DNA of 64,000 nt from Alphaproteobacteria bacterium. GTDB lineage: Bacteria; Pseudomonadota; Alphaproteobacteria; MPNO01; UBA2964. How positions within the stretch are numbered: position 1 is the first letter of the stretch; the number at the start of each line of letters is the position of its first letter. The position numbers and the translations under genes were made by a program. Where the stretch lies: positions 62,001 through 126,000 of the forward strand of contig WLWZ01000008.1 in the NCBI GenBank assembly GCA_012103315.1, given 5' to 3'. Below are positions 1 to 64,000 of this stretch, one piece after another. The notes beneath the pieces are model-generated. The model was not told the DNA's origin and searched no databases. It saw only the letters and a list, made by a program, of their open reading frames with translations.

Positions 1-488
1 TTCTTCTCTTCCTCTTCGGCAGGCGCTTCCTCAACGGGGGCCTCTTGGGCCGGTGCTTCTTCAGCAGCGGCTTCCTCTACAGGAGCCTCCTCTTCAGCTG
101 GCGCTTCAGCTTCTGCCGCAGCAGCGGCGGCCGCTGCTTCATCAGATGCCTGTTTAGCTTCTTCTTGCTCTTTCAGCCGTTCCAAAGTCTTGGCACGTGG
201 CTTATCTTTCTTGGTCTGCTCACGGCGTACCGGCATCGGAATGATGTCAGCAGCACCCAAGAAGCGAGCAACACGATCACTTGGTGTCGCGCCATTAGAC
301 AACCAGTGCCGTACACGTTCTTCGTCGAACTGGATACGGTTGGGGTCTTCGCGCTTCAGCATCGGGTTATAAACTCCGATACGTTCAATAAACCGACCAT
401 CACGCGGGCTACGTGAGTCGGCAACGACAATACGATAGAAGGGCCGCTTTTTTGCGCCGCCCCGGGAAAGTCTAATTTTAAGTGACAT
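1..488 (-). CDS. rpsP: 30S ribosomal protein S16, partial at the window edge
   Basis: Structural protein of the small ribosomal subunit that binds 16S rRNA. Read on the minus strand from the ATG at 488, the first ~80 residues match S16: start [11 protein letters not shown], then [14 protein letters not shown] and the YNPM segment. The stop codon lies beyond base 1, so the C-terminus is missing. After the S16 domain the frame continues as a long tail of Ala, Glu and Pro (A/E/P repeats such as APVEEA) to the edge; alphaproteobacterial S16 often carries an extension, and this one is unusually repetitive. An AAAGGA ribosome-binding site lies about 11 bases upstream. It sits downstream of ffh on the same strand, the usual ffh-rpsP order; rimM and trmD would be expected outside the window. 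Confidence 0.95.
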
Positions 489-584
489 TGGTTCTTTAGT
501 TCCTTTTAGTCCTTGATTAATCGTGAATTCGTTACGTCGTTAGTGTTTAAGTTACTGATTATACTGAATATCTATAGATCTTGA

Positions 585-1934
585 TCACTGCCCCATCATG
601 TCGGGCAAGCCATGACGCATCATGCCTTTCTGACCGAGCTTGTTCATACGTTTCATCATCTTGCTCATCTGCTGGAATTGTTTCAGCAGACGATTAACCT
701 CTTGAACGGTTGCCCCGGCGCCGGCAGCCACCCTGCGGCGGCGCGATCCATTAAACAGTTTTGGATTCTGGCGTTCTTTCGGCGTCATCGAATAAATGAT
801 GGCTTCCTGCCGGGCGAGTGCCTTGTCATCAACATTGGCAGCCCCCATCTGCGCCTTGGCTTTTTGCGCGCCTGGCAGCATACCCATAATGCCACCCATG
901 CCGCCCATTTTGCGAACCTGGCTTAACTGCTTGGCGAAGTCTTCGAAATCAAACTGACCCTTTTGGATCTTGGCAGCGAGTTTTTCGGCTTCCTCTTCTT
1001 CAACAACTTCAGACGCCTTCTCAACCAAAGTGACAACGTCGCCCATGCCGAGAATACGCGACGCAATCCGTTCAGGATGGAACACTTCAATGGCATCGAG
1101 TTTTTCGCCAGTGCCCAGAAGCTTAATCGGGCAACCGGTAACCGCTCGAATTGACAGAGCCGCACCACCGCGGGCATCGCCATCGATACGCGTTAAGACG
1201 ACACCCGTTACATGGAGCTTCTGATGAAAGGCCTGAGCCGCGTTTACCGCGTCCTGACCGGTCATCGCATCGGCAACGAACAGCGTTTCCACGGGCTTGG
1301 CGATGTTATGAACGGAGGCAGCTTCGTCCATCAACTCGTCATCGATATGCAGACGACCAGCGGTGTCCAGCAGGACAACGTCGTAGCCTTCCTTGCGGGC
1401 AGTATCCATCGCCCGCTTGGCAATCATCTCTGGTGTTTCGAATGGAACAATCGGGAGGGTCGCAATCCCTGAGTCAGCACCAAGAACTTGTAGTTGTTGC
1501 TGTGCAGCAGGACGACGAACATCGAGCGATGCCATCAGCGCTTTTTTACGGAACTGATCCCGCAAATGAATACCGACCTTCGCGGTTGATGTCGTTTTAC
1601 CGGAGCCCTGGAGGCCAACCATCATGATCGCTGCAGGCGGTTGAGCCGCAAGATTTATCTCTGCCTGATCACCACCAAGCATTTCAGTCAGGTGATCATT
1701 GACTATTTTAACCACCATCTGCCCAGGCGTGACACTGCGGACAACTTCTTCACCAACCGCGCGCTCCCGCACCGTATCGATAAAGTCTTTTACAACCGGT
1801 AGAGCAACATCGGCTTCGAGCAGGGCGACACGAATTTCGCGGAGCGCCGACGTGACATCATCTTCAGACAGCGCGCCGCGCTTCTTCAGCTTGTCGAAGA
1901 CGTCAGTTAGTCGTGTGCTTAGCGTGTCAAACAT
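585..1934 (-). CDS. ffh: Signal recognition particle protein (SRP54 GTPase)
   Basis: Cytosolic GTPase that binds 4.5S RNA and signal sequences and docks with FtsY. 449 residues, normal for the family. Domains in order: N-terminal helical bundle (from MFDTLSTRLTDVFDKL), G domain with GLQGSGKTTSTAKV (P-loop), DVRRPAAQQQL, DTAGRL and TRIDGDARGGA, then a methionine-rich M domain ending HGLPDMMGQ, where runs such as MGGMGGIMGMLPG contact signal peptides. Its receptor gene ftsY is about 4 kb away on the other strand. The gap to rpsP is about 96 bases, so co-transcription is plausible. The identification is secure. Confidence 0.98.
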   Translation of the reverse strand: MFDTLSTRLTDVFDKLKKRGALSEDDVTSALREIRVALLEADVALPVVKDFIDTVRERAVGEEVVRSVTPGQMVVKIVNDHLTEMLGGDQAEINLAAQPPAAIMMVGLQGSGKTTSTAKVGIHLRDQFRKKALMASLDVRRPAAQQQLQVLGADSGIATLPIVPFETPEMIAKRAMDTARKEGYDVVLLDTAGRLHIDDELMDEAASVHNIAKPVETLFVADAMTGQDAVNAAQAFHQKLHVTGVVLTRIDGDARGGAALSIRAVTGCPIKLLGTGEKLDAIEVFHPERIASRILGMGDVVTLVEKASEVVEEEEAEKLAAKIQKGQFDFEDFAKQLSQVRKMGGMGGIMGMLPGAQKAKAQMGAANVDDKALARQEAIIYSMTPKERQNPKLFNGSRRRRVAAGAGATVQEVNRLLKQFQQMSKMMKRMNKLGQKGMMRHGLPDMMGQ

Positions 1935-2134
1935 CAGTGCCGATCAATAAAATAACTTCAACGCAAAACGCACCGGTGTGCGAACACTCGCAGACCGATG
2001 GTCACCCCTGGGCGATAAAAACCTGTACTGGCCTTGGGTTGGCCGGGAATTTACGCCGCAAATGAAGAAAGTCAAGCAAAAGGCGCGTGGTCTATCCTTG
2101 ACGACCATGAGACGAAAAGCGCCTAATTCATTTC

Positions 2135-2932
2135 ATGACCGAACCATCCGTTTTTGCCGTTCTACATCGTGCCCAGCGAATTTGGGCGATCTCGTCCATC
2201 CACGGCAATATTGAACGCTTAAACAAGCTACAAGCCACCATTGAGGAAAAGTTCCTTCCGGGCGATCGGCTTCTCTATCTCGGCAATATTTTAGGGCGGG
2301 GCGAAGATGTGCGGGCCACGGTTGACGCCACATTAGCGTTTCGGCGCGTTATTCTAGCCCGTCGCAACATGTTTACCCATGACGTCGTGATGCTGCGGGG
2401 CGCACAGGAAGAAATGTGGCAGCGGTTAATGCAACTGCAATTCGCTGTCGATCCCGTAGAAGTGCTGAACTGGATGCTCGATCAGGGAATTGGTCCCACC
2501 CTTGAAGCCTATGACAGTGGCCGAGAAGACGCCCAATCGGCAATTCGACAAGGCCCTATGGCCATAACGCGCTGGACAGCGAAAATCCGGGCAGCGTTTC
2601 AGGCGGCAGGCCATCAAGAATGGTTGAGCAGTCTCAAACACGCTGCGTGGACCCGCGATGGAACCGTCCTGTTTGTTAACCGTGGCCTTGACCCAGAACG
2701 TCCACTGGATGCCCAATCAGACGAATTTTGGTGGGGTTCGCGAGCCTTCAACGAAATCGATACCTCTTATAGTGGATTTGATAAAATCGTTCGCGGTTTC
2801 GATCCTGACGCGGAAGGACTCGTTGAAACCCGGTATACAATAAGCTTGGATGGCGGCTGCGGTCGGGGTGGACCATTAATGGCGGCCTGTATTGATAATG
2901 ACGGAACGACTATCGAGCTGATCGAAGCATAG
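2135..2932 (+). CDS. Metallophosphoesterase-fold protein lacking metal ligands (probable pseudoenzyme)
   Basis: 265 residues that follow the layout of bacterial PPP-type serine/threonine phosphatases, but nearly every metal ligand is replaced. Where the family has GDxHG this protein has SSIHG (residues 20-24, Asp to Ser). GDxxDRG is GNILGRG (50-56, both Asp lost). GNHE is GAQE (89-92). The H in FVHAG becomes N in FVNRGLDPERP (181-190). VHGHT becomes VRGFD (219-223). The fold is supported by conserved spacing and by the DPERP and GGCGRGGPL segments. No signal peptide or membrane segment. It should not bind the two-metal centre, so a regulatory or binding role is inferred. It lies 14 bases before the DUF1194 gene, probably in one unit. 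Confidence 0.7.
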   Translation: MTEPSVFAVLHRAQRIWAISSIHGNIERLNKLQATIEEKFLPGDRLLYLGNILGRGEDVRATVDATLAFRRVILARRNMFTHDVVMLRGAQEEMWQRLMQLQFAVDPVEVLNWMLDQGIGPTLEAYDSGREDAQSAIRQGPMAITRWTAKIRAAFQAAGHQEWLSSLKHAAWTRDGTVLFVNRGLDPERPLDAQSDEFWWGSRAFNEIDTSYSGFDKIVRGFDPDAEGLVETRYTISLDGGCGRGGPLMAACIDNDGTTIELIEA

Positions 2933-2946
2933 TTGGAGCTACCATC

Positions 2947-3786
2947 ATGCCCTTCCGATACTGGTTGGTTTCTGTCGTCATTTTGATAGCCGCACCGGTC
3001 GATGCCGAGCAACGAAAAACGCCACCCGGCAATGAAGTTGATTTGCAGCTGGTTCTAGCTGTCGACGTTTCTGGTAGCGTCGATGACCAAGAAGCTATCC
3101 TACAACGTAGCGGCTACATTGCCGCCATCACTGACCCAGCCGTCATTAAGGCCATTACGTCAGGCATTCTAGGCCGCATAGCGGTCACCTATTTTGAGTG
3201 GGCCGGTGAAGGTTGGCACGAACCCGTAACCGGTTGGCGTGTTATAGATGACGCCAAGAGTGCTACCAATTATGCCGCCTTACTCCGCAAAACATCACCA
3301 GGGAAAGGTCCGTGGACGTCAATCTCAGATGCTATCGATCACGGCGTAGCCCTAATCGAGAACAGCCCGTTTAAAGGTTTGCGCAAAGTCATCGATATTT
3401 CTGGCGACGGGCCCAATAATACGGGCGGATTGGTCGTTCCTGCACGCGATGCCGCCATTGCCAAGCGCATTACCATCAACGGATTGCCGATCATTAATGA
3501 GCGACTTAATTTCGGACGCACACCGATGGCAAACCTCGACCTCTATTATCGTCATTGCGTTATTGGTGGCCCACGAGCCTTTATGATCGTCGCCAATGGA
3601 TTTAAGGATTTCGCGCGTGCTGTTAAACGCAAGCTGATCCTGGAAATTGCGGATAACACCCGTGCGATTGACCCTATTCGATCTTCTGGTTTGGCGCAGA
3701 CGGGAAACCGCTCTTCGGGCTCTCGCTGGATTCCACCCTGCGACGCCGGCGAGAAAAGGTTCCGAGGGATCATTGACGATGAATAA
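2947..3786 (+). CDS. DUF1194 protein, secreted von Willebrand A-like
   Basis: 279 residues with an N-terminal signal peptide (hydrophobic stretch WLVSVVILIAAPVDA, cleavage near residue 20). The mature part matches DUF1194: VLAVDVSGSVD carries a DxSxS metal-ion-dependent adhesion site as in von Willebrand factor A domains, followed by YFEWAG, TSISDAIDHG, VIDISGDGPNN, ITINGLPI and CVIGGPRAF. The family is common in alphaproteobacteria and its function is unknown. Export to the periplasm is inferred. The last ~40 residues are less conserved. A GGAG ribosome-binding site precedes the ATG. The preceding phosphoesterase-like gene ends 14 bases upstream. Confidence 0.85.
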   Translation: MPFRYWLVSVVILIAAPVDAEQRKTPPGNEVDLQLVLAVDVSGSVDDQEAILQRSGYIAAITDPAVIKAITSGILGRIAVTYFEWAGEGWHEPVTGWRVIDDAKSATNYAALLRKTSPGKGPWTSISDAIDHGVALIENSPFKGLRKVIDISGDGPNNTGGLVVPARDAAIAKRITINGLPIINERLNFGRTPMANLDLYYRHCVIGGPRAFMIVANGFKDFARAVKRKLILEIADNTRAIDPIRSSGLAQTGNRSSGSRWIPPCDAGEKRFRGIIDDE

Positions 3787-3874
3787 TTCTACCCCAGTTT
3801 ACGGGCTGAACAACATCCGTTTGGGCGCTTCAATTGAGTAGACGGAAGGCGTCCTAAGCCCCTATAAGGCGCCT

Positions 3875-4723
3875 ATGACTGATATCGCATTCACAAAGAT
3901 GCATGGCCTCGGCAATGATTTTGTCGTCATCGACTCACGGGACACCCCGCGAAACCTGTCGGCGACGCAAGCACAGGCTATTGCAGACCGACATACTGGC
4001 ATTGGCTGCGATCAGTTGATCCTGCTCGAAACGCCGCACTCGGCGGGACCGCTGCAGGATGCCGATGTCTTTATGCGTATTTTTAATGCGGACGGTTCCC
4101 AAGTCGATGCTTGCGGTAACGCAACCAGATGTGTCGCCGACCTGATCATGACCGAAACTGCGCGCAAGAACGCCAATATTGGAACCGGTGCCGGTCTATT
4201 GACGGCTGAAGAATTCCCCAACAACATGGTCGCCGTTGATATGGGAAGACCCCGCCTCGATTGGCAAGAAATTCCATTGTCGAAAGAACAAGACACACTC
4301 CATCTTGATATCGAAAACTGGACACTTCACGACCCAACTGCCGTCAGCATGGGCAATCCGCATTGTGTGTTTTTTGTTGATGACGCCGCTGCCGTACCCC
4401 TCGATGAGGTTGGTTCCACGTTAGAACATCACGAAATGTTTCCGGAACGCGCCAATATCGGTATCGCGCAGATCAAAAATCCCGGCGCGTTGCGATTGCG
4501 CGTCTGGGAACGCGGCGCCGGTATTACCCAAGCATGCGGTACCGGGGCTTGCGCCGCTGCCGTATCCGCGCATCGACGTAATCTGACGGGCCGTACGGTT
4601 TTGGTTGAACTCGATGGCGGCACGCTCACAATCGACTGGCGGGCAGATGACCATGTGATCATGATCGGTCCCACGGCGATCAGCTTCAAAGGCACATTCG
4701 ATGCCGCACTGATAGGGGACTGA
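3875..4723 (+). CDS. dapF: Diaminopimelate epimerase
   Basis: PLP-independent racemase that converts LL- to meso-diaminopimelate for lysine and peptidoglycan synthesis. 282 residues, usual length. Both catalytic cysteines are visible: Cys80 in DACGNATRC and the partner in the ACGTGACAAA segment near residue 220. The N-terminus FTKMHGLGNDFVVID is diagnostic. It is followed 4 bases later by mtaB and then ftsY, a gene order conserved in many alphaproteobacteria, so the three probably form one operon. Confidence 0.97.
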   Translation: MTDIAFTKMHGLGNDFVVIDSRDTPRNLSATQAQAIADRHTGIGCDQLILLETPHSAGPLQDADVFMRIFNADGSQVDACGNATRCVADLIMTETARKNANIGTGAGLLTAEEFPNNMVAVDMGRPRLDWQEIPLSKEQDTLHLDIENWTLHDPTAVSMGNPHCVFFVDDAAAVPLDEVGSTLEHHEMFPERANIGIAQIKNPGALRLRVWERGAGITQACGTGACAAAVSAHRRNLTGRTVLVELDGGTLTIDWRADDHVIMIGPTAISFKGTFDAALIGD

Positions 4724-4727
4724 CACA

Positions 4728-5978
4728 ATGCCCCAGCCAGAAATCCTTACATTTGGATGTCGCTTAAACGCCTATGAATCTGAGATTATCCGAAACCATA
4801 CAACAGCGGCTGGTATCGACGACGTCGTGGTGGTCAATACTTGTGCGGTGACCGCAGAAGCAGAACGTCAAGCAAGACAGGCGATCCGTCGAGCACGTCG
4901 TTCCAAGCCCGATGCCCGAATTATCGTGACTGGGTGTGCAGCACAGATAAATCCGGATCAGTACGGCGCGATGGATGAAGTTGATATTGTTCTCGGGAAT
5001 GAAGAAAAGCTCAAAGCGGAAAGCTGGTTGGCTCTCGAAAATGGCGCACCGGAAATTCGCGTCAACGACATCATGTCGATTACAGAAACCGCAAACCATT
5101 TCATCGCTGGCTTCGAAGACCGCGCCCGCGCCTTTGTGCAAGTTCAACAAGGCTGCGATCATCGTTGTACATTTTGCATCATTCCCTTCGGTCGTGGCCC
5201 CAGCCGATCTACCGCCGTTGGTGAAATCGTCCGCCAAGTTCGCTCCTTGGCAGAGAATGGGTATAAGGAAGTTGTTCTAACCGGTGTTGACCTTACGGAT
5301 TACGGTAAAGATTTGCCGGGTCATCCGTCCCTCGGGAATTTGTGTCGACGCTTGTTAATGCAAGTGCCGGACCTGCCACGGCTGAGACTTTCCTCGATTG
5401 ATCCTGTCGAGATCGATGACGACCTTTATAGTCTTATCGAAACCGAAACGCGTCTGCTGCCCTATTTTCATCTCAGCCTGCAGGCTGGCGATGACATGGT
5501 CTTGAAACGGATGAAACGGCGTCACAATCGTCAGGATGCCATCGATGTTTGCGCGCGCATTCGCGAGATGCGCCCAGAATCCACCTTTGGCGCCGACCTG
5601 ATTGCGGGTTTCCCCACCGAAACCAACGAGATGTTTGAAAACACCCTGGCGATCATCGATGAATGTGACCTCACCCATCTACATGTCTTTCCCTATTCTG
5701 AACGCGCTGACACACCGGCCGCCAAGATGCCTCCTGTCCCCAAACAGATCAGGCGTGAGCGCGCAGCGCGTCTTCGCGCAGCGGGAACCGCCCGACTTTC
5801 GGCCTTGCTAAAATCGCGAATAGGCGGGACAGCAGACGTCCTCATAGAGAAAGCCAATATTGGTCGTTGCGAACAATTCTTGCCAGTTAAACTGGATCGC
5901 GAAATTGAATCCGGCGCTATAATTTCCTGCAAAATCACCGGGACGGACGGCAAACAGTTGGACGCGACGACAGTATGA
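4728..5978 (+). CDS. mtaB: tRNA t6A37 methylthiotransferase MtaB
   Basis: Radical-SAM enzyme that adds a methylthio group to N6-threonylcarbamoyladenosine at position 37 of tRNA. 416 residues. N-terminal UPF0004 domain (LTFGCRLNAYESE, NTCAVTAEAERQ, VTGCAAQ) with its three cluster cysteines. The radical-SAM CxxxCxxC is in GCDHRCTFCIIPFGRGPSRS. A TRAM-like C-terminal region is present. The GCRLN start and the absence of a MiaB-type N-terminus favour MtaB over MiaB. The start ATG lies 4 bases after dapF, and its stop overlaps the ftsY start (ATGA). Confidence 0.93.
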   Translation: MPQPEILTFGCRLNAYESEIIRNHTTAAGIDDVVVVNTCAVTAEAERQARQAIRRARRSKPDARIIVTGCAAQINPDQYGAMDEVDIVLGNEEKLKAESWLALENGAPEIRVNDIMSITETANHFIAGFEDRARAFVQVQQGCDHRCTFCIIPFGRGPSRSTAVGEIVRQVRSLAENGYKEVVLTGVDLTDYGKDLPGHPSLGNLCRRLLMQVPDLPRLRLSSIDPVEIDDDLYSLIETETRLLPYFHLSLQAGDDMVLKRMKRRHNRQDAIDVCARIREMRPESTFGADLIAGFPTETNEMFENTLAIIDECDLTHLHVFPYSERADTPAAKMPPVPKQIRRERAARLRAAGTARLSALLKSRIGGTADVLIEKANIGRCEQFLPVKLDREIESGAIISCKITGTDGKQLDATTV

Positions 5979-6907
5979 GTGAAACATCAAGCGGCTGGCT
6001 AACACGTTTACGCTCTGGTCTCAGCCGAACCTCCGAGAAGCTAACCAGCGGCATTTCCGCAGCCCTAACACGGCAAAAACTGGATGCCACGACCCTGGAA
6101 GAACTTGAGGAAGCTCTCATTAGCGCCGATCTCGGTGTCGCAACTGCATCAAAACTGTCCGCAGCATTAGCGGACGAGAAGTTTGAAAAAGAAATCAGCA
6201 ACACTGAAATTCGTGAGGCGCTCGCCACCAGTATCGCAGAAATCTTGCGACCTGTGGCAAGACCGTTGGAAATTGACAAAGGCCGCAAACCACACGTCAT
6301 TCTCGTCGTCGGCGTTAATGGTTCTGGCAAAACCACGACGATCGGGAAGTTAGCCAAAAGCTGGTCTAATAGTGGTAGATCCATTGTCCTGGCCGCAGGT
6401 GATACGTTTCGTGCGGCGGCTGTAGAACAGCTCAAAATATGGGGCGAGAGGACAAATTGCCCCGTCATCGCCCGCGATACAGGATCAGATTCCGCCGGGC
6501 TAGCGTTTGATGCCCTGGAGCAAGCTCAACAAGACAACGCTGACATTCTTATGATCGACACAGCGGGTCGTTTGCAGAACCGCGAAGATCTCATGGGGGA
6601 ATTGTCCAAGATCATTCGTGTATTGCGCAAACTTGATCCTGAAGCACCCCATAGCTGTCTTCTCGTGCTCGATGCGACGGTCGGCCAGAACGCCCATTCA
6701 CAAGTCGAAACGTTTAAAGAGATCACAGATGTTAGCGGGCTGGTAATGACCAAATTGGATGGCACCGCCCGCGGGGGTGTTGTAGTTGCGCTTGCAGAGC
6801 GATTTGGCTTACCGGTGCACGCAGTGGGCGTTGGCGAAGGCGAAGACGATCTCCAGCCCTTCGATGCAAATATTTTTGCGCGCAATCTATTGGGGCTTAA
6901 CGCTTAG
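5975..6907 (+). CDS. ftsY: Signal recognition particle receptor FtsY
   Basis: Membrane-associated GTPase that receives the Ffh-nascent chain complex. 310 residues: a short N-terminal segment instead of the long acidic A domain of the E. coli protein, then the N domain and a G domain with GVNGSGKTTTIGKLA, DTFRAAAVEQL, DTAGRLQNREDLM, TKLDGTARGG and a C-terminal GEGEDDLQPFD signature. The start overlaps the mtaB stop by four bases, indicating translational coupling. Short FtsY proteins of this type are common in alphaproteobacteria. Confidence 0.97.
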   Translation: MSETSSGWLTRLRSGLSRTSEKLTSGISAALTRQKLDATTLEELEEALISADLGVATASKLSAALADEKFEKEISNTEIREALATSIAEILRPVARPLEIDKGRKPHVILVVGVNGSGKTTTIGKLAKSWSNSGRSIVLAAGDTFRAAAVEQLKIWGERTNCPVIARDTGSDSAGLAFDALEQAQQDNADILMIDTAGRLQNREDLMGELSKIIRVLRKLDPEAPHSCLLVLDATVGQNAHSQVETFKEITDVSGLVMTKLDGTARGGVVVALAERFGLPVHAVGVGEGEDDLQPFDANIFARNLLGLNA

Positions 6908-6935
6908 CCCTCAATTAGAGAATTTTCGTTCAACG

Positions 6936-7181
6936 TCAGACAACGACGTCGATAAAACTGCCTCGCGGGAAGTTTTGGGCAGGCTGCATTGGCATCTCAC
7001 GATTTACGGCACCGCTATTTTGCGTTTGAGCTAAAGCTTGAGGTGCTGCGCTCTGAAGTTGTTGAGCAGCTGCTGGCTTCTGCGCCTGTTGAGTTTGTTG
7101 AGGATTGTTCTGGACCGTGCCGGATTGCGCGGCGGATCCTGATACCGTCTGAAAGAGGGCATTACCGGGATGAATCTGCAT
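6936..7181 (-). CDS. Small Gln/Ala/Pro-rich protein of unknown function
   Basis: About 81 residues from an ATG at 7181. The start is chosen because AAAGAG lies about 8 bases upstream; the frame could extend to 7220. The middle is low-complexity, dominated by Gln, Ala and Pro and probably disordered. It ends in a hydrophobic motif, FPRGSFIDVVV, which looks like a short functional tail. No signal peptide or membrane segment. It lies between ftsY and the DUF2336 gene and is convergent with ftsY. Function unknown. It may be spurious, but the ordered C-terminal motif and the ribosome-binding site argue for a real gene. Confidence 0.5.
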   Translation of the reverse strand: MQIHPGNALFQTVSGSAAQSGTVQNNPQQTQQAQKPAAAQQLQSAAPQALAQTQNSGAVNREMPMQPAQNFPRGSFIDVVV

Positions 7182-7395
7182 ATAGATTACTCTTTGTCTC
7201 CCAAATTCGTCGCCTTTCATACCGTTGACAAGTTAATGACCGGTTTACTGATATCGTTAATGTGAGGTTTTATAAAAAATTCCAATCGAATTGGATACGA
7301 AACAAGAGGTAGGTTAAGGATAAATTAAGTGCTTCAACGCCACTTTGTATGCGTCGTTATAGAAGTAATTGGGACGTATTTAGAAGTGGTTAGCG

Positions 7396-8568
7396 TTGAC
7401 AGCATCGCCTGAAACAGAAATGCAGGATCTGCTTGATCTGGCACGAGACAAATCCGTCGACGGAAAGTCTCAGCTTGTCCAGATAGTGGGTGATCTGTTT
7501 TTTGAGGAAGAGCGTGTTCTGAATGAACGCGAACGAGATCTCATGACAGATATCCTGCGGCAGCTTGTTCAGGATGTCGAAATATCTGTCCGCAAGGCTC
7601 TCGCCGACCGAATGGCAGAAGACAGCGACGCACCTGTCGATTTAATCAACATCCTCGCAAATGATGACTTAGACGTCGCGCATAATATTTTGCTTAATAG
7701 TGAAGTTCTGCAGGACCTTGAGTTAATCGAAATCATTCAACACCAAACCTTTGAACATCAACTCACGATCGCAATGCGCGATAAGGTTTCGGAGGCCGTT
7801 TCAGATGCTTTGGTTGAGACCGGCAATACAAAGGTTATCAAGACCCTTGTTGAAAATGAGACCGCGCAGATATCTGACGACACAATTGAAACCATCGTCA
7901 ACGTCTCAAAAACTGAAGAGCCCCTCCAGGAACCTCTGCTTAATCGACCAGATCTAAGTCCCCATCTGGCCAAACGCATGTATTGGTGGGTATCTGCAGC
8001 GCTACGCAAGCATATCGTGGAACAATATCAAATCGACCCGACCGAGTTGGATCAAAAGATTGAAAGCACGATTAAGGATCTATTGGGTGAGCCTGAACCT
8101 GCCGGTGGCAGCGGCGAAATCGATACGCGCTCTTTAGAGCAAGCATCCCATCTCGCACAAAAACTCGCCGACAAAAAGGCAATCACTCCGCAGGTCCTAC
8201 TTCAAACATTGCGAAAAGGCGAAGTTCGTATGTTTGAGGGTATGTTCACCCAATTGACCGGCCTACGGCACAATCTTGTACGACGCCTAATGTTCGAACC
8301 CGGCGGCGAAGGCCTTGCTATTGCCTGCAAGGCGATTGGTATGGCCAAACCAGATTTTGGTTCGTTGTTTCTCCTGAGTCGGTCAGCTCGTCCAGGTGAC
8401 AAAGTCGTAGACCCTCGCGAAGTTTCCCGCGTCATGACATTTTTTGACCGGCTTCGTCTCGATACGGCGATAAAAGTCGTCGGTCGCTGGAAACTCGACC
8501 CAAATTATTTGTTTGCCCTCAAACAGGTAGAAGGCGGAAGCGAAAGTAGCGCCGCAGCAGCTGAATAA
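7396..8568 (+). CDS. DUF2336 domain-containing protein
   Basis: 390 residues with the helical, repeat-like DUF2336 domain (roughly 15-330), including RDLMTDILRQLVQDVEIS, a run of short helical repeats resembling HEAT repeats, and RMYWWVSAALRKHI. The family is common in alphaproteobacteria, with no defined function in general. The start is uncertain: TTG at 7396 gives MTASPETEM, while the ATG at 7420 begins at the last of these residues; neither has a strong ribosome-binding site. Probably cytosolic. Transcription ends at the hairpin at 8596-8618. Confidence 0.85.
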   Translation: MTASPETEMQDLLDLARDKSVDGKSQLVQIVGDLFFEEERVLNERERDLMTDILRQLVQDVEISVRKALADRMAEDSDAPVDLINILANDDLDVAHNILLNSEVLQDLELIEIIQHQTFEHQLTIAMRDKVSEAVSDALVETGNTKVIKTLVENETAQISDDTIETIVNVSKTEEPLQEPLLNRPDLSPHLAKRMYWWVSAALRKHIVEQYQIDPTELDQKIESTIKDLLGEPEPAGGSGEIDTRSLEQASHLAQKLADKKAITPQVLLQTLRKGEVRMFEGMFTQLTGLRHNLVRRLMFEPGGEGLAIACKAIGMAKPDFGSLFLLSRSARPGDKVVDPREVSRVMTFFDRLRLDTAIKVVGRWKLDPNYLFALKQVEGGSESSAAAAE

Positions 8569-8595
8569 TTTAAGATTCGTACCGAGTTTGGTGTT

Positions 8596-8618
8596 CCCGG
8601 TTGAAACCGGGTTTTTTT
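8596..8618 (+). terminator. Rho-independent terminator after the DUF2336 gene
   Basis: Perfect stem CCCGGTT/AACCGGG (8596-8611) followed by seven T residues (8612-8618), 27 bases past the DUF2336 stop codon. Confidence 0.9.
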
Positions 8619-8701
8619 ATGCCTGAAAATTGGACCCTGCCGCCCGCAGGCGCTAAAACATACAAAGAATTCCAGACCCCATACGAACAAAGGTGACCCT
8701 T

Positions 8702-11047
8702 ATGGACGGCAAAGTATTTGGTGGACGCGTAAAACGGCTCGAAGATCCGGCCTTGTTACGAGGACAAGGCCGATACGTCGATGACATCAAGCTCGCCAAT
8801 ATGGCCAATGCCGCGTTTGTTCGCAGCCCTTTTCCGCATGCCCGGCTCACAGGAATAGATAAGACCGCAGCAGAATCCATGGATGGAGTCTTTGCAGTCT
8901 ACACGTTCGAAGATCTCAAACCATATTTAACAGATGATCGCCTGCCTGTTGAATTTCCCGGAGGTGTCCCAAATGCCGAAACTGCGGGTCCCGTCATCAT
9001 GGTTTTTGATGAAACTATGTATGCCGGCGAATGCGTTGCCATCGTCATCGCGGAAACCCGCCATATCGCTGAAGATGCAGCTTCGTTGGTCGAGATGGAC
9101 TGGGACCCACTTCCGGCCGTCGGTGATTGTAAAAAGGCGCTTGAACCCGACTCTCCAACAGCATCGATCCATATCGACAGCAATTTGATGATGGAGATGG
9201 TTCAGGAATACGGTGACGTGGACGATGTCTTTAGTTCGGCACCACACACCTTCCGCGAAGAGATTTGGCAACATCGCGGCAGTGCACATCCTATCGAATG
9301 CCGGGGTGCCGTGGGACGCTATGACCCTATTCAGGACATCACGACATTATGGTCCTCAACCCAAATGCCAAACCTCGTTCAGGGGTTCATCGTCAAACTG
9401 CTGGGTGCCGACGAGAACCAACTTCGCGTCATTACACCGGATGTTGGTGGGGGCTTTGGACCCAAATTCGTTTTCTACTCGGAAGAACTCATCGTCGCCC
9501 TCGTCGCGAAACTCTGCGGCCGTCCAGTCAAGTGGATCGAAGACCGACGCGAACATTTTATCTCCGCGGTCCAGGAACGTGATCAATATTGGGATGCCGA
9601 GATTGCCGTCGATAATGAAGGGATGATCCAAGGTGTTCGCGGCACGCTAATTCATGATCACGGCGCCTACACAATTCAGGGCATAACCCTGCCCTACAAC
9701 GCCGCCGCCTGTATCCCCGGACCCTACAAAGTCCCGCATTACCGTATGGAACAAAAACTCGCTTTCACCAACATGATGCCTTGTGCACCGGTACGCGGTG
9801 CTAGCCATCCGCAGGGCACCTTCGTGATGGAACGGCTGATGGATCGCGCCGCCCACGAGCTTGGGTTAGACCGCGCTGAAATCCGACTCAAGAATATGAT
9901 CCCCGGTGATGAGATGCCCTACAAGAAGCCGCTCAAAACCCGTGCTGGCGTCAACATCACCTATGATTCGGGCGACTTCCCAAAAGCACAAAAAATGACA
10001 ATGGAAGCGGCGGGCTATGCTGACTTTGAAGAACGGCAAAAGGCGGCCCGCGCTGAAGGTCGCTATCTCGGTATTGGCATTTCATTTGGCGTCAAAGGCA
10101 CGGGACGCGGGCCGTTTGAAACGGCCATCGTGCGGATCGGCACCTCAGGTAAAATTTCGGTCTATACCGGCGCCGCCCCGATGGGGCAGAGTACCCGGAC
10201 CATGATGGCGCAGGTTGTCGCCGAACAACTTGGCGGTGACATGGAAAACGTCGAAGTCGTTGCCGGTGATACTCAACAAATTCCAATGGGGATGGGTGGC
10301 TTTGGTAGCCGCCAGGCGATTACCGCCGGTTCCTCGGGTCATATCGCCGCCGTTGAGGTACGCGAAAAGGCTCTAAAGGTTGCTGCACATTTACTAGAGG
10401 CGTCTGAAGAAGATTTAGAAATCGACGGCAAAGATATCCGCGTCAAAGGCGTTCCAGATTTGTCGGTCTCTTTGGGACAGGTCGCGCATGCCGTCGCAGG
10501 AACACCGGGCTATGCCCTGCCCGGCGGTATAACGCCTGGCATGGAATCTACCCAGAACTTTCTGACCGACCCGCTGGCCTATTGTTATGGCGCGCATATT
10601 TGTGAGGTCGAAGCCGACCCCGAAACGGGTGGTGTCAAAATCCTCAAATACACGATCACCCATGACTCCGGCACGCTGATCAATCCGATGATTGTTACTG
10701 GGCAGGTAACCGGCGGTGTCGCCCACGGAATCGGCAACGCGATGTTCGAATGGATGGGGTACGACGATGATGCCAATCCGGTCACAACAAATTTCGGCGA
10801 ATACCTCCTACCGTCAGCGCCGGAAACACCGAACTTCGATATCGAGTTTCTGGAAAGCCCGTCTCCTTTAAACCCGCTGGGCGTAAAAGGCGCCGGTGAA
10901 GGCTCGACGGTTCCGGCGGCAGCCGCGGTGATATCAGCGATCGAAGATGCACTGAGCCCGTTCAACGCCCATATTGCAGAAGCACCGGTAACACCAGCGC
11001 GGTTGGTCGAATTGGTGAAAGAAGGTCAAGCGGGACAGGCCGCCTAA
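8702..11047 (+). CDS. Xanthine dehydrogenase-family molybdopterin-binding large subunit
   Basis: Large catalytic subunit of a molybdenum hydroxylase, 781 residues. The N-terminus GRVKRLEDPALLRGQGRYVDD begins the a/b hammerhead domain. The cofactor-binding segment DVGGGFGPKFVF and the active-site Glu in KGAGEGSTVPAAA near the C-terminus are both present. It lacks the AYxCSFR loop of form I CO dehydrogenase and has PVRGASHPQGTF instead, so its substrate is probably an organic molecule. ATG 8702 is chosen over GTG 8693 because AAAGG is well spaced only from the ATG. No 2Fe-2S small subunit or CoxM-type FAD subunit is next to it, which is odd. It converges with a flavoprotein/Fe-S pair 6 bases downstream. 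Confidence 0.88.
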   Translation: MDGKVFGGRVKRLEDPALLRGQGRYVDDIKLANMANAAFVRSPFPHARLTGIDKTAAESMDGVFAVYTFEDLKPYLTDDRLPVEFPGGVPNAETAGPVIMVFDETMYAGECVAIVIAETRHIAEDAASLVEMDWDPLPAVGDCKKALEPDSPTASIHIDSNLMMEMVQEYGDVDDVFSSAPHTFREEIWQHRGSAHPIECRGAVGRYDPIQDITTLWSSTQMPNLVQGFIVKLLGADENQLRVITPDVGGGFGPKFVFYSEELIVALVAKLCGRPVKWIEDRREHFISAVQERDQYWDAEIAVDNEGMIQGVRGTLIHDHGAYTIQGITLPYNAAACIPGPYKVPHYRMEQKLAFTNMMPCAPVRGASHPQGTFVMERLMDRAAHELGLDRAEIRLKNMIPGDEMPYKKPLKTRAGVNITYDSGDFPKAQKMTMEAAGYADFEERQKAARAEGRYLGIGISFGVKGTGRGPFETAIVRIGTSGKISVYTGAAPMGQSTRTMMAQVVAEQLGGDMENVEVVAGDTQQIPMGMGGFGSRQAITAGSSGHIAAVEVREKALKVAAHLLEASEEDLEIDGKDIRVKGVPDLSVSLGQVAHAVAGTPGYALPGGITPGMESTQNFLTDPLAYCYGAHICEVEADPETGGVKILKYTITHDSGTLINPMIVTGQVTGGVAHGIGNAMFEWMGYDDDANPVTTNFGEYLLPSAPETPNFDIEFLESPSPLNPLGVKGAGEGSTVPAAAAVISAIEDALSPFNAHIAEAPVTPARLVELVKEGQAGQAA

Positions 11048-11053
11048 CTGAGG

Positions 11054-11407
11054 CTATTCAACGTCGGCAGACGCAAGCCGTTCTTTGGGCGGCACGATAT
11101 CCGTAACTAGGTCACGGATCAGCGTCTTATTCGCCAATGGTTCCACCGTAACAGTGCCGGTGTTGAGCTTGGCGGTGCAGGCATAGTTCACCTTGCCATC
11201 GACCAGGACCATGCATTCCTTGCAGGCATTAGCGCTGACGCAAGAATAACGAAAGGCCAATGAGGCATCTTCGTTTTCACGAACCCAGACCAATGCGTCG
11301 AGGACCGAAGCGCCATCTTCATGCGGGACATCAAACTGTTCATACCGGGGCGCCTCATCAGCGGCACCGCGATAGACTTTAAGCATGGTTTTCAGATCTT
11401 CGCTCAT
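11054..11407 (-). CDS. Short 2Fe-2S protein, SdhB/FrdB N-terminal type
   Basis: 117 residues; only the plant-type ferredoxin domain of succinate dehydrogenase/fumarate reductase iron-sulfur subunits. The cysteines are in YSCVSANACKECMVL and NYAC; the first spacing is Cx5Cx2C rather than the Cx4Cx2C of SdhB. The C-terminal 4Fe-4S/3Fe-4S domain is absent. The start ATG at 11407 overlaps the stop of the flavoprotein gene (ATGA), so the two are translationally coupled. It probably passes electrons to or from that flavoprotein. The physiological partner is unknown. Confidence 0.8.
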   Translation of the reverse strand: MSEDLKTMLKVYRGAADEAPRYEQFDVPHEDGASVLDALVWVRENEDASLAFRYSCVSANACKECMVLVDGKVNYACTAKLNTGTVTVEPLANKTLIRDLVTDIVPPKERLASADVE

Positions 11408-13125
11408 ATCACAGCCGCCTGTTTTTCTTCGAGGGTATAGGAAATTCTCGGTACTTCCGCCCAACCGGTTACCATGTCATCGCCTGACATTTCAATTGTC
11501 TGGTTACGCTCAAATTCCGGCGATGCATCCGGGATGTCTTCCCGTTGATGGGCGCCGCGACTTTCCGTCCGATTAATCGCGGCAAGCGTTATCGATTCGG
11601 CACACAATAATCCTGCCCTCAACTCATACCAATCGAGAAGCGCCTGATTAAAGGGCTCATCGTCGGGAATAGTTATGTTGCGAAGATCATCGCTTTGCAT
11701 TTCGCGGATACGTTCCAATGCTTGTTCAAGCTTTTCACCAGTACGGAACAAACCAACCTTGTCCCACATAAGGGCTTGTAACTCAGTCATCAACGCCGTG
11801 GCGCTGCCATCTGGTTCAGCGTTCTTTTGCAGCTGCGACTTGGGTTCAGAAAGGACAATTGTTGCCGCCGCTTCGTCGATAGGAGCCCGTGCCCTGCCCT
11901 TCGCAAATGCCGCGCCAAACTTGCCGGCACGTTCGCCGAAGACAAAGGCTTCGGGGATAGCGTTACCAGATAGGCGCGTTGCGCCATTGGCACCACCAAC
12001 AGCTTCGCCAGCGGCGTAAAGACCAGGTATACGGGTTTTCATCTCGGTATCTACGCGGATACCACCCATATGATAATGCGCGATGGGAGAGACCTCGATG
12101 GCCTGTTTTTGTAAATCAATGCCGTTTTTGGCGAGGCGACCAATCATCGGGCCGAATTTCTCTTTCATAACCTCTTCCGAGATATGATCAAAGCTCAACC
12201 AGACACCACCATGTGGTGAACCGCGACCTTCCTCGACCTCTTTGTAGATCGCATAGGAGGCAACATCACGGCGCGCCGTGTAATTACCACCATCCGACGC
12301 ACCATAATTATGAATGAACTCTTCAAACTCGCCATTAAGTAGTCGCCCACCAACCTTATAGCGGAACGGATCCCACATAATCGGATCCATCCCGACCATG
12401 CGAGGGGCGAGATGACCAATCGGGAAAAACTGAACGAACTCCATATCAATCAGCTCTGCGCCAGCACGAAGCGCCATGGCATAGGCTTCTCCACCCATAT
12501 TGATGGAGGCGCTGTTGCGCTTATAGAGCTTGGTCAAACCACCTGCCGCCATAACGATAGCGCCCGCCTCAACCAACACTGTCTCGCCGCTTTCAACATC
12601 AATGGCCACCGCCCCAACCGCTTCACCGTCCTGAACGACGATTTCGATTACAGCCAACCCACTGGCGCGGCGAATACCGGGCCGCTGAGCGACTTCACCG
12701 CGCAAAGCACGTGCTACGGCAGGACCGGTATTGAGATAATCAACATAGACGCAACGCTTTAGCCCATGTCCCGGCGCATGAACCTGTGTCATACGGCCTT
12801 CGACCCGTGCCCAGCCAACCTTCCACTCATCCATCTCGTGAATTCGGGTGACCGATTCTTCGCACAGGATCGCGGAGAGTTCCTCGTTACATAAACTGTG
12901 GCCGGCCTCAATCGTATCCGCTAAATGGTGCGTCCAATGATCAGGTTCTTCGTGGCCAACCGCCGAGGCAACAGTCATCTGCGCCATAATCGTCGCACCG
13001 CCGCGGCTGATCAGGCTCTTATCGGCAACGATTACGTCGGCACCTTCACGCGCAGCGGAAATTGCCGCATACATCCCGGCACCACCGGCACCGACCACAA
13101 ATACATCTGTCGAAACACGCATCAT
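11404..13125 (-). CDS. FAD-dependent fumarate reductase/succinate dehydrogenase-like flavoprotein
   Basis: 573 residues from ATG 13125, chosen because AAAGGA lies about 9 bases upstream and the FAD-binding VFVVGAGGAGMYAAI then begins near residue 7. Dinucleotide fold, then HYHMGGIRVD and ATRLSGNAIPEAFVFG, which match the substrate/FAD region of the SdhA/FrdA/aspartate oxidase superfamily. No Tat signal, so cytosolic. It forms a two-gene unit with the downstream 2Fe-2S protein and lacks membrane subunits, so it is not a standard complex II. The substrate is unknown; soluble fumarate reductase or another enoate/alcohol oxidoreductase is possible. Confidence 0.85.
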   Translation of the reverse strand: MMRVSTDVFVVGAGGAGMYAAISAAREGADVIVADKSLISRGGATIMAQMTVASAVGHEEPDHWTHHLADTIEAGHSLCNEELSAILCEESVTRIHEMDEWKVGWARVEGRMTQVHAPGHGLKRCVYVDYLNTGPAVARALRGEVAQRPGIRRASGLAVIEIVVQDGEAVGAVAIDVESGETVLVEAGAIVMAAGGLTKLYKRNSASINMGGEAYAMALRAGAELIDMEFVQFFPIGHLAPRMVGMDPIMWDPFRYKVGGRLLNGEFEEFIHNYGASDGGNYTARRDVASYAIYKEVEEGRGSPHGGVWLSFDHISEEVMKEKFGPMIGRLAKNGIDLQKQAIEVSPIAHYHMGGIRVDTEMKTRIPGLYAAGEAVGGANGATRLSGNAIPEAFVFGERAGKFGAAFAKGRARAPIDEAAATIVLSEPKSQLQKNAEPDGSATALMTELQALMWDKVGLFRTGEKLEQALERIREMQSDDLRNITIPDDEPFNQALLDWYELRAGLLCAESITLAAINRTESRGAHQREDIPDASPEFERNQTIEMSGDDMVTGWAEVPRISYTLEEKQAAVI

Positions 13126-13259
13126 CGAAAACGATCCTTTAAAAAGCGTAGGCAACTTAGCGCACTGGCCTCGCCACGGCCAGTTCCGGGACTTGCGGCA
13201 ATGATACGCACCCGTTAATTTCCCCGCGTCCAGATAGATAAGCGAAAGAGGATCTTCTA

Positions 13260-14000
13260 ATGGCCACTAAAATGCAGCAACTGATCAATACCGCGACCCC
13301 CTATTGGGATGCTGAGGCGGAAATTGCCAAGCGTTTTTACAAGTCAGCCAAGAAGGAACACCACGCGTTTTATCTTCGCGCGCAGCTTTGGAAAGAGCTC
13401 AACCCGGTCGACGGTTTTTTCAACGGCTTACACCGCGAACTGACACAGGCGGCCGACATGTTCCCCAAAGTCGGTAAGACCATCGACCGCCACGACTATT
13501 TATTTCTGTTGGAACAGCTGGTCTCTGAGTATAGCCACTTCGTCATGCTGGCCGATGTGCTGGAGCATGTGCAGGGCCGCAAGCTTTCCAAGCGCGACCT
13601 CAAACAACTGCCACAGGAAAAGAAGCTCGGCGATATTCGCCGCCGTTACGTGCAGAAAGGTGGTGCGATAGGCAAAGCCGCGGTTGGTATCACTGAAGGC
13701 GGCGGCACGGCCTTGTTCCGCATCGGCAAGAATCTCAAGGGCAACAAGATCAACCAGATGACCGCCACAGCCATGAAGGTGATCTGGGAAGACGAGAAAG
13801 ATCACTATATGGTGCAGGCCGACATCGCCGCCAAGATGATCAAGAACAAGGCAGATATGAAAAAGATGCAGGACGCGATGATTGATGTCAGCCTACAGCG
13901 TGTCTGGATGCGCAACGAAATGTTTCGCAGCCCGATGACAACCGCCGAGGTCGGGGCCTATATCATACGCCGCCAAGGCACCATCGCGAAACGATCATAG
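13260..14000 (+). CDS. Unrecognised all-helical protein, ferritin-like di-iron candidate
   Basis: 246 residues, strongly helical, no signal peptide. I do not recognise the family. Acidic/histidine positions match a four-helix di-iron pattern: E33 (KEHHAF), E90xxH93 (SEYSHFVM), E146 (GITEGGG) and E179xxH182 (EDEKDHYM). Two ExxH motifs are typical of ferritin-like carboxylate-bridged proteins such as rubrerythrin-like or COQ7-like enzymes. This is inference from spacing only. A GAGGA ribosome-binding site precedes the ATG. It is divergent from the flavoprotein operon with about 130 bases between them. Confidence 0.6.
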   Translation: MATKMQQLINTATPYWDAEAEIAKRFYKSAKKEHHAFYLRAQLWKELNPVDGFFNGLHRELTQAADMFPKVGKTIDRHDYLFLLEQLVSEYSHFVMLADVLEHVQGRKLSKRDLKQLPQEKKLGDIRRRYVQKGGAIGKAAVGITEGGGTALFRIGKNLKGNKINQMTATAMKVIWEDEKDHYMVQADIAAKMIKNKADMKKMQDAMIDVSLQRVWMRNEMFRSPMTTAEVGAYIIRRQGTIAKRS

Positions 14001-14061
14001 CTGCACCTTAAAACGACCACTATCGCTCGCTAACGTTTTTCCCTGATTCAAAACAGCAATC

Positions 14062-14089
14062 TTGATATAGGAACATTTTCCTTTATTAT
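14062..14089 (+). promoter_or_regulatory. Putative sigma-70 promoter of the PG-binding-like gene
   Basis: TTGATA (14062-14067), 16 bases, TATTAT (14084-14089). The SOS box begins at the next base, the usual geometry for LexA repression at the transcription start. Confidence 0.55.
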
Positions 14090-14104
14090 GTTCTTGTAAT
14101 GTTC
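14090..14104 (+). promoter_or_regulatory. Alphaproteobacterial SOS (LexA) box
   Basis: Direct repeat GTTC-TTGTAAT-GTTC, a perfect match to the GTTC-N7-GTTC operator known for LexA in alphaproteobacteria. It sits 42 bases before the start codon at 14146 and directly abuts the candidate -10 element. Confidence 0.7.
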
Positions 14105-14145
14105 TATAAAGGGCGTTTCAATTATCACGGGAAAGAGAAACGGCG

Positions 14146-15564
14146 ATGCTAATTAACCGATTAAACGGCCAGGTGGGCCAAGGGCTCGAAAATGATCCGT
14201 CAGATGTCATGACCGTTAAACACCTGCTGGAAGACACTGGTCACCTGGAGCATCCCGATGAAGGCTTTTCGCCGTTTTTTGATAAGCCCACAGAAGACGG
14301 CATCTTCAACATCCAGGATGAAAACGGCTTAAAGCTTGATGGAATACTAGGCCCTAACGGCCCGACCGAACGCACGTTGCTACACCAGACCGGTATTCTG
14401 CCACAAGAAACCGGTTTCAAGCTAACTGATCTGGACCTTACCGGACCAGTTGGTAACGGGTTGGAGAATAACAGTCGTGACGTTCAGGCCGTCGCCAACG
14501 GGTTAAAGAGCGCCGGTCTGATAAAGTTCGATAAGACACCAGTAGCGATCACCAAAGATGTCGATAACGGGCTACAAAATCTCCAGGTCGCCGAAGGGTT
14601 GGTCCCTGACGGCACGGCCTTGCCTGGCGGACCGACAGAGCATGCCTTGAAAAGGCGTGCGGCGAGGAATCTATCAAAAACACAAAAGACGGCTCTGCCA
14701 CCCCGAAATAGCGCAAGAGACAGGAGCGACCTTGAGGGTATCTCCGACGACATCGCGGAACGTGCTGCTGGAAGAGAAGCAGTAAGAGAGGCCCAAACGG
14801 ATCAACGGAATCAAATAGCCCAACCCGTTCGTGATCTGGCTGGAGAGCGAAAAGACCTCGATCAGATTTCAGATGACATTGCGGAGCAATCTAATAGGCG
14901 CGACATCTCTCGAATAACGGAAAAGCGCCGGGTCCAACAGGCGAGAAAAGCCATGCAACAACACTTACGCGATTTTCAGCAAGAAGGTCTCGCTGATGCC
15001 TTTACCAACCTGGAACATTTCTTATCCGGCAAGGGAACCCCGAAAACCTTTACCCGTGAACAGGCTCGTACCTATAAGCCGATTGCCAATGGCGAAAAGG
15101 TAAACCGGGGACAATTTAAGCGAACTTTCGTTGGGGATACCCAAAAGAAGACTGCACCCGCGCGTAAACTTAAAAAATTAGAAGATGGTGAAACGCTGCA
15201 CTTTCCCGGTAATTGGGATGCAGACCATAAAATAGCCGACTTCATCGATGATGTTGTAGGACGTAACAGGAATTTCGCTCTTGGATTTGGCAGAACGAAA
15301 TTTACGTCCAACGGTGATTTTATAGCAAAGAGAACCGGCGACCGTATCGAAATTAGCGGGACCGTCACCCACAAATGGAGTGACGACTATGATTTCCACG
15401 AAGGCCAGCCCGGTTCGGATCACGCTAAATCTCTCATCGAATTGGGCGACGCCAAAGAATTTTCGATCGCTGCTGAGTGGAAACAGAAAGTTACGGCGAC
15501 CGTCCGCGTCAAGGAAAATGGAGAGCTAGAATTTGAGAACGACAATTGGACTGATGTGAAGTAG
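14146..15564 (+). CDS. PG-binding-repeat protein with DDYD C-terminal domain; candidate SOS-controlled bacteriocin-like toxin
   Basis: 472 residues, no signal peptide. Residues ~6-83 and ~97-170 are two repeats (GLENDPSDVMTVKHLLED; GLENNSRDVQAVANGL), each ending in a GGPTEHAL-like segment, resembling peptidoglycan-binding domain 1. A charged coiled region (190-275) holds two copies of an (R/K)xDLxxISDDIAE repeat (ISDDIAE at 199-205 and 241-247). The C-terminal domain (~345-472) is beta-rich and contains SGTVTHKWSDDYDFHEG with D413, D414, Y415 and D416, which recalls the D-x-Y-D active-site core of colicin M-type lipid II hydrolases; the downstream His-Arg pair of colicin M is not evident. The gene lies behind a LexA box, as colicins do. 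The toxin role is inferred; a phage-like or endogenous wall protein is the alternative. Confidence 0.55.
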   Translation: MLINRLNGQVGQGLENDPSDVMTVKHLLEDTGHLEHPDEGFSPFFDKPTEDGIFNIQDENGLKLDGILGPNGPTERTLLHQTGILPQETGFKLTDLDLTGPVGNGLENNSRDVQAVANGLKSAGLIKFDKTPVAITKDVDNGLQNLQVAEGLVPDGTALPGGPTEHALKRRAARNLSKTQKTALPPRNSARDRSDLEGISDDIAERAAGREAVREAQTDQRNQIAQPVRDLAGERKDLDQISDDIAEQSNRRDISRITEKRRVQQARKAMQQHLRDFQQEGLADAFTNLEHFLSGKGTPKTFTREQARTYKPIANGEKVNRGQFKRTFVGDTQKKTAPARKLKKLEDGETLHFPGNWDADHKIADFIDDVVGRNRNFALGFGRTKFTSNGDFIAKRTGDRIEISGTVTHKWSDDYDFHEGQPGSDHAKSLIELGDAKEFSIAAEWKQKVTATVRVKENGELEFENDNWTDVK

Positions 15565-15565
15565 A

Positions 15566-16162
15566 ATGCCAAGAGAAAAAGTAATAGAAGTCATCGCTAA
15601 ACGGTTATTTCAGTTCGTTACCTACCCGTTACCGCGAAGCCCTCTGACCATAACGTTAACCTGCCTGATTTTAGGTTTCGTCTTCTTACCGGTATGGCTC
15701 TATTTCCCGGAATGCAAAGCATATTCTAATAACTCAATCACAATATCGGGTTGGATGGAAAAGAATTACAGAACTATTTTCCGAGGTAATCTAACCTCCT
15801 ATGGAGGAACGACCTTTTGGTCGATTGGTGGTTTTACCTTCATTCGCTTTCTTCCAATCTTCGACGGTAACGAACATTTTGATCAAGGAAGTGCTTTAAC
15901 AAACGCATCAAATAAAGCCGCCGTCCGCCTCGGCGCAGGCGATTATGACGGAGAAATGATTGACGGCAAAAGATACCACCCTCCACCGTCCATAATAAAA
16001 ATACGCAAAATGATAACCCGTTATGGCTGGGACAGTGACTGTGACGCCATGCGCGCAATTATGATGGGAGTGAGACCTCGCGGATTAACCAACGGAACAT
16101 GGAAACCGGAAGAAGAATATAGGCGCAAACCTCCAGTCAAAGAGCCCGTAAAACTCCGGTGA
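15566..16162 (+). CDS. Single-pass membrane protein, possible immunity or lysis partner
   Basis: 198 residues, family not recognised. One membrane segment near residues 27-47 (LTITLTCLILGFVFLPVWLY), then a ~150-residue soluble domain that is probably periplasmic, with three cysteines outside the membrane helix and a proline/lysine-rich tail. The ATG lies one base after the stop of the preceding SOS-controlled gene, so the two are co-transcribed and probably coupled. Topology with an N-terminal anchor and outward domain resembles that of the colicin M immunity protein, though it is longer. Function is inferred from context only. Confidence 0.55.
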   Translation: MPREKVIEVIAKRLFQFVTYPLPRSPLTITLTCLILGFVFLPVWLYFPECKAYSNNSITISGWMEKNYRTIFRGNLTSYGGTTFWSIGGFTFIRFLPIFDGNEHFDQGSALTNASNKAAVRLGAGDYDGEMIDGKRYHPPPSIIKIRKMITRYGWDSDCDAMRAIMMGVRPRGLTNGTWKPEEEYRRKPPVKEPVKLR

Positions 16163-16300
16163 GATACTCCATATGAATTCTTCTCCCACGGGGAGTCCTG
16201 TGATGAGACCTGCTACCAACCGGCAACAAGAGGTTACGGCAACGGAATCTTCCGGCCGCTTGCGATCAAAAACTGGGAGCTCTAAGAGTAATTACTACGG

Positions 16301-17521
16301 CTATGTAGCCTGGCTTTCCAGTGCCGCGACACCGGGCAGTTCTTTGCCTTCTAGCCATTCGAGGAATGCGCCACCCGCCGTTGAAACATAAGAGAAGTCA
16401 TCCAGCGCATCTGCCGCTGCCAATGCCGCAACAGTATCACCACCACCGGCGACGGAACGTAGCTTGCCCTCCGCTGACAGTTTCGCAGCCGCCTGCGCCA
16501 CAATGTTCGTACCCTTATCGAAGGGTCGGATTTCGAACGCGCCCAGTGGGCCATTCCACAATACGGTTTTGCAATCTTTAAGGCTTTCGGCCAGCGCTTG
16601 AGCCGTACCCTCCCCAACATCCAAAATCATCGTGTCGGCTCGAACTGCGGCAATCGGCACAGTTTCACAAGGAGCGCCAGCCTCGAACTTTTCTGAAATC
16701 ACGACGTCCGATGGCAACACAACTTCACAACCCACTTCATCGGCGCTGGCCATCACGGCCCTTGCGGTATCTGCCATGTCACTTTCACAGAGCGATGCCC
16801 CAACATCGGTACCAAGCGCATAAAGAAACGTATTGGCCATTGCGCCACCGATAACCAGCCGGTCGACCTTGGCAACCAGATTGCTCAAGACATCCAGCTT
16901 GGTCGAAACCTTGGCACCGCCAACGACTGCCAAAACCGGCCTCTCCGGATCACCAAGAGCAACTTCAAGCGCTTCCAGCTCGGCCTGCATCGATCGCCCT
17001 GCCGCTGACGGCAGCACCCGTGCTATGCCATCCGTCGACGCATGCGCGCGGTGAGCCGCCGAGAACGCATCATTGACGAACGCATCGCCCAGCAACGCGA
17101 GTGCTTTGACAAACACGTCGTCATTGGCTTCTTCACCCGCATGAAAGCGGAGGTTTTCAAGCAATGCGATGCCACCTTCCGGCAGAGCATTTATTGCGAC
17201 TTCCGACGCGTCGCCAATACAATCTTCGACAAAGACAACCTCACGCCCGCCAAGGGCAGCTTTCAGTGGGCCAACATGTGCCTTGAGCGACATTTCGGGA
17301 ACGATTTTACCTTTGGGTCGGTCAAAGTGTGACATCACCACGACTTTGCAGCCACGATCCGAAAGTTCCAAAATTGTCGGGGCCAACCGGTCTATACGGG
17401 TAGCCTCTGTCACAACACCATCCCGCATCGGGACATTGAGATCACCCCTTATTAGGACACGGGTACCCGCTGCCTGCTCATTTAGAGCAGGCAGGGTATC
17501 GAGCGTTTCAAAACGCGCCAT
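16301..17521 (-). CDS. pgk: Phosphoglycerate kinase
   Basis: Glycolytic/Calvin enzyme: 1,3-bisphosphoglycerate + ADP to 3-phosphoglycerate + ATP. 406 residues, normal. [12 protein letters not shown] at the N-terminus, SHFDRPKG, the nucleotide-binding [12 protein letters not shown] and the C-terminal [10 protein letters not shown] are visible. Third gene of the tkt-gap-pgk operon, 24 bases after gap. Confidence 0.98.
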
Positions 17522-17545
17522 TGTCTTGTCAGCCTTTGTTGTGGA

Positions 17546-18559
17546 TCAGCCGAGCTTACCCATCATTACCGCCGTGTCGGACATACGGTTGGAGAAGCCC
17601 CACTCATTATCATACCAGGACGCAACACGGCACAGCTTGCCTTCAATGACCTGGGTTTGCGTCAGGTCAAAGATTGAGCTCGCAGGATTGTGGTTAAAGT
17701 CCGATGACACCAGCGGCTCATCATTGGTCATTAGGATGTTTTTAAAAGCAGGACTAGCTGCTGCCTTAATGATGGCTTTATTAATCTCTTCAACCGTCGT
17801 TTTGCGCTTGGCGGTAAAGTTGAGATCAACGATCGAAACGTTGGCGGTTGGCACACGGATAGATGTGCCATCGAGCTTGCCATTGAGTTCCGGGAGAACC
17901 AAACCAACGGCTTTTGCAGCACCGGTCGAGGTTGGGATCATCGAATAGGCGGCCGCCCGGGCCCGACGCGGGTCCGGATGCAATGTATCCTGCAGACGCT
18001 GATCACCCGTATAAGCATGGATGGTCGTCATATAGCCCTGCTGAATGCCAATTGCCTTATTCAAAACGGCAGCAACCGGTGCGAGGCAGTTTGTCGTGCA
18101 CGATGCATTGGAGACCACCTTGTGGCTCTTCCGCAGTTTTTTATCATTAACGCCGCAAACAACAGTGAGGTCTTCGCCAGTCGCCGGCGCAGAAATCAGG
18201 ACTTTCTTGGCCCCCGCTGCGATATGCGCTTCAGCATGTTCACGCTTGGTGAAAATGCCGGTGCATTCCAGAACAACATCAATGCCAAGTTTGTCCCATG
18301 GCAGGTTTGCCGGATCGCGTTCGGCAAATATCTTGATGTTGCCTTTGCCGATATTGATACCAGTCTTGGTGGTCTTTACCTTACCGGGAAATGGTCCGTG
18401 GATTGTGTCGCGTTGCAACAACAATGCGTTGGCTTCGACACTGCCGAGATCATTGATCGCGACAAATTCAATATCTTTGCGACCACTTTCATAAGCCGCA
18501 CGCAAAACCAATCGGCCGATGCGGCCAAATCCGTTAATGGCTACCCGTACTGCTGCCAT
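17546..18559 (-). CDS. gap: Glyceraldehyde-3-phosphate dehydrogenase
   Basis: Phosphorylating GAPDH, 337 residues. NAD-binding [19 protein letters not shown], catalytic Cys in [12 protein letters not shown], and [13 protein letters not shown] near the C-terminus. A hydrophobic residue followed by Asp in AINDLGS favours NAD over NADP, though this is not decisive. Between tkt (26 bases upstream) and pgk. Confidence 0.97.
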
Positions 18560-18585
18560 AATTTCCTCCGTCTAAAATGTGTTTC

Positions 18586-20562
18586 CTAAAGCCGCTCTTT
18601 GGCCGCCGCGGCGACTGCTTCAGCGGTAATTCCAAAATGTTTAAACAAATCACCTGCCGGGGCAGATGCCCCAAAGCTCGACATCCCAATAAAAGCACCC
18701 TTTGGGCCGATATATTTATCCCAGCCCATGGACACTGCCGCTTCAACAGCGACTTTAACCGTGTTCTCACCCAGTACCGAGGCGCGATATGCCGCAGGTT
18801 GGGCATCAAACAACTCCCAGCACGGCAGCGAGACAACATTCGCGGCAATGCCATCGGCGGCGAGCAATTCCTGAGCCTTCACTGCCACTGAAACTTCAGA
18901 CCCAGTTGCCATCAGAGTCACCGTTGCGTCTCCATCAGCTGGTGAAATAATGTAGCCACCCTTTGCACATTGGTTCTCACCATCGGCATCTTTTCTCAAT
19001 GTCGGAATGCCCTGACGTGTGAGTGAGATTGCAGACGGCGTATTCTCCGACGACACAGCGATTTCCCAACATTCTGCCACCTCGACCGCGTCGCCTGGCC
19101 GAAAAACGTTGAGATTTGGAATTGCCCGTAAGCTTGCCAACGTCTCAACCGGCTGATGTGTCGGTCCATCTTCACCGAGCCCGATAGAATCATGGGTCAG
19201 TACCTGGATCACACGCTGTTGCATCAATGCCGACAGCCGCAAAGCTGGCCGCAAATAATCGGCAAACACCAGAAATGTTCCAGAATAGGGAATGACACCG
19301 CCATGCTGCGCCATGCCGTTCATCGCTGCCGCCATGCCATGTTCTCGGATGCCGTAATGAATATAACGACCGCTAAAATCTTCCCGGGAAATAGAGGACA
19401 TGTTTGATGTCCGTGTATTCACCGAACCCGTCAGGTCAGCGGAGCCGCCCATTAGTTCCGGTACGGCGCCGATCAGTTTCTCAAGCACGGCACCAGACGA
19501 CACGCGTGTCGCCTGACCGGGCGCATCGGCAACGAACTCGGCTTTGATCTCCTGAATGGCACCTTTCCATCCTGTCGGTAAAGCGCCCGACATCGTACGA
19601 TTAAACTCGTCACGAACCGCACCATCGAGAGCCGCAAGCCGCGCCTCCCAAGCTTGACGGTCTCCGACACCCTTGGCGCCGGCTTCCCGCCAAGCATCAA
19701 CGATATCATTCGGCACCTCAAACGGGCCATGCGGCCAGCCAATGGCTTCCCGGGTTCCCGCTATCTCTTCATCACCGAGTGGTGCTCCATGTGATCCAGA
19801 TGTCCCCGCCTTCGTCGGCGCGCCAAACGCGATGGTCGTGCGGCAGGCAATTAATGAAGGCTTGTCTTGTCCTTGCGCCGCGGTTATCGCTGCGGTGACA
19901 GCCTCTGGGTCATGCCCGTCGACGACGCTAGTGTCCCAGCCATAGGCGGCGAACCGCGATGGAACGTCATCTGACCAGGATAGCGATGTGCTGCCATCAA
20001 TTGAAATGCCGTTGTCGTCATACAGAACGATCAATCGTGACAGGCCAAGATGTCCGGCAAAAGACGCTGCTTCGTGGCTGATCCCTTCCATAAGATCGCC
20101 ATCACCAGCGATGACATAAGTATGATGGCTCACGACGTCGTCGCCGAAGCGCGCCGCCAGGATACGTTCAGCCATCGCCATGCCAACTGCTGTGGATATG
20201 CCCTGACCCAAGGGCCCAGTCGTCGTCTCGATTCCTGCTGCGTGACCAAATTCCGGATGGCCCGCCGTTTTGCTACCGAGTTGGCGGAAGTTTTTGATCT
20301 CTTCGATATCGATATCGGGATAACCGGTCAGATACAGCAGCGCATAGAGCAACATCGAGCCATGGCCCGCGGATAGAACAAACCGGTCACGGTCCACCCA
20401 GTCTGGTGCCGATGCGTCATATTTAAGAAATTTCGTAAACAGCACGGTAGCCACATCGGCCATGCCCATAGGCATACCCGGGTGGCCAGAATTTGCTGCT
20501 TGAACGGCATCCATTACGAGAGCGCGAATGGCGTTGGCGAGGTCCTTATGTTCGATGGTCAC
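18586..20562 (-). CDS. tkt: Transketolase
   Basis: Thiamine-diphosphate enzyme of the pentose phosphate and Calvin pathways. 658 residues. Substrate-binding His in [12 protein letters not shown], ThDP-binding [18 protein letters not shown], and [13 protein letters not shown] in the pyrimidine domain. GTG start at 20562 with GGAA upstream. First gene of the tkt-gap-pgk operon; the 149 bases upstream must hold the promoter. Confidence 0.97.
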
Positions 20563-20711
20563 GGCTTTTCCGAATGTTAGGTTTACGGGGATGTCTTCTA
20601 TAAATTCGTCGTAAATTAATACTCAGTTTTATGTACAACAAATCTACAGCGAATCGGCGGTCGGGTGGAGTCACCACGACAAATGAATGGGAAATAAATT
20701 GAGTCTGTCGC

Positions 20712-22238
20712 TCAATTTTCTTCGGTCAGTAGAGAGACGCCCAACAACGCTCGACGCTTGAGCCACGGGCTCGGTCGATAGCGTGGGTCGCCATAAAATT
20801 CCTGCATCGCATTAAGGACCTGCAATATCTGTCGTGCACCAACAGAATCACCCATGGTTAAGGGTCCACTCGGATAACCAAGACCCAATGTAACGGCCTT
20901 ATCAATATCAACAGGGCTTGCGATACGCTGCTGCGCTATATCGCAGGCGATGTTCACCACTGTAGCAACGACGCGCTGGATCACAAAGCCAGCGCTGTCA
21001 TGGATGACCGTAACAGCATGATCTCCGGCCGCCAGCGCGGCATGAACCAAATCACGGAGATCGGGGTCCGAAACCGGCGTGCCCATGAGTGTCCGACGTC
21101 CTTCAAGTCCAAACATCGTATCGACACCAAAGGCGCGTTCCGCCTCAACACCTTCCGCTACGGCGGCACTGGTTACATCGCGACCAACGGGCGTAAACAA
21201 GCACAAGCTGCGCGTTGACGGTTTTTGACCATCGTCAATTTCCACAACATCAGACAAGGCCGCTGTCAGCATTTCGTGACCGGCTGGCTCAGCCTTACTG
21301 ATCCAGATTGCTTCCGGCAATGTGTCCGGCACATCATCCGCGGGCGACAGCACCTTTTTATTGTCTTGATAGGTATAAAATCCGCGACCGGTCTTGCGGC
21401 CATGGAGGCCCGCCGCCGCCCGCTGTCGCGTCAATGGACCAGGCCGAAAGCGAGGCTCCTCATAAAATTGCTGATAGATCGACTCCATTACGGGATGTGA
21501 AACATCCAGCCCCGTCGTATCCATCAACTCGAACGGCCCCATCCGAAAATTAGGCCCACCTTCGCGTAGTAGATCATCAACCCCGGCGAAGTCTGTAATG
21601 CCTTCAGAGATGATACGAACACCTTCTGTATTAAGTCCCCGCCCCGCATGATTGACGAGAAAGCCCGGCGTGTCCTTGGCCCGTACCGGCTCATGCCCGG
21701 TACGCCGAGCAACGGCAACCAGAATGTCAGCCGTCTTAGGCGTGGTTTCCACCCCGTTCACAACCTCAACAACCTTCATCAAGGGAACAGGATTAAAGAA
21801 ATGAAAACCAGCAAAGCGGCCCGGATGTTTCAGCGCCGCAGCAATTGCCGCGACAGACAGAGAAGAAGTGTTCGTCGCCAACACACAATCCTCAGAGACG
21901 GCATCTTCTAATCCCGTGAAGACCTGCCGTTTGATATCGAGGTCCTCTAGGACAGCTTCAATGACGAGATCAGCTGGCGCCAAGTCAGATAGTTGAGAGA
22001 CGACCTTGAGGCAGGCAACAGCAGCCTCCGCCTCTTCATCACTGATGGTGCCTTTTTCACCCGCCCGCCGGATCATTCGTTCTGCGAATTCCCGCCCTGC
22101 CTCAGCAGCGCCGTCATTGGCATCAAATAACAGGACCTGCATGCCGCCTGTTGCCAAGATCTGGGCGATACCCCGCCCCATCGCGCCAGTGCCGATGATC
22201 CCTACCGTGAAATCCGAACTGTTTGGATTGTTGGCCAT
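20712..22238 (-). CDS. 3-hydroxyacyl-CoA dehydrogenase (PaaH/PaaC type)
   Basis: 508 residues. NAD-binding VGIIGTGAMGRGIAQILA, FAGFHFFNPVPLMKVVEVV and two successive C-terminal 3HCDH domains, as in the long PaaC/PaaH-type proteins. It oxidises a 3-hydroxyacyl-CoA to 3-oxoacyl-CoA. Last gene of the eight-gene acyl-CoA operon, 14 bases after the NMO-like gene. It works naturally with the enoyl-CoA hydratase family protein and the thiolase of the same operon. The substrate is not known. Confidence 0.92.
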   Translation of the reverse strand: MANNPNSSDFTVGIIGTGAMGRGIAQILATGGMQVLLFDANDGAAEAGREFAERMIRRAGEKGTISDEEAEAAVACLKVVSQLSDLAPADLVIEAVLEDLDIKRQVFTGLEDAVSEDCVLATNTSSLSVAAIAAALKHPGRFAGFHFFNPVPLMKVVEVVNGVETTPKTADILVAVARRTGHEPVRAKDTPGFLVNHAGRGLNTEGVRIISEGITDFAGVDDLLREGGPNFRMGPFELMDTTGLDVSHPVMESIYQQFYEEPRFRPGPLTRQRAAAGLHGRKTGRGFYTYQDNKKVLSPADDVPDTLPEAIWISKAEPAGHEMLTAALSDVVEIDDGQKPSTRSLCLFTPVGRDVTSAAVAEGVEAERAFGVDTMFGLEGRRTLMGTPVSDPDLRDLVHAALAAGDHAVTVIHDSAGFVIQRVVATVVNIACDIAQQRIASPVDIDKAVTLGLGYPSGPLTMGDSVGARQILQVLNAMQEFYGDPRYRPSPWLKRRALLGVSLLTEEN

Positions 22239-22252
22239 ATGATTTCGCTACC

Positions 22253-23251
22253 CTATCCGTTCGTTGCCGTTAATCCATCAAGCCGCTGCCGCATTGCAAC
22301 GGCATCGCTTAGAATGTCATCGAAAATTTTCTCAACGCTAGCAATTTCATTTGCGAAGGCACAACTTTGTCCCATGGAAAGTGTGCCTTGGTCAAAGTCG
22401 CCAGAGGCATAAGCATCACGCTGATTTGGTCCCTGCACCAGAGGCCGATATTGCTCAAAATCCGTAATGCCTTGTTCTTCAAGATCGTTCACCGCTTTCG
22501 CCGTGGCGTTATCGAGCACGCGCGAGTTATCATTGAAGATCGACATAACTATGCGGGTATCACTTTCCACGGTTTCAGCGACCCGGTTCTTGTATTTGTC
22601 ATCGGCCCAGATTTCTTCTGCCACCGTCATCCGTGACCCCAACAGGATACCATCCGCGCCCAAAGCCAGCGCCGCCAAGAGTTGTCGCCCGGTGCCAAGC
22701 CCCCCAGCTAGCGCGACCGGAACATCCAGTCCTTCTGGTACTACGGCACCCTGAACAATGCTGCCAATCATGTTCATCCCTGGATGACCGCCCGCCTCAG
22801 CGCCCAAAATCGTAATCGCATCGGCACCCGCATTCACCGCGCTCTGCGCGTGGCGTAGCGTCGTGCATTTGTGGATCACCTTCATGCCGGCATCTTTGAT
22901 CCGGGGCATAAATGCCTTAGGGCTGAACCCAGCCGTTTCTACAAACTCAACCTTTTCCTCGATTGCCACATCGAGGAATACACCAAGCTCTTCATTTGCT
23001 TCGGGTCGTGCAGAAACATAGATGTTCACCCCGAAAGGCTTGCCTTCGGTAATCTCACGACATTTGCGAAGCTGTACACGATAGTCGTCCAAGGTCGGAA
23101 AACTGCGCGGTGTTATAAACCCCATACCGCCAGCATTGACGACAGCCCCGACATAGTTGGCATCCGCCAGCCACATTAACCCACCACACAAAATCGGATG
23201 ATCTATACCAAACAGCTCGGTGATACGTGTTTGAAAGATTGGGGATGTCAT
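22253..23251 (-). CDS. Nitronate monooxygenase family flavoenzyme
   Basis: 332 residues, FMN-binding TIM-barrel of the NMO/2-nitropropane dioxygenase family. DHPILCGGLMWLADANYVGA at the N-terminus, KCTTLRHAQSAVNAGADA, and GAEAGGHPG with the usual active-site His. Many members do not act on nitronates; some are enoyl or other CoA-linked oxidoreductases, and this gene sits between acyl-CoA genes (6 bases from DUF35, 14 from the dehydrogenase). The substrate is uncertain. Confidence 0.88.
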   Translation of the reverse strand: MTSPIFQTRITELFGIDHPILCGGLMWLADANYVGAVVNAGGMGFITPRSFPTLDDYRVQLRKCREITEGKPFGVNIYVSARPEANEELGVFLDVAIEEKVEFVETAGFSPKAFMPRIKDAGMKVIHKCTTLRHAQSAVNAGADAITILGAEAGGHPGMNMIGSIVQGAVVPEGLDVPVALAGGLGTGRQLLAALALGADGILLGSRMTVAEEIWADDKYKNRVAETVESDTRIVMSIFNDNSRVLDNATAKAVNDLEEQGITDFEQYRPLVQGPNQRDAYASGDFDQGTLSMGQSCAFANEIASVEKIFDDILSDAVAMRQRLDGLTATNG

Positions 23252-23257
23252 GGTTGC

Positions 23258-23677
23258 TTAGGACTTCTGAGGCACAAATTTAGTGCCATAGCGCACGATG
23301 CCTTCCTGGTCATAAAGGCGACGCACGACAGCGCTGACCTTCATGCCAATCTCAAGCTGTTCCGGGTCAGTGTCAGCGAGCCGCACCATCACTCTGGGCC
23401 CTTCTTTAAGCTCAACGACACCGCACAGGACATCACCGGTCATGGTCTGTTCATCATCAAACTCTGACGGCGCACCATTCCCGGCAACCATGCTGTAGGT
23501 GTAAATTGAGCCTTCACCAGAAAGCGGTGTGTCTTCAAACTGATCGCCACCACATTTTGTACAAACTGGGCGTTGTGGATAGGCAAGCTGGCCACAGCCA
23601 TTGCACTTCCCGGCGATTAGCCGCAGACGTTCGTCAACATTAGCACCAAACATCGGCAGGGAAACATATGAGGTCAT
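23258..23677 (-). CDS. DUF35 Zn-ribbon OB-fold protein
   Basis: 139 residues. A rubredoxin-like zinc ribbon with CNGCG...CTKCGG (Cys around residues 24-41) is followed by an OB-fold that ends in the VPQKS tail. DUF35 proteins act as scaffolds for thiolases: in archaea with acetoacetyl-CoA thiolase and HMG-CoA synthase, and in steroid degraders with the Ltp2 aldolase. Here the genes encoding a thiolase and an HMG-CoA-synthase-like protein lie directly upstream. The start overlaps the HMGS-like stop (ATGA). Confidence 0.92.
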   Translation of the reverse strand: MTSYVSLPMFGANVDERLRLIAGKCNGCGQLAYPQRPVCTKCGGDQFEDTPLSGEGSIYTYSMVAGNGAPSEFDDEQTMTGDVLCGVVELKEGPRVMVRLADTDPEQLEIGMKVSAVVRRLYDQEGIVRYGTKFVPQKS

Positions 23678-24684
23678 CCGCTTCCTCCGAACCTGCTCGA
23701 CAGCATACGGCGATGCTTAAGATAGGTGACGTAATCGACTATTTTACCACTGGCAACAAGCTCAGCGACTTTCACGCCCTTTCGGCGGCGTTTGGCGAGC
23801 TCCTTGCCTGCAGTGAACAACCCTGCCGTCGCGCCGGAGCCAATCCCCGCGCATAAAATTTTCTCACCAGCCCGCCCCGCATCAAGCGCTGCCACAAGTG
23901 CAAACGGCGCCGAAGCTGAACCGGCATCACCAATCACACTCCACAGCGCATCCATATTTGCATCCGGCTGGCCAAGGCTTTTAGCCGCGCTGCGCATCAA
24001 CCCTGCGTCAGCACCAAGCGCCAGATGTTTGACCTTACCGAGCTTTGAAGCCGATAAAACGGCCCCAAGCGCCTGCGTGCTCGCCAAATTATCGCGTGTG
24101 CGCAATTCCAGATCGGAAAGCGAATCCTCACCATGACGCCGGAACCGCGATCCAAAGGTCTCTCGCGTCACACTAAAGCTTTCTTCAAACTGTGCGACTG
24201 CACCGTTTGGACCGACGACGAAGGCAGCAGCCGCAGCCCCCAACGCATGTTCGTAGCTGGCATCTGCTGGCCCCATGGGCGCATCAGCCGCTACCGCCAG
24301 TGCGTGGCGACCCTTGCCAGCGAGACAGAATTCGATAGCGGAAACCAACGCCTGCACACCTGCCTGTGGTGAACCGGTAATTTCAGTTACCCGCATAACC
24401 GCATTGTCGAACAACGCCGTCGGCAGAGTCGCTGCTGACGGCTTCTCCTCATAAGGTGGCGTTGTGACGCCAAAGAACACAGCACCAATCTCAACATCGG
24501 AGGGCAATCGGTCTAGCGCCAGACGGGCAGCATTAACACCAAGCGTTACCGCGTCTTCATCATAGGCGCAAAACGCTTTCTGTTTCAGGCCACGTGCTGC
24601 GCAGGCACCCCATGCATCGACATAGGCGCTTGCCGGTAAACGCAAGCTCGGTAGTGCAGCGCCATAGCTTTCAATGCCAACCAT
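23674..24684 (-). CDS. HMG-CoA synthase-like protein lacking the nucleophilic cysteine
   Basis: 336 residues of the HMG-CoA synthase/KAS III thiolase superfamily (GIESYGAALPSLRLP at the N-terminus, HALGAAAAAFVVG). The catalytic Cys of the family lies in an E-x-x-x-x-C-Y-x-G pattern. Here the segment is TEITGSPQAGVQAL with Pro106 at the Cys position, and the DNA confirms the reading. The expected Glu in the earlier SES motif is also absent (GVTTPPYEEKP). It is therefore unlikely to do standard condensation. Between thiolase and DUF35, it may serve as a structural partner or use other chemistry. Confidence 0.8.
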   Translation of the reverse strand: MVGIESYGAALPSLRLPASAYVDAWGACAARGLKQKAFCAYDEDAVTLGVNAARLALDRLPSDVEIGAVFFGVTTPPYEEKPSAATLPTALFDNAVMRVTEITGSPQAGVQALVSAIEFCLAGKGRHALAVAADAPMGPADASYEHALGAAAAAFVVGPNGAVAQFEESFSVTRETFGSRFRRHGEDSLSDLELRTRDNLASTQALGAVLSASKLGKVKHLALGADAGLMRSAAKSLGQPDANMDALWSVIGDAGSASAPFALVAALDAGRAGEKILCAGIGSGATAGLFTAGKELAKRRRKGVKVAELVASGKIVDYVTYLKHRRMLSSRFGGSG

Positions 24685-24687
24685 GCG

Positions 24688-25860
24688 CTACTCCACCGCC
24701 TTCAGAATATGGACAGCAACTGCGGCCCCGGATCCACCAACATTCTGGGTGAGCCCAAACCGTACATTCGGGAGTTGGCGTTCCGCTGTATCAGCACGGC
24801 CACGGAGCTGATTGACAACCTCGTAGACCTGCCCAGTTCCGGTTGAGCCAATGGGGTGCCCTTTGGCAATCAGTCCGCCGGAATTATTGACCGGTCGTTT
24901 GCCATCACGAGCAGTGGCCCCGCTCTCAATATATTTTCCAGCACCACCTTTTTTGCAAAAGCCTAAATCCTCATAAGCGAGAAGCTCGGCAATCGCGAAA
25001 CAATCATGCACCTCCGCAAAATCGACATCTTTCGCCGAAATCCCGGCCATATCATAAGCCCGCTTTGCGGCACGCTTTGTGCCTTCGAGCGCCGTCATCG
25101 ACGGACGGTCATGGATTGCAACGTAATCACTTGCCCCACCGGAACCCACGACCAACACGGGTTGGTCAGTAAAACTCTTCGCCATATCCGCCCGGCACAT
25201 AATCACCATCGATGCACCATCAGTAATGCCGCAAGCATCTGAAAACGTTAGGGGCGATGCCAGGTTGGGTGCCTTCATAGCGCGGTCCAACTCCAGCGGT
25301 GCGCGAAATTGTGCCTTAGGATTGGCAAGCGCGTTATTGCGATTCTTAACAGCCGCCATCGTTATGTGTTTTTTCTTGGTGCCATATTCATGCATATGGC
25401 GGCGGGCCATCATGGCGTAAATCCCGGCGAAGTTTGTCCCCGCAAGACGTTCCCATTCAACATCACCTGAAATGCCGAGCCACAGCCGGTTCTTTTCACG
25501 CGGCAGGTCAGACATCTTTTCGATACCACCTGCAACGGCGATATTTGCCTGACCCGATGCAATCGTCGCAACCGCATCTCGCATCGCATACCCAGATGAT
25601 GCGCAGGCATTTTCGATATGCCGAGCACTGGCACCAATCATGCCAGCAGCTTCCATCATCAAAGGGGCGAAATTACCAAGCTGTGCGCCACCCGTCGACA
25701 ATGTCCCAACAAAGGCTTCCTCAACATCTTGCGGATCGAGGCCTTTATCAACGTCGTTTAGTGCATTAACTGCCGCTTCGTGAAATAGGTCTTTCAGCGT
25801 CCGCTCGGGAAACATTCCATAGCGTGTCTGACCCACTCCGATAACAGCGACATCTACCAT
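24688..25860 (-). CDS. Thiolase, SCP2/archaeal-type acetyl-CoA acetyltransferase
   Basis: 390 residues. Nucleophile Cys86 in ENACASSG, VHDCFAIAELLAYE with its His, and KGHPIGSTG with the general base. The final motif is NVGGSGAA rather than the Cys-containing loop of FadA-type thiolases, as in SCP2-type and archaeal enzymes that work with DUF35 partners. It could cleave a 3-oxoacyl-CoA from the dehydrogenase encoded by the same operon or condense acetyl-CoA. Three bases upstream of the HMGS-like gene. Confidence 0.92.
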   Translation of the reverse strand: MVDVAVIGVGQTRYGMFPERTLKDLFHEAAVNALNDVDKGLDPQDVEEAFVGTLSTGGAQLGNFAPLMMEAAGMIGASARHIENACASSGYAMRDAVATIASGQANIAVAGGIEKMSDLPREKNRLWLGISGDVEWERLAGTNFAGIYAMMARRHMHEYGTKKKHITMAAVKNRNNALANPKAQFRAPLELDRAMKAPNLASPLTFSDACGITDGASMVIMCRADMAKSFTDQPVLVVGSGGASDYVAIHDRPSMTALEGTKRAAKRAYDMAGISAKDVDFAEVHDCFAIAELLAYEDLGFCKKGGAGKYIESGATARDGKRPVNNSGGLIAKGHPIGSTGTGQVYEVVNQLRGRADTAERQLPNVRFGLTQNVGGSGAAVAVHILKAVE

Positions 25861-25872
25861 GCGACGGCTAAC

Positions 25873-26640
25873 TCACCGGAAATCTGGTTTGCGTTTTTCA
25901 AGGAAGGCAGTTCGCCCTTCCTCAAGTTCAGAGCCAACAAACGCCAGCGATTGCGACATAGCTTCCATCTCGAGCGCCTCTTCAAGCGATTGCGGTTCCA
26001 TCGCCAGATGACGTTTGGTCAGCGCAAAGGCGTGTGGAGGCATTGCAGCCAGCGCTTGTGCCCTTTCGACTGCCCTGACCTCCGCCATGCCGTCGGCCAC
26101 CAGTTCATCCGCAAGGCCAGCATCGAGCGCATCCTGTCCTTTTAGCATTTCAGCATAAAGCAATATTTGGCGGGCTTTCGCCTGTCCAACCCGGCGAGCC
26201 AGCGTAAAGAGAATGCCGTAATCCGGCGTTAGCCCAATGCGAAAGAACGGAAACCCTAATGCACCGCTATCAGCAAGGACAATACTATCACATAGCAAGG
26301 CAATCCCTGCCCCGGCTCCCACAGCAAACCCTTCAACACCAGCGACAATTGGTTTTTCCGCTTCAGCCAAAAGACGAACCATGCGGTGATTTTCTTTCAT
26401 CCTGACGCGACCCGACGCAACGTCGAGATCAGTCATTGAGTCGATGTCTCCACCAGCACAGAAATGGCCTTCGGTACTACCCAACACCATGGCATGAACT
26501 GCATCATCGCCTAGCGCCACAGTCACAGCATCAATCAACTCATTGCGGGCTTCTGGGCTAATAGCATTGCGCTTATCCGGGCGATTGATCGCAATTCTCG
26601 CGATACCGGGCGCTACGATTTCAGAGATAACGACTGACAT
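25873..26640 (-). CDS. Enoyl-CoA hydratase/isomerase family protein without the two catalytic Glu
   Basis: 255 residues, crotonase fold. Oxyanion-hole segments HFCAGGDID and GVEGFAVGAGAGIALLCD are intact. The two acidic residues of true hydratases are missing: the Glu of GGGCELA is Gly in GAGAGIA, and the Glu of GQPEI is Phe in GFPFFRIG. The protein may be an isomerase, hydrolase or other crotonase-fold enzyme. 12 bases upstream of the thiolase in the same operon. Confidence 0.88.
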   Translation of the reverse strand: MSVVISEIVAPGIARIAINRPDKRNAISPEARNELIDAVTVALGDDAVHAMVLGSTEGHFCAGGDIDSMTDLDVASGRVRMKENHRMVRLLAEAEKPIVAGVEGFAVGAGAGIALLCDSIVLADSGALGFPFFRIGLTPDYGILFTLARRVGQAKARQILLYAEMLKGQDALDAGLADELVADGMAEVRAVERAQALAAMPPHAFALTKRHLAMEPQSLEEALEMEAMSQSLAFVGSELEEGRTAFLEKRKPDFR

Positions 26641-26664
26641 TTTTATGCCCCGTAAAGTTGGTCT

Positions 26665-27777
26665 CTAGAGCGCCACTGGCGACTGAGCGCCAAGCGCAAT
26701 TTCCATGGCAGCAGCCAAATCATCAGCGGTAACGCCAGCAAATTCAACATCGTCCCGTGCAAGAAAATCCGAAGCGCAATTACGCAAACTATCAACATCC
26801 GCCGAGCATCCTGTAAGATCGTCTTCGAGCCAGGAAACGCTATCCAGTGGCCGCGGATGCCAGTCACCATTGATAATTGCCTTTAGAACTTTGCCATCGC
26901 GTAGGACGAGTGTTGCCCAGATCAAGCCGCCCATTGCCTTAGCGCGCCCCAACCCGATTGTATCGCCCTGTTGTAGCAATCCCGCGAACCGCGTCTTCTC
27001 GCTCTTGGCATACAGCCAGTCGTCACTCTCATATTCAGCACGGAATTCGTCGGCATAGCCGTGCTCGGCGTCAATGACAGCGCCTTTAACAAGCGTCTCT
27101 TCGCCAAACGCATGGGCGGTTGCTTCCCGAACCATCGCCTCAAGCTCCGGCGTATCGATCGGCTTGCCTGCCTCGCGTTCGAGACAGGTGAAACGCGACG
27201 TCATGTCCTTCAGAACCTTGTCTTTCACCTTTTCAGGGGGCATCGGCATGATCTTACCGGCAAGTTCAGTATCAATAGGTTTCACATTGATCACGATTCG
27301 GAAGGTCATAACGCCGTTTTCGATCTTGAGCGATGTCGGCACCAACTTGCGGCCTTCGACCTGAACATCATTCAGCGGTCGGTATTCCGCCGGAAAGCCA
27401 TAGCGCTCGGCCAAAGTCTCAGCAAACGCCGTCAGCACCTTGGGAAAGGCCTCAGTTGTCGTGTCAGGGACTTCGGCGTGACTGGTCGGTAGAAAAAACA
27501 CCAGAAATGCGGACCCCGCCCCTGCGTAAACCGGACCACCCCCATTGGGGCGGCGGCGAAAGGAAATTCCATTTTGAGCACAAAATTCTAGATCCAGAGC
27601 CTGTTCGGGGTCTTCATTCACGCCAATGGTAATAGAATCAACATCAAAGATATTAAGATAGACGGTTGGCGGAGCTTCGCCCTTTACGACGGCCTTCTCT
27701 ATCGCCGGTGACACTGAAACAGAAAAGTCAGCATATGAGTTTTCATCAACAATCAATCGCCAGTTCTCGTCCGCCAT
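26665..27777 (-). CDS. Lipoate-protein ligase A family protein
   Basis: 370 residues. The catalytic domain has RRPNGGGPVYAGAGSAFL in place of the family's RRxSGGGxVY, and NDVQVEGRK with the lysine that binds the lipoyl carboxylate. An LplA-type accessory domain occupies the C-terminal ~110 residues (LVLRDGKVLKAI onwards). It could ligate lipoate or octanoate, or a related carboxylic acid, to a carrier. Unusually it sits inside an acyl-CoA catabolic operon, one base after the CoA ligase gene, with no lipoyl-domain protein in view. Confidence 0.8.
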   Translation of the reverse strand: MADENWRLIVDENSYADFSVSVSPAIEKAVVKGEAPPTVYLNIFDVDSITIGVNEDPEQALDLEFCAQNGISFRRRPNGGGPVYAGAGSAFLVFFLPTSHAEVPDTTTEAFPKVLTAFAETLAERYGFPAEYRPLNDVQVEGRKLVPTSLKIENGVMTFRIVINVKPIDTELAGKIMPMPPEKVKDKVLKDMTSRFTCLEREAGKPIDTPELEAMVREATAHAFGEETLVKGAVIDAEHGYADEFRAEYESDDWLYAKSEKTRFAGLLQQGDTIGLGRAKAMGGLIWATLVLRDGKVLKAIINGDWHPRPLDSVSWLEDDLTGCSADVDSLRNCASDFLARDDVEFAGVTADDLAAAMEIALGAQSPVAL

Positions 27778-27778
27778 C

Positions 27779-28954
27779 TTATTTTCCTCTTTCGTCTACG
27801 AGCGACGGGCCTTCTTCTAGATCAGCCACAATTGAAATTTCATCCACAGAAATTAGCGTCTGGCTCTTAAACCGTTTTGAAACGAGTTCCGCCGCGTCAT
27901 CGCCAGCCGTTCCCTTGAGTGTCAGTGAAAGTGTGTCGCCACCGCCAGCTTTACCGGTCACAGAAAGCCTGTACGCACCGTCGAGGTCGTCAATACCAAG
28001 CAGCACTGCTCGTATCTCAGACGGGTACAGTTTCACACCCTTTACCTTGACCATTTCATCGGTACGACCAAAGACAACATTTGGCAGACATACCGTCCGG
28101 CCAAACACCGACGGCGTGGTGGTCTTTACCGTGAGGTCGCCCGTGCGATAACGCACCAGCGGCTGCGCCTCTTTCTGCAAATGTGTCAGAACCAGTTCGC
28201 CACGCTCACCATCAGCAACAGGTTGCAATGTCTCCGGATCGATGACCTCGGCGTAAACAAGCTCATCAAATACATGAACGCCCTGCCCGCCTGGGAAGGT
28301 CCGCCCGACAGGCATAACTTCTGACAATGAGAACGCATCAACCAACATCGTCCCCGGCATCGCATCCGCGACCGCATTATAGAGCGTTGGATTCCCAGTG
28401 AAGGCCTCGCCTCCCGCAAAGAAAACTTTAGGCGGTTTAACACCAGCCTCAATTAGCCTAAGCGAGAAGCTTGGATTACCCGCGAGAATATTGACGTTAT
28501 GTGAATTACAGATATCGACGGCGCGATCCGCTTCGCCGGGTCCGAGTGGGATGCACGTCACACCATGCGCTTCCATCTGGGATTGATAGAATAGGCCGGC
28601 AACGAACAGGTGGTAACCAAAGAACACGGCACAGACGTCGCCTTCCTCCACGCCGCAGGCATCAAGATGTGTCCGGCAAGCCCCAATCATCCGATCGAGG
28701 TCACGTCTGGTCTGCATAACAGGGACCAGCCCGCCGCCCATGGGGCTCATATTCATACGCACGGGTTTGGTGCCACCAAAAGCGCCATAGCCAGGCTTTT
28801 GCATTTCAGCGACCAAGTCAGGTCGCGACATCAAAGGCACTGCGTCCGCAAACTCGGCAGCATCGGAAATGCCCTTGGGCAATTTGTCTTCGTAAAATGG
28901 GTGCCGCGACAGCCTGTCGAGCAACCCATTAATGGGGTCCAGGGGAAAGGTCAT
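27779..28954 (-). CDS. Phenylacetate-CoA ligase-family AMP-dependent synthetase
   Basis: 391 residues, somewhat shorter than PaaK. AMP-binding signatures DAFSLSEVMPVGR, LVRYRTGDLT and VFGRTDEMVKVKGVKLYPSEI are visible; the last carries the acyl-transfer lysine region. It is expected to activate an aromatic or other carboxylic acid to its CoA thioester, the entry step of the downstream acyl-CoA enzymes. The P-loop-like segment is short (NMSPMGGG), so the ATP-binding loop is atypical. Confidence 0.85.
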   Translation of the reverse strand: MTFPLDPINGLLDRLSRHPFYEDKLPKGISDAAEFADAVPLMSRPDLVAEMQKPGYGAFGGTKPVRMNMSPMGGGLVPVMQTRRDLDRMIGACRTHLDACGVEEGDVCAVFFGYHLFVAGLFYQSQMEAHGVTCIPLGPGEADRAVDICNSHNVNILAGNPSFSLRLIEAGVKPPKVFFAGGEAFTGNPTLYNAVADAMPGTMLVDAFSLSEVMPVGRTFPGGQGVHVFDELVYAEVIDPETLQPVADGERGELVLTHLQKEAQPLVRYRTGDLTVKTTTPSVFGRTVCLPNVVFGRTDEMVKVKGVKLYPSEIRAVLLGIDDLDGAYRLSVTGKAGGGDTLSLTLKGTAGDDAAELVSKRFKSQTLISVDEISIVADLEEGPSLVDERGK

Positions 28955-29013
28955 AAGTTATGTTGTAAAAGCCCTGCCTCGGCTCGGCAAGACCATGGAT
29001 TTAGAAACCCTAT

Positions 29014-29394
29014 CTATCGCGATGCGCGGTCTGCCATCCTAATTAGGCGCTCTTCATTTAGAGGTAACTTCTCACCTAGCCAGAAGCCAAAAACCAAATG
29101 ATCGTTGTAGGCGTTCTCGGTATGGGGATGAACCAATACGTTCAATCCATCGCGATTTACCGCCAGCCATTGTACCAGCTTGTCAAATTGATCAACTTCA
29201 AAGGCGACCTGATACATCGAAACCAGGTGCGGCCCGACAATTTCGTCATGCCAACGCCCCATCGTGGTTTCTGGAAATTCTGCAACGATTTTTTCGCGGA
29301 GCCCAGCGGCGGCATCCTTGGTGTTTTCAGGGTCGTAATAAACATGGGCATGCCAATGTTCGATAGCTTCAAGCGGACGATTTGGAAAAGACAT
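29014..29394 (-). CDS. DOPA 4,5-dioxygenase family protein
   Basis: 126 residues, matching the small DOPA 4,5-dioxygenase family (extradiol ring-cleaving type, fungal homologue in betalain formation). HWHAHVYYDPENTKDA, GRWHDEIVGPH, MYQVAFEVDQF and NVLVHPHTENAYNDHLVFG hold several conserved His. Bacterial members are usually of unproven substrate. The gene is 59 bases upstream of the CoA ligase and could be the first gene of that operon. The divergent fumarylpyruvate hydrolase gene starts 160 bases away. Confidence 0.85.
   Translation of the reverse strand: MSFPNRPLEAIEHWHAHVYYDPENTKDAAAGLREKIVAEFPETTMGRWHDEIVGPHLVSMYQVAFEVDQFDKLVQWLAVNRDGLNVLVHPHTENAYNDHLVFGFWLGEKLPLNEERLIRMADRASR
29038..29047. 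repeat. Palindrome CCTAATTAGG, copy 1
   Basis: Perfect 10-base palindrome inside the 3' end of the DOPA-dioxygenase-family gene. The preceding AT is shared with copy 2. Confidence 0.45.
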
Positions 29395-29435
29395 ATTGGC
29401 CTCATGAATAGCGTGTTTGGAATATTCTACCCTAT

Positions 29436-29445
29436 CCTAATTAGG
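29436..29445. promoter_or_regulatory. Palindrome CCTAATTAGG, copy 2, candidate MarR operator
   Basis: Perfect palindrome in the 160-base divergent intergenic region between the DOPA-dioxygenase-family gene and fumarylpyruvate hydrolase. MarR regulators usually bind such palindromes, and one is encoded two genes away. Assignment is inferred. Confidence 0.4.
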
Positions 29446-29554
29446 GCTGCACGACCCGAAAGCTAGCCTTGAAAATACACGTAGTGAACCTTGCCCTTTA
29501 TGCCCTGTTAGGTCACATTCACGCCCAATATAAATCTGATTTGGAGTGACGTTA

Positions 29555-30238
29555 ATGAGCTATGCGATTCCCAGCTGGGAACTCCCCAGTGTCCCCGTTG
29601 TCGGCAGCGAAGACCGGTTCCCCGTACGCCGGATTTACTGCATTGGCCGGAACTATGCGGCCCATGCCCGCGAAATGGGTGCCGATGAGCGCGAACCTCC
29701 TTTTTTCTTCCTGAAACCAGGTGATGCAATCGTCCAAAACGGTGCGACAATCCCCTATCCACCTGCGACGGAGAACTTCCATTACGAAGCTGAAGTGGTT
29801 GCCGCGATTGGCAAAGGCGGCGCTAATATCTCTGTTGATGACGCCAACGACCATATCTTCGGCTACGGCGTTGGAATCGATCTCACCCGCCGCGATCTTC
29901 AGGAAGAAGCCAAAGGCATGCGTCGCCCGTGGGATATGGGCAAAGGTTTTGATGCCTCAGCGCCGTGCAGTGAAATTTATCCGGCATCTTCTATCGGACA
30001 TCCAACTGATGGTGCCATTACGCTAACGGTTAATGGCGAGACCCGGCAATCCGGCGATATCGGCGACATGATCTGGAATATGCCAGAAAGCGTTTCTTAT
30101 CTTTCAGGTCTGGTAACGCTGGAACCCGGCGATCTGATCTATACCGGTACCCCAGAAGGGGTCGGCGCGGTTAGTCGTGGCGAAGAGATCGTTGTTCACG
30201 TGGACGGCGTCTGCGACCTTACTTTGAAGATTGCCTGA
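29555..30238 (+). CDS. Fumarylpyruvate hydrolase (FAH family)
   Basis: 227 residues from ATG 29555, chosen because GGAG lies 8 bases upstream. It hydrolyses 3-fumarylpyruvate to fumarate and pyruvate, the last step of the gentisate pathway. RIYCIGRNYAAHAREMG and REPPFFFLKPGDA are typical of NagK-type enzymes. HYEAEVVAAIGKGG provides the acidic metal ligands, and YTGTPEGVGAVSRGE the C-terminal signature. A gentisate dioxygenase gene lies 1.0 kb beyond this operon, which supports this reaction over fumarylacetoacetate hydrolysis. No maleylpyruvate isomerase is visible. Confidence 0.88.
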   Translation: MSYAIPSWELPSVPVVGSEDRFPVRRIYCIGRNYAAHAREMGADEREPPFFFLKPGDAIVQNGATIPYPPATENFHYEAEVVAAIGKGGANISVDDANDHIFGYGVGIDLTRRDLQEEAKGMRRPWDMGKGFDASAPCSEIYPASSIGHPTDGAITLTVNGETRQSGDIGDMIWNMPESVSYLSGLVTLEPGDLIYTGTPEGVGAVSRGEEIVVHVDGVCDLTLKIA

Positions 30239-30252
30239 GAAATTAGGCACTG

Positions 30253-30714
30253 ATGGCTGAAAAAACGGACAAATCTGACGCCATTGATATGGCGTCGTTG
30301 CCCGACCTCATCGGGTACAATTTACGCTGTGCCCAGGTTGCCGTTTTTCAGCATTTTAGCAAAACCATCGGTGAGGTTGAGATATCTCCGCCACAATATG
30401 GCGCGTTGGTCCTAATTGATGCCAACCCAGGCATCAGTCAGTCCGCAATTGCCGGTGCCTTGCGGTTTGATCGTTCGACATTGGTGCAAATCATAGACCG
30501 GCTGGAAGATCGAAAGCTCGTTGTGCGTGAGGTCTCCGCGACCGACCGCCGTTCCCACGCTCTAAAGTTAACTGACTTGGGGCATAACTTACTGGCTGAG
30601 TTAAATAATTTGGTGAATACGCACGAGCAGCATATGACGCGGAACCTCTCTGTTGATGAACGTCACACACTGATGGAACTCCTTGCGCGGGTATATAAAA
30701 AGGCAGAAGATTAA
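30253..30714 (+). CDS. MarR family transcriptional regulator
   Basis: 153 residues. Winged helix with ISPPQYGALVLIDAN, ISQSAIAGALRFDRSTLVQI and the wing VREVSATDRRSHALKLT, all characteristic of MarR. It follows the fumarylpyruvate hydrolase gene by 14 bases and precedes the cupin gene by 23. It probably responds to an aromatic ligand and controls the divergent operons here; candidate operators are the CCTAATTAGG palindromes. Confidence 0.92.
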   Translation: MAEKTDKSDAIDMASLPDLIGYNLRCAQVAVFQHFSKTIGEVEISPPQYGALVLIDANPGISQSAIAGALRFDRSTLVQIIDRLEDRKLVVREVSATDRRSHALKLTDLGHNLLAELNNLVNTHEQHMTRNLSVDERHTLMELLARVYKKAED

Positions 30715-30737
30715 CCATCGAATTTTTGGAGGTACTC

Positions 30738-31202
30738 ATGGCTGCACGCAGAGAAGACCTAATCGAAGAAGCGCAACAAAACGCGCGATCGCCGCAAATT
30801 TTTAATTATGCAAAACCCGAAGGATTAAAAGCTGGCAAGTCCATTGCCACACTAGGCACTTCCGGGCTCCTGCGCGGTTCCGTTCAAATCGTCAAGAAGG
30901 GTCAGGGCGACAACAATATGCACATTCATACCGGCATGGACGGTCTGTGGATGTGCATGAAGGGTGAAGTAACGTTTTACGGACCTGATGATGAAGTTCT
31001 GGGCGTCTTTGGACCACAGGAAGGTATCATCATGCCCCATGGCAACGCCTACTGGTTCGCCAGTACCGGTGATGTCGACCTTGAGATCCTGCAAGTTGTT
31101 ACATGGGCGCCAGACGTTAAAGACGAACGCCTTGACCTTGAAGAACAGAAAGACGGCGTAGGCCCCGGTAAAGGCGAGTTCTTTGATTGCCGCGTACGCT
31201 AA
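30738..31202 (+). CDS. Cupin domain protein
   Basis: 154 residues from ATG 30738 with GGAGG seven bases upstream. A single cupin barrel with NNMHIHTGMDGLWMCMKGEVTFYG and IIMPHGNAYWFASTGD carrying metal-ligand-type His. Probably cytosolic, function unknown. Third gene of the fumarylpyruvate hydrolase operon, so a role in aromatic acid metabolism is likely but not specified. It ends just before a bidirectional terminator. Confidence 0.85.
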   Translation: MAARREDLIEEAQQNARSPQIFNYAKPEGLKAGKSIATLGTSGLLRGSVQIVKKGQGDNNMHIHTGMDGLWMCMKGEVTFYGPDDEVLGVFGPQEGIIMPHGNAYWFASTGDVDLEILQVVTWAPDVKDERLDLEEQKDGVGPGKGEFFDCRVR

Positions 31203-31220
31203 ACGACCCTAACCAGATAC

Positions 31221-31251
31221 AAAAAGGGCTGCTCATTGAGCAGCCCTTTTT
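31221..31251. terminator. Bidirectional terminator between cupin and gentisate dioxygenase
   Basis: Near-perfect stem: AAAAAGGGCTGCTC, loop ATT, GAGCAGCCCTTTTT. The A-run on one side and T-run on the other allow function for both convergent genes. Confidence 0.92.
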
Positions 31252-31269
31252 CTTTGCGAAGAATTTAGA

Positions 31270-32337
31270 TTAGTGCGTGACGTTACCGCGCTTTTCTCGA
31301 TACAGGCCAAGCTTCTCGTGGACTGCTTTATCCGTGAAGCTAAACAGGAAGGCGTCATCATCATCACATTCATGATGATGCGGCAACCAACCCGGCACGA
31401 CAAAGACGTCCCGTGGACCCCATTCATATGGCGTGCCGTTAATTACGGTGCGCCCTGTTCCTTCAACGACTGAATAAATCCAAGTCGCCGTGCACTGGAA
31501 TTGCTGCGTTTCCATCTTTGAAGGCAGCAGCTGCATATAACAATCCAGAGTCGGCATGACGGGGTCGCCGGTATTCGGATTGATGTATTGCATCTTGATA
31601 CCGTGGAATGGGTCAACCTCATCCGCTTTCTTCATATTCACTAACGCGCTACGGGTTTCATCGTAGGGATAGTGGAAAACCGGTGAGTGCAGATCCTCGG
31701 ATTGATAATCCATTGGCCGCATATTGGCACCGTAGCGTGCAATATTATCAAACTTCGGTCGGCCTTCAGGGTGAAGCCCGCCATCTTCATAAAGTTCCGT
31801 AAACATCGTGCCCAAAGCTCGGATCAGCGGAATATCCAACCCATCGAGCCAAACAACCGGTGTCGTTCCGACATTCCCGTGATCATGCCAGACGCCCGAT
31901 GGTGTCAGGATCAAGTCACCTGGCTTCATCGGCGCTTTCTCGCCATTGATTGCCGTGTAGGCGCCATCGCCCTCAACGATAAAACGGAGAGCCGCCGGAG
32001 AATGGCGATGTGTTGGCGCAACCTCACCCGGCATAATCAGCTGGAAGCCGGCAAACATTGAGTCACTAGCAGCGGTTTCACCCTTTAGGGCTGGGTTTTC
32101 GAGGATAAGAACGCGGCGCTCAGCTTCTTCGGCCGTAATCAACGTCGCCGTTTCCATCAGGCTCGGACGAATATCGTCATAATGCCAGACATAGGGATCG
32201 GCCCGCATCTCGGGTTCTTTTTTCATGAACGTGAATAACCGTTCCCATAGGGGTGCAACGGCGAGCGGGTCAATTTTATTGTAAAACGCTTCGCGCTCCG
32301 GCGTTACGTCTGGTCTCGCGTGAAGGCTTCTAGCCAT
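31270..32337 (-). CDS. Gentisate 1,2-dioxygenase
   Basis: 355 residues, two-cupin Fe(II) ring-cleavage enzyme converting gentisate to maleylpyruvate. The first cupin has PTHRHSPAALRFIVEG and GVWHDHGN with the iron ligands; a second cupin has VVEGTGRTVINGTPYEWGPR and PHHHE. AGGAGG precedes the ATG. It is 91 bases downstream of the second dehalogenase-like gene on the same strand, so it may be read through from that operon. With fumarylpyruvate hydrolase close by, most of a gentisate route is present. Salicylate or 1-hydroxy-2-naphthoate dioxygenase are less likely alternatives. Confidence 0.9.
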   Translation of the reverse strand: MARSLHARPDVTPEREAFYNKIDPLAVAPLWERLFTFMKKEPEMRADPYVWHYDDIRPSLMETATLITAEEAERRVLILENPALKGETAASDSMFAGFQLIMPGEVAPTHRHSPAALRFIVEGDGAYTAINGEKAPMKPGDLILTPSGVWHDHGNVGTTPVVWLDGLDIPLIRALGTMFTELYEDGGLHPEGRPKFDNIARYGANMRPMDYQSEDLHSPVFHYPYDETRSALVNMKKADEVDPFHGIKMQYINPNTGDPVMPTLDCYMQLLPSKMETQQFQCTATWIYSVVEGTGRTVINGTPYEWGPRDVFVVPGWLPHHHECDDDDAFLFSFTDKAVHEKLGLYREKRGNVTH

Positions 32338-32428
32338 GTCTTCCTCCTTACCGGCGCACCGGCGAAATCAATTCAATTTATAATGATCCGCGAACTGCCA
32401 TCAGGCAACCGACATATAGTCTTCAACG

Positions 32429-33730
32429 CTACTTTGGTGGCTTCTCTGCTTCTGCACGTCTTTTAACTCCGGCAGGACGGTCGATGGGAAATGGACCCTC
32501 GTGATCAGGCGGTGGCATAGTGTCTGGCGGAAATACGGCATAACGGTCTTCGCCCCGAGGCGTGAACTCCTTCTTCAGATCGCGTTCATTTTCCCCTTTG
32601 GCGATCACATATTCGCCATCGATGTTTTCGTGATTCCACCACCATTTATTGGCGACCGTCCGCTTACCATATTCAAACCAATCATCCATCCGCGCCAGCA
32701 AACCACGTAAGGGCGGAACCTTAATCGCGAGCCACAGCGCGAAGCGATGGGTCAGCAGCCCTTCTTTATTGAAAGGGCACATTTTCATGCAACGGCCACA
32801 GGAAGCGCCTTTTTGATTAGTCACCCGATAGAGCGTGCATTTCTCGGTATCGGGTTTCCACATCTCGTAGCCATTGAACATGATTTTGTCGCCGAACGAG
32901 ATCGCATTACACGGACACTCATTGGCGCATTTCATGCATTTATTGCAAAAGTCCTGAAGTCCGAAATCAATCGGCTTGTCGATCTGCATTGGCAAATCAG
33001 TGGTGACGATGTGTGTCTTAAACCGCGGCCCTAGAAACGGATTTAGGATCAGTTCACCGATACGGCTTAGTTCACCCATCCCTGACAGTAGCGTGAGCGG
33101 TAGATGCAGAACATCAGACTTGGTGGCTGTCTGCGCGCGTGCCGGATATCCGAGCTGGCGAATATAATCCGCGACGGTGCAGGCAATCGTGGACCCCATA
33201 AGATAGGCGCGTTGGCTTTGCACATTGCTGATCCAATCATCGCCGGAGGCAGCATCAAGCGTCTCAAACCCCTGATCGGTGACGATCACGATGGCGTATT
33301 TGTGGTAGGGTTCGATTGGCGTGCCATCATTGTCGTGGCTATACCAAGCATAATCCGGCACTTCGCAGATCCCCACCATATCGGCATCAAGGAACATGCA
33401 CATTGACTTGATATGCTCGGCTACTTCCTTGGTGTCGGTGGGAATCGGCGCAATATCCGGTGCCACGGGGCCATCATGAATATCATCGTGCGTCGCCGAC
33501 ATACTGCGCAGAGCAGCGCTCAACGGTGTTTTCGCAAACCGATGGGTTCTCTCGAACTGCGCCTTCTTACCGAGATCCCCCTTGGCCGCCCGGGTAAACA
33601 TATTGGCGCGTTTAGGTACCCGCTTCACATCGTCTGAGATATAGGTCGTTGGCTGATCGACGCGCTTGATCTTGTGCATCGGGTATTGGCCCATATGCAT
33701 CGGACGCTTGCGTTGCGAGAACCACTTCAT
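32429..33730 (-). CDS. Reductive dehalogenase-like protein, second tandem copy
   Basis: 433 residues. The cobalamin/catalytic region includes HKYAIVIVTDQGFETLDAA, AYLMGSTIACTVADYIRQLGY and LSGMGELSRIGELILNPFLG, as in RdhA and, more distantly, epoxyqueuosine reductase QueG. Two 4Fe-4S clusters are indicated: C262xxC265xxC268xxxC272P and C298-x12-C311xxC314xxxC318P. No Tat twin-arginine signal and no RdhB anchor, so it is predicted to be cytosolic and catabolic rather than respiratory. The start overlaps the stop of the upstream paralogue (ATGA). The C-terminal ~60 residues are low in recognisable features. The substrate is unknown. Confidence 0.85.
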   Translation of the reverse strand: MKWFSQRKRPMHMGQYPMHKIKRVDQPTTYISDDVKRVPKRANMFTRAAKGDLGKKAQFERTHRFAKTPLSAALRSMSATHDDIHDGPVAPDIAPIPTDTKEVAEHIKSMCMFLDADMVGICEVPDYAWYSHDNDGTPIEPYHKYAIVIVTDQGFETLDAASGDDWISNVQSQRAYLMGSTIACTVADYIRQLGYPARAQTATKSDVLHLPLTLLSGMGELSRIGELILNPFLGPRFKTHIVTTDLPMQIDKPIDFGLQDFCNKCMKCANECPCNAISFGDKIMFNGYEMWKPDTEKCTLYRVTNQKGASCGRCMKMCPFNKEGLLTHRFALWLAIKVPPLRGLLARMDDWFEYGKRTVANKWWWNHENIDGEYVIAKGENERDLKKEFTPRGEDRYAVFPPDTMPPPDHEGPFPIDRPAGVKRRAEAEKPPK

Positions 33731-35061
33731 TTCGCGGCCTCTTTCTCGGCAGCAATCCTGTCGGTATTTTCCTGCCGCGCCTGCTCATAGCGCTGCATGC
33801 CCTCTTTACGGTCAACGGGTGCGGCTTCACGGCGATCCGGGTCAGGGATTGTATCACGCGGGTACAACCCTAGTCGCTGCGCTGTAGGTTCTTCCGGATT
33901 CTTGTTCAGATCGCGTTGATTGACGTTTTCTGGAACTGTCACTTTGCGATCAACGATTTCGAGATCCCACCACCATTTTTTAACCGGATTACGTTTTCCG
34001 TAATCAAGCCAGTCATCGAGCTTCGCCAGAAAGCGCCGCATAAAGGGTAGCTTAATTGCGGCCCACAAAGCAGCACGGTGCGAGATCAGCCCTTCTTTGT
34101 TGAACGGGCACATCTTCAAACAACGGCCGCAGCCACCGCCTTTGGAATTGGTGACACGATATGCCGTGCACTTGGCTACATCCGGCTTCCACATCTCATA
34201 ACCGTTGAACATCACCTTGTCGCCAAACGGAATGGCATTGCAGGGACATTCGACAGCGCACTTCATGCATTTCGAACAAAAATCCTGCAGCCCAAAATCA
34301 ATCGGTTGATCTGTTGCTAAAGGCAGGTTCGTCGTAATGATCGATGATTTAAAGCGCGGGCCAATAAACGGGTTCAAGACCACTTCGCCTATTCGACTCA
34401 GCTCGCCCAACCCGGCCAGCATGACCAGTGGATTATGTAAGACATCGCTCTCAAGATTGGTATGGGCCTGCGCTTCATAGCCAAGCTGGCGGATGTACTC
34501 CGCAACGGTACAAGCAATGTTGGAGCCCCACATATAGGCACGGAAACTTTGCGCATTGCTGATCCAGTCATCACCAGAGGCCGCATCAAGGGTTTCAAAC
34601 CCTTGATCAATCAGCATCACAATCGCGTACTTGTGACGTGGTTCAATCTCATCACCATTAGTGTCATGGCTGTACCAGGCATATTCCGGCACTTCGCAAA
34701 TCCCCACCATGTCGGCATTGAGAAAATAGGTTAGCGCTTTGAAATGTTCCGCCCGTTCAGTGAGGTCTTCGGGCAATGGTGCCTGAGTATCGAGAGCATC
34801 ACCTTTGTGTCTTGGTAGATGTGCCTGACACACTTTTCCCATAGAGCGAGCAAATGGCAACTTGCCAACAAATCTTGGACGTTCGCGTTTGGCTTTGGCC
34901 CCCAGGTCACCAAGCGCAGCGCGATTAAAAAAGTTAGCGCGCTTCGATACCCGCGGCACATCCTCAGAAATAAAGGTGGTCGTCTTTGGAACGCGTTTCA
35001 GCTTTTCCATGGGGTATTTCCCCATGTGCAACTTGCGGCGACGATTTGAAAAGAGACGCAT
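33727..35061 (-). CDS. Reductive dehalogenase-like protein, first tandem copy
   Basis: 444 residues, aligning without gaps over most of its length with the neighbouring copy. It has YAIVMLIDQGFETLDAASG, AYMWGSNIACTVAEYIRQL and LAGLGELSRIGEVVLN, and the same 4Fe-4S cysteines at 262, 265, 268, 272 and 298, 311, 314, 318. The N-terminus is basic (RLFSNRRRKLHMGKYPMEKL), but there is no hydrophobic stretch after it, so this is not a Tat signal. Thirteen bases after dctM and with no clear ribosome-binding site, so it probably depends on coupling. The partner copy may form a heterodimer or act on a different substrate. Confidence 0.86.
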   Translation of the reverse strand: MRLFSNRRRKLHMGKYPMEKLKRVPKTTTFISEDVPRVSKRANFFNRAALGDLGAKAKRERPRFVGKLPFARSMGKVCQAHLPRHKGDALDTQAPLPEDLTERAEHFKALTYFLNADMVGICEVPEYAWYSHDTNGDEIEPRHKYAIVMLIDQGFETLDAASGDDWISNAQSFRAYMWGSNIACTVAEYIRQLGYEAQAHTNLESDVLHNPLVMLAGLGELSRIGEVVLNPFIGPRFKSSIITTNLPLATDQPIDFGLQDFCSKCMKCAVECPCNAIPFGDKVMFNGYEMWKPDVAKCTAYRVTNSKGGGCGRCLKMCPFNKEGLISHRAALWAAIKLPFMRRFLAKLDDWLDYGKRNPVKKWWWDLEIVDRKVTVPENVNQRDLNKNPEEPTAQRLGLYPRDTIPDPDRREAAPVDRKEGMQRYEQARQENTDRIAAEKEAAK

Positions 35062-35074
35062 GAAAAAAATCTAG

Positions 35075-36379
35075 TTAATTGATCATCGTATCGGGCAAGA
35101 ACAGTGCGATCTGTGGAAAAGCGACTAGGAAGGCAAGACAAACCCCCATGGCCAACCAAAATGGCAGAATACCCAAAAAGATATCACTCATCGGAACATC
35201 ACCGGCAATGCCTTTGACCACAAAGACATTCACTCCCACAGGTGGGCTTATAAGGCCCATCTCCAGCACAATAACCATCACCACGCCAAACCAGATCGGG
35301 TCATATCCCAATGCGAGTATAAGCGGATGAACGATTGGCAGCGTCAGTACCAACATCGCAAATCCTTCTAGAAACGTCCCAAGGATGATGTATGTCAGCA
35401 GAATAATCAGCAGCGCCGCAATGCGGGGCATCGACTGATCGCCAAGCAATTCCGCCAAATCTTCGGGAATATTGGTCAACGCAATAAATGGGCTGAAGAT
35501 ATGGGCCCCGACAATAATCAGAAATACCAAAGCTGTGGTCCGAACGGTCCGTAGCAGGACATCACTCATCGCGGACGTTGTTACACGACGGCGTACCAAC
35601 GCTAAAAGAAGAGAGAGGAAGGCACCGACGCCAGCGGCTTCCGTCGGGCTAAAAGCGCCAATATAAATTCCACCAATCGTAATAATGACAATGCCGACCA
35701 TTGCGCTGGCTTGACGCAAAGCTGTGAATTTCTCACGAATAGGCGTTTTAGGGCCTGGCGGTCCAAGCTCAGGATTGATCCGGCATTGTATATAAATCGC
35801 TATCATGAAGAGAACGGTCAACAGTAATCCCGGCAGAATTCCGGCTAGGAACAGTCGACCGATAGATTCTTCAGTCAGGATCGCGTAAATCACAAACCCC
35901 GTACTCGGTGGGATGAGGATGCCCAGAGTCCCACCCGCGGCTATGCAGCCAGTCGATAGACGCGAACCATATTTATAACGTCGCATTTCCGGCAACGCGA
36001 CACGCCCCATCGTCACCGCAGACGCTACAGAAGAGCCCGACACAGCAGCAAAACCTGCGCAAGCCGCAATCGTTGCCGACGCCAAACCACCTCGCCAATG
36101 ACCAAACCAGGAATAGGCAGCTTGATAGAGATCACGGCTCATACCAGAAATGCTGGCAAGATTGCCCATTAGGACAAAAAGCGGAATTACAACGAGTTCA
36201 AAGGAGGAAGCAATGACAAACGGCTCGCGCCCAAGCTGCGCCATAGCCGCTGGCCAGCTATTGAGAACGCCAAATCCAATCGTGCCAATAACGGCCATGG
36301 CGATACCGACCGGCATACGCAGCGCCAGTAACCCAAACAAGCCCAAAAGCCCTAATATGCCAACGACGGTTGGTGTCAT
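35075..36379 (-). CDS. dctM: TRAP transporter large permease
   Basis: 434 residues, about 12 hydrophobic segments, DctM/SiaM family (ILGLLGLFGLLALRMPVGIA at the start and SGSSVASAVTMGRVALPEM in the transport domain). Inner-membrane permease driven by sodium or proton gradients. It overlaps dctQ by four bases and precedes the reductive dehalogenase genes by 13, so substrate uptake and dehalogenation are linked. Confidence 0.95.
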   Translation of the reverse strand: MTPTVVGILGLLGLFGLLALRMPVGIAMAVIGTIGFGVLNSWPAAMAQLGREPFVIASSFELVVIPLFVLMGNLASISGMSRDLYQAAYSWFGHWRGGLASATIAACAGFAAVSGSSVASAVTMGRVALPEMRRYKYGSRLSTGCIAAGGTLGILIPPSTGFVIYAILTEESIGRLFLAGILPGLLLTVLFMIAIYIQCRINPELGPPGPKTPIREKFTALRQASAMVGIVIITIGGIYIGAFSPTEAAGVGAFLSLLLALVRRRVTTSAMSDVLLRTVRTTALVFLIIVGAHIFSPFIALTNIPEDLAELLGDQSMPRIAALLIILLTYIILGTFLEGFAMLVLTLPIVHPLILALGYDPIWFGVVMVIVLEMGLISPPVGVNVFVVKGIAGDVPMSDIFLGILPFWLAMGVCLAFLVAFPQIALFLPDTMIN

Positions 36380-36894
36380 GATTCTCCGGGGTCATCCATT
36401 GGTTCGCGGCGTGCTGCACGAGAAACTTGGAGTAATAGAACGATGCAATAGATAGCGGAACCTAACGCCACAACCCCAAAAAATGGGAACAAGGGAATTT
36501 CTAACTCGTTCGTCCCCTCCCCCATCTCGATGGCATCTAGGCCCTGTTTAAAACCTTGCCAGGCCATAAGAGCAATCAGGACAAAACAACCTGACCGAAT
36601 AATAACGTCGGAAACTCTCACCAATTTGGGCGGCGCAAGAACACTAATGAAATCGACGGCAATATGCCCTCCAGTTAGACCGCAATAGCCCAGCCCAAAA
36701 AACACGAGAACCACCAACCCCATACGCCCGACATCAAGCGCCCAGAGTATTGGGGCGTTGAATATGTAACGCATGACCACCGCATAGACAGTCAGAAGCA
36801 TCAAAAAGAGAAGCGTCACCCCGGCCAAAATGGCAAGGTGACGCACACTCTTTCGAACGATGCTTTCTATTGGACGATCAGAAGGCACCGACAA
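36376..36894 (-). CDS. dctQ: TRAP transporter small permease
   Basis: 172 residues with about four membrane segments, including LAILAGVTLLFLMLLTVYAV, LGYCGLTGGHIAVDF (the GGHIxVD motif of DctQ) and FPFFGVVALGSAIYCIVLL. Partners with DctM; the genes overlap (ATGA), and dctP ends 6 bases upstream. Confidence 0.92.
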   Translation of the reverse strand: MSVPSDRPIESIVRKSVRHLAILAGVTLLFLMLLTVYAVVMRYIFNAPILWALDVGRMGLVVLVFFGLGYCGLTGGHIAVDFISVLAPPKLVRVSDVIIRSGCFVLIALMAWQGFKQGLDAIEMGEGTNELEIPLFPFFGVVALGSAIYCIVLLLQVSRAARREPMDDPGES

Positions 36895-36900
36895 TACAGA

Positions 36901-37929
36901 TCAGGAACCTGCGTTCATTGCGGCAAGAATTGCCTTTGCAGGTACTCCACCCTTCTCAAGTTGCTCGATATATTTAGCACGGGCCTTGAGCAAAATAGCT
37001 TGCATTTTCGCTTGCTCGGCTTTGGAAAATGCATAGATTTTATGCTTTCCAGTATTCCGAACACTGTTAAGACCCTTCGCGCCCGCTTTCATGTATATGG
37101 CAGTGGCCTTGGCACTCCATTTGGCACCAGTCGTGTTGGTTATCAAAATTTTCTGGCTATCTGTAAGGCCAGCCCAAGATTTTTTATTCATAACCAAAAA
37201 GAACGGTGAACGGCCAAACGCTTCAGCAAGACCGGTGGTGAAATGTTTGGCAACCTCTCCGATCTTAAAGCTCTTAATAACGCTTGGCGGCACGAGCAGA
37301 GCATCCACCCGGCCAGTTTCCAGTGCTCGATAAACCTGCGTAATTGGCATCGACACCGGCGTTGCCCCCAATGCTTTCAACCAACGTGATTGGTTGGCCG
37401 ACGGAGTCCGAATTTTCATGCCTTTCAAGTCTGCCAAGGTTCGAATAGGCTTTTTCCGGCTCATAAAGATCGGCGCCTCGCCAACCCACATCGCCAAGAG
37501 TTTTACCCGCTTATATTCTGGAGCCAAAAGCTTATGGGCATTCCACATCTTTTTGACGAGCTCATTTGAGTTTTTAGCAACGCCGGGAAGTTCGACCATC
37601 GCCGTCCGCTTGAATATCTTGGAGGTATAGCCTTGCAGCCCCCAGCTCATATCAGCAATGCCATCGACAGCGCGCTTAAACTGCGCGCGAGGGCCTTTAC
37701 CGAGCTTGCCGCCGGGGAAAATCTTAACCGTTAGTGTCCCGGCTGACATTTGCGCAATTTTTTTGGTCCAAGGGCGCATAAACAGACGATCCATTGGATG
37801 TTTTGGTGATGAAAAATGGGCCAGTCTTAGTTCGGCCGCAGAAACATCCTGCGCCCCGATAAACTGAGCACCACTGAGTGCAACAGCACCCACGAGAGCC
37901 GCGGAAATCAAATTATGTGTCTTAATCAT
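36901..37929 (-). CDS. dctP: TRAP transporter periplasmic substrate-binding protein
   Basis: 342 residues from ATG 37929 with GGGAGGA upstream. Signal peptide (NLISAALVGAVALSGAQFIG, cleavage near VSAAE), then a DctP fold with KIFPGGKLGKG, LKGMKIRTPSANQS (the Arg that binds substrate carboxylate) and ALETGRVDALLVPP. The ligand is therefore probably an organic acid. Leads the operon dctP-dctQ-dctM-rdh-rdh. Confidence 0.94.
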   Translation of the reverse strand: MIKTHNLISAALVGAVALSGAQFIGAQDVSAAELRLAHFSSPKHPMDRLFMRPWTKKIAQMSAGTLTVKIFPGGKLGKGPRAQFKRAVDGIADMSWGLQGYTSKIFKRTAMVELPGVAKNSNELVKKMWNAHKLLAPEYKRVKLLAMWVGEAPIFMSRKKPIRTLADLKGMKIRTPSANQSRWLKALGATPVSMPITQVYRALETGRVDALLVPPSVIKSFKIGEVAKHFTTGLAEAFGRSPFFLVMNKKSWAGLTDSQKILITNTTGAKWSAKATAIYMKAGAKGLNSVRNTGKHKIYAFSKAEQAKMQAILLKARAKYIEQLEKGGVPAKAILAAMNAGS

Positions 37930-38230
37930 TTCTAATCCTCCCTGAAAAGATCTCAAAATGTCTGGCTTAATTTATGCTTCGGTCCCATACCGATGGTTTA
38001 CGCTACCACCATTCTTTCGAACGAGTCTCGCGTCATCAACATTGGAACGCCTATTTGTTGACAAGTCAACATTATCGAACGGGATTGTTTTTCATACAGC
38101 CTGACTAGTCCCATTAAATTTATTGCGTCCGAATAAGGCGAGGATAAGGCACAAATCAGCTGGTTGCTATTTCCCCCATGCTTAAATAGACCTTTAGGAC
38201 GTGCCAATCGCGATAGATAAGCCACCGCCT
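37930..38230. other. Divergent intergenic region between dctP and a glycosyltransferase
   Basis: About 300 bases. It must hold the dctP promoter and perhaps that of the glycosyltransferase. Only a palindrome at 38056-38071 stands out; no confident -35/-10 pairs. Confidence 0.7.
38056..38071. promoter_or_regulatory. Palindromic operator candidate upstream of dctP
   Basis: Perfect inverted repeat TGTTGAC-AA-GTCAACA, which also contains TTGT-TG-ACAA, the kind of core bound by GntR-family (FCD) regulators. Located about 130 bases before the dctP start. No regulator gene is adjacent. Confidence 0.5.
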
Positions 38231-39451
38231 ATGCGCATTTTACATGTCCTGGATCATTCCATTCCACTGCAAAGCGGATACAGCTTTAGAACGTTGGCGA
38301 TCCTGAAACAGCAACGGGCGCTCGGATGGGAGACATTCCATTTGACGTCGCCTAAGCACACGCAACCATATGTCCCCCAAGAGCAGATAGACGGCTGGTC
38401 ATTTTGGCGCACGCCACCAGCGAACAAACAATTGTCTCGACTGCCAGTCGTTCGAGAGTGGGCACTTATGCGTCAAACAGAGCGCCGACTCATAGAAGTA
38501 GCGCGCAACGAGAAACCCGACATTCTCCATGCACACTCTCCGGTGCTAAACGCTATCCCTACCATTCATGCGGGAAAACAATTGAATATTCCAGTGGTCT
38601 ATGAGGTGCGCGCCTTTTGGGAGGATGCCGCAGCAAGCCATGGTACAGGCAGCGAATCCGGACCGCGATACAAAGCAACCCGTTCGCTGGAAACTTGGGC
38701 TCTCAAGCGCGCAGATGCCGTGACGACCATCTGCGAAGGACTGAGAGGAGACATTGTTGCCCGCGACATTCCCAAAGACCGAGTGACGGTCATTCCCAAT
38801 GCAGTCAACGTGGGTGAATTTACCGGCAGCGGAAAACCTGACACAGAACTAGCGAAAACATTAGGCCTTACTGATCAATCAGTCTTGGGCTTTGTTGGTT
38901 CATTCTACGGCTATGAAGGCTTGCATCTAATGTGTCAGGCGATGCCCCAAATTTTGCAAAACAGGCCGGACACAAAGTTACTATTGGTTGGTGGCGGTCC
39001 CGAAGACGGCAACCTAAAAACGCTCAGCAGCAAGTTGGGGCTCGATGACCACATCATCTTTACGGGTCGAGTGCCACATGATCAGGTTCAACAATACTAC
39101 GATTTAGTTGATGTTCTGGTTTATCCACGCATACGCATTCGGCTCACAGACCTAGTTACGCCACTAAAGCCATTAGAAGCCATGGCGATGAATAAGGTTC
39201 TTATTGCCTCTGATGTCGGTGGTCACCACGAGCTGATCAGAGATGGTGAAACAGGAAATTTGTTTAGAGCGGATGACGTCGACGACTTGGTGGCGACCAC
39301 ATTGCGCGTAATGGAAAACCGTCAGGACTGGCCGCATCAACTCGCAGCTGGTCGAGAATTTGTCGAGAACGAACGCTCCTGGACAAACAGCGTCTCAAAT
39401 TATGTTGATGTGTACGGCAGACTCACGTCTTCGACCCAAGAGAGTCCCTAA
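38231..39451 (+). CDS. Exosortase-associated glycosyltransferase, GT4
   Basis: 406 residues from ATG 38231 (MRILHVLDHSIPLQSGYSF matches family starts; GTG 38201 would add 10 residues). Belongs to the exosortase A-associated glycosyltransferase group: ALGWETFHLTSPKHTQ, HAHSPVLNAIP, FVGSFYGYEGLHLMCQA and PLKPLEAMAMNKVLIASDVGGHHELI give the GT-B fold and donor-binding Glu. It would add a sugar to the exopolysaccharide repeat on the cytosolic face of the membrane. Donor and linkage unknown. Confidence 0.9.
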   Translation: MRILHVLDHSIPLQSGYSFRTLAILKQQRALGWETFHLTSPKHTQPYVPQEQIDGWSFWRTPPANKQLSRLPVVREWALMRQTERRLIEVARNEKPDILHAHSPVLNAIPTIHAGKQLNIPVVYEVRAFWEDAAASHGTGSESGPRYKATRSLETWALKRADAVTTICEGLRGDIVARDIPKDRVTVIPNAVNVGEFTGSGKPDTELAKTLGLTDQSVLGFVGSFYGYEGLHLMCQAMPQILQNRPDTKLLLVGGGPEDGNLKTLSSKLGLDDHIIFTGRVPHDQVQQYYDLVDVLVYPRIRIRLTDLVTPLKPLEAMAMNKVLIASDVGGHHELIRDGETGNLFRADDVDDLVATTLRVMENRQDWPHQLAAGREFVENERSWTNSVSNYVDVYGRLTSSTQESP

Positions 39452-40607
39452 GAACTTCTCGGTATAGCGAGACTTGTCCTGCAACCGTCGGATCCCAGCT
39501 AAAGTTTTCAGCCCATGCGCGCGTTGCCCCTATCTTCGGCGGCAATGCACGAAGATCCACTATTGCGGCAGCCAACGCCTCTGGGGTCCGGTTGGATATA
39601 AGTCTGCCGGCTTGCGGAACAGAAACTATTTCGGGCACACCCCCTACATTATTTGCAATTACCGGCGTATCGCATGCCATCGATTCAAGAAGGACGTTGG
39701 GCATGCCCTCCCTCATCGAAGCCAACACAGAAAATTCTGCAGCGCTGAACCAATTCTTGAGTTCGGTTTGTGATACGCGACCAACAAACCGCACTCGATC
39801 TGACACGCCGAGATCTATTGCTAACTGTTGAAAGGCCTGCCGATCAGGCCCCTCTCCAACAATGACCAAATCAAGATCAGGGATATGCGCCAACACACGA
39901 ATGGCAATATCCTGCCCCTTCGAAGACAAGATGTTACCAACCGCAAGCATGGTCGGTTTATCGATCCCGGTATTAGCCTGTGCTGTCTGAATTGAAACCG
40001 GTTCAAATACTTCTAGATCGACACCGTTGCGCAAAACATGAATGCGTTCTCGATCAACACCGATCTCAATCATTCGATCTCGGAGAGCATGCGATATCGC
40101 GATGATAGCAACGGCTTGATTTGCAGCTTCAACAATTCGTTTTCGGGGCCCCTCATATCGAGAAATTAAATTGATGTCAGATCCGCGAGCGCTAATCACA
40201 ACCGGCAAGCCCAAGGCCCGGCCAATCTTCGCCGCGACAACGCCATCTGGAAAAAAATAATGGGCATCGATTAACATCGCGCCACTTTTCTCAACTGACT
40301 GCCGTACCTGATTAACTGTCCCGCGATACAGCAGCTCTGGCGCCAGATGCATACCAACCATGGGAATAGTTAAGTAGCGTGGGTATCGGACGGACAGGCC
40401 GAACCGGTCCGCCGATTTTTCAGTTCGGGCCAAAGACCCATAGTGACCGAAGACTTCTTGCTTAAACGGAAACCAGGGAACCGGCGCGATCACGTCGGCA
40501 AAGACCTCGCCTGTTTCTACGATCCGACGCAGACGGTTTTCAACAAAGATTCCATGCTGAGGATGTATTTCATTTGGAAAAAGAGTCGAATAAGTGAGTA
40601 TCTTCAG
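39423..40607 (-). CDS. Glycosyltransferase GT4 with a non-canonical CTG start
   Basis: About 394 residues if translation starts at CTG 40607; the first ATG/GTG/TTG in frame is GTG 40493, which would drop the first Rossmann strand. In frame upstream of that GTG the sequence reads KILTYSTLFPNEIHPQHG, exactly what GT4 homologues have directly after Met, with CTG at the Met position. GT-B features follow: ISARGSDINLISRYE, ILSSKGQDIAIRVLAHIP, VGEGPDRQAFQQLA and EGMPNVLLESMACDTPVIA. The 3' end overlaps the convergent glycosyltransferase by 29 bases. Donor unknown; part of the EPS locus. Confidence 0.85.
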   Translation of the reverse strand: MKILTYSTLFPNEIHPQHGIFVENRLRRIVETGEVFADVIAPVPWFPFKQEVFGHYGSLARTEKSADRFGLSVRYPRYLTIPMVGMHLAPELLYRGTVNQVRQSVEKSGAMLIDAHYFFPDGVVAAKIGRALGLPVVISARGSDINLISRYEGPRKRIVEAANQAVAIIAISHALRDRMIEIGVDRERIHVLRNGVDLEVFEPVSIQTAQANTGIDKPTMLAVGNILSSKGQDIAIRVLAHIPDLDLVIVGEGPDRQAFQQLAIDLGVSDRVRFVGRVSQTELKNWFSAAEFSVLASMREGMPNVLLESMACDTPVIANNVGGVPEIVSVPQAGRLISNRTPEALAAAIVDLRALPPKIGATRAWAENFSWDPTVAGQVSLYREVLRDSLGSKT

Positions 40608-40627
40608 CGGTTCGATCAGCCTGGCCC

Positions 40628-41773
40628 CTATCTTTCCACCGTCTTGAGGGCATCATCGAACAGAGCACCATAAGCTGCCACCATTTTATCTAAACTATAG
40701 TTGGCGAGCACATGTCGGCGATTTGCAGCTGCAACTGATTTTCGTAGCGGTGCATCAGACAATAGCCGATCTAACATTTCAACAAACGAAGCCTCATCTT
40801 CTCGGGCAACTACCATTTTCCGGTTCTCAGGAGAAAGGTTAGCGGCAATATCACCGACATCAACGGCGGCAACCGGACGCGATGCCGCCATGGCCTGTAG
40901 CACGGTATTAGGCATTTGTTCTGTATCAGAAGTGATCGCAAAAACATCCATCAAGGGGAAAACTTTCTCAGGGGTTTCGACATGACCTGCAAATATCACC
41001 CTATCCGTAATACCGAGCTCTGCCGCATATGTTTCCAATACTCCCCGCTCTACACCATCCCCTGTGATCAGGAGCCGAACAGCGTAGCGATCAACGATCA
41101 CTGAAAAGACCCGCAACAACCGCTGCAAATTTTTCTCCGCCCGCAACGGAGCGACTGTTCCCAATATCAATTCATCAGGGCGACGGACGAAATTCGGAAT
41201 TATATCAGGATCACCCACGCTATTATACTGGGTACAATCGACACCATTCGGCAAATGCAAAACCTTCGAATGAGCCACCTTCCAGCTCTTGTCGGCTATT
41301 TCCATCAAGGTATTTGAAGGAACAACGAGGCGGTGCATTTTCGCCAACGCAAAACGTCGCATCCTAACGCGGCGCGCAATCTGTCGATCAGCTTCTTCAG
41401 GGCCAAAGCCACTTTCGAAGTGAACATGTGGCCTGGAAACGGAAATACGATTTGTTAGGGCCCATTCTACAGCCCCCCAATTAAAAGTAAGCAGCAGATC
41501 AGGGTGTAATTCGACAAGCTGTCGACGAATATCGAATAGTGATTTTATTGGGCGCGACTTATCGATTTTTGGATCATGGAGCGCAATATCAATTTCTTTG
41601 TCTAGCCTCGACTGGCTGGAAAAGTTTCTATCCAAAGCCAGAATTGTATGACGATATCGTTTGCCAAGTTTGTTGATGACCGTCGCTATACGGATTGGTA
41701 CACCGCCATGTCCGAAAGATGGAAAGACATGTACAAGATGGGGAAGTGAGTCCGCGCGCGTGATTTCCTGCAT
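40628..41773 (-). CDS. Glycosyltransferase GT4 (exosortase-locus associated)
   Basis: 381 residues from ATG 41773; ATG 41848 would add 25 residues with no support from family starts, and neither has a clear ribosome-binding site. N-terminal HLVHVFPSFGHGGVPIRI, then EKNLQRLLRVFS, LLITGDGVERGVLETYA and EQMPNTVLQAMAASRPVAAV, giving a GT-B fold with a donor-site Glu replaced by Gln in the EQMPN segment. Divergent from the WalW-like deacetylase gene. Donor and acceptor unknown. Confidence 0.85.
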   Translation of the reverse strand: MQEITRADSLPHLVHVFPSFGHGGVPIRIATVINKLGKRYRHTILALDRNFSSQSRLDKEIDIALHDPKIDKSRPIKSLFDIRRQLVELHPDLLLTFNWGAVEWALTNRISVSRPHVHFESGFGPEEADRQIARRVRMRRFALAKMHRLVVPSNTLMEIADKSWKVAHSKVLHLPNGVDCTQYNSVGDPDIIPNFVRRPDELILGTVAPLRAEKNLQRLLRVFSVIVDRYAVRLLITGDGVERGVLETYAAELGITDRVIFAGHVETPEKVFPLMDVFAITSDTEQMPNTVLQAMAASRPVAAVDVGDIAANLSPENRKMVVAREDEASFVEMLDRLLSDAPLRKSVAAANRRHVLANYSLDKMVAAYGALFDDALKTVER

Positions 41774-41859
41774 GTCGATACGAGTAAAATTAATTGGCTC
41801 GGCCCATATTATGTTATCTCTGTACCGCGCGTAATACCTGCTGGCCATGATGAATTAAT

Positions 41860-42858
41860 ATGCTGACTCCAGAAAATTGGAAAATCGCTCAAGCCAAAGA
41901 CGATGAGTTGCGCTTGATGGTACTGATCGATACCGAGGAGGAGTTCGACTGGTCGCAACCTCATTCCCGGGTCAGCACGGGCGTAACGGCGATGAGTGCT
42001 CAAGAAAAGGCACATCGTATCTTTGAGAAATATAACATCGTCCCGATATATGTCTGTGATTATCCGATCATTAGCCAAGAAGACGGTGTCCGCCCGTTAC
42101 AAGAATTTTACGCTGACGATTTATGTGATGTTGGTGCCCACCTCCACCCGTGGGTAAACCCGCCATTTGACGAAGACGTAAACAATTTCAACTCCTATCC
42201 GGGTAATCTCCCCGCATCTCTCGAACGGGAAAAGTTAAGAATTCTAACGGAGGCGATCGAAGACCGTTTCGACATGCGTCCCAAGGTTTACAAGGCGGGG
42301 CGCTATGGGGCTGGCACAAATACAACCACAACCCTCGAAGCCCTGGGTTATGAAATCGATACAAGCGTGCTGCCCTGGACAGATTTATCGTCTCAGGCAG
42401 GACCCGATTTTTCTTTATGTGGGTCGCAACCATATTGGTTCGGACCTTCACAGAATTTATGCGAAATACCGATGTCGATTGATTTCGCCGGATTGTTGGG
42501 CTCGTCGCGTCGAGCGTTGTACGACCGACTAAACAGTAACGCCGGCCGGGCACTTCATCTGCCTGGCCTCTTCGCGAGATTGCGTTTGATGGATCGGATA
42601 ACGTTAACGCCAGAGGGTATTAGCTGGCAGGAACATCGCCGTCTCGTGCGGACAATGATCACTCGAAATTGTCGCACCTATAGCTTCACCTATCACAGCC
42701 CCTCTCTAATGCCCGGCAACACCCCTTATGTTCGCACACAAAGAGAGCTGGGAGCATTTCTCGATAAATTTGAAAGGTTCTTTGATTTCTTTTTTGGAGA
42801 ACTTGGGGGTATTCCCGCTACACCACTTGAAATTCGAGATTCTTTAATTCCCGTCTAG
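41860..42858 (+). CDS. WalW-like polysaccharide deacetylase
   Basis: 332 residues, NodB-like fold. LIDTEEEFDW supplies the catalytic Asp pair, VGAHLHPWVNPP the metal-binding His pair, and KVYKAGRYGAGTNTT the substrate-binding loop. No signal peptide, so the role may be cytosolic or through a partner; N-deacetylation of a polysaccharide intermediate is expected. Convergent with prsT, 18 bases apart. Confidence 0.85.
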   Translation: MLTPENWKIAQAKDDELRLMVLIDTEEEFDWSQPHSRVSTGVTAMSAQEKAHRIFEKYNIVPIYVCDYPIISQEDGVRPLQEFYADDLCDVGAHLHPWVNPPFDEDVNNFNSYPGNLPASLEREKLRILTEAIEDRFDMRPKVYKAGRYGAGTNTTTTLEALGYEIDTSVLPWTDLSSQAGPDFSLCGSQPYWFGPSQNLCEIPMSIDFAGLLGSSRRALYDRLNSNAGRALHLPGLFARLRLMDRITLTPEGISWQEHRRLVRTMITRNCRTYSFTYHSPSLMPGNTPYVRTQRELGAFLDKFERFFDFFFGELGGIPATPLEIRDSLIPV

Positions 42859-42876
42859 GGTCGGAAATGCCGTTAT

Positions 42877-45681
42877 TTAGCCACCAAGTTCCTTAAGGAG
42901 TTTATTCACTTTCCCCATATCGGAAAAAGTTCCTTTTTGGGCAATTAGCCTATCGAGCAAGCGTTTTGCTTCACGTGTTTTGCCACCTTTTTGTAATGCA
43001 ATCGCATAGTGATAAGCTATATCCCCTTGTTTTGGCGCAGCTTCATTTGCTTTCTTCAGCAACTCCGTGCCTTTTGCAATATCGCCGTTACTTAAAAGAA
43101 TCCAGCCCAATGTATCCATGACAGCTGCAGACTTAGGTGCTTTATCTAATGCTCTTTTGCCAAACTCGGCTGCTCTAGGATCCTTCTTCTCAGAATAGAG
43201 CCACGCCAAATTATTGAGCAAAACCGGATTGTCTTGATCATCCTTAAGCAACTTTTCCGACTCACGGATAGCGTCGTCGTAACGCTTGTTGGAAATATAA
43301 TTGCTAGCAAGGACATGGCGCACGGCGGCTTCATTCTTCCGATCAACCCAGGTCTGCAGGCCTGCCAGCGCTTTATCGAGACTCTCAGCCTGTCGTTGTG
43401 CATTAAATCGACGAATCGCGAGAGCACCAGTATCTACTTTCTTTAGGCCGGCATCATATTCGACCAACGCTTTCTTAAACTGTTTCGCTCGAACGTAAGC
43501 ATCACCGGCAAGCATTTTACCGGCAGCAAATTTGGGCCGCTTTCCGTCAATTGCCTGCGCCAACTCCAACGCTTTATCCAAATTGCCTTCACGTGACTCA
43601 AGCTCAGCAAGCCTCATCATCGTAGGGACATAACTCTTATCCAGTTCGAGAGATTTGTTAAAACTCTCCCGAGCCGCTCTTGGGTCTTTAGAAGCAACAA
43701 GGGAATCACCCAATAATTGGTGCGCCCGTGGCGACTTCGGCACAACATCTACCAGTTCACGAAACGTGCCTACCGCATTCAAAATATTATTTGATGCAAC
43801 TTCGGCTCGACCTAATGCTTCAAGCAACTGAGGATTCCTTGGTACACTGGTATTTAAGGAACGAGCAACGGATAACGCCTTTCGAATTGAACGCCGACTG
43901 TTGTAATACCTAATAAGCTGGAGACGGGGTGCGACAGATTTTGGGTTTGCCTCGCCTGCCTGCTTCAGCCATTTGACGACATCTTGATCTTGCTTGTTTT
44001 TAGCCGCGATGTTGGCAAGCGCCATTAACGCCCCAATATGCTTTGGGTCTGCAGAAATAATGGCGTTGTAGTGTTTCATCGCGTTGGCGTCTTTTTTCTC
44101 TCTGAGATCGAGTTGCGCCAAATTCATCCTCGCAGGATGGAATTCGGGCTTTTTCCTTAGCGCCTCTTCAAACGAAGCTCTTGCCTCTTTAAGAGAACCT
44201 TTTCCCAGCAAAGACGCCCCGATCAAATTCAACGCCAAGGGGTTTTCGGGCATACTTTTTTTGAGCGCCTCGGCTGCCTTTAAAGCATCGTCAAACTTTC
44301 CCTTTCGGAGGTGGACCAATGCAAGAAGAACAGAGGCTTGGTTTGCGTCAGGATCTAAATTGATTGCCGCTTCTAGGTCTCCCACGGCCTGGTCAGTAGA
44401 ACCTTGCGCGAGCCGACTTAGAGCCAGCTGGGTCCGGATAGCTGACTTTTTAGGGTTCTCCTTAGCAGCTTGTTCAAACATCTCCGCCCCTTTTGCGAAC
44501 TTTCCTGTTCGCATATAAGCGCTACCCAAGAGTGACTTAACCTGAGCATCTGCCTGGTTCTCCGTAACCAAGGGTTCAAGTATTTCGATCGCTTTTTTAG
44601 ATTCATTTTTTCGTACAAGCGTTGCACCTAATAATTTGCGCGCCCGCACGTTCTTAGGATTTTTCCCAACAAATCTGCCCAAATTCGCTGCTGCCTGCTC
44701 CAGCTGGTTGAGACCATAATTAATCGCCCCACTCAGAAACACGCTTGGCATATGATTATCGAGCGATGGACCACCACGTTGAACAGCCTCTTGCGCACCA
44801 GCAAAATCTTTCTTCTTGGCGAGAGACAATGCAGACAAATAGTTTGCTAAAGGATGTTTTCGTGAGCGTTGAAAAACGGCCTGCAAATCCGCTTCCGCTT
44901 CGACATCTTTATTCAAATCAATTAGCGCCGCGGCACGACCGAGGCGTGCCCGCAAATTACCTTTGTTAGCTTTAACCGCTTTATCAAAGGCTTGAACTGC
45001 TCCTTCAAGGTCCCGATTTAGTCGTCGAATACCCCCCTTAAGAACCAAGGCTTCTGCAGAATCAGCTTTAATTGCCAGCGCGGCATCAATCTTTGCTTCG
45101 GCTTCCTTTACTTTATTTTTTACAGCGAGGATGCGAGCTAACCCAATCTTGGGCTGTATATCATCATCCTTTAATTTCTCCGCCTCGGTAAATGTACGCT
45201 CGGCATCTTCAAGTTCATTGATCCCCAGGTAGGCCTGCCCTCGAGCGAGTAGCACTAGCAATCGATCTTTAGGGTCCGTGACGTCGTATTTTAATTCCTT
45301 TAAAACTTTGTCGAATTTTCTCTGAAGCATATAGGCGCGGGCGATCTGGATTTGGAGATCTTTACCTTTCGCTCCACGTTGCTGAGCCGCTTTGAGCTCT
45401 TTCTCCGCCGCTGGACCATTACCAACCTGCAAATAAATTTCACCGAGTAATTTTCGGGCAGAAACATTATTTGGATCCTGTTGTAAGGCATTTTTCAGCT
45501 GAATTACCGCTGCATTGATGTCGCCTTTGTCTAGATACTGTTGAGCGTCCTCAACAAATTCTTGCGATTTGTCATTATCTCCCTTTGCTGCCAGAGCAAC
45601 GCCAGCGGCAGAAAGGACAAACATTGACGAGCCAATTAAAAGACAAGTGGCGGCGATACCATTTCTGAAGTCTCGTTTCAT
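42877..45681 (-). CDS. prsT: PEP-CTERM/exosortase system TPR-repeat protein PrsT
   Basis: 934 residues from ATG 45681 (AGGAGA seven bases upstream; an earlier start would be outside the signal peptide). Signal peptide with GIAATCLLIGSSMFVLSAAG; no lipobox Cys is evident after it although family members are often lipoproteins. The rest is more than 20 TPR units (NNVSARKLLGEIYLQVGN, NPLALNLIGASLLGKG and similar). Acts outside the cytosol in exopolysaccharide export or assembly. Third gene of the prsK-prsR-prsT series. Confidence 0.92.
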   Translation of the reverse strand: MKRDFRNGIAATCLLIGSSMFVLSAAGVALAAKGDNDKSQEFVEDAQQYLDKGDINAAVIQLKNALQQDPNNVSARKLLGEIYLQVGNGPAAEKELKAAQQRGAKGKDLQIQIARAYMLQRKFDKVLKELKYDVTDPKDRLLVLLARGQAYLGINELEDAERTFTEAEKLKDDDIQPKIGLARILAVKNKVKEAEAKIDAALAIKADSAEALVLKGGIRRLNRDLEGAVQAFDKAVKANKGNLRARLGRAAALIDLNKDVEAEADLQAVFQRSRKHPLANYLSALSLAKKKDFAGAQEAVQRGGPSLDNHMPSVFLSGAINYGLNQLEQAAANLGRFVGKNPKNVRARKLLGATLVRKNESKKAIEILEPLVTENQADAQVKSLLGSAYMRTGKFAKGAEMFEQAAKENPKKSAIRTQLALSRLAQGSTDQAVGDLEAAINLDPDANQASVLLALVHLRKGKFDDALKAAEALKKSMPENPLALNLIGASLLGKGSLKEARASFEEALRKKPEFHPARMNLAQLDLREKKDANAMKHYNAIISADPKHIGALMALANIAAKNKQDQDVVKWLKQAGEANPKSVAPRLQLIRYYNSRRSIRKALSVARSLNTSVPRNPQLLEALGRAEVASNNILNAVGTFRELVDVVPKSPRAHQLLGDSLVASKDPRAARESFNKSLELDKSYVPTMMRLAELESREGNLDKALELAQAIDGKRPKFAAGKMLAGDAYVRAKQFKKALVEYDAGLKKVDTGALAIRRFNAQRQAESLDKALAGLQTWVDRKNEAAVRHVLASNYISNKRYDDAIRESEKLLKDDQDNPVLLNNLAWLYSEKKDPRAAEFGKRALDKAPKSAAVMDTLGWILLSNGDIAKGTELLKKANEAAPKQGDIAYHYAIALQKGGKTREAKRLLDRLIAQKGTFSDMGKVNKLLKELGG

Positions 45682-45783
45682 ATTTCGTCTCCTACACACT
45701 CCGCTGTACCAACCGATGCAGTTCAAATTTGAAATCGGATGTTTTAATCATTGGCGGAGTACCGCAATTTCGCGATATTTTTC

Positions 45784-47139
45784 TCAATCGACATCAATTT
45801 TATGTTGTCGCAAAAGGTCATACAGTGTCGGGCGGCTTATCCCTAACATTTTAGCAGCTTTCGTAATATTACCATCTACTCTTGCCAGTGCGCGTGGAAT
45901 TTCACGACGCTCTGCTTCTTCTCTTGCCTGGGCAAGATTTAAGATGTCGGGAATATCCTCCGGTTCAGTAAGATCAAGATCGTTCGGGGTTATCAATGCC
46001 CCATCCGACATTATGACGGCACGCTTTACACGATTTTCCAATTCCCGAACATTACCTGGCCAATTGTGCTGAGCAAGGGCAGCCAATGCTTCGCCGCTAA
46101 AGCCTCGAATATTTCGTCCTTGTTGTTCGCTAAACTGACCGACAAACGCATGTGCAAGCAGTTCTGGATCACCATTACGCTCAGCAAGGCTCGGAATATT
46201 TACGACCAACTCACTAATCCGATAATATAGGTCCTCTCGAAAAGTACCCGCCGTCATTAATTCTTCTAGATTCTGGTTAGTGGCGCAGACAATTCGAACA
46301 TCAACATCAATCTGTTTCCTGCCACCTATTCGTTCGACTACACGTTCCTGCAAAAACCTTAATAATTTAACCTGCAGTGGTAGAGGCACATCCCCTATTT
46401 CATCGAGAAACAGGGTGCCACCATCAGCAAGTTCAATTTTGCCTTTGGTTTGCTTTACCGCACCGGTGAAAGCTCCTTTTTCATGGCCGAACAACTCACT
46501 TTCCAACAAGTTTTCAGGAATTGCCGCACAGTTAATTGCTGAAAATGGGGCGTTTGCCCGATTACTCAGATCGTGTACCGCTCGGGCCAACAATTCCTTA
46601 CCAGTTCCACTTTCACCCAATAGCAAAACGGTTACGCTGGTCGGCGCAACTTTTTCAACGAACTGACATACTTTAAGCATCTCTGGAGCAGCGGTAATTA
46701 AGCCCTGCAACGGTGTGTTCTTATTGGATCGTTGTAACTGGCGATTTTCCTTTTCTAGCTCATGTAAGTGATAGGCACGATCAACCAGGAGAGCCAAGGT
46801 ATCAGAATCTATGGGTTTATTATGAAAATCATATGCGCCTTTGCGAACGGCAAGCAACGCGTTTTCGTGGTCATCCTGACCAGTAACGACAATAACTTTG
46901 GTTTCGGGCGCCAGGGAAAGAATTTCCTCAAGTATTGCAAACCCTTCGGTTGTGTTGTCCGGGTCGGGTGGCAAACCGAGATCAAGTGTTACAACAGGGG
47001 GGGTTTCTGACCTGAATTTAGCGATAGCTTCTTCACGGTCACCCGCTACATCAACGTCAATATCTTCGAAACTCCAACGCAACTGACGCTGAATCCCGGT
47101 ATCATCATCAACGATCAGAAGTTTACGTTGGTCCGCCAT
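45784..47139 (-). CDS. prsR: PrsR, sigma-54-dependent response regulator
   Basis: 451 residues. Receiver domain with TLDLGLPPDPDNTTEGF (phospho-Asp), then an AAA+ domain with GESGTGKELLARAVHD and GHEKGAFTGAVKQTKG, whose GAFTGA loop contacts sigma-54, and a Fis-type HTH (MLGISRPTLYDLLRQHKID). Activates exosortase-system genes from -24/-12 promoters. The start overlaps the prsK stop by one base (TAATG). Confidence 0.95.
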   Translation of the reverse strand: MADQRKLLIVDDDTGIQRQLRWSFEDIDVDVAGDREEAIAKFRSETPPVVTLDLGLPPDPDNTTEGFAILEEILSLAPETKVIVVTGQDDHENALLAVRKGAYDFHNKPIDSDTLALLVDRAYHLHELEKENRQLQRSNKNTPLQGLITAAPEMLKVCQFVEKVAPTSVTVLLLGESGTGKELLARAVHDLSNRANAPFSAINCAAIPENLLESELFGHEKGAFTGAVKQTKGKIELADGGTLFLDEIGDVPLPLQVKLLRFLQERVVERIGGRKQIDVDVRIVCATNQNLEELMTAGTFREDLYYRISELVVNIPSLAERNGDPELLAHAFVGQFSEQQGRNIRGFSGEALAALAQHNWPGNVRELENRVKRAVIMSDGALITPNDLDLTEPEDIPDILNLAQAREEAERREIPRALARVDGNITKAAKMLGISRPTLYDLLRQHKIDVD

Positions 47140-49232
47140 TATACAGCCTCTGCCCGACTAGTGGCAGCAACCACCTGCAACGCAGGCAAACATATCCGAA
47201 TTGTCGTTCCATCTCCGGGCGTAGAAATTACATCCATATGGCCGCCCGCCTCTTGCACAAACTCACGACTTTCATAGGCGCCAATACCATAACCCCCGGT
47301 CTTCGTCGTTCTGAACGGTCGAAAGAGCTCGTTTCGAATAAATTCCTCATCCATTCCGATACCACGGTCCTCGACTTCTATTACGGCATCACCGCCACGC
47401 GCATACAATCGGAGGTCAATCCGCCCCTCGCCATCGACTGCTTCCATCGCGTTATCAATTAAGTGCGATATCACAGCCGTCAACCTTTCTTCCTCCGCCA
47501 CAACGACCATGTCATCCATTTCCGATTCAAATACCAGCTTTTCATCGTCGAATGGGCTCTGGGTTACAACCTTTTCTAGTAACTGCACCAGATTGATAGA
47601 TGCTGTTGCCGCAGCCTCTTTGCCACCTTCGTGCAACCGAACCATAAGCCGATTCATTTTATCTACAGATTCCTTAACCGTCTGTAACATGTCTTCTTGG
47701 AATGCAGGGTTATTTTTATGCTTTTCAGCGTTTTGAACCATTAGAGAAAGCTGGCTTACAAGATTTTTAATATCGTGCAGCACAAATGCGAAACGACGGT
47801 TGAATTCACTGAATTGCTGGGTCTCTGCGAGGGCGCGGGCGGCCTCCCGCTCCGCGAGATAGCTTGCCGCCTGGCGCCCAACAGTCGTTAAAAGAACGTA
47901 ATCTTCATAATCTACTTCGCGGGCCGCTCGCGAGTGCCCAAGCAACATAAAACCAAACAACCGATCATGATGGATAAGGGGGATGATCAGCCAGCCACGC
48001 CTTATATCACTCAACCAATCAGGAACGACGAGTCCGGGATAGGGATTTGTTTCAATGTTCAGGACACTTAGGTTGATAACGGTCTGTTTCTCTTCGAGAA
48101 ATTTTGTAAACGACGGATCTACATCTTGATGACCTTGTGGAATATTTAAGTTCCAGGTTTCAAGCGGAAACACCCGATCCGAAGGTTCACAAACCCAAAT
48201 TGCGCCTTGAGGACTTTCAACGATGTTCGCAATACCCACGAGTATTCGGTTGGCCAGAGCGCCGCCGCGCTCACTAGCCGAAATTGTCATAATAAAGCTC
48301 AGCCATTCCTCACGATAATCGAACTTGTAGCGAAAAAAGTGTTTACTAATAAAAGCGCTAAGCTTTGCCCGGAATTTTCCCGAAAAGACAACCGAGACCA
48401 AGAGTAGAGCCATAGCAAACAAAAATGTTGCTTGCAGAACTGTGCCCCACTCACCACCGAATTCTCGAAAATAAAATCCAACAGCCGCCATCAAAAGCAG
48501 AAACGCGCCTGCTCCAACCATTGTCGCAGAATGAAAAATAACTTGGCGCGAAACAAAAAGATCTATCGACCAATCGGGGCTACGACGAGCTGCAACTGCG
48601 ATAAGCGGTGCGATCAAAATTGTCGTAATACCCCGAGCCGTAAATAAGTCGTTGCTAATTCGATAGAACAACAATGCGTCGGCATACATAAAGAAATCAT
48701 AGGCAAATAAGCCACCTACCCCGAAACAAAGAAACTTGATCCCCCACCGTTGTTCGGGATGAGTATTACGTAGCAAGTTTTCGACTAACAAAAGCCCGGC
48801 AACAGAGAGGAAAAGGCGACCGAACAAGGAAAGGTCGGGCAGCCCAATCGGTAGAATAGCCTGCACAACCTCGCGCCCGGTAAATTCAAAAGCGATTAAA
48901 GCGAAACATATAATTGCTATGGTTACCGACGTTGTAACCCATTGTGACGAAGACCCTTTACGTGCAGCTGAAACCATCAACAGGGCCAAAAGAAATGCCA
49001 GCCAGCCACCGGTTCGCAAGACTTCCGTTATAGCGACCGCACCGTGTTCAGCGATTCCTGTCCAAACACAAAATGCCGTGGTCCCGAGCCAAAGAACCGT
49101 GAGGCTACACGCTGAGAGGAGCCAAGCGCCGAGGAACCCACGCTGCCAGCTAAAGAACACCAGCATCGTCAGTGCCCCAAAAACCGCCGCTGCAATTAAA
49201 TGGCTGATTGAGCTAGCATCAACGAGGGTCAT
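47139..49232 (-). CDS. prsK: PrsK, membrane histidine kinase of the exosortase system
   Basis: 697 residues. N-terminal half with about ten membrane segments, then a GAF domain (LAFFIMTISASERGGALANR region and onward), the phospho-acceptor His in FAFVLHDIKNLVSQLSL, and a HATPase domain with HLIDNAMEAVDGEG and TTKTGGYGIGAYESREF. Cognate kinase for PrsR. The signal it senses is unknown. Confidence 0.95.
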   Translation of the reverse strand: MTLVDASSISHLIAAAVFGALTMLVFFSWQRGFLGAWLLSACSLTVLWLGTTAFCVWTGIAEHGAVAITEVLRTGGWLAFLLALLMVSAARKGSSSQWVTTSVTIAIICFALIAFEFTGREVVQAILPIGLPDLSLFGRLFLSVAGLLLVENLLRNTHPEQRWGIKFLCFGVGGLFAYDFFMYADALLFYRISNDLFTARGITTILIAPLIAVAARRSPDWSIDLFVSRQVIFHSATMVGAGAFLLLMAAVGFYFREFGGEWGTVLQATFLFAMALLLVSVVFSGKFRAKLSAFISKHFFRYKFDYREEWLSFIMTISASERGGALANRILVGIANIVESPQGAIWVCEPSDRVFPLETWNLNIPQGHQDVDPSFTKFLEEKQTVINLSVLNIETNPYPGLVVPDWLSDIRRGWLIIPLIHHDRLFGFMLLGHSRAAREVDYEDYVLLTTVGRQAASYLAEREAARALAETQQFSEFNRRFAFVLHDIKNLVSQLSLMVQNAEKHKNNPAFQEDMLQTVKESVDKMNRLMVRLHEGGKEAAATASINLVQLLEKVVTQSPFDDEKLVFESEMDDMVVVAEEERLTAVISHLIDNAMEAVDGEGRIDLRLYARGGDAVIEVEDRGIGMDEEFIRNELFRPFRTTKTGGYGIGAYESREFVQEAGGHMDVISTPGDGTTIRICLPALQVVAATSRAEAV

Positions 49233-49257
49233 AGGATCTCAATTAGGATACGCACCA

Positions 49258-50646
49258 TTATCGAACGCCTTGTGGCCACAAAATCACGCGGACCGTTTGG
49301 ATTAAGACAATCAAATCCAAAAACAAGCTGTAATTCTTAATATAGTATAGATCGTACTGAAATTTTTTCTTGGCATCCTCGACAGATGCCCCATAAGGAT
49401 AATTTAGCTGTGCCCACCCACTTATGCCAGGTTTCACTCTATGTCGTTCAAAATAGTGCGGAATAACCTGACGCAATTCATTTACAAAGAATGGTCTTTC
49501 GGGACGCGGCCCGATAAAGCTCATTTCGCCCTTCAGGACATTGAAAATCTGAGGTATTTCATCTATTCGTGATTTACGCAGCAGGGCACCAACCCGTGTT
49601 ATTCGGCTATCGTTTTCCTGCGCCCATCGGGGGACACCATCTTCTTCTGCATCAGTCCCCATACTTCTGAACTTGAACAACATAAAATTTTCACCATTTA
49701 GCCCGACGCGCTCTTGTCGATAAAATATCGGCCCCGCACTATCTAGCTTGATTACGATGGCCGAAAGAACCAGAACCGGTAAACTGAAAATAAGCAAAAG
49801 CAGACTGGCAAAAATATCGAATTGTCGTTTAAGGGCCACCTGAAGCCAGCCACCGACAAAACCATCAGAAAATATAAGCCAGCTCGGATGGAGAGCATCC
49901 AGATCCATCCTCCCAGTCTCACGCTCCCAAAATTCTGAATAATCGACGACAGAAATTCCCTGCAGTTTACATTCTAATAGTGCCTGGATCGGCATGCTGC
50001 CACGCCGTTCATCAACAGCAACCACGATTTCTTCGACATCTAATTCAGTAACGAGATGGGGTAGAGGGCCGTCTTCTATTACGTTTTTCTCTTCCGTTAT
50101 TACTTTCTCTTTATCGCTAAGCGGGACATAAGCAACACAAATGAATCCCTGCGATTGCTCACCTGTTTCCAAGGCCTCAATTTTCGCTGCTTTTTCGCCA
50201 ATGCCCAAAATGAGGACGCGCCTCTTAAATGCCTGAATGTCGGCAAATCTCAGGTAGATCCAACGAATAGCCATAATTCCGACTATCGCGTCTACAAATG
50301 CGATCGCCAGCGCACTACGCCAAATCGCCAAATCTGGCTGAATGTAGAAAAGAAATGCAAGGGCGATTGAACCAAAGAAAAAACTAAATAAAAGGCGCGT
50401 CAAAATAGCACCCAGATCCCGAACATGTTCTTTATTGTACAGACCAAGAGCGAACATGGTTAGCGTGAATACGGTCGCGAAAGAGACAGCCTGCGGTAAA
50501 TGCCGCTCTAAAGACGAGAACAGCTGATCCAAGTCTGCCCAACGAAAAAATAAGGCAATATACATGGTCGAAATCAGGTACAGGTGTTCCACCATACCCA
50601 AAAAAAGCAACGATCCAGGAACGTAGTGCCTAAAAATGCGGACCAT
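49258..50646 (-). CDS. Polyprenyl phosphate sugar-1-phosphate transferase (exosortase-locus type)
   Basis: 462 residues. Four or five N-terminal membrane segments, a cytosolic CoA-binding-like region, a further membrane helix (FDIFASLLLLIFSLPVLVLS) and the catalytic domain with GPIFYRQERVGLNGENFMLF, KSRIDEIPQIFNVLKGEMSF and GPRPERPFF. Starts the exopolysaccharide repeat by transferring a sugar phosphate to undecaprenyl phosphate. The gap to prsK is 25 bases, so co-transcription is likely. Confidence 0.95.
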   Translation of the reverse strand: MVRIFRHYVPGSLLFLGMVEHLYLISTMYIALFFRWADLDQLFSSLERHLPQAVSFATVFTLTMFALGLYNKEHVRDLGAILTRLLFSFFFGSIALAFLFYIQPDLAIWRSALAIAFVDAIVGIMAIRWIYLRFADIQAFKRRVLILGIGEKAAKIEALETGEQSQGFICVAYVPLSDKEKVITEEKNVIEDGPLPHLVTELDVEEIVVAVDERRGSMPIQALLECKLQGISVVDYSEFWERETGRMDLDALHPSWLIFSDGFVGGWLQVALKRQFDIFASLLLLIFSLPVLVLSAIVIKLDSAGPIFYRQERVGLNGENFMLFKFRSMGTDAEEDGVPRWAQENDSRITRVGALLRKSRIDEIPQIFNVLKGEMSFIGPRPERPFFVNELRQVIPHYFERHRVKPGISGWAQLNYPYGASVEDAKKKFQYDLYYIKNYSLFLDLIVLIQTVRVILWPQGVR

Positions 50647-50826
50647 TTAATTCACAACCGAATTCTGCATAGCGTATTTCTGTGAAAAGATAATAGTTCA
50701 ACCTGCCCTATACGAAAATCCTAGGACAAAAAGGGGAGCTAAATCTTCTGCAACAAAATCCAGAAAAATATTACGCTAAAACCATACATTACACTAAACA
50801 TGAAGAAAATATCACTCGTTTGATAT

Positions 50827-50852
50827 CAATTGAAGGTAACTTGCTTCAATTG
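50827..50852. repeat. Inverted repeat CAATTGAAG / CTTCAATTG
   Basis: Perfect 9-base arms (50827-50835 and 50844-50852) with an 8-base spacer. Symmetric spacing of about 1.5 helical turns suits a dimeric regulator, for example an enhancer site. Confidence 0.6.
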
Positions 50853-50875
50853 TCGATAAATTCTTTAAGACCACT

Positions 50876-50912
50876 GAAAACTCTATACCACTACTATTCT
50901 AGTAGAGTTTTC
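50876..50912. repeat. Inverted repeat GAAAACTCTA / TAGAGTTTTC
   Basis: Perfect 10-base arms (50876-50885 and 50903-50912) with a 17-base loop that itself contains CTACT/AGTAG. Either a hairpin in the leader or a regulator-binding site; it ends in TTTTC without a longer T-run, so a terminator is less likely. Confidence 0.55.
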
Positions 50913-50980
50913 GTCGTGAAAATGTAATTAATGTATAGTGTCGCAACTGCCGTAATTTACAAAGAACCCGCTGATTTTAT

Positions 50981-51904
50981 ATGAGACATTCTACTGCCAT
51001 ATTCAGCGTCGGGATCGCTATGTTGATAGTACCCGGACCATTATTGGCGACGCCAATTGATACAACACCGAATGTTGAGTCATCCCAAACTGCAATTAGT
51101 CAGGCGCCCTCTCAATCAACAGTTGAAAGCAATGTCGCTCAGCGTCCACCGACAACAAATATCGAAACAAACTCAAATTTATCTTCAAGTTTGCGCCAAA
51201 TAAGTACATTCAACCCAATAGAACCAATAAACTATTCGAATATTACAAGCCTTCAGGACCTTATTGAATCGGCCAGTGCCGCACCGCCGATACGACCACT
51301 CCATCAAACGAATAGAGCCTCACAGGGGTTTTACAGAACGACTAATAAAGGGCTGGCACCACAAGTTCGAACCGGCGATACCGTTCGTGACGCGATCCGG
51401 TCATTGGTTAATGTCACCGGTAGTAATCAAAATCCGAATATACAAGGATCTGCGAGACCAACGAGTTCTCGAGGATCATCAGTATTTACCGAGGTTATGA
51501 ACCTACGCATGAGTTCAAACGTATACCAAACGATGGCACGGGTAATTTCTCCTGAAATAACTGCCGATGGAGCGACATTAGGCTTGTTTGGGATACGTCG
51601 TTTTACGGTTGTGTTCTCGCCGCTTACAAAAAAGATTGGGGTTGGCGGAACCCAATCTGCCAACCAAACAACATTAAATTACACCAACCGCGTTACCCCT
51701 CGTCTAAAACCACGTATCGCCAAACCGCCACCCAAAAGATCAAATGATCCGCGTCGCTTTCAGCAACCAAATCCAGTAAGGGACTTGATTGAATCGGCAA
51801 AAGAATTCACGTCAACGTACGTATTACATCCATTTGCCCTGATCGCCTTTATGTTTGTTGGCATGTTATGGTTAATGTTTAAACTGCGCCGAAACACGGC
51901 TTAA
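50981..51904 (+). CDS. Secreted protein with C-terminal membrane anchor, unknown function
   Basis: 307 residues, not recognised. Signal peptide (IFSVGIAMLIVPGPLLATP), a Ser/Thr/Asn/Gln-rich region to ~110, a mid domain (TGDTVRDAIRSLVNVTG), and a C-terminal hydrophobic helix near residues 282-300 with the basic tail FKLRRNTA. That tripartite end resembles an exosortase sorting signal, but the PEP motif is missing (LHPF is at its place). It is in the middle of the exosortase locus and divergent from the initiating transferase. A bitopic periplasmic scaffold protein is the alternative. Confidence 0.7.
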   Translation: MRHSTAIFSVGIAMLIVPGPLLATPIDTTPNVESSQTAISQAPSQSTVESNVAQRPPTTNIETNSNLSSSLRQISTFNPIEPINYSNITSLQDLIESASAAPPIRPLHQTNRASQGFYRTTNKGLAPQVRTGDTVRDAIRSLVNVTGSNQNPNIQGSARPTSSRGSSVFTEVMNLRMSSNVYQTMARVISPEITADGATLGLFGIRRFTVVFSPLTKKIGVGGTQSANQTTLNYTNRVTPRLKPRIAKPPPKRSNDPRRFQQPNPVRDLIESAKEFTSTYVLHPFALIAFMFVGMLWLMFKLRRNTA

Positions 51905-51974
51905 GACCACCACACCGATTTTCTTCCGTTACTGCACAAAACATCTGACACCTAGCCAAATTGCTTGAAATAAT

Positions 51975-53894
51975 TTAGGTGAACGCTGGACGGTCAACAC
52001 CAACGTTATTGATCTGACGCAGAAACGCCTCAAACATCAAAAGACTCCATAGAATGGCGCTGTGCTCCCGAACTCCCGACTGATGTTCGACTACAAGGTT
52101 TCCAAGAAACTCCATATCGAAGAATCCTGTATCAGCGAGGACTGGACCGGTAAGGGCATCTCGTACCCGATCACGAAGTTCGTTGCGGAACCATCCTGAA
52201 ATCGGAACCGCAAACCCCATTTTGGGCCGGTACATAACATCAGACGGAAGATGATCTTCTAAGGCCTTCTTAAAGATATATTTTCCCTCAGAGTGCCGTA
52301 AATTCATTTGAGACGGCAAGGTCGTAGCCCACTCTACAAACTCATGATCTAACAACGGAACTCGAACTTCCAAAGAATGTGCCATGCTGGCGCGATCAAC
52401 CTTCGTCAGAATATCGCCTGGCAAATACGTTTTCATATCCGCATACTGAATTTGCGACAAAGGATCATCTGTTCCTGCGTTATTCATATGACCCGCAAGA
52501 ACCTCGCGAGCGCTATACCCTTGTAGGCTACTTCGAAAACTGGTGCTGTATAGCTTATCGCGAATGTCGTCATAAATAACGGAAACCGTATTGAAATATC
52601 CTTCCACTGACGTACGAGCGATTGCCTGTAGCGTCGATTTGGCCCGCAACACCCTCGGACCCCAATCCATTTTTGGATAAAGCGCCCCAGCCAGGCCAAA
52701 AGTTGGACGCCGGATAGAATCAGGAATTAAACGTCGAAATGACTCTTCGTAACAATGCCAGCGATGGCGGCGATAACCGCCGAACACCTCATCTCCTCCA
52801 TCCCCTGACAATGCAACAGTGACGTGCTTACGCGCCAATTCGCAAACTCGATAGGTAGGCATCGCCGAACTATCAGCGAACGGTTCGTCATAAAGACCTG
52901 CCAATTTTTCTAACAAATCATAGGAACTTGGATCAATCTGTTCAACACGGTGATTAGTGGCATATCGGTTGGCAACGGTTTGAGCGTGTGAAGTTTCGTC
53001 GAATTTTGGATCGCCAAACCCGATTGAACATGTGTTCACAGAGTCACCAGACAAACTCGCCATCATAGCAACGATACCGCTGGAGTCGACGCCACCGGAA
53101 AGAAATGCGCCAAGCGGTACTTCGGAAATCATTCTGCATTCGACCGCGTCGCGTAAGCGCTCAATCAAGTCCCCCGCGACATCAGCATCTGACTGACCCT
53201 CAGATGCGGCAAACTCAACGTCCCAATATTTTCTTGGTCGTTGGGTTCGTTCACCCCGACGTAGGGTAAGAGAATGTCCTGGTGCGAGCTTGTGGATACC
53301 AGAATAAATCGTCTTCGGATCCGGTACATACCCATACGCAAAATACTCTTCAACTGCCTGCGGATCGATTACGCGTTTGGTGTCAGGATCCAGTAGGACA
53401 GCTTTCAGCTCAGATCCAAATAGGACAGTGCCGTCGGGGCGCACAGTGTAAAATAGCGGTTTGATACCGAAGCGATCACGCGCTAAAAAAAGCGTCTCAG
53501 CGTTTTTATCCCACAGCGCGAACGCAAACATACCTCGGAAACGATCTAGGCATTTCTCGCCCCATTCCTCCCATGCATGGACAATGACCTCTGTATCGCA
53601 ATGGGTTCGGAATTGGTGACCTTTTTCCTTTAGTTCTTTGGAGAGGCTTACAAAATTATAAATCTCTCCGTTAAAGACAACGACGACAGTATGATCTTCA
53701 TTGAACAGTGGCTGGGCACCACCATCCAAATCGATGATCGACAAACGTCGATGACCAAGACCAATACCGTCCTCAAAGAAAACACCATCACCATCTGGAC
53801 CCCGATGACTCTGAACATCGTTCATGCTGATCAATAGGTTCCGATCAACAGGGCGATAGCCTCTGCTATCAAATATGCCGGCGATCCCACACAT
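51975..53894 (-). CDS. Exosortase A-system amidotransferase (asparagine synthase-like)
   Basis: 639 residues. Class II glutaminase domain with Cys2 nucleophile (MCGIAGIFDSRG) and a C-terminal AsnB ATP-pyrophosphatase domain with SGGVDSSGIVAMM and the active-site segment ALSGDGGDEVFGGYRRH. In exosortase loci such proteins are predicted to amidate a sugar or peptide component of the EPS rather than make free asparagine. Downstream of xrtA by about 55 bases on the same strand. Confidence 0.93.
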   Translation of the reverse strand: MCGIAGIFDSRGYRPVDRNLLISMNDVQSHRGPDGDGVFFEDGIGLGHRRLSIIDLDGGAQPLFNEDHTVVVVFNGEIYNFVSLSKELKEKGHQFRTHCDTEVIVHAWEEWGEKCLDRFRGMFAFALWDKNAETLFLARDRFGIKPLFYTVRPDGTVLFGSELKAVLLDPDTKRVIDPQAVEEYFAYGYVPDPKTIYSGIHKLAPGHSLTLRRGERTQRPRKYWDVEFAASEGQSDADVAGDLIERLRDAVECRMISEVPLGAFLSGGVDSSGIVAMMASLSGDSVNTCSIGFGDPKFDETSHAQTVANRYATNHRVEQIDPSSYDLLEKLAGLYDEPFADSSAMPTYRVCELARKHVTVALSGDGGDEVFGGYRRHRWHCYEESFRRLIPDSIRRPTFGLAGALYPKMDWGPRVLRAKSTLQAIARTSVEGYFNTVSVIYDDIRDKLYSTSFRSSLQGYSAREVLAGHMNNAGTDDPLSQIQYADMKTYLPGDILTKVDRASMAHSLEVRVPLLDHEFVEWATTLPSQMNLRHSEGKYIFKKALEDHLPSDVMYRPKMGFAVPISGWFRNELRDRVRDALTGPVLADTGFFDMEFLGNLVVEHQSGVREHSAILWSLLMFEAFLRQINNVGVDRPAFT

Positions 53895-53949
53895 AAGTTT
53901 ACAACTTCGTTATTTCGTAATTGCCGGAGCGGGAGATGTTCAGGGGACT

Positions 53950-55590
53950 TTACTTGGTATCTGCGTATTTTCGCAGTATAGGGCCAACGGGCTGAAGATG
54001 CTTGAGAAAATCCTTAAGGATTTTGTCTGCCGCTGATTGATGTTCTCGATACGTTGTACTCACAATGATTGCAGCGCCAGCTTCGGAGCCACCGATGAGC
54101 ATTTGTTTCGCCTGCATAGCCTTCGCTTTATAGGGGCTATGCGTCAAGGTGTTGCCGACCCAGTACCATTGATATGCCACACGTCCGACGCGACGCCGCA
54201 ACATACGAACACGTTTAACTCTTGAGTCTGCACCATCTATAACCACTGCAGCGGTACCACTTGCAGCGCGTTGCCAAATTTCCCCATCAGCAACGGTATT
54301 ATGAAAGCTAATTAGCTCCACACCTTGCCGTTGCGTCGAGTAATACGCGATGAAAAGATCTACTTGCTCGCCGCCTTTTCTATAACTTTTCTTAAGATAG
54401 GCATGTGCGCCTTTATACGATGGAGTCCAGTTGCTCGCGATGTTCACCTGTCTCCAACCACCGACAGTGTCCGTTTCGATAACTGGTAACGCCCCCGGTA
54501 AATTCGGGATCGGCCGTGAAGCAATCACGCCAGCATAGGCGGGGAAAACCGCCCCAACCGTCAACGAAATGAGAGCGCTTATGATAATTCGTTTCTGCGG
54601 TACTACCCTACTCGCTAGCTGGTGTGGGGAATCTGAGTCGGCCTGCACATCTTCCGGAATGCCGTCGCGGAAGGTCATACCGAGGAGCAAAAGAACAACC
54701 GTGACAAATGCAAAAAAGATCCAGCCATAAACAAGATGATCAACACCCACAGCCAATTCGTTATTCGTATAGTAGGCAATGAGTACAATGCCAAAGGCTC
54801 TTATGCCATTCGCAACAATAGGCACAGCCACTGACAATGCCACAAACCCCACTTTCCGGACATTGCTTTGGTAGGTGAGGTACGAGAATAAGAACCCCAA
54901 TGCAATCGTTGCTATTAAAAATCGAACTCCAGAACAGGCTTCTGCGACTTCAAAATTACCGGTTGGGATTGAAAGAAAGATTCCGTCCAGGAACACGGGA
55001 ATATTGATAAGCTGCAGGCCTTCTACGACAAAGACCGCCGTCAAGTCTTGCAAAGGGGGCACCAAAAAATCACCGAACGGCACTGCAAAGAAAAGGTAGC
55101 ACAGTGGAAAAATAATCGTCTTCGTAACCGCCCTCCCAAGAATTGCGACAAACATCCCCTGGATCATGATTGCCAGACTAAAATGCTGAATGAGAGCGAC
55201 ACTTCCCAGCTCTCCGATCAACCATGCTAATCCCGCCGCGAGAATTATAATCGCGCCAAACAGGCTGGGGCGGGGCACTTGGTTCGCCAGAGCTCCGCGT
55301 TTAATCCAAATAAGGTAGGCACAGATTGGCAAAATAAGAAAACCGTGACTATACGTCTCGGAACCATTCCAAATACCCACGATCTGAAGTGCTGTACCTC
55401 GGAAAATGATCAGCAAGGCAACAATGCCAACAGCCAACGTGATCCAGGTCATACGCCAACTCGCAGCAAAAACTGATGCATCTTTTGCCAGGCTAACGCG
55501 ACTGGGCAAAAGACCCATCATTGTCAATGCGGGATCTTCCACGAAAGACTTAATTTCTGCGCGTATCGACAAATAAAATTCCTGCGGCAT
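53950..55590 (-). CDS. xrtA: Exosortase A fused to EpsI domain
   Basis: 546 residues. Residues ~1-310 form the multispanning exosortase with the active-site Cys219 (EACSGVRF), Arg264 (NGIRAFG) and His285 (VGVDHLVYG). Residues ~340-546 are an EpsI-type periplasmic domain (GGWRQVNIASNWTPSYKG, ISFHNTVADGEIW, RVAYQWYWVGN). Many organisms keep EpsI as a separate gene. It is predicted to cleave PEP-CTERM proteins and transfer them to an acceptor during surface display. The central enzyme of this locus. Confidence 0.95.
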   Translation of the reverse strand: MPQEFYLSIRAEIKSFVEDPALTMMGLLPSRVSLAKDASVFAASWRMTWITLAVGIVALLIIFRGTALQIVGIWNGSETYSHGFLILPICAYLIWIKRGALANQVPRPSLFGAIIILAAGLAWLIGELGSVALIQHFSLAIMIQGMFVAILGRAVTKTIIFPLCYLFFAVPFGDFLVPPLQDLTAVFVVEGLQLINIPVFLDGIFLSIPTGNFEVAEACSGVRFLIATIALGFLFSYLTYQSNVRKVGFVALSVAVPIVANGIRAFGIVLIAYYTNNELAVGVDHLVYGWIFFAFVTVVLLLLGMTFRDGIPEDVQADSDSPHQLASRVVPQKRIIISALISLTVGAVFPAYAGVIASRPIPNLPGALPVIETDTVGGWRQVNIASNWTPSYKGAHAYLKKSYRKGGEQVDLFIAYYSTQRQGVELISFHNTVADGEIWQRAASGTAAVVIDGADSRVKRVRMLRRRVGRVAYQWYWVGNTLTHSPYKAKAMQAKQMLIGGSEAGAAIIVSTTYREHQSAADKILKDFLKHLQPVGPILRKYADTK

Positions 55591-55595
55591 TAAAA

Positions 55596-56807
55596 TTACG
55601 GCGGTGTCTCAAATCTCAAGATCGTATCCAAGCATTTGAGACTAGTGTCCCAACTATAACCTGAAGATACAAATTCCCTCCCTCGATCACCCAATTCCTT
55701 TGCAGACGCCCTATCAGATAGGCTGAGCACAGCACCGGCTAATGCCAGGGCCTTAGATTCACATAGCACATTGTGGCCGATAGTTGCATCGATTCCTTCC
55801 AGGGCTTCTGGGGTAGCAACAATTGGACGAGCCATCGCCATTGCCTCCAGTACCTTGTTCTGAATCCCTCTGGCAAGCCGTAACGGCGCTACTATCGCGT
55901 CCGCATGGGAAATATAGGGGCGAACATCAGGCACTTGTCCCGTCACATGGACATTTTGACAATCCCGCAGAGCCAAAACTTCTCGCGCTGGATTTGCCCC
56001 CACGATCCAAAAATGAGTGTCGGGATTCTCCACAAGAATAGTCGGCAACACATCTTTGGCGAACCAACATACAGCATCGACATTGGCCCAATAATCCATT
56101 GCCCCGGTGAAAACGACATTATTTTTTGACAGGTCATATGGCGCCCCGTATCTCAGTGTCGGATCAAAATATGAAAGATCCACACCATTATTCATACCCC
56201 GGATTTTTCCGCCGGATTCCGGTGCCAATTTCCGAAACATCGCCGCTTCAGAATCTGAAACGAACAAACTAACATCAGTTTTAGTCGCGACCTTACGCTC
56301 AAATTCCAGTAACAATCGGCTCTCACGCGAATAAACGGAACTCATGAGACTTGATTTCGATTGGGCGTATTGATGCCATTTGTCTGAGTCGACATCTACA
56401 AAATCCACCACACGATGGGATTTTGCGGCATCCCCCTGCAATACATATTGCGCCATCGATGATGAAAAAACGTAAGAATTTGTAATATCGTTACTTTGAA
56501 AAGTTTTGGCCACCCAACGGGCCAGTCCATTATCCCAAAAGTAGCCTAACGTTAAGGGCGCTCCCGAAAACAACCCACGCAGGCTGAGAATTTTCGCGAT
56601 CGGTGGATTTAACCTAGCAAAATGGCAAGAGGCACAGATTTCCTCCAACTTGCCGCGATACCGCACGTCTTCTGGGTTATCAACAAAACACCCGAGATGG
56701 ATTTCAAACTTCCGCGCCAAATATTGGAGAATATTCCAAGAACGGATCTTGTCGCCTTTGTTGGGTGGGTAGGGGATACGATGGGCCAGAAATAAAAGTT
56801 TTTCCAA
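55596..56807 (-). CDS. Glycosyltransferase, PEP-CTERM/EPS-locus family (stp1-like)
   Basis: 403 residues, GT4 fold. LLFLAHRIPYPPNKGDKIRS is the family's N-terminal motif, with HLGCFVDNPEDVRYRG, DVDSDKWHQYAQSKS, FTGAMDYWANVDAV and APLRLARGIQNKVLEAMA for donor binding. 4 bases after the FemAB stop and followed by xrtA. The donor sugar is not predicted. Confidence 0.9.
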   Translation of the reverse strand: MEKLLFLAHRIPYPPNKGDKIRSWNILQYLARKFEIHLGCFVDNPEDVRYRGKLEEICASCHFARLNPPIAKILSLRGLFSGAPLTLGYFWDNGLARWVAKTFQSNDITNSYVFSSSMAQYVLQGDAAKSHRVVDFVDVDSDKWHQYAQSKSSLMSSVYSRESRLLLEFERKVATKTDVSLFVSDSEAAMFRKLAPESGGKIRGMNNGVDLSYFDPTLRYGAPYDLSKNNVVFTGAMDYWANVDAVCWFAKDVLPTILVENPDTHFWIVGANPAREVLALRDCQNVHVTGQVPDVRPYISHADAIVAPLRLARGIQNKVLEAMAMARPIVATPEALEGIDATIGHNVLCESKALALAGAVLSLSDRASAKELGDRGREFVSSGYSWDTSLKCLDTILRFETPP

Positions 56808-56811
56808 TATC

Positions 56812-57855
56812 TCATCCTAAGTTGCGAGAAATCATTGGACCCACAAATTTAGCTATCGGAAGCGGCAGCCGCTTCCAAGCTTCAATAAACAACCGATATT
56901 TTGGATTTGTTGGATTAATTACCGGAATATTGTCAGATTTGCGCAACATATATTCATAGGTAAGCGGCATAGGTTCGAAGCCCCAGTTTTTCTTGAAGCT
57001 AAAAGCACCGGTCCCCAACTTACTGCGACCAAAATCAAACTGCGTAAAACCTCTTTCTCCCGCACGGCGCATGACTTCCCAATACATAAAGTCATTGCCA
57101 GCGACCGGGCGCGCATCAAAAGTCCCGCCACCGTAATAGGGCAAAACCTTGTTCCGAAAATAAAAGTTCATAACACTTGCGATTGCTGCCCCGTCGTTCT
57201 CTATCGTAACGATATCGACATCTGAACCAAATATCTCAAGCAGAGTTTCAAAAAGCTTCTTTGAGAATACAGGTGTTCCTAGATTGCGGACACTGGTCGC
57301 ATATATGTGATGCAACCTATCGGGATGGTCATCAACAATACTCGTCAAACCCGCATTGATCCCTTTCCGAACCATCGCACGCTGTTTCCGCGGAATTGCG
57401 AGCATATTCTTTTCAGAATTTACATCGATCTCACGTACAAAATTGGCATAGAGGTTTGTCTTCTGCGCCCAATCTGGGTGCTGGGAATTTCCGCCTCTGT
57501 ATTCGATATGATCAACTTTGAGGCGTTCCGCGAGGGGGAGCAACTCTTCTTCCAAAGCCGCCAATGCCCCACTGTCCAACGTTATCGGCCCACCACCAAC
57601 CGTAAACCCAGTTGAAATCAGGCTGTTGCCAAAGAGTAAACTTTTTACATGAACTAAGGGTAGGAGACCGACGATCTCTGTACCCCGTTCAGCATAGAAA
57701 AAATAGCAATTATGCCCAAATGCCCGCTCAATAACGCTTTTCCAGCCCGCCCGATGGAAAAAAGTCGCGTCCGAACAGCCGTCGACGAAGGTATCCCACC
57801 GACCTATTGCTTCATTGTCTAAAAGTTTCACAACCAACGGAGCGCCATTGCTCAC
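56812..57855 (-). CDS. FemAB-like XrtA/PEP-CTERM-associated protein
   Basis: 347 residues from GTG 57855, chosen because it overlaps the deacetylase stop (GTGA) and has GAAGGA about 8 bases upstream. Two acyltransferase-fold halves as in FemAB: FVDGCSDATFFHRAGWKSV, GLLPLVHVKS, YRGGNSQHPDW and YWEVMRRAGERGFTQFDFG. It is predicted to transfer an aminoacyl or acyl group to the EPS or its lipid carrier. A TTG start at 57879 is possible but not supported by a ribosome-binding site. Confidence 0.9.
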   Translation of the reverse strand: MSNGAPLVVKLLDNEAIGRWDTFVDGCSDATFFHRAGWKSVIERAFGHNCYFFYAERGTEIVGLLPLVHVKSLLFGNSLISTGFTVGGGPITLDSGALAALEEELLPLAERLKVDHIEYRGGNSQHPDWAQKTNLYANFVREIDVNSEKNMLAIPRKQRAMVRKGINAGLTSIVDDHPDRLHHIYATSVRNLGTPVFSKKLFETLLEIFGSDVDIVTIENDGAAIASVMNFYFRNKVLPYYGGGTFDARPVAGNDFMYWEVMRRAGERGFTQFDFGRSKLGTGAFSFKKNWGFEPMPLTYEYMLRKSDNIPVINPTNPKYRLFIEAWKRLPLPIAKFVGPMISRNLG

Positions 57856-58745
57856 AGTGGGTCGTCCTTCTTCGTACAAAAAACCTCATCAACCCGGCCC
57901 CAAGCAAAATCAGTAAGAACCCGATCCAATTTGTCTTTCATCGTTTCGATATTTACGTAATGCCTGAAACGCGTTTTTAATCCAGGCTTATATACCCTCG
58001 GTTGATCCGCATCTATTTCCCACGGGTGGAAATAGAAAATAGCCGGGCGCGCATCTGATTGATGGATATTGCGGATTGCCCATCGCGAAACGGCATAAGG
58101 TAGCAATCTAAAGTATCCCCCTCCCGCGCAAGGAAAGTTCCATCGTGAAAACCTTACGGTGCTAAGCGGAATTTCAATAGCGCCTTTTCTTCCTGCAGGT
58201 TCGTATGTAAAGCGGGGAGCATTGGGCACGCCGTAGTGATCGTGACGCACGGGATAAACACTTGAGCTGTAATCGTAACCCTCTTCTGCAAGCACTTCAT
58301 GAGTCCAGGGGTTTGAGGTATCAAACGAAAAACTCGCCGCCCGGAAACCAGAGACCTGGACGCCCGCGGCATTTTCCAGAATATCTTTTGTGCGCCGAAC
58401 GTCACTACGGAATTCTTCCGACGTTTGGGTTGTGGCCCGTTGATGTTCGTAGCCGTGACTAGCCAACTCATGTCCGGCATCAACGATTTGCCTCGTTAGC
58501 TTCTTATGTCGATCAGCCACCCAACCCAAGGTAAAAAACGTGCATTTTACATTGTGATCGTCAAACAGGGTAAACAGCGTTTCCATGTTTTGTTCGATTC
58601 TGCTTGAAAGAGTGTCCCAGTCCCGAGAGTCTATTCCCGCAGAAAAGGCACTAACCTGAAAATACTCCTCCACGTCTACGGACATAGCGTTGACGATCTC
58701 GGGCGTAATTTTCTGATCGTCGCTCACGCTATTAACAACCGTCAT
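57852..58745 (-). CDS. XrtA-system polysaccharide deacetylase
   Basis: 297 residues. NodB domain with NAMSVDVEEYFQVSAF (Asp ligands), LASHGYEHQ (His pair) and the ending YFHPWEID. Probably N-deacetylates the growing polysaccharide; no signal peptide is evident. Four-base overlap with the FemAB gene indicates coupling. Confidence 0.92.
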   Translation of the reverse strand: MTVVNSVSDDQKITPEIVNAMSVDVEEYFQVSAFSAGIDSRDWDTLSSRIEQNMETLFTLFDDHNVKCTFFTLGWVADRHKKLTRQIVDAGHELASHGYEHQRATTQTSEEFRSDVRRTKDILENAAGVQVSGFRAASFSFDTSNPWTHEVLAEEGYDYSSSVYPVRHDHYGVPNAPRFTYEPAGRKGAIEIPLSTVRFSRWNFPCAGGGYFRLLPYAVSRWAIRNIHQSDARPAIFYFHPWEIDADQPRVYKPGLKTRFRHYVNIETMKDKLDRVLTDFAWGRVDEVFCTKKDDPL

Positions 58746-58792
58746 TAAAACACGCTATGAATTGTAAAATGTCACAAGCCGAGAGACGCATT

Positions 58793-59773
58793 TCAACTTG
58801 ATCCTTTTAGGGTCTCAACCTGACTATCCAAGACGGAAAGCGCGTCATTATAACTCTGAACGGTTGGCCACTCGCCCATCGAAATATCTGACGTCATTAA
58901 ACTAGCGGGTAACTGTACGCTAGCCGACATTGCTTTGGGCGTATCATTCGCTGAATGCTGGGTCCCTTCCATCGCCAATTCGTTGACGACTTCAACGACG
59001 GTTGCCCCGTCAAAACTATGAATATCTTCGAGGTATCCAAACAATAAAAGCCTGCCGCACAACGTGTTAATTCGCCGAGGGACACCACCGCTATGTTCAT
59101 GAATTTTTTGAAATGCTTCATCCGTTAATGACGGATCGTTCTGCCACCCAACGCGTTCCAGCCTGTGCAATATATAGGCACGCGTTTCATCAAGATCCAT
59201 TGGCTCCAAATGGCAAGAAGCAATCACCCGCTGGCGCAATTGCTCCATAGCGGGATGCGCCATGATCGCCCGAAATTGCGGTTGCCCAATCAAAAAACAC
59301 TGTAAAAGTGGTTTGCCATCCGATTGGAAATTGGACAACATTCGGAGTTCTTCTAATGCCGACGGCGTCATGTTTTGCGCTTCGTCTACGACAAGCAACA
59401 CATGTTTCCCAAGCTCATTCTGATCGACAAAAAATCTTTCAATCTGCCTCAGAAGCGATGCTTTGTTGTATCCCTCAATTTGCAAACCAAATGCCGAAGC
59501 GACCATGCGTAACGCATCGTCACCTTCCAACTGCGTGGTCACAACGTTCGCTGAAACATACTGCTGCCGATCAATTTCACTCATCAAGCGACCGAGCAAC
59601 GTAGTTTTCCCAGCCCCGACCTCACCGGTGATAACAATAAACCCTTCGCGCTCGTTGAGACCGAAGCTCAAATAGGCAAGTGCTTTATTGTGGCTCCGGC
59701 TGCCATAAAAAAAACGGTGGTCAGGACTGAGCTGAAAAGGCCGTCCACTTAAATTGTAATGCTCGGCATACAT
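58793..59773 (-). CDS. XrtA-associated ATPase, ExeA-like
   Basis: 326 residues. FQLSPDHRFFYGSRSHNKAL, Walker A GEVGAGKTTLLGRL and Walker B LLVVDEAQNMTP, with GVPRRINTLCGRLL in the lid. Homologous to the ExeA/GspA ATPases; in PEP-CTERM loci it is predicted to assist export or wall passage. The C-terminal 60 residues are divergent. Confidence 0.93.
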   Translation of the reverse strand: MYAEHYNLSGRPFQLSPDHRFFYGSRSHNKALAYLSFGLNEREGFIVITGEVGAGKTTLLGRLMSEIDRQQYVSANVVTTQLEGDDALRMVASAFGLQIEGYNKASLLRQIERFFVDQNELGKHVLLVVDEAQNMTPSALEELRMLSNFQSDGKPLLQCFLIGQPQFRAIMAHPAMEQLRQRVIASCHLEPMDLDETRAYILHRLERVGWQNDPSLTDEAFQKIHEHSGGVPRRINTLCGRLLLFGYLEDIHSFDGATVVEVVNELAMEGTQHSANDTPKAMSASVQLPASLMTSDISMGEWPTVQSYNDALSVLDSQVETLKGSS

Positions 59774-59782
59774 GGAAGGTCC

Positions 59783-61273
59783 CTAAAAAGATTTTGACAA
59801 CGAGAGGCTGACCGAATTTTCCTTGAGATCTGCCGGATCCGCCGCATTATTCACCTTGCGTACGGTAAGATTATACGCGAGTGCCGCCGTTAGGTCGTCC
59901 TTAATTCTATAATTGTAACCAGCGTTAATTAACAGCTCATCTTCTGTTCTTAGATCAACTGTTCCAAAATCTGTGTTTCGATATGTCAAGCCAAGGCTGC
60001 CGCTCGACCGTGTCGACAATCGTCGCGAGAGGCTCAAATTTGACCCTAGTACAGTCTCAGTAATATTTGTGGAGTCAGTCTTGCGGCTTTCCCAGAAGAA
60101 CCCACCTACGTAAGTATTGCGGCGATGTCGGCCCGACATCTGCAGCCGGAATACTTGTTGTCGAAAGGTGTCATTCTGAATACCAAATGCATCCGTACTA
60201 CCTGTAAAAACAGATCCTGTCCGGCTATCGATTAAGGTTCCCGATCCGCTGGGGTCAAGAGTCAAAAAACTCAGATCATTGGTAATTTGTTGCTCAGTCG
60301 TTTGCAGTGTCTCCGAGAAATTCGCCGTTATCGTTGTTCGGGGTGACAGCCGATGGCTACCCTGAAAGTCAATTGTCGTGGTGTCATTTCTGTCACCTAT
60401 TGTGAATCTCAAATCTGTTTTACTGCTGGGACGAGCCGAAAAACCGACATTCCAATTCATGCCTTTAGGTTCCGTGGTCAGAGAAGGGTCTTCAATTCGT
60501 TCGTATCCGACCCCGGATAGCAACGATAATTTACGATGCAAAACGTATGTGACATTTCCATCAATACGGGTGGTTTTTGTTGAAGGCGAGTCGTCAGAAC
60601 TTTTCGTTTTGGAGTTAAGCGAAACGAGGCCCCATTGAAACGATGTGAATCGTCGGCCGCTACTGATTGTTAGATGATTACTAATCGTAGTTGTATCGTC
60701 AGATGCAGAACTTGCTGTCTTGACGCCACTTATCGTTGTCCGAGATTCCGTTTCGGCCCAGGCCCCAAAATGGTGCCGGAAAAACGGCGATATATTATAG
60801 GCTATCGTTTCTGTCCGGTTAACGTTCTGGCCGGCAACCGAATTAGAGGTAGCCGCAGAAGAATCGACTACCTGCTGGGTAATTGATGCCTGAGCATCAA
60901 TGAACGCAATTCTATTCCAAATTTCAACCTGGCCGCTACCCAGGAGATTGTTATTTGAGCTATCCCGCGTCGAATCAAGTCGGTGGAAACTCTCACTTCT
61001 CGATAAATTGAAATTTAGAAAACCGCGGCCACCGGTCCCTCTAAGGGAGATTCTTGGTGTTACCCGAGTTATTAAATCTGAATTGGCATCCTGACCATCA
61101 GACGCTAAGTCAATATTGTCAGAAAAAGATTCCGTAACACCCAATCCGGCCGTCAACTTCCAATCTCCCGCCCGTGCGGTGAGAGCGAAGATAAGCGTCG
61201 CCGCGAAAATTATCCCTACGGAGAATTTTCCATGCACGGTTGACGTCAGATTTATCAGAGCTCCACCCTTCAT
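59783..61273 (-). CDS. Outer membrane beta-barrel of the exosortase system
   Basis: 496 residues. Signal peptide (GIIFAATLIFALTARA), then alternating beta strands with aromatic ends and a C-terminal Phe (SLSLSKSF), the signature of an outer-membrane barrel. Matches the PEP-CTERM/EPS-associated OMP family (LGVTESFSDNIDLASDG near the start). Likely the exit pore or a surface partner. 9 bases upstream of the ATPase. Confidence 0.9.
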   Translation of the reverse strand: MKGGALINLTSTVHGKFSVGIIFAATLIFALTARAGDWKLTAGLGVTESFSDNIDLASDGQDANSDLITRVTPRISLRGTGGRGFLNFNLSRSESFHRLDSTRDSSNNNLLGSGQVEIWNRIAFIDAQASITQQVVDSSAATSNSVAGQNVNRTETIAYNISPFFRHHFGAWAETESRTTISGVKTASSASDDTTTISNHLTISSGRRFTSFQWGLVSLNSKTKSSDDSPSTKTTRIDGNVTYVLHRKLSLLSGVGYERIEDPSLTTEPKGMNWNVGFSARPSSKTDLRFTIGDRNDTTTIDFQGSHRLSPRTTITANFSETLQTTEQQITNDLSFLTLDPSGSGTLIDSRTGSVFTGSTDAFGIQNDTFRQQVFRLQMSGRHRRNTYVGGFFWESRKTDSTNITETVLGSNLSLSRRLSTRSSGSLGLTYRNTDFGTVDLRTEDELLINAGYNYRIKDDLTAALAYNLTVRKVNNAADPADLKENSVSLSLSKSF

Positions 61274-61285
61274 GCCAGATAGCAG

Positions 61286-62329
61286 TCAATTAGAATAACC
61301 ATAATAGGCGTTATCTTTTTGGTGCTTTCCCTTCCGAACCTTGTTCAACAACAGATATATGTCGTCACAACTATCAACGATCCCCAGCGCCGCATTGACC
61401 TGCTCCTGTGTACTTTTATCGGCCTGTACGACAAACACAATTTGTCCGACATAAAGCGAGAGCACACCGGGAATACTGTTCATCAACGCCGGAGCAGAAT
61501 CGAATATTACGATCCTGTCCGGATAACGAACGGCGACATCATCAATAAATTTCTCCATTTTGTCACTGGCAAGCAACTCAGTTGCTAGAGGATGTGGTCG
61601 CCCAGCTGGTAATACTGTTAAATTGTCGATATCCGTTCTAAGAAGAACGTCCGACATATCAAGGGTGTCATCGGAAATCAGGTCGATCAGCCCCAAGTCC
61701 GCTTCGATACCAAGAACACCCGTCACACTTGGTTTGGCAAGGTCTGCATCCACGAGCATGACCGTCAGATCACGCTCCAAGGCGATACTCATCGCCAGAT
61801 TTACAGCGCTAAATGTCTTCCCGTCGCCCGATCTACTGCTGCAGACCATAATCAGATTGCGGTGGCGATTATTAGAATCCGGATCTGATTCACCAGAGGC
61901 CTTGAGCAAAAGCGGACGCTTGATGAAGCGAAATTCTTCTGCAATAGCGGTATTTTCAGATTTGGCGCTGATCATTCCCGCCGCTGCCAACGCGTCATGA
62001 TTAACCACAACAGTACGGCTTCGTTTTCCCGTTGAATGAGGTGAGACCGGAGGGAGCGCTTGTGGTGTTACTTTTGGAGCTGGTGCCTTTTCTTGCGGCG
62101 AAAGGGTACTGGCTGGCATAGCCGGTGTAGCAGATGACATTGTAGGAGATTCCGCGGCAAGGTTTGCTGCCCGTTCAACTGTCGACTTTTTCCTTCGACT
62201 TTTGATGGACGGAGAATAAGGTTGAGAACCTTTCTGCGATGAAGTTACCCCTGCACCCGCACTGGTCGCGTCGGATATTTCGCCGGTCGTCGTTGCGACA
62301 CGGTCTCTGGATTTAAGAAATTTAACCAC
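61286..62329 (-). CDS. XrtA-associated tyrosine autokinase
   Basis: 347 residues. A disordered N-terminal 110 residues rich in Pro, Ser and Lys, then a BY-kinase domain with Walker A SSRSGDGKTFSAVNL, Walker A' LVDADLAKPS and a final Tyr cluster (NAYYGYSN). Controls chain length with Wzz by cyclic phosphorylation. The membrane part is separate, encoded next door. Confidence 0.93.
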   Translation of the reverse strand: MVKFLKSRDRVATTTGEISDATSAGAGVTSSQKGSQPYSPSIKSRRKKSTVERAANLAAESPTMSSATPAMPASTLSPQEKAPAPKVTPQALPPVSPHSTGKRSRTVVVNHDALAAAGMISAKSENTAIAEEFRFIKRPLLLKASGESDPDSNNRHRNLIMVCSSRSGDGKTFSAVNLAMSIALERDLTVMLVDADLAKPSVTGVLGIEADLGLIDLISDDTLDMSDVLLRTDIDNLTVLPAGRPHPLATELLASDKMEKFIDDVAVRYPDRIVIFDSAPALMNSIPGVLSLYVGQIVFVVQADKSTQEQVNAALGIVDSCDDIYLLLNKVRKGKHQKDNAYYGYSN

Positions 62330-62349
62330 TACTTACCGGCATTTCTGGG

Positions 62350-64000
62350 TCAAATGATGCCTAAGCCACGGATTTTATCTAGAACACCCAGGTCCTGAAG
62401 TTTCCACATGACTTTACTTGCCCCAATGACCTCTACACCGACTAAAACGCTGAAAGCACCAAATAGGGATAGGCAAGCAAGTGAAAAACCTATGTTCCCA
62501 CGAAGGCGTTTACGTTTTTCCAAGGGCGAAACAATCGTACTAATTTTACCGATGACCGGAACCGTAAATGTCTCTCTCAACTTTTGAATATTGGTGAACG
62601 TCGTCTTAATCTGACTTAGTAAAAATGCGACTGATACCCCGACAATAAAACCCGCAAACAAAACAGCAACAAACATAACGGGTCGGTTCGGGCCCCTTGG
62701 TTTAACAGGAAGTTTAGGAGGGTCGATAATTCGAAACTGTACTTTTTGCGCTTTGGTTTCTAAATCCCGAGCTAACTTAGCCGACTCCTGCCGTTGCCGA
62801 AGTTCTTCATAACCTTTTTTAACAATGGCGTAGTCACGATTTAACTGAGCTAATTGGGCTTCCACTTGCGGGACAAGTTTCGCCATTTTTTCCCAGCGTT
62901 CTACACCCTGTTTTTGTTTCTTCGCTCTATGTTTAAGAGCAGCCAACACGCCTTCTTGCTGGACAATTTGTAACTTCACCTTTTCATAAACCGGATTAGA
63001 AACCAGTTTTTTGTTTGGCGCAGCCACTGGTGGCTTGCTTTTATCAGGCCCCTCAATATTCGCCGCGGCCATTGCCTTACTTGCACCATCAAGCTTTTTC
63101 TGCAGCTCCGCTAGTCTCCGTTTCGTGCTAACGACGTCGGGGTGGTTCTCGGTATATTGGGTCAGCAGGGAATCAATTGTTTTTTGTAATTCCAAAATTC
63201 TGACATGATAATCTGAATCCGGTCCGATTGGTCCGCCGGAGGCCTGAAAGGACAAATTATCCTCTTTAGCCACCTCGAGATATTGTGGGACCTCCTTCAT
63301 CTGTTGGACAAGCTCATCGCGGATCATCGACGCTTCTTCAATTTGTCCTGTTGTCTCGGAGAATTTCTTCCGAACCACCTGCATATGCTCGTAATAATTA
63401 CGATCACCGGGAAGTAGCCCCATATTGTTGCGCTTAAACTTAGCGCGCTTACCTTCAGTCTCGATCAACTGTCGTTCATAGTCCCTGATTTGATCATCCA
63501 GGAAACTCCGTGTTGTTTCCATGTCCTTTCGACTGGCGCCAAGGTTTCCTTCGACAAAAATCTGCATGACAGCTTGAACAACACGCTTGGTAACACCGCG
63601 TTCAACATCTTCGTATGAGATCTGAAAAAGATTGCGGCCTTGTTGCTTTACACTGATCTTGGCCTTCAGCTCTTGGACGAGTTGTTCTTTGGCTTCGTCT
63701 CCCTTGATCTTAAGATCAAGGTCTGTCATCAGAATTATTTTCTCTAGGTTTGGGCGGCTCAACAATGTTCGCCGCATGATATCAATCTGTTGAAATAAAT
63801 TCATTTCAACAGCCAAACCCTTCATCAAAGGCCCGAGCATCGTATCCATATCAACATAAATTCTGGTGGACGCTTCGTAACGGTCAGGCAAATTGGATAC
63901 CATCATCCAACCCGCACCACTGATCGCCCACGCAGCAGCGATTACGTACCAGCGGCGACGCCAAATACCGTAAATATACCCAGAAATTTGTACAACAAGG
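62350..64000 (-). CDS. XrtA-system polysaccharide chain-length determinant (Wzz), 5' end beyond the edge
   Basis: At least 550 residues on the minus strand; the reading frame is open to base 64000, so the ATG at 63906 is internal and the true start is outside. The upstream sequence reads WRRRWYVIAAAWAISGAGW, the first membrane helix. A long coiled-coil follows (QIRDYERQLIETEGKRAKF and on), then a second helix (VMFVAVLFAGFIVGVSVAFL) and a third (LACLSLFGAFSVLVGV). Regulates chain length together with the autokinase gene 20 bases downstream. Confidence 0.92.
   Translation of the reverse strand, partial: LVVQISGYIYGIWRRRWYVIAAAWAISGAGWMMVSNLPDRYEASTRIYVDMDTMLGPLMKGLAVEMNLFQQIDIMRRTLLSRPNLEKIILMTDLDLKIKGDEAKEQLVQELKAKISVKQQGRNLFQISYEDVERGVTKRVVQAVMQIFVEGNLGASRKDMETTRSFLDDQIRDYERQLIETEGKRAKFKRNNMGLLPGDRNYYEHMQVVRKKFSETTGQIEEASMIRDELVQQMKEVPQYLEVAKEDNLSFQASGGPIGPDSDYHVRILELQKTIDSLLTQYTENHPDVVSTKRRLAELQKKLDGASKAMAAANIEGPDKSKPPVAAPNKKLVSNPVYEKVKLQIVQQEGVLAALKHRAKKQKQGVERWEKMAKLVPQVEAQLAQLNRDYAIVKKGYEELRQRQESAKLARDLETKAQKVQFRIIDPPKLPVKPRGPNRPVMFVAVLFAGFIVGVSVAFLLSQIKTTFTNIQKLRETFTVPVIGKISTIVSPLEKRKRLRGNIGFSLACLSLFGAFSVLVGVEVIGASKVMWKLQDLGVLDKIRGLGII

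Follow-up and report, generated by a model that had tools for sequence, protein, structure and literature searches.

Layout of the cassette and its operator

The window, by which we mean the whole stretch of 64,000 nucleotides analysed here, carries two adjacent genes on the plus strand that appear to encode a toxin and its membrane-anchored partner. They are preceded by a predicted sigma-70-like promoter, TTGATA-16-TATTAT (14062-14089, plus strand), identified as a consensus match by direct reading, with TTGATA at 14062-14067, TATTAT at 14084-14089 and a 16-bp spacer in between. Abutting the -10 element is the LexA operator ATGTTCTTGTAATGTTC (14088-14104, plus strand), an exact consensus match whose GTTC-N7-GTTC core, GTTCTTGTAATGTTC, lies at 14090-14104, directly behind TATTAT. 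The toxin gene (14146-15564, plus strand) is an open reading frame for a protein of 472 residues, composed of a double PG-binding-like N-terminal module, a charged linker and a C-terminal colicin M-like domain, with relatives of both the module and the domain found elsewhere. One base after its stop, at 15566, starts the probable immunity gene (15566-16162, plus strand), which encodes a protein of 198 residues. No hydrophobic segment was found in the 472-residue protein, while the 198-residue protein has a single one near its N-terminus (residues 27-45), followed by a C-terminal domain that is probably periplasmic. In all these respects (promoter, box, both reading frames, the one-base gap, and a cytosolic protein followed by a single-pass one), the locus is as the preliminary description had it.

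The two genes form an inserted cassette (14001-16300) that sits between a gene for a 246-residue protein (13260-14000) and pgk (16301-17521, minus strand). The 2.3 kb separating these flanking genes contain the promoter, the toxin gene and the partner gene only. In five relatives (G009, G010, G011, G015 and G016), the 246-residue gene and pgk are direct neighbors and the cassette is missing; in another (G017), a truncated toxin N-terminus lies beside the 246-residue gene, with a degenerate box, GTTCCTGAATTGTTT, and without the partner. The base composition of the cassette is unremarkable, and its surroundings in the window are pgk, gap, tkt and metabolic genes, without phage genes. This comparison of sequences marks the toxin/partner pair as a 2.3-kb insertion that separates two genes adjacent in relatives.

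The preliminary description had also taken the bare GTTC-N7-GTTC box to be the alphaproteobacterial LexA operator. The bare pattern does not exceed chance, either in the window (3 seen versus 2.5 expected) or genome-wide (91 matches versus 117 for a reversed-pattern control), and we therefore dropped it as evidence and judged the site on its extended sequence. The experimentally determined LexA consensus of Caulobacter is (T/A)TGTTC(N6)TGTTC (PMC13384398); ATGTTCTTGTAATGTTC fits it exactly and is the sole such match in the window. When we went through the complete list of 91 core matches and their flanks, the extended consensus was present at only 8 of them in the 4.1-Mb genome, the window site included. 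Five others precede recA, imuA (followed by imuB and dnaE2), nrdJ, comM and a radical-SAM repair-like gene, which from its translation is of the spore-photoproduct-lyase-like kind; of the remaining two, one lies within a coding frame and one is of unclear status. A near-match to the consensus lies upstream of lexA, which was identified via PF01726, the other SOS neighbors being named from our own reading of their translations rather than by family search. A weight matrix built from the lexA, recA and imuA sites only ranked the window site 8th of the 91, with a clear score gap below it, and placed the nrdJ, comM and radical-SAM sites 3rd, 5th and 6th; the nrdJ box differs from that of the window by one base. 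Boxes of equal quality are thus few in the genome and mostly found at known SOS genes, so that the assignment holds for the extended site and not for the box alone. By this sequence match, the window operon carries a LexA-type operator at its promoter, adjoining the -10 element, a position where the repressor would block initiation.

A shared N-terminal module and a variable membrane partner

Residues 1-177 of the toxin (14146-14676, plus strand) hold two PG-binding-like repeats and are common to other toxins with different C-termini. In the 472-residue protein itself, the Pfam PG_binding_1 model reached only the first repeat, under its curated cut-off (20.7 versus 23 bits). We nevertheless consider both repeats real, because the paralogue and the relatives with the same module score two stretches (E about 1e-10). 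Relatives of residues 1-177, some with one repeat only, were found in 14 of the 385 alphaproteobacterial genomes sampled, and these include a paralogue in the same genome as the window (C22). Behind this module we found C-termini that are colicin M-like (the window, L010, L012 and L014), nuclease-like (the C22 paralogue, L003, L046 and L054), lysozyme-like (L048 and L055), a small Cys-containing domain (L007 and L053) or a coiled coil (L047 and L059), the names of those that are not colicin M-like being our own reading of the sequences. Moreover, a second copy of the C22 paralogue's C-terminal domain stands alone behind that gene. This combination of a common N-terminal module with alternative C-termini is, as far as sequences can tell, a polymorphic-toxin architecture.

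Several observations were made around the related toxins. At L039:8318-8686 and L090:6142-6510, a free-standing gene of 122 residues resembles the C-terminal domain of the nuclease-like toxin in front of it and looks like an orphan toxin cassette. A single protein at L107:1495-2499 (G342) joins a PG-binding-like module, a PGEEFNCRCWAEF stretch that recalls phage head morphogenesis (MuF-type) proteins, and a colicin M-like end. DUF1877 genes precede C22-type toxins in three genomes (L003, L004 and L006), where an immunity role for them is possible. Between DUF1877 and the C22-type toxin gene lies a conserved strong promoter, TTGACA-TAATAAT (L039:6636-6816 in the genome of the window, with equivalents in L004 and L003), and two terminator-like hairpins stand between this promoter and the toxin start codon, an arrangement that suggests control of the toxin by attenuation or antitermination.

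Perfect LexA consensus sites were also found near other toxins carrying the module. In G324, such a site lies 257 bp upstream of the start of the toxin reading frame, and in G015 and G016, which we counted as one event, it precedes a small gene and DUF1877 that in turn precede related toxins. Since a genome holds about eight consensus sites, chance is unlikely to account for each of these, although the boxes stand at some distance from the toxin genes. The site in G015 and G016 is placed directly before the small gene, which is conserved and encodes about 90 residues (L090 near 9172 and L091 near 5519). A further box at the C22 paralogue was not counted: it overlaps the start codon, is off consensus and is not conserved in relatives.

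As for the partner, a membrane-protein gene adjoins the colicin M-like domain in most complete homologue loci, with varying sequence and topology. Single-pass proteins of 149-195 residues follow or flank the homologous toxin domains in L012, L013 and L015 and, twice, in L017; the neighbor in L010 is similar to these, its segment falling under the hydropathy cut-off. Multi-pass membrane proteins are found beside the domain in L011, L018, L106 and L107, and no obvious partner was seen at L014, L016 and L108. The 198-residue protein of the window has no convincing homologue within its own family of genomes, and its AF2 model is poor (pLDDT 52). Toxins of the colicin M family are known to be accompanied by a mixture of membrane-associated immunity proteins (PMC5821083), and with membrane-protein genes adjoining the domain in most complete loci, the 198-residue protein is a probable immunity protein. 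At L106:27-2701 (G126), a colicin M-like gene is found among genes for three related multi-pass membrane proteins in tandem, which may form an amplified family of immunity proteins.

The colicin M-like domain and its active site

For residues 273-472 (14962-15561, plus strand), AF2 yielded a confident model (pLDDT 86, pTM 0.80). A plain Foldseek search of the PDB with this model returned no significant match. When VIA-align was used to re-align the 1000 Foldseek candidates, chains of the colicin M family made up 11 of the 14 best PDB rows (Z 5.4-7.8), aligned over most of the domain: pectocins M1 and M2 scored 7.8, PaeM 6.6, colicin M 6.2 and syringacin M 6.1. As values below 8 fall in a range in which common arrangements can score, and as plain Foldseek found nothing, the case rests on the pile-up of a single family together with independent profile evidence. 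The modelled fold is thus of the colicin M catalytic-domain type on evidence that is supportive rather than conclusive.

The profile evidence is as follows. The Pfam model PF14859 (Colicin_M) matched neither the window protein nor, at E 10, a single one of 11 homologues of the domain, nor anything else in the genome, while true family members were matched strongly. A scan of 398 genomes of the phylum with the same model gave no match, not even to its controls, and was set aside. Searching the PDB with a profile of the four closest members only, colicin M was absent from the results, and a broader alignment was needed: with an 11-member profile, colicin M accounted for five of the six matches (E about 0.7), and with three bridging members added, five colicin M sequences topped the PDB (hmmsearch, E 0.07-0.12). 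When compared by hhalign with an alignment of four authentic colicin M proteins, all of them PF14859 members, the score was 37.9 (P 7.6e-5; probability 62%, not over 90%), versus at most 19.3 for 60 column shuffles and 17.2 for the reversed profile. This alignment puts both the L-x-H-F-L-x-G-x-G and the D-x-Y-D-F stretches in register, and one bridging member (L106) carries both F-H-Y-L-x-G-x-G and D-x-Y-D-F. Taken together, common ancestry of residues 273-472 with the colicin M domain is well supported, though not certain.

Relatives of the domain were found in 8 of 385 genomes, its own included, by single-sequence search and in 11 of 372 by profile. Outside the Alphaproteobacteria, a relative occurs in the actinomycete Nonomuraea; no homologue was found among phages, viral contigs or plasmids except for this one, on a chromosome-size record filed under plasmids. 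In Nonomuraea gerenzanensis, the colicin M-like domain (L020:3914-4567), with H-x-W-x-D-x-Y-D, lies in a region of the record without annotated genes.

The best-conserved stretch of the domain reads G-D-x-I-x-x-x-G-x-V-x-H-x-W-x-D-x-Y-D-F. In the window protein it includes the motif H409-K-W-S-D413-D-Y415-D416 (15370-15393, plus strand), with DDYD at residues 413-416, and alignment sets D413-D-Y415-D416 in register with D226-K-Y-D229 of colicin M, matching the catalytic D226-x-Y228-D229. In colicin M, alanine at D226, Y228, D229, H235 or R236 abolishes activity (PMC8469651). Most homologues retain the D, Y and D, yet the x5-H-R half of the DXYDX5HR signature is absent from all 14 aligned members, namely the window protein and 13 relatives. 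At the fourth position ahead of the core, the window family usually carries a His (H409), where colicin M members have R, K or N, and H409 might take over a catalytic role. Following this line, we tentatively consider that the domain may represent a branch of its own within the colicin M superfamily, reaching from Alphaproteobacteria to Actinomycetota, in which a basic residue at -4 replaces the His-Arg pair and which is carried on an undescribed SOS-controlled polymorphic-toxin system with a double PG-binding-like module; we put the odds of this at a little less than even.

Proposed mechanism, alternatives and known systems

We propose that the locus is probably a bacteriocin-like toxin/immunity cassette under SOS control, whose toxin is made together with a membrane-anchored protector and uses a diverged colicin M-type domain against an undecaprenyl-linked target, likely lipid II. 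With LexA bound to the operator abutting the -10 element, the operon would be off. Upon DNA damage, RecA would trigger LexA cleavage, and the cytosolic toxin, which has no signal sequence, would be made along with its protector. Once released by lysis or another export route, the toxin may be brought to the envelope of a competitor, or retained there, by its two PG-binding-like repeats, and the C-terminal domain would then use its D413-x-Y415-D416 core to attack an undecaprenyl-linked target in the periplasm, most likely lipid II, bringing wall synthesis to a stop. In the producer, the 198-residue protein would sit in the inner membrane and block the domain at its periplasmic face. Sequence or structure comparison backs the operator, the polymorphic-toxin architecture, the fold and motif of the domain, the neighboring membrane protein and the insertion. 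Induction and the cleavage of lipid II are inferred, as are immunity, release, import and prey. The weak link of the proposal is delivery, as we recognized neither a lysis gene nor a TonB box or receptor domain for the toxin of the cassette; colicin M itself is without an identified lysis protein (PMC8469651).

This proposal largely preserves the preliminary description, which had seen two PG-binding-like repeats, a D-x-Y-D core like that of colicin M, and either a toxin with a membrane-anchored partner or an endogenous wall-damage response. The repeats stand on the same-module relatives, and of the colicin M signature the D-x-Y-D half holds while the H-R half does not. Modelling agrees, with the C-terminal domain folding most like colicin M-type domains, and so does the homologue search for the pair, which returned relatives of the toxin domain with an adjacent membrane-protein gene in most complete loci; the reading as a toxin with its partner is thereby supported.

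Given that the active site lacks its H-R half, an SOS-controlled toxin/immunity pair could instead use its diverged domain on another undecaprenyl-linked or lipid substrate, or work without catalysis. We regard this as a serious contender, if somewhat doubtful. The loss of both residues from every aligned member and the family's own conserved His at -4 speak for it, as do reports that colicin M members with altered motifs have doubtful activity and that a catalytically dead pectocin M1 domain is still able to lyse cells (PMC5821083). On the other hand, conservation within the domain is highest in the D-x-Y-D core and in the G-x-V-x-H strand before it, an argument for the same type of catalysis, and the basic residue at -4 could stand in for the missing group.

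Less likely than either this or the lipid II-directed bacteriocin is an effector delivered by contact or by a particle (T6SS, tailocin, GTA or prophage cargo), with the N-terminal module as a loading or lysis-linked part. Several module proteins do lie in phage-like settings, one beside tail-fibre-like genes (L086), one after tail genes and a SleB-like hydrolase (L084) and one near a scaffold-like gene (L092); in addition, the colicin M fold is known among T6SS effectors (DUF3289, PMC11148199), and the T6SS effector 9jdi is a structural neighbor of the domain (VIA-align, Z 5.7). However, the window cassette has no phage neighbors, and the T6SS sheath gene PF05943 (VipB/TssC), the sole component searched, had no match in the 98.4% complete assembly, in contrast to the E. 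coli control.

We consider it improbable that the protein serves an endogenous response to DNA or wall damage, binding the cell's own wall with the membrane protein as a partner or anchor rather than as immunity. LexA control, the PG-binding-like repeats and the lack of a signal peptide or visible release route would suit such a role, but a housekeeping response would be expected to be conserved, and this mobile cassette is patchy and inserted (missing at the site in five relatives and truncated in one), its C-termini recombine and exist as an orphan cassette, and its partner genes differ strongly between loci. It is equally improbable that the domain is unrelated to colicin M and that its DDYD motif and fold are coincidental, for despite the lack of a Pfam or significant Foldseek match and Z values below 8, 11 of the 14 top-ranking structural alignments are with members of a single family and cover most of the domain, independent sequence profiles align the same residues at twice the score of the best shuffle, and L106 holds both conserved stretches.

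Returning to the proposed SOS-controlled toxin/immunity cassette, those colicin M-type toxins that have been characterized are from gamma- and beta-proteobacteria (PMC5277000, PMC5821083), and no paper in the literature searched names colicin M together with Alphaproteobacteria. Nor did we find in these papers an earlier description from this class of an SOS-switched colicin M-like toxin/immunity pair, the toxin of which probably destroys a cell-wall precursor. If our reading is true, lipid II-targeting bacteriocin chemistry reaches a large environmental class, the alphaproteobacterial SOS operator is tied to interbacterial antagonism, and a colicin M active site lacking the residue pair thought essential offers a natural test case for a catalytic mechanism yet to be worked out. 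The same reading would bring to light a polymorphic-toxin module in which automatic annotation sees a generic PG-binding domain at most.

Among known systems, the closest likeness is to the colicin M family (Pfam PF14859), which comprises colicin M, pectocins M1 and M2, PaeM, syringacin M, PflM and the burkhocins. The window protein shares with it the fold of the C-terminal domain, the D-x-Y-D-F core that follows a G-x-V strand, with an L-x-H-Y/F-x-x-G-x-G stretch likewise placed upstream of it, and a modular toxin with a membrane-associated, here probable, immunity protein of variable type; with colicin M itself, it shares a predicted SOS control. It differs in that its domain is missed by the PF14859 model and lacks x5-H-R, in its double PG-binding-like N-terminal module in place of receptor or translocation domains, and in its occurrence in Alphaproteobacteria and one actinomycete, with a LexA site of the alphaproteobacterial type. 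The T6SS-linked DUF3289/DUF943 effector/immunity pair (PMC11148199) likewise places a colicin M-type fold outside classical bacteriocins and pairs it with an immunity protein, but the window genome has no T6SS sheath match. A colicin M-fold polymorphic toxin with BamE-like immunity, from a paper on the lipocone (PMC12419801), also combines a toxin domain with a fast-evolving, membrane-anchored immunity protein; there, however, a cystatin-like domain is fused N-terminally to it and the proteins bear a lipobox. The window domain possibly overlaps with that toxin, the two being set apart here by description and not by sequences. Finally, the cassette resembles polymorphic toxin systems at large (PMC3482391), some of which have PG-binding domains, in its common N-terminal module, swapped C-terminal toxin domains, orphan cassette and probable downstream immunity gene, and differs from them in its SOS operator and its particular double PG-binding-like module.

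Follow-up and report, generated by a model that had tools for sequence, protein, structure and literature searches.

The six open reading frames described here lie on the minus strand of the window (the whole stretch of DNA analysed, 64,000 nucleotides from an uncultured alphaproteobacterium) in the order dctP-dctQ-dctM-rdh1-rdh2-gentisate dioxygenase, with gaps of 6, -4, 13, -4 and 91 bases. The ORF coordinates were recomputed, and they match exactly the order and gaps given in an earlier note on this DNA. The first genes code for a TRAP transporter, all components of which scored above the Pfam cut-offs: the solute receptor DctP, of predicted aromatic-acid (TarP-like) type (36901..37929, Pfam DctP, ATG start preceded by AGGGAGGA), the small permease DctQ (36376..36894, Pfam DctQ, TTG start) and the large permease DctM (35075..36379, Pfam DctM, TIGR00786). 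They are followed by rdh1 (33727..35061), coding for a putative unfused catabolic-type reductive dehalogenase of 444 aa, and by its tandem paralogue rdh2 (32429..33730), whose product of 433 aa is 60% identical to Rdh1. Beyond a spacer (32338..32428, minus strand) comes the gene for gentisate 1,2-dioxygenase (31270..32337), assigned by the TIGR02272 equivalog model (458.6 bits, cut-off 442.1) and a match to PDB 2d40. On the plus strand lie a gene for a small cupin protein of unknown function (30726..31202), convergent with the dioxygenase gene, kept across the genus and with a weak Cupin_2 match below cut-off, a MarR-family regulator gene (30253..30714, Pfam MarR/MarR_2), and a gene of the FAA-hydrolase family (29546..30238, Pfam FAA_hydrolase). 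The latter adjoins the dioxygenase gene across the family in the loci of relatives, and it is the candidate for the fumarylpyruvate (acylpyruvate) hydrolase which the earlier note had placed nearby.

Both Rdh proteins passed the reductive dehalogenase model TIGR02486 (NCBIfam RDH; rdh2 192 bits, rdh1 185, cut-off 160.35), while against the QueG model TIGR00276 the pair scored 24 and 31 bits, far under the cut-off of 200. The best structure match by sequence was NpRdhA of Nitratireductor pacificus pht-3B (PDB 4ras, 6zxu, 6zy1), with about 50% identity between its catalytic half and either protein. The model fold of Rdh2 gave Z 36.6 to NpRdhA, compared with 23 to PceA and about 14 to QueG. In the tree, which contains no CprA/PceA rows, the two grouped with NpRdhA-type forms; a grouping with QueG, named in the earlier note as telling against its reading, was not seen. 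In NpRdhA, residues Y426, K488, R552 and S422 are known to hold the phenol or to supply the proton (PMC7565698). All four are kept in both proteins, together with the eight cluster cysteines of the two [4Fe-4S] sites, and the same residues and cysteines are found in the copies from another genus. The RdhA motifs and cluster sites claimed earlier are thus present in each protein, and the claimed lack of a Tat signal was borne out as well: the N-termini MRLFSNRRRKLHMGKYPM and MKWFSQRKRPMHMGQYPM, read by eye, hold no RRxFxK followed by a hydrophobic stretch. NpRdhA likewise has neither a Tat signal nor a reductase domain. No rdhB membrane anchor gene lies beside the pair, the neighbours being dctM and the dioxygenase gene, and a respiratory RdhA of PceA/CprA type was ruled out by the missing Tat signal and rdhB. 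These data support a predicted placement of Rdh1 and Rdh2, as cytosolic proteins, with the NpRdhA-type catabolic RdhA.

A vestigial duplicated cobalamin-binding domain distinguishes catabolic from respiratory RdhA (PMC10463259). NpRdhA, of about 700 aa, carries this second domain, whereas it is missing from the two shorter, unfused proteins of the window, which align only to the catalytic half. Because of this absence, Rdh1 and Rdh2 are filed here as putative unfused relatives, and not as standard members, of catabolic RdhA. Enzymes of this kind are known, whereas their two-gene, unfused form is undescribed so far. The pair is an old tandem duplication, found in a second genus too, and both genes are under strong purifying selection. 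The pockets of the two paralogues have diverged, and they differ from that of NpRdhA, with N419 in both proteins and R310, Q423 and A452 in Rdh2. Origin of the pair by splitting of a fused protein was ruled out, since the duplication is nested inside the unfused clade; a single clade of the fused forms was neither established nor rejected by the AU test (p 0.446). An unfused Rdh was also observed directly after HpaB-LigA-LigB at another locus (L018).

Several characterised or annotated systems resemble parts of this locus. BhbA of Comamonas sp. 7D-2 and JtRdhA of Jhaorihella thermophila are catabolic RdhA which feed a ring-cleavage pathway, and bhbA adjoins a transporter gene, of TctC type. 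However, each of these is one long polypeptide in which the cobalamin domain is duplicated and a reductase domain is fused on, and bhbA belongs to bromoxynil degradation, not to gentisate. Catabolic RdhA genes are further found beside dctPQM and marR on Aminobacter pANY103b, and near pobA, an extradiol dioxygenase gene and a TRAP receptor gene on pOM-1 of Nitratireductor OM-1. Each of these loci codes for one RdhA, about 1,070 aa long; the stretches read carry no annotation of a gentisate dioxygenase, and the pOM-1 genes are of protocatechuate type. Ros_A3X954 from Roseobacter sp. is a cytosolic RDase that also lacks a Tat signal and is active on 2,6-dibromophenol; the position of its cluster motifs, near residues 283-345, implies that it has only one cobalamin domain. 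Unlike the pair, it is reported as a single gene, and as part of a separate cluster of the family (PMC13101508). A literature search found no paper on a reductive dehalogenase together with a TRAP transporter and gentisate, or with Alphaproteobacteria. In the 3,6-dichlorogentisate pathway of dicamba-degrading sphingomonads, a gentisate-type acid likewise loses halogen first and then undergoes gentisate-type ring cleavage, but the dehalogenase is glutathione-dependent and not a B12 enzyme.

The sequence of DctP matched PDB entries 5im2, 5i5p and 5iga. The eleven best structure matches of its model were TarP, 5i5p/5i7i/5iga/5izz and 5im2 (Z 35.3-36.2, with the next match at 33.2), that is, TarP and marine aromatic-acid receptors, at 22-27% identity in the structural alignment. 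This supports a predicted aromatic-acid receptor type, and a DctP of unrelated type, which would speak against the earlier reading, was not what the matches pointed to. The specific ligand is not transferable from TarP because of the low identity. TarPQM of Rhodopseudomonas palustris is likewise a TRAP transporter for aromatic acids, and TarP complexes of other species are among the best matches of DctP, but its known ligands are cinnamate-type acids (PMC3610893).

The arrangement of the genes is not due to chance, since further genomes of the genus show the same order, and in a second genus the rdh pair again lies beside TRAP and gentisate dioxygenase genes, with the TRAP arrangement different. 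There are also relatives in which the pair is missing. In one genome of the same genus (G003), dctPQM is directly followed by the dioxygenase gene, and the spacer between them is homologous to the rdh2-dioxygenase spacer of the window. TRAP and dioxygenase genes without the pair occur in G009 as well, and G008, G011 and G012 have the dioxygenase core with neither TRAP nor rdh genes. The TRAP and dioxygenase genes are therefore not dedicated to halogenated compounds, and on comparison of the loci the two rdh genes form an accessory cassette, an add-on in a TRAP-gentisate operon. The trees of the dioxygenase and the hydrolase are weak; the G016 row was probably cut in an incorrect frame, and most of the hydrolase tree lacks resolution. 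The window genome and G003 form a natural pair with and without the cassette, usable as a control.

Taken together, we consider it fairly probable that the operon serves to take up an aromatic acid, to dehalogenate it in the cytosol with two sister B12 enzymes, and to cleave its ring through gentisate. An uptake and ring-cleavage operon would have gained a two-gene reductive dehalogenase cassette. DctPQM would bring in an aromatic carboxylate, the halogenated forms of which would be dehalogenated by the two Rdh enzymes, both holding cobalamin and two [4Fe-4S] clusters. By analogy with NpRdhA, cob(I)alamin is expected to attack a halogen ortho to the phenol hydroxyl, with the Tyr/Lys pair donating a proton. 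The 1,2-dioxygenase would then cut the resulting gentisate, after which a MaiA-type enzyme would isomerise the product and the nearby FAH-family hydrolase would hydrolyse it. We infer a halogen on the substrate, the identity of the substrate, possibly a halo-gentisate or halo-hydroxybenzoate, a division of labour in which Rdh1 and Rdh2 probably accept unlike halogen positions or substrates, and a general ferredoxin as the source of electrons. Should the substrate be a halo-gentisate or a precursor of it, oxygen-using bacteria would have here a way of mineralising halogenated aromatics via gentisate. The combination of uptake, dehalogenation and ring cleavage had been claimed before; the Rdh family, the catalytic residues and the DctP type agree with it, while the rdh-free relatives do not allow a TRAP transporter and dioxygenase devoted to halogenated compounds. 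The earlier view that the module lacks an isomerase and an electron donor held in its second part: a strong maiA-type isomerase is coded elsewhere in the genome (G000:C5:26044), which rules out a pathway gap on that account, and therefore the pathway need not be incomplete, but no electron-donor gene was found in the operon or the window region examined. The gene for NpRdhA, in contrast, is accompanied by those for a ferredoxin and a ferredoxin reductase (PMC10463259). A BhbA-type reductase acting in trans was ruled out, the best match to the BhbA/JtRdhA reductase domain in the genome being only 23%. CobN is also coded elsewhere in the genome.

Given that some relatives have the TRAP and dioxygenase genes but not the pair, only gene neighbourhood ties dehalogenation to gentisate. 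A less likely reading, but one to be kept in mind, is that the pair is a passenger which dehalogenates or reduces ortho-substituted phenols for detoxification, and shares only the promoter of the TRAP-gentisate genes. The rdh-free loci, both those with TRAP and those with the dioxygenase core, are consistent with it, as is the position of other catabolic RdhA next to other pathways; the tie of the pair to TRAP and gentisate dioxygenase genes in two genera, in different arrangements, argues against it, and so does the recurrence of unfused and fused Rdh next to ring-cleavage genes. It is improbable that the enzymes run a B12-dependent reduction other than dehalogenation, for example one that takes a different ortho substituent off a phenolic acid. 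The unfused subgroup is without any known activity and the pockets differ from NpRdhA, yet every NpRdhA catalytic residue is kept, both proteins pass the dehalogenase model, and ortho-halogenated phenols are the substrates of every catabolic RdhA characterised up to 2023 (PMC10463259). An identity of the pair as QueG-like epoxyqueuosine reductases or simple ferredoxin-like proteins can be dismissed on model scores and fold, the weak QueG scores being expected inside one superfamily and a separate weak match of QueG length lying elsewhere in the genome (C2:699898).

Returning to sequential uptake, dehalogenation and ring cleavage, a more speculative extension, which we regard as rather unlikely in its full form, is that unfused RdhA are the form which preceded the domain fusion giving rise to catabolic RdhA, and that Rdh1 and Rdh2 strip two halogens stepwise from a dihalogenated gentisate-type acid, one paralogue per ring position, letting an oxygen-using bacterium use brominated natural aromatics via the gentisate pathway. 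The vestigial domain of catabolic RdhA has been described as imitating the respiratory dimer interface, and unfused relatives that are intact and branch close to the base of the catabolic RdhA tree make the origin of the fusion testable. The two paralogues with their unlike pockets are ready material for work on substrate range.

Regulation was considered at the promoters of dctP, the FAH-family gene and the dioxygenase gene. One operator common to them was tried and dropped, as no shared word longer than 8 bases was found. No inverted repeats of at least 12 were reported at these promoters, a limit under which a palindrome with 7-base arms lies. Upstream of dctP there is a perfect 16-bp palindrome, TGTTGACTTGTCAACA (38056..38071, no strand assigned), a candidate operator. 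It is the sole copy in the genome, even allowing one mismatch, and exact copies lie upstream of dctP in G002 (L007), G005 (L009) and the rdh-free G003 (L122).

Six minus-strand genes form the operon, dctP-dctQ-dctM-rdh1-rdh2 followed by the gene for gentisate 1,2-dioxygenase, with gaps of 6, -4, 13, -4 and 91 bases, and the order and spacings described in the earlier note were thereby borne out. DctP, DctQ and DctM passed the Pfam cut-offs and the dioxygenase passed TIGR02272, while the two reductive dehalogenase-like proteins, Rdh1 and Rdh2, scored 185 and 192 bits, respectively, against 160 for the curated reductive-dehalogenase model TIGR02486. The plus-strand genes convergent with that of the dioxygenase encode an FAA-hydrolase, a MarR regulator and a small cupin. 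The adjoining segment 20712-29394 carries genes for DOPA dioxygenase-like, PaaK-like ligase, lipoate-ligase-like, enoyl-CoA hydratase, thiolase, HMG-CoA-synthase-like, NMO/FabK-like and 3-hydroxyacyl-CoA dehydrogenase proteins; its part from the DOPA dioxygenase-like to the HMG-CoA-synthase-like gene is also adjacent to the dioxygenase-hydrolase core in those relatives that lack TRAP or rdh genes.

Among solved structures, NpRdhA was the closest to the pair by sequence (E 1.6e-163, followed by PceA with 7e-28 and QueG with about 0.01) and, for Rdh2, by fold. The Rdh2 model (mean pLDDT 73, pTM 0.81) matched NpRdhA residues 248-688 with Z 36.6 over 416 residues, PceA with Z about 23 and QueG with Z about 14. 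All cluster cysteines are kept in both proteins, as are S422, Y426, K488 and R552 (NpRdhA numbering), which in NpRdhA complexes bind the phenol hydroxyl or donate a proton (PMC7565698). Position 419 is N in both, A in NpRdhA and mostly G elsewhere. The pockets are unlike that of NpRdhA and unlike each other, with F423 and N452 in Rdh1 and R310, F311, Q423 and A452 in Rdh2, and these states are unchanged in the copies from another genus; we infer that the two pockets take different substrates. Both genes are under strong purifying selection, with pN of 0.042 (rdh1) and 0.050 (rdh2) between the window genome and its congener G002, where pS is near saturation (0.71-0.78), and pN of 0.141 and 0.116, respectively, against G010 from a second genus. 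In G004 rdh1 is broken by a frameshift, for which assembly error is likelier than decay, since several neighbours on the same contig also appear truncated or split.

Rdh1 (444 aa) and Rdh2 (433 aa) both lack the vestigial duplicated cobalamin-binding domain that Fisher et al. describe as a mark of catabolic RdhA; 13 bases separate rdh1 from the end of dctM upstream. When 398 genomes were sampled evenly across the phylum, all matches outside the window genome lay in open frames of at least 726 aa; unfused forms came mainly from its own order, plus a few other MAGs. In the tree the clades of Rdh1 and Rdh2 are sisters (98/90); both have full support and include a copy from G010, and the tandem duplication is therefore older than the split of the two genera. 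Two state changes are needed for fused and unfused forms, and a single clade of fused forms was not rejected (AU p 0.446). The unfused state might be ancestral, a hypothesis only, because the root rests on one long outgroup row (L020) and unfused-first branching has moderate support. Single-domain cytosolic dehalogenases seem to be known already outside the NpRdhA group, since the cluster motifs of Ros_A3X954, a cytosolic Roseobacter enzyme acting on 2,6-dibromophenol, lie near residue 283 (PMC13101508).

The window genome also encodes a fused NpRdhA-type protein (C23:24382). On the same contig such a dehalogenase and an AMP-binding ligase are adjacent separate genes (L024:7658-9256 and 9292-11481), and in G003 (C14, L071:5772-9542) the reading frame of one continues through an AMP-binding acyl/aryl-CoA ligase to give 1,256 aa, perhaps a genuine fusion, perhaps the result of a lost stop codon. 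The window genome encodes another RdhA/QueG-like protein, distinct from the pair (C22:9221-9820, L025:9137-10057; 306 aa, two 4Fe-4S motifs), and several genomes of the order encode its relatives.

The pair, intact or partial, occurs in same-genus G000 (the window genome), G002, G004, G005 and G007 (L007, L008, L009, L013, L011/L074), and in G001 is readable only as a C-terminal fragment beside the dioxygenase gene at a contig end. In G003, of the same genus and 98% complete, dctP-dctQ-dctM is followed directly by the dioxygenase gene, and the spacer between them, CGGTTGCCTG...TTCGC...CATTATAAAA...AAGGAGGAAGAC, is homologous to the rdh2-dioxygenase spacer of the window. In G009, of another genus, TRAP and dioxygenase genes are present and the pair is absent. 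In G008, G011 and G012 the dioxygenase-hydrolase core stands with neither TRAP nor pair. G010 carries dctM-dctP-rdh1-rdh2 together with an ORF that looks TctC-like by eye and genes for an amidohydrolase and the dioxygenase. The pair is thus an accessory cassette of a TRAP-gentisate operon, with more than one gain or several losses in its history. The window genome and G010 share 78-82% identity in the pair and 69% in the dioxygenase, a contrast that, from few sequences, hints at transfer as a unit. The palindrome TGTTGACTTGTCAACA (38056-38071) has no second copy in the genome, whether exact or with one mismatch, and exact copies stand upstream of dctP in G002, G005 and G003. As the site is present in G003, where the pair is not, it is a feature of the TRAP operon and the cassette has come under it; the local MarR is one candidate regulator.

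By sequence, the best PDB matches of DctP were 5im2, 5i5p and 5iga. The top eleven structural matches of its model (mean pLDDT 79.5; Z 35.3-36.2, next 33.2) were TarP structures, the marine aromatic-acid receptor 5i5p/5i7i/5iga/5izz, and 5im2; the TarP entries are coumarate, cinnamate, caffeate or ferulate complexes and one open form. R. palustris TarP binds acids of this kind at nanomolar affinity (PMC3610893). These matches support an aromatic acid as ligand without singling one out.

Maleylpyruvate isomerase, noted earlier as missing, could be supplied by a maiA-type gene elsewhere in the genome (C5; 283.9 bits, cut-off 171), and cobaltochelatase CobN is also encoded. No BhbA/JtRdhA-like reductase was found in the genome; because a foreign ferredoxin system supports NpRdhA activity in vitro (PMC10463259), a general ferredoxin would be the likeliest electron donor.

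In L018, from an Emcibacteraceae MAG, HpaB, LigA and LigB genes precede that of an unfused Rdh, which overlaps them by 4 bases. All four share one orientation, and beyond them come genes for an MFS transporter, a relative of it and a glyoxalase (L018:6331-10353); the set suggests a halo-hydroxyphenylacetate dehalogenation tied to extradiol cleavage. In Aminobacter pANY103b dctPQM and marR-rdhA diverge; in Nitratireductor OM-1 the genes near rdhA include pobA, one for an extradiol dioxygenase and one for a TRAP receptor; and Comamonas bhbA adjoins a TctC-type receptor gene. Uptake, cytosolic dehalogenation and ring cleavage are therefore a known general plan, and the variation here lies in the gentisate branch and its unfused tandem pair. 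The earlier reading of such a route was right in kind but needs rewording: an unfused, duplicated catabolic-type RdhA cassette has been added to an already existing operon for aromatic-acid uptake and gentisate. Both the halogen chemistry and the substrate of Rdh1 and Rdh2 are predictions. Further along the window, 42877-61273 is an exopolysaccharide-type region with a TPR protein, a sigma-54 response regulator and kinase, a sugar transferase, asparagine synthase, exosortase EpsH, a glycosyltransferase and a polysaccharide deacetylase.
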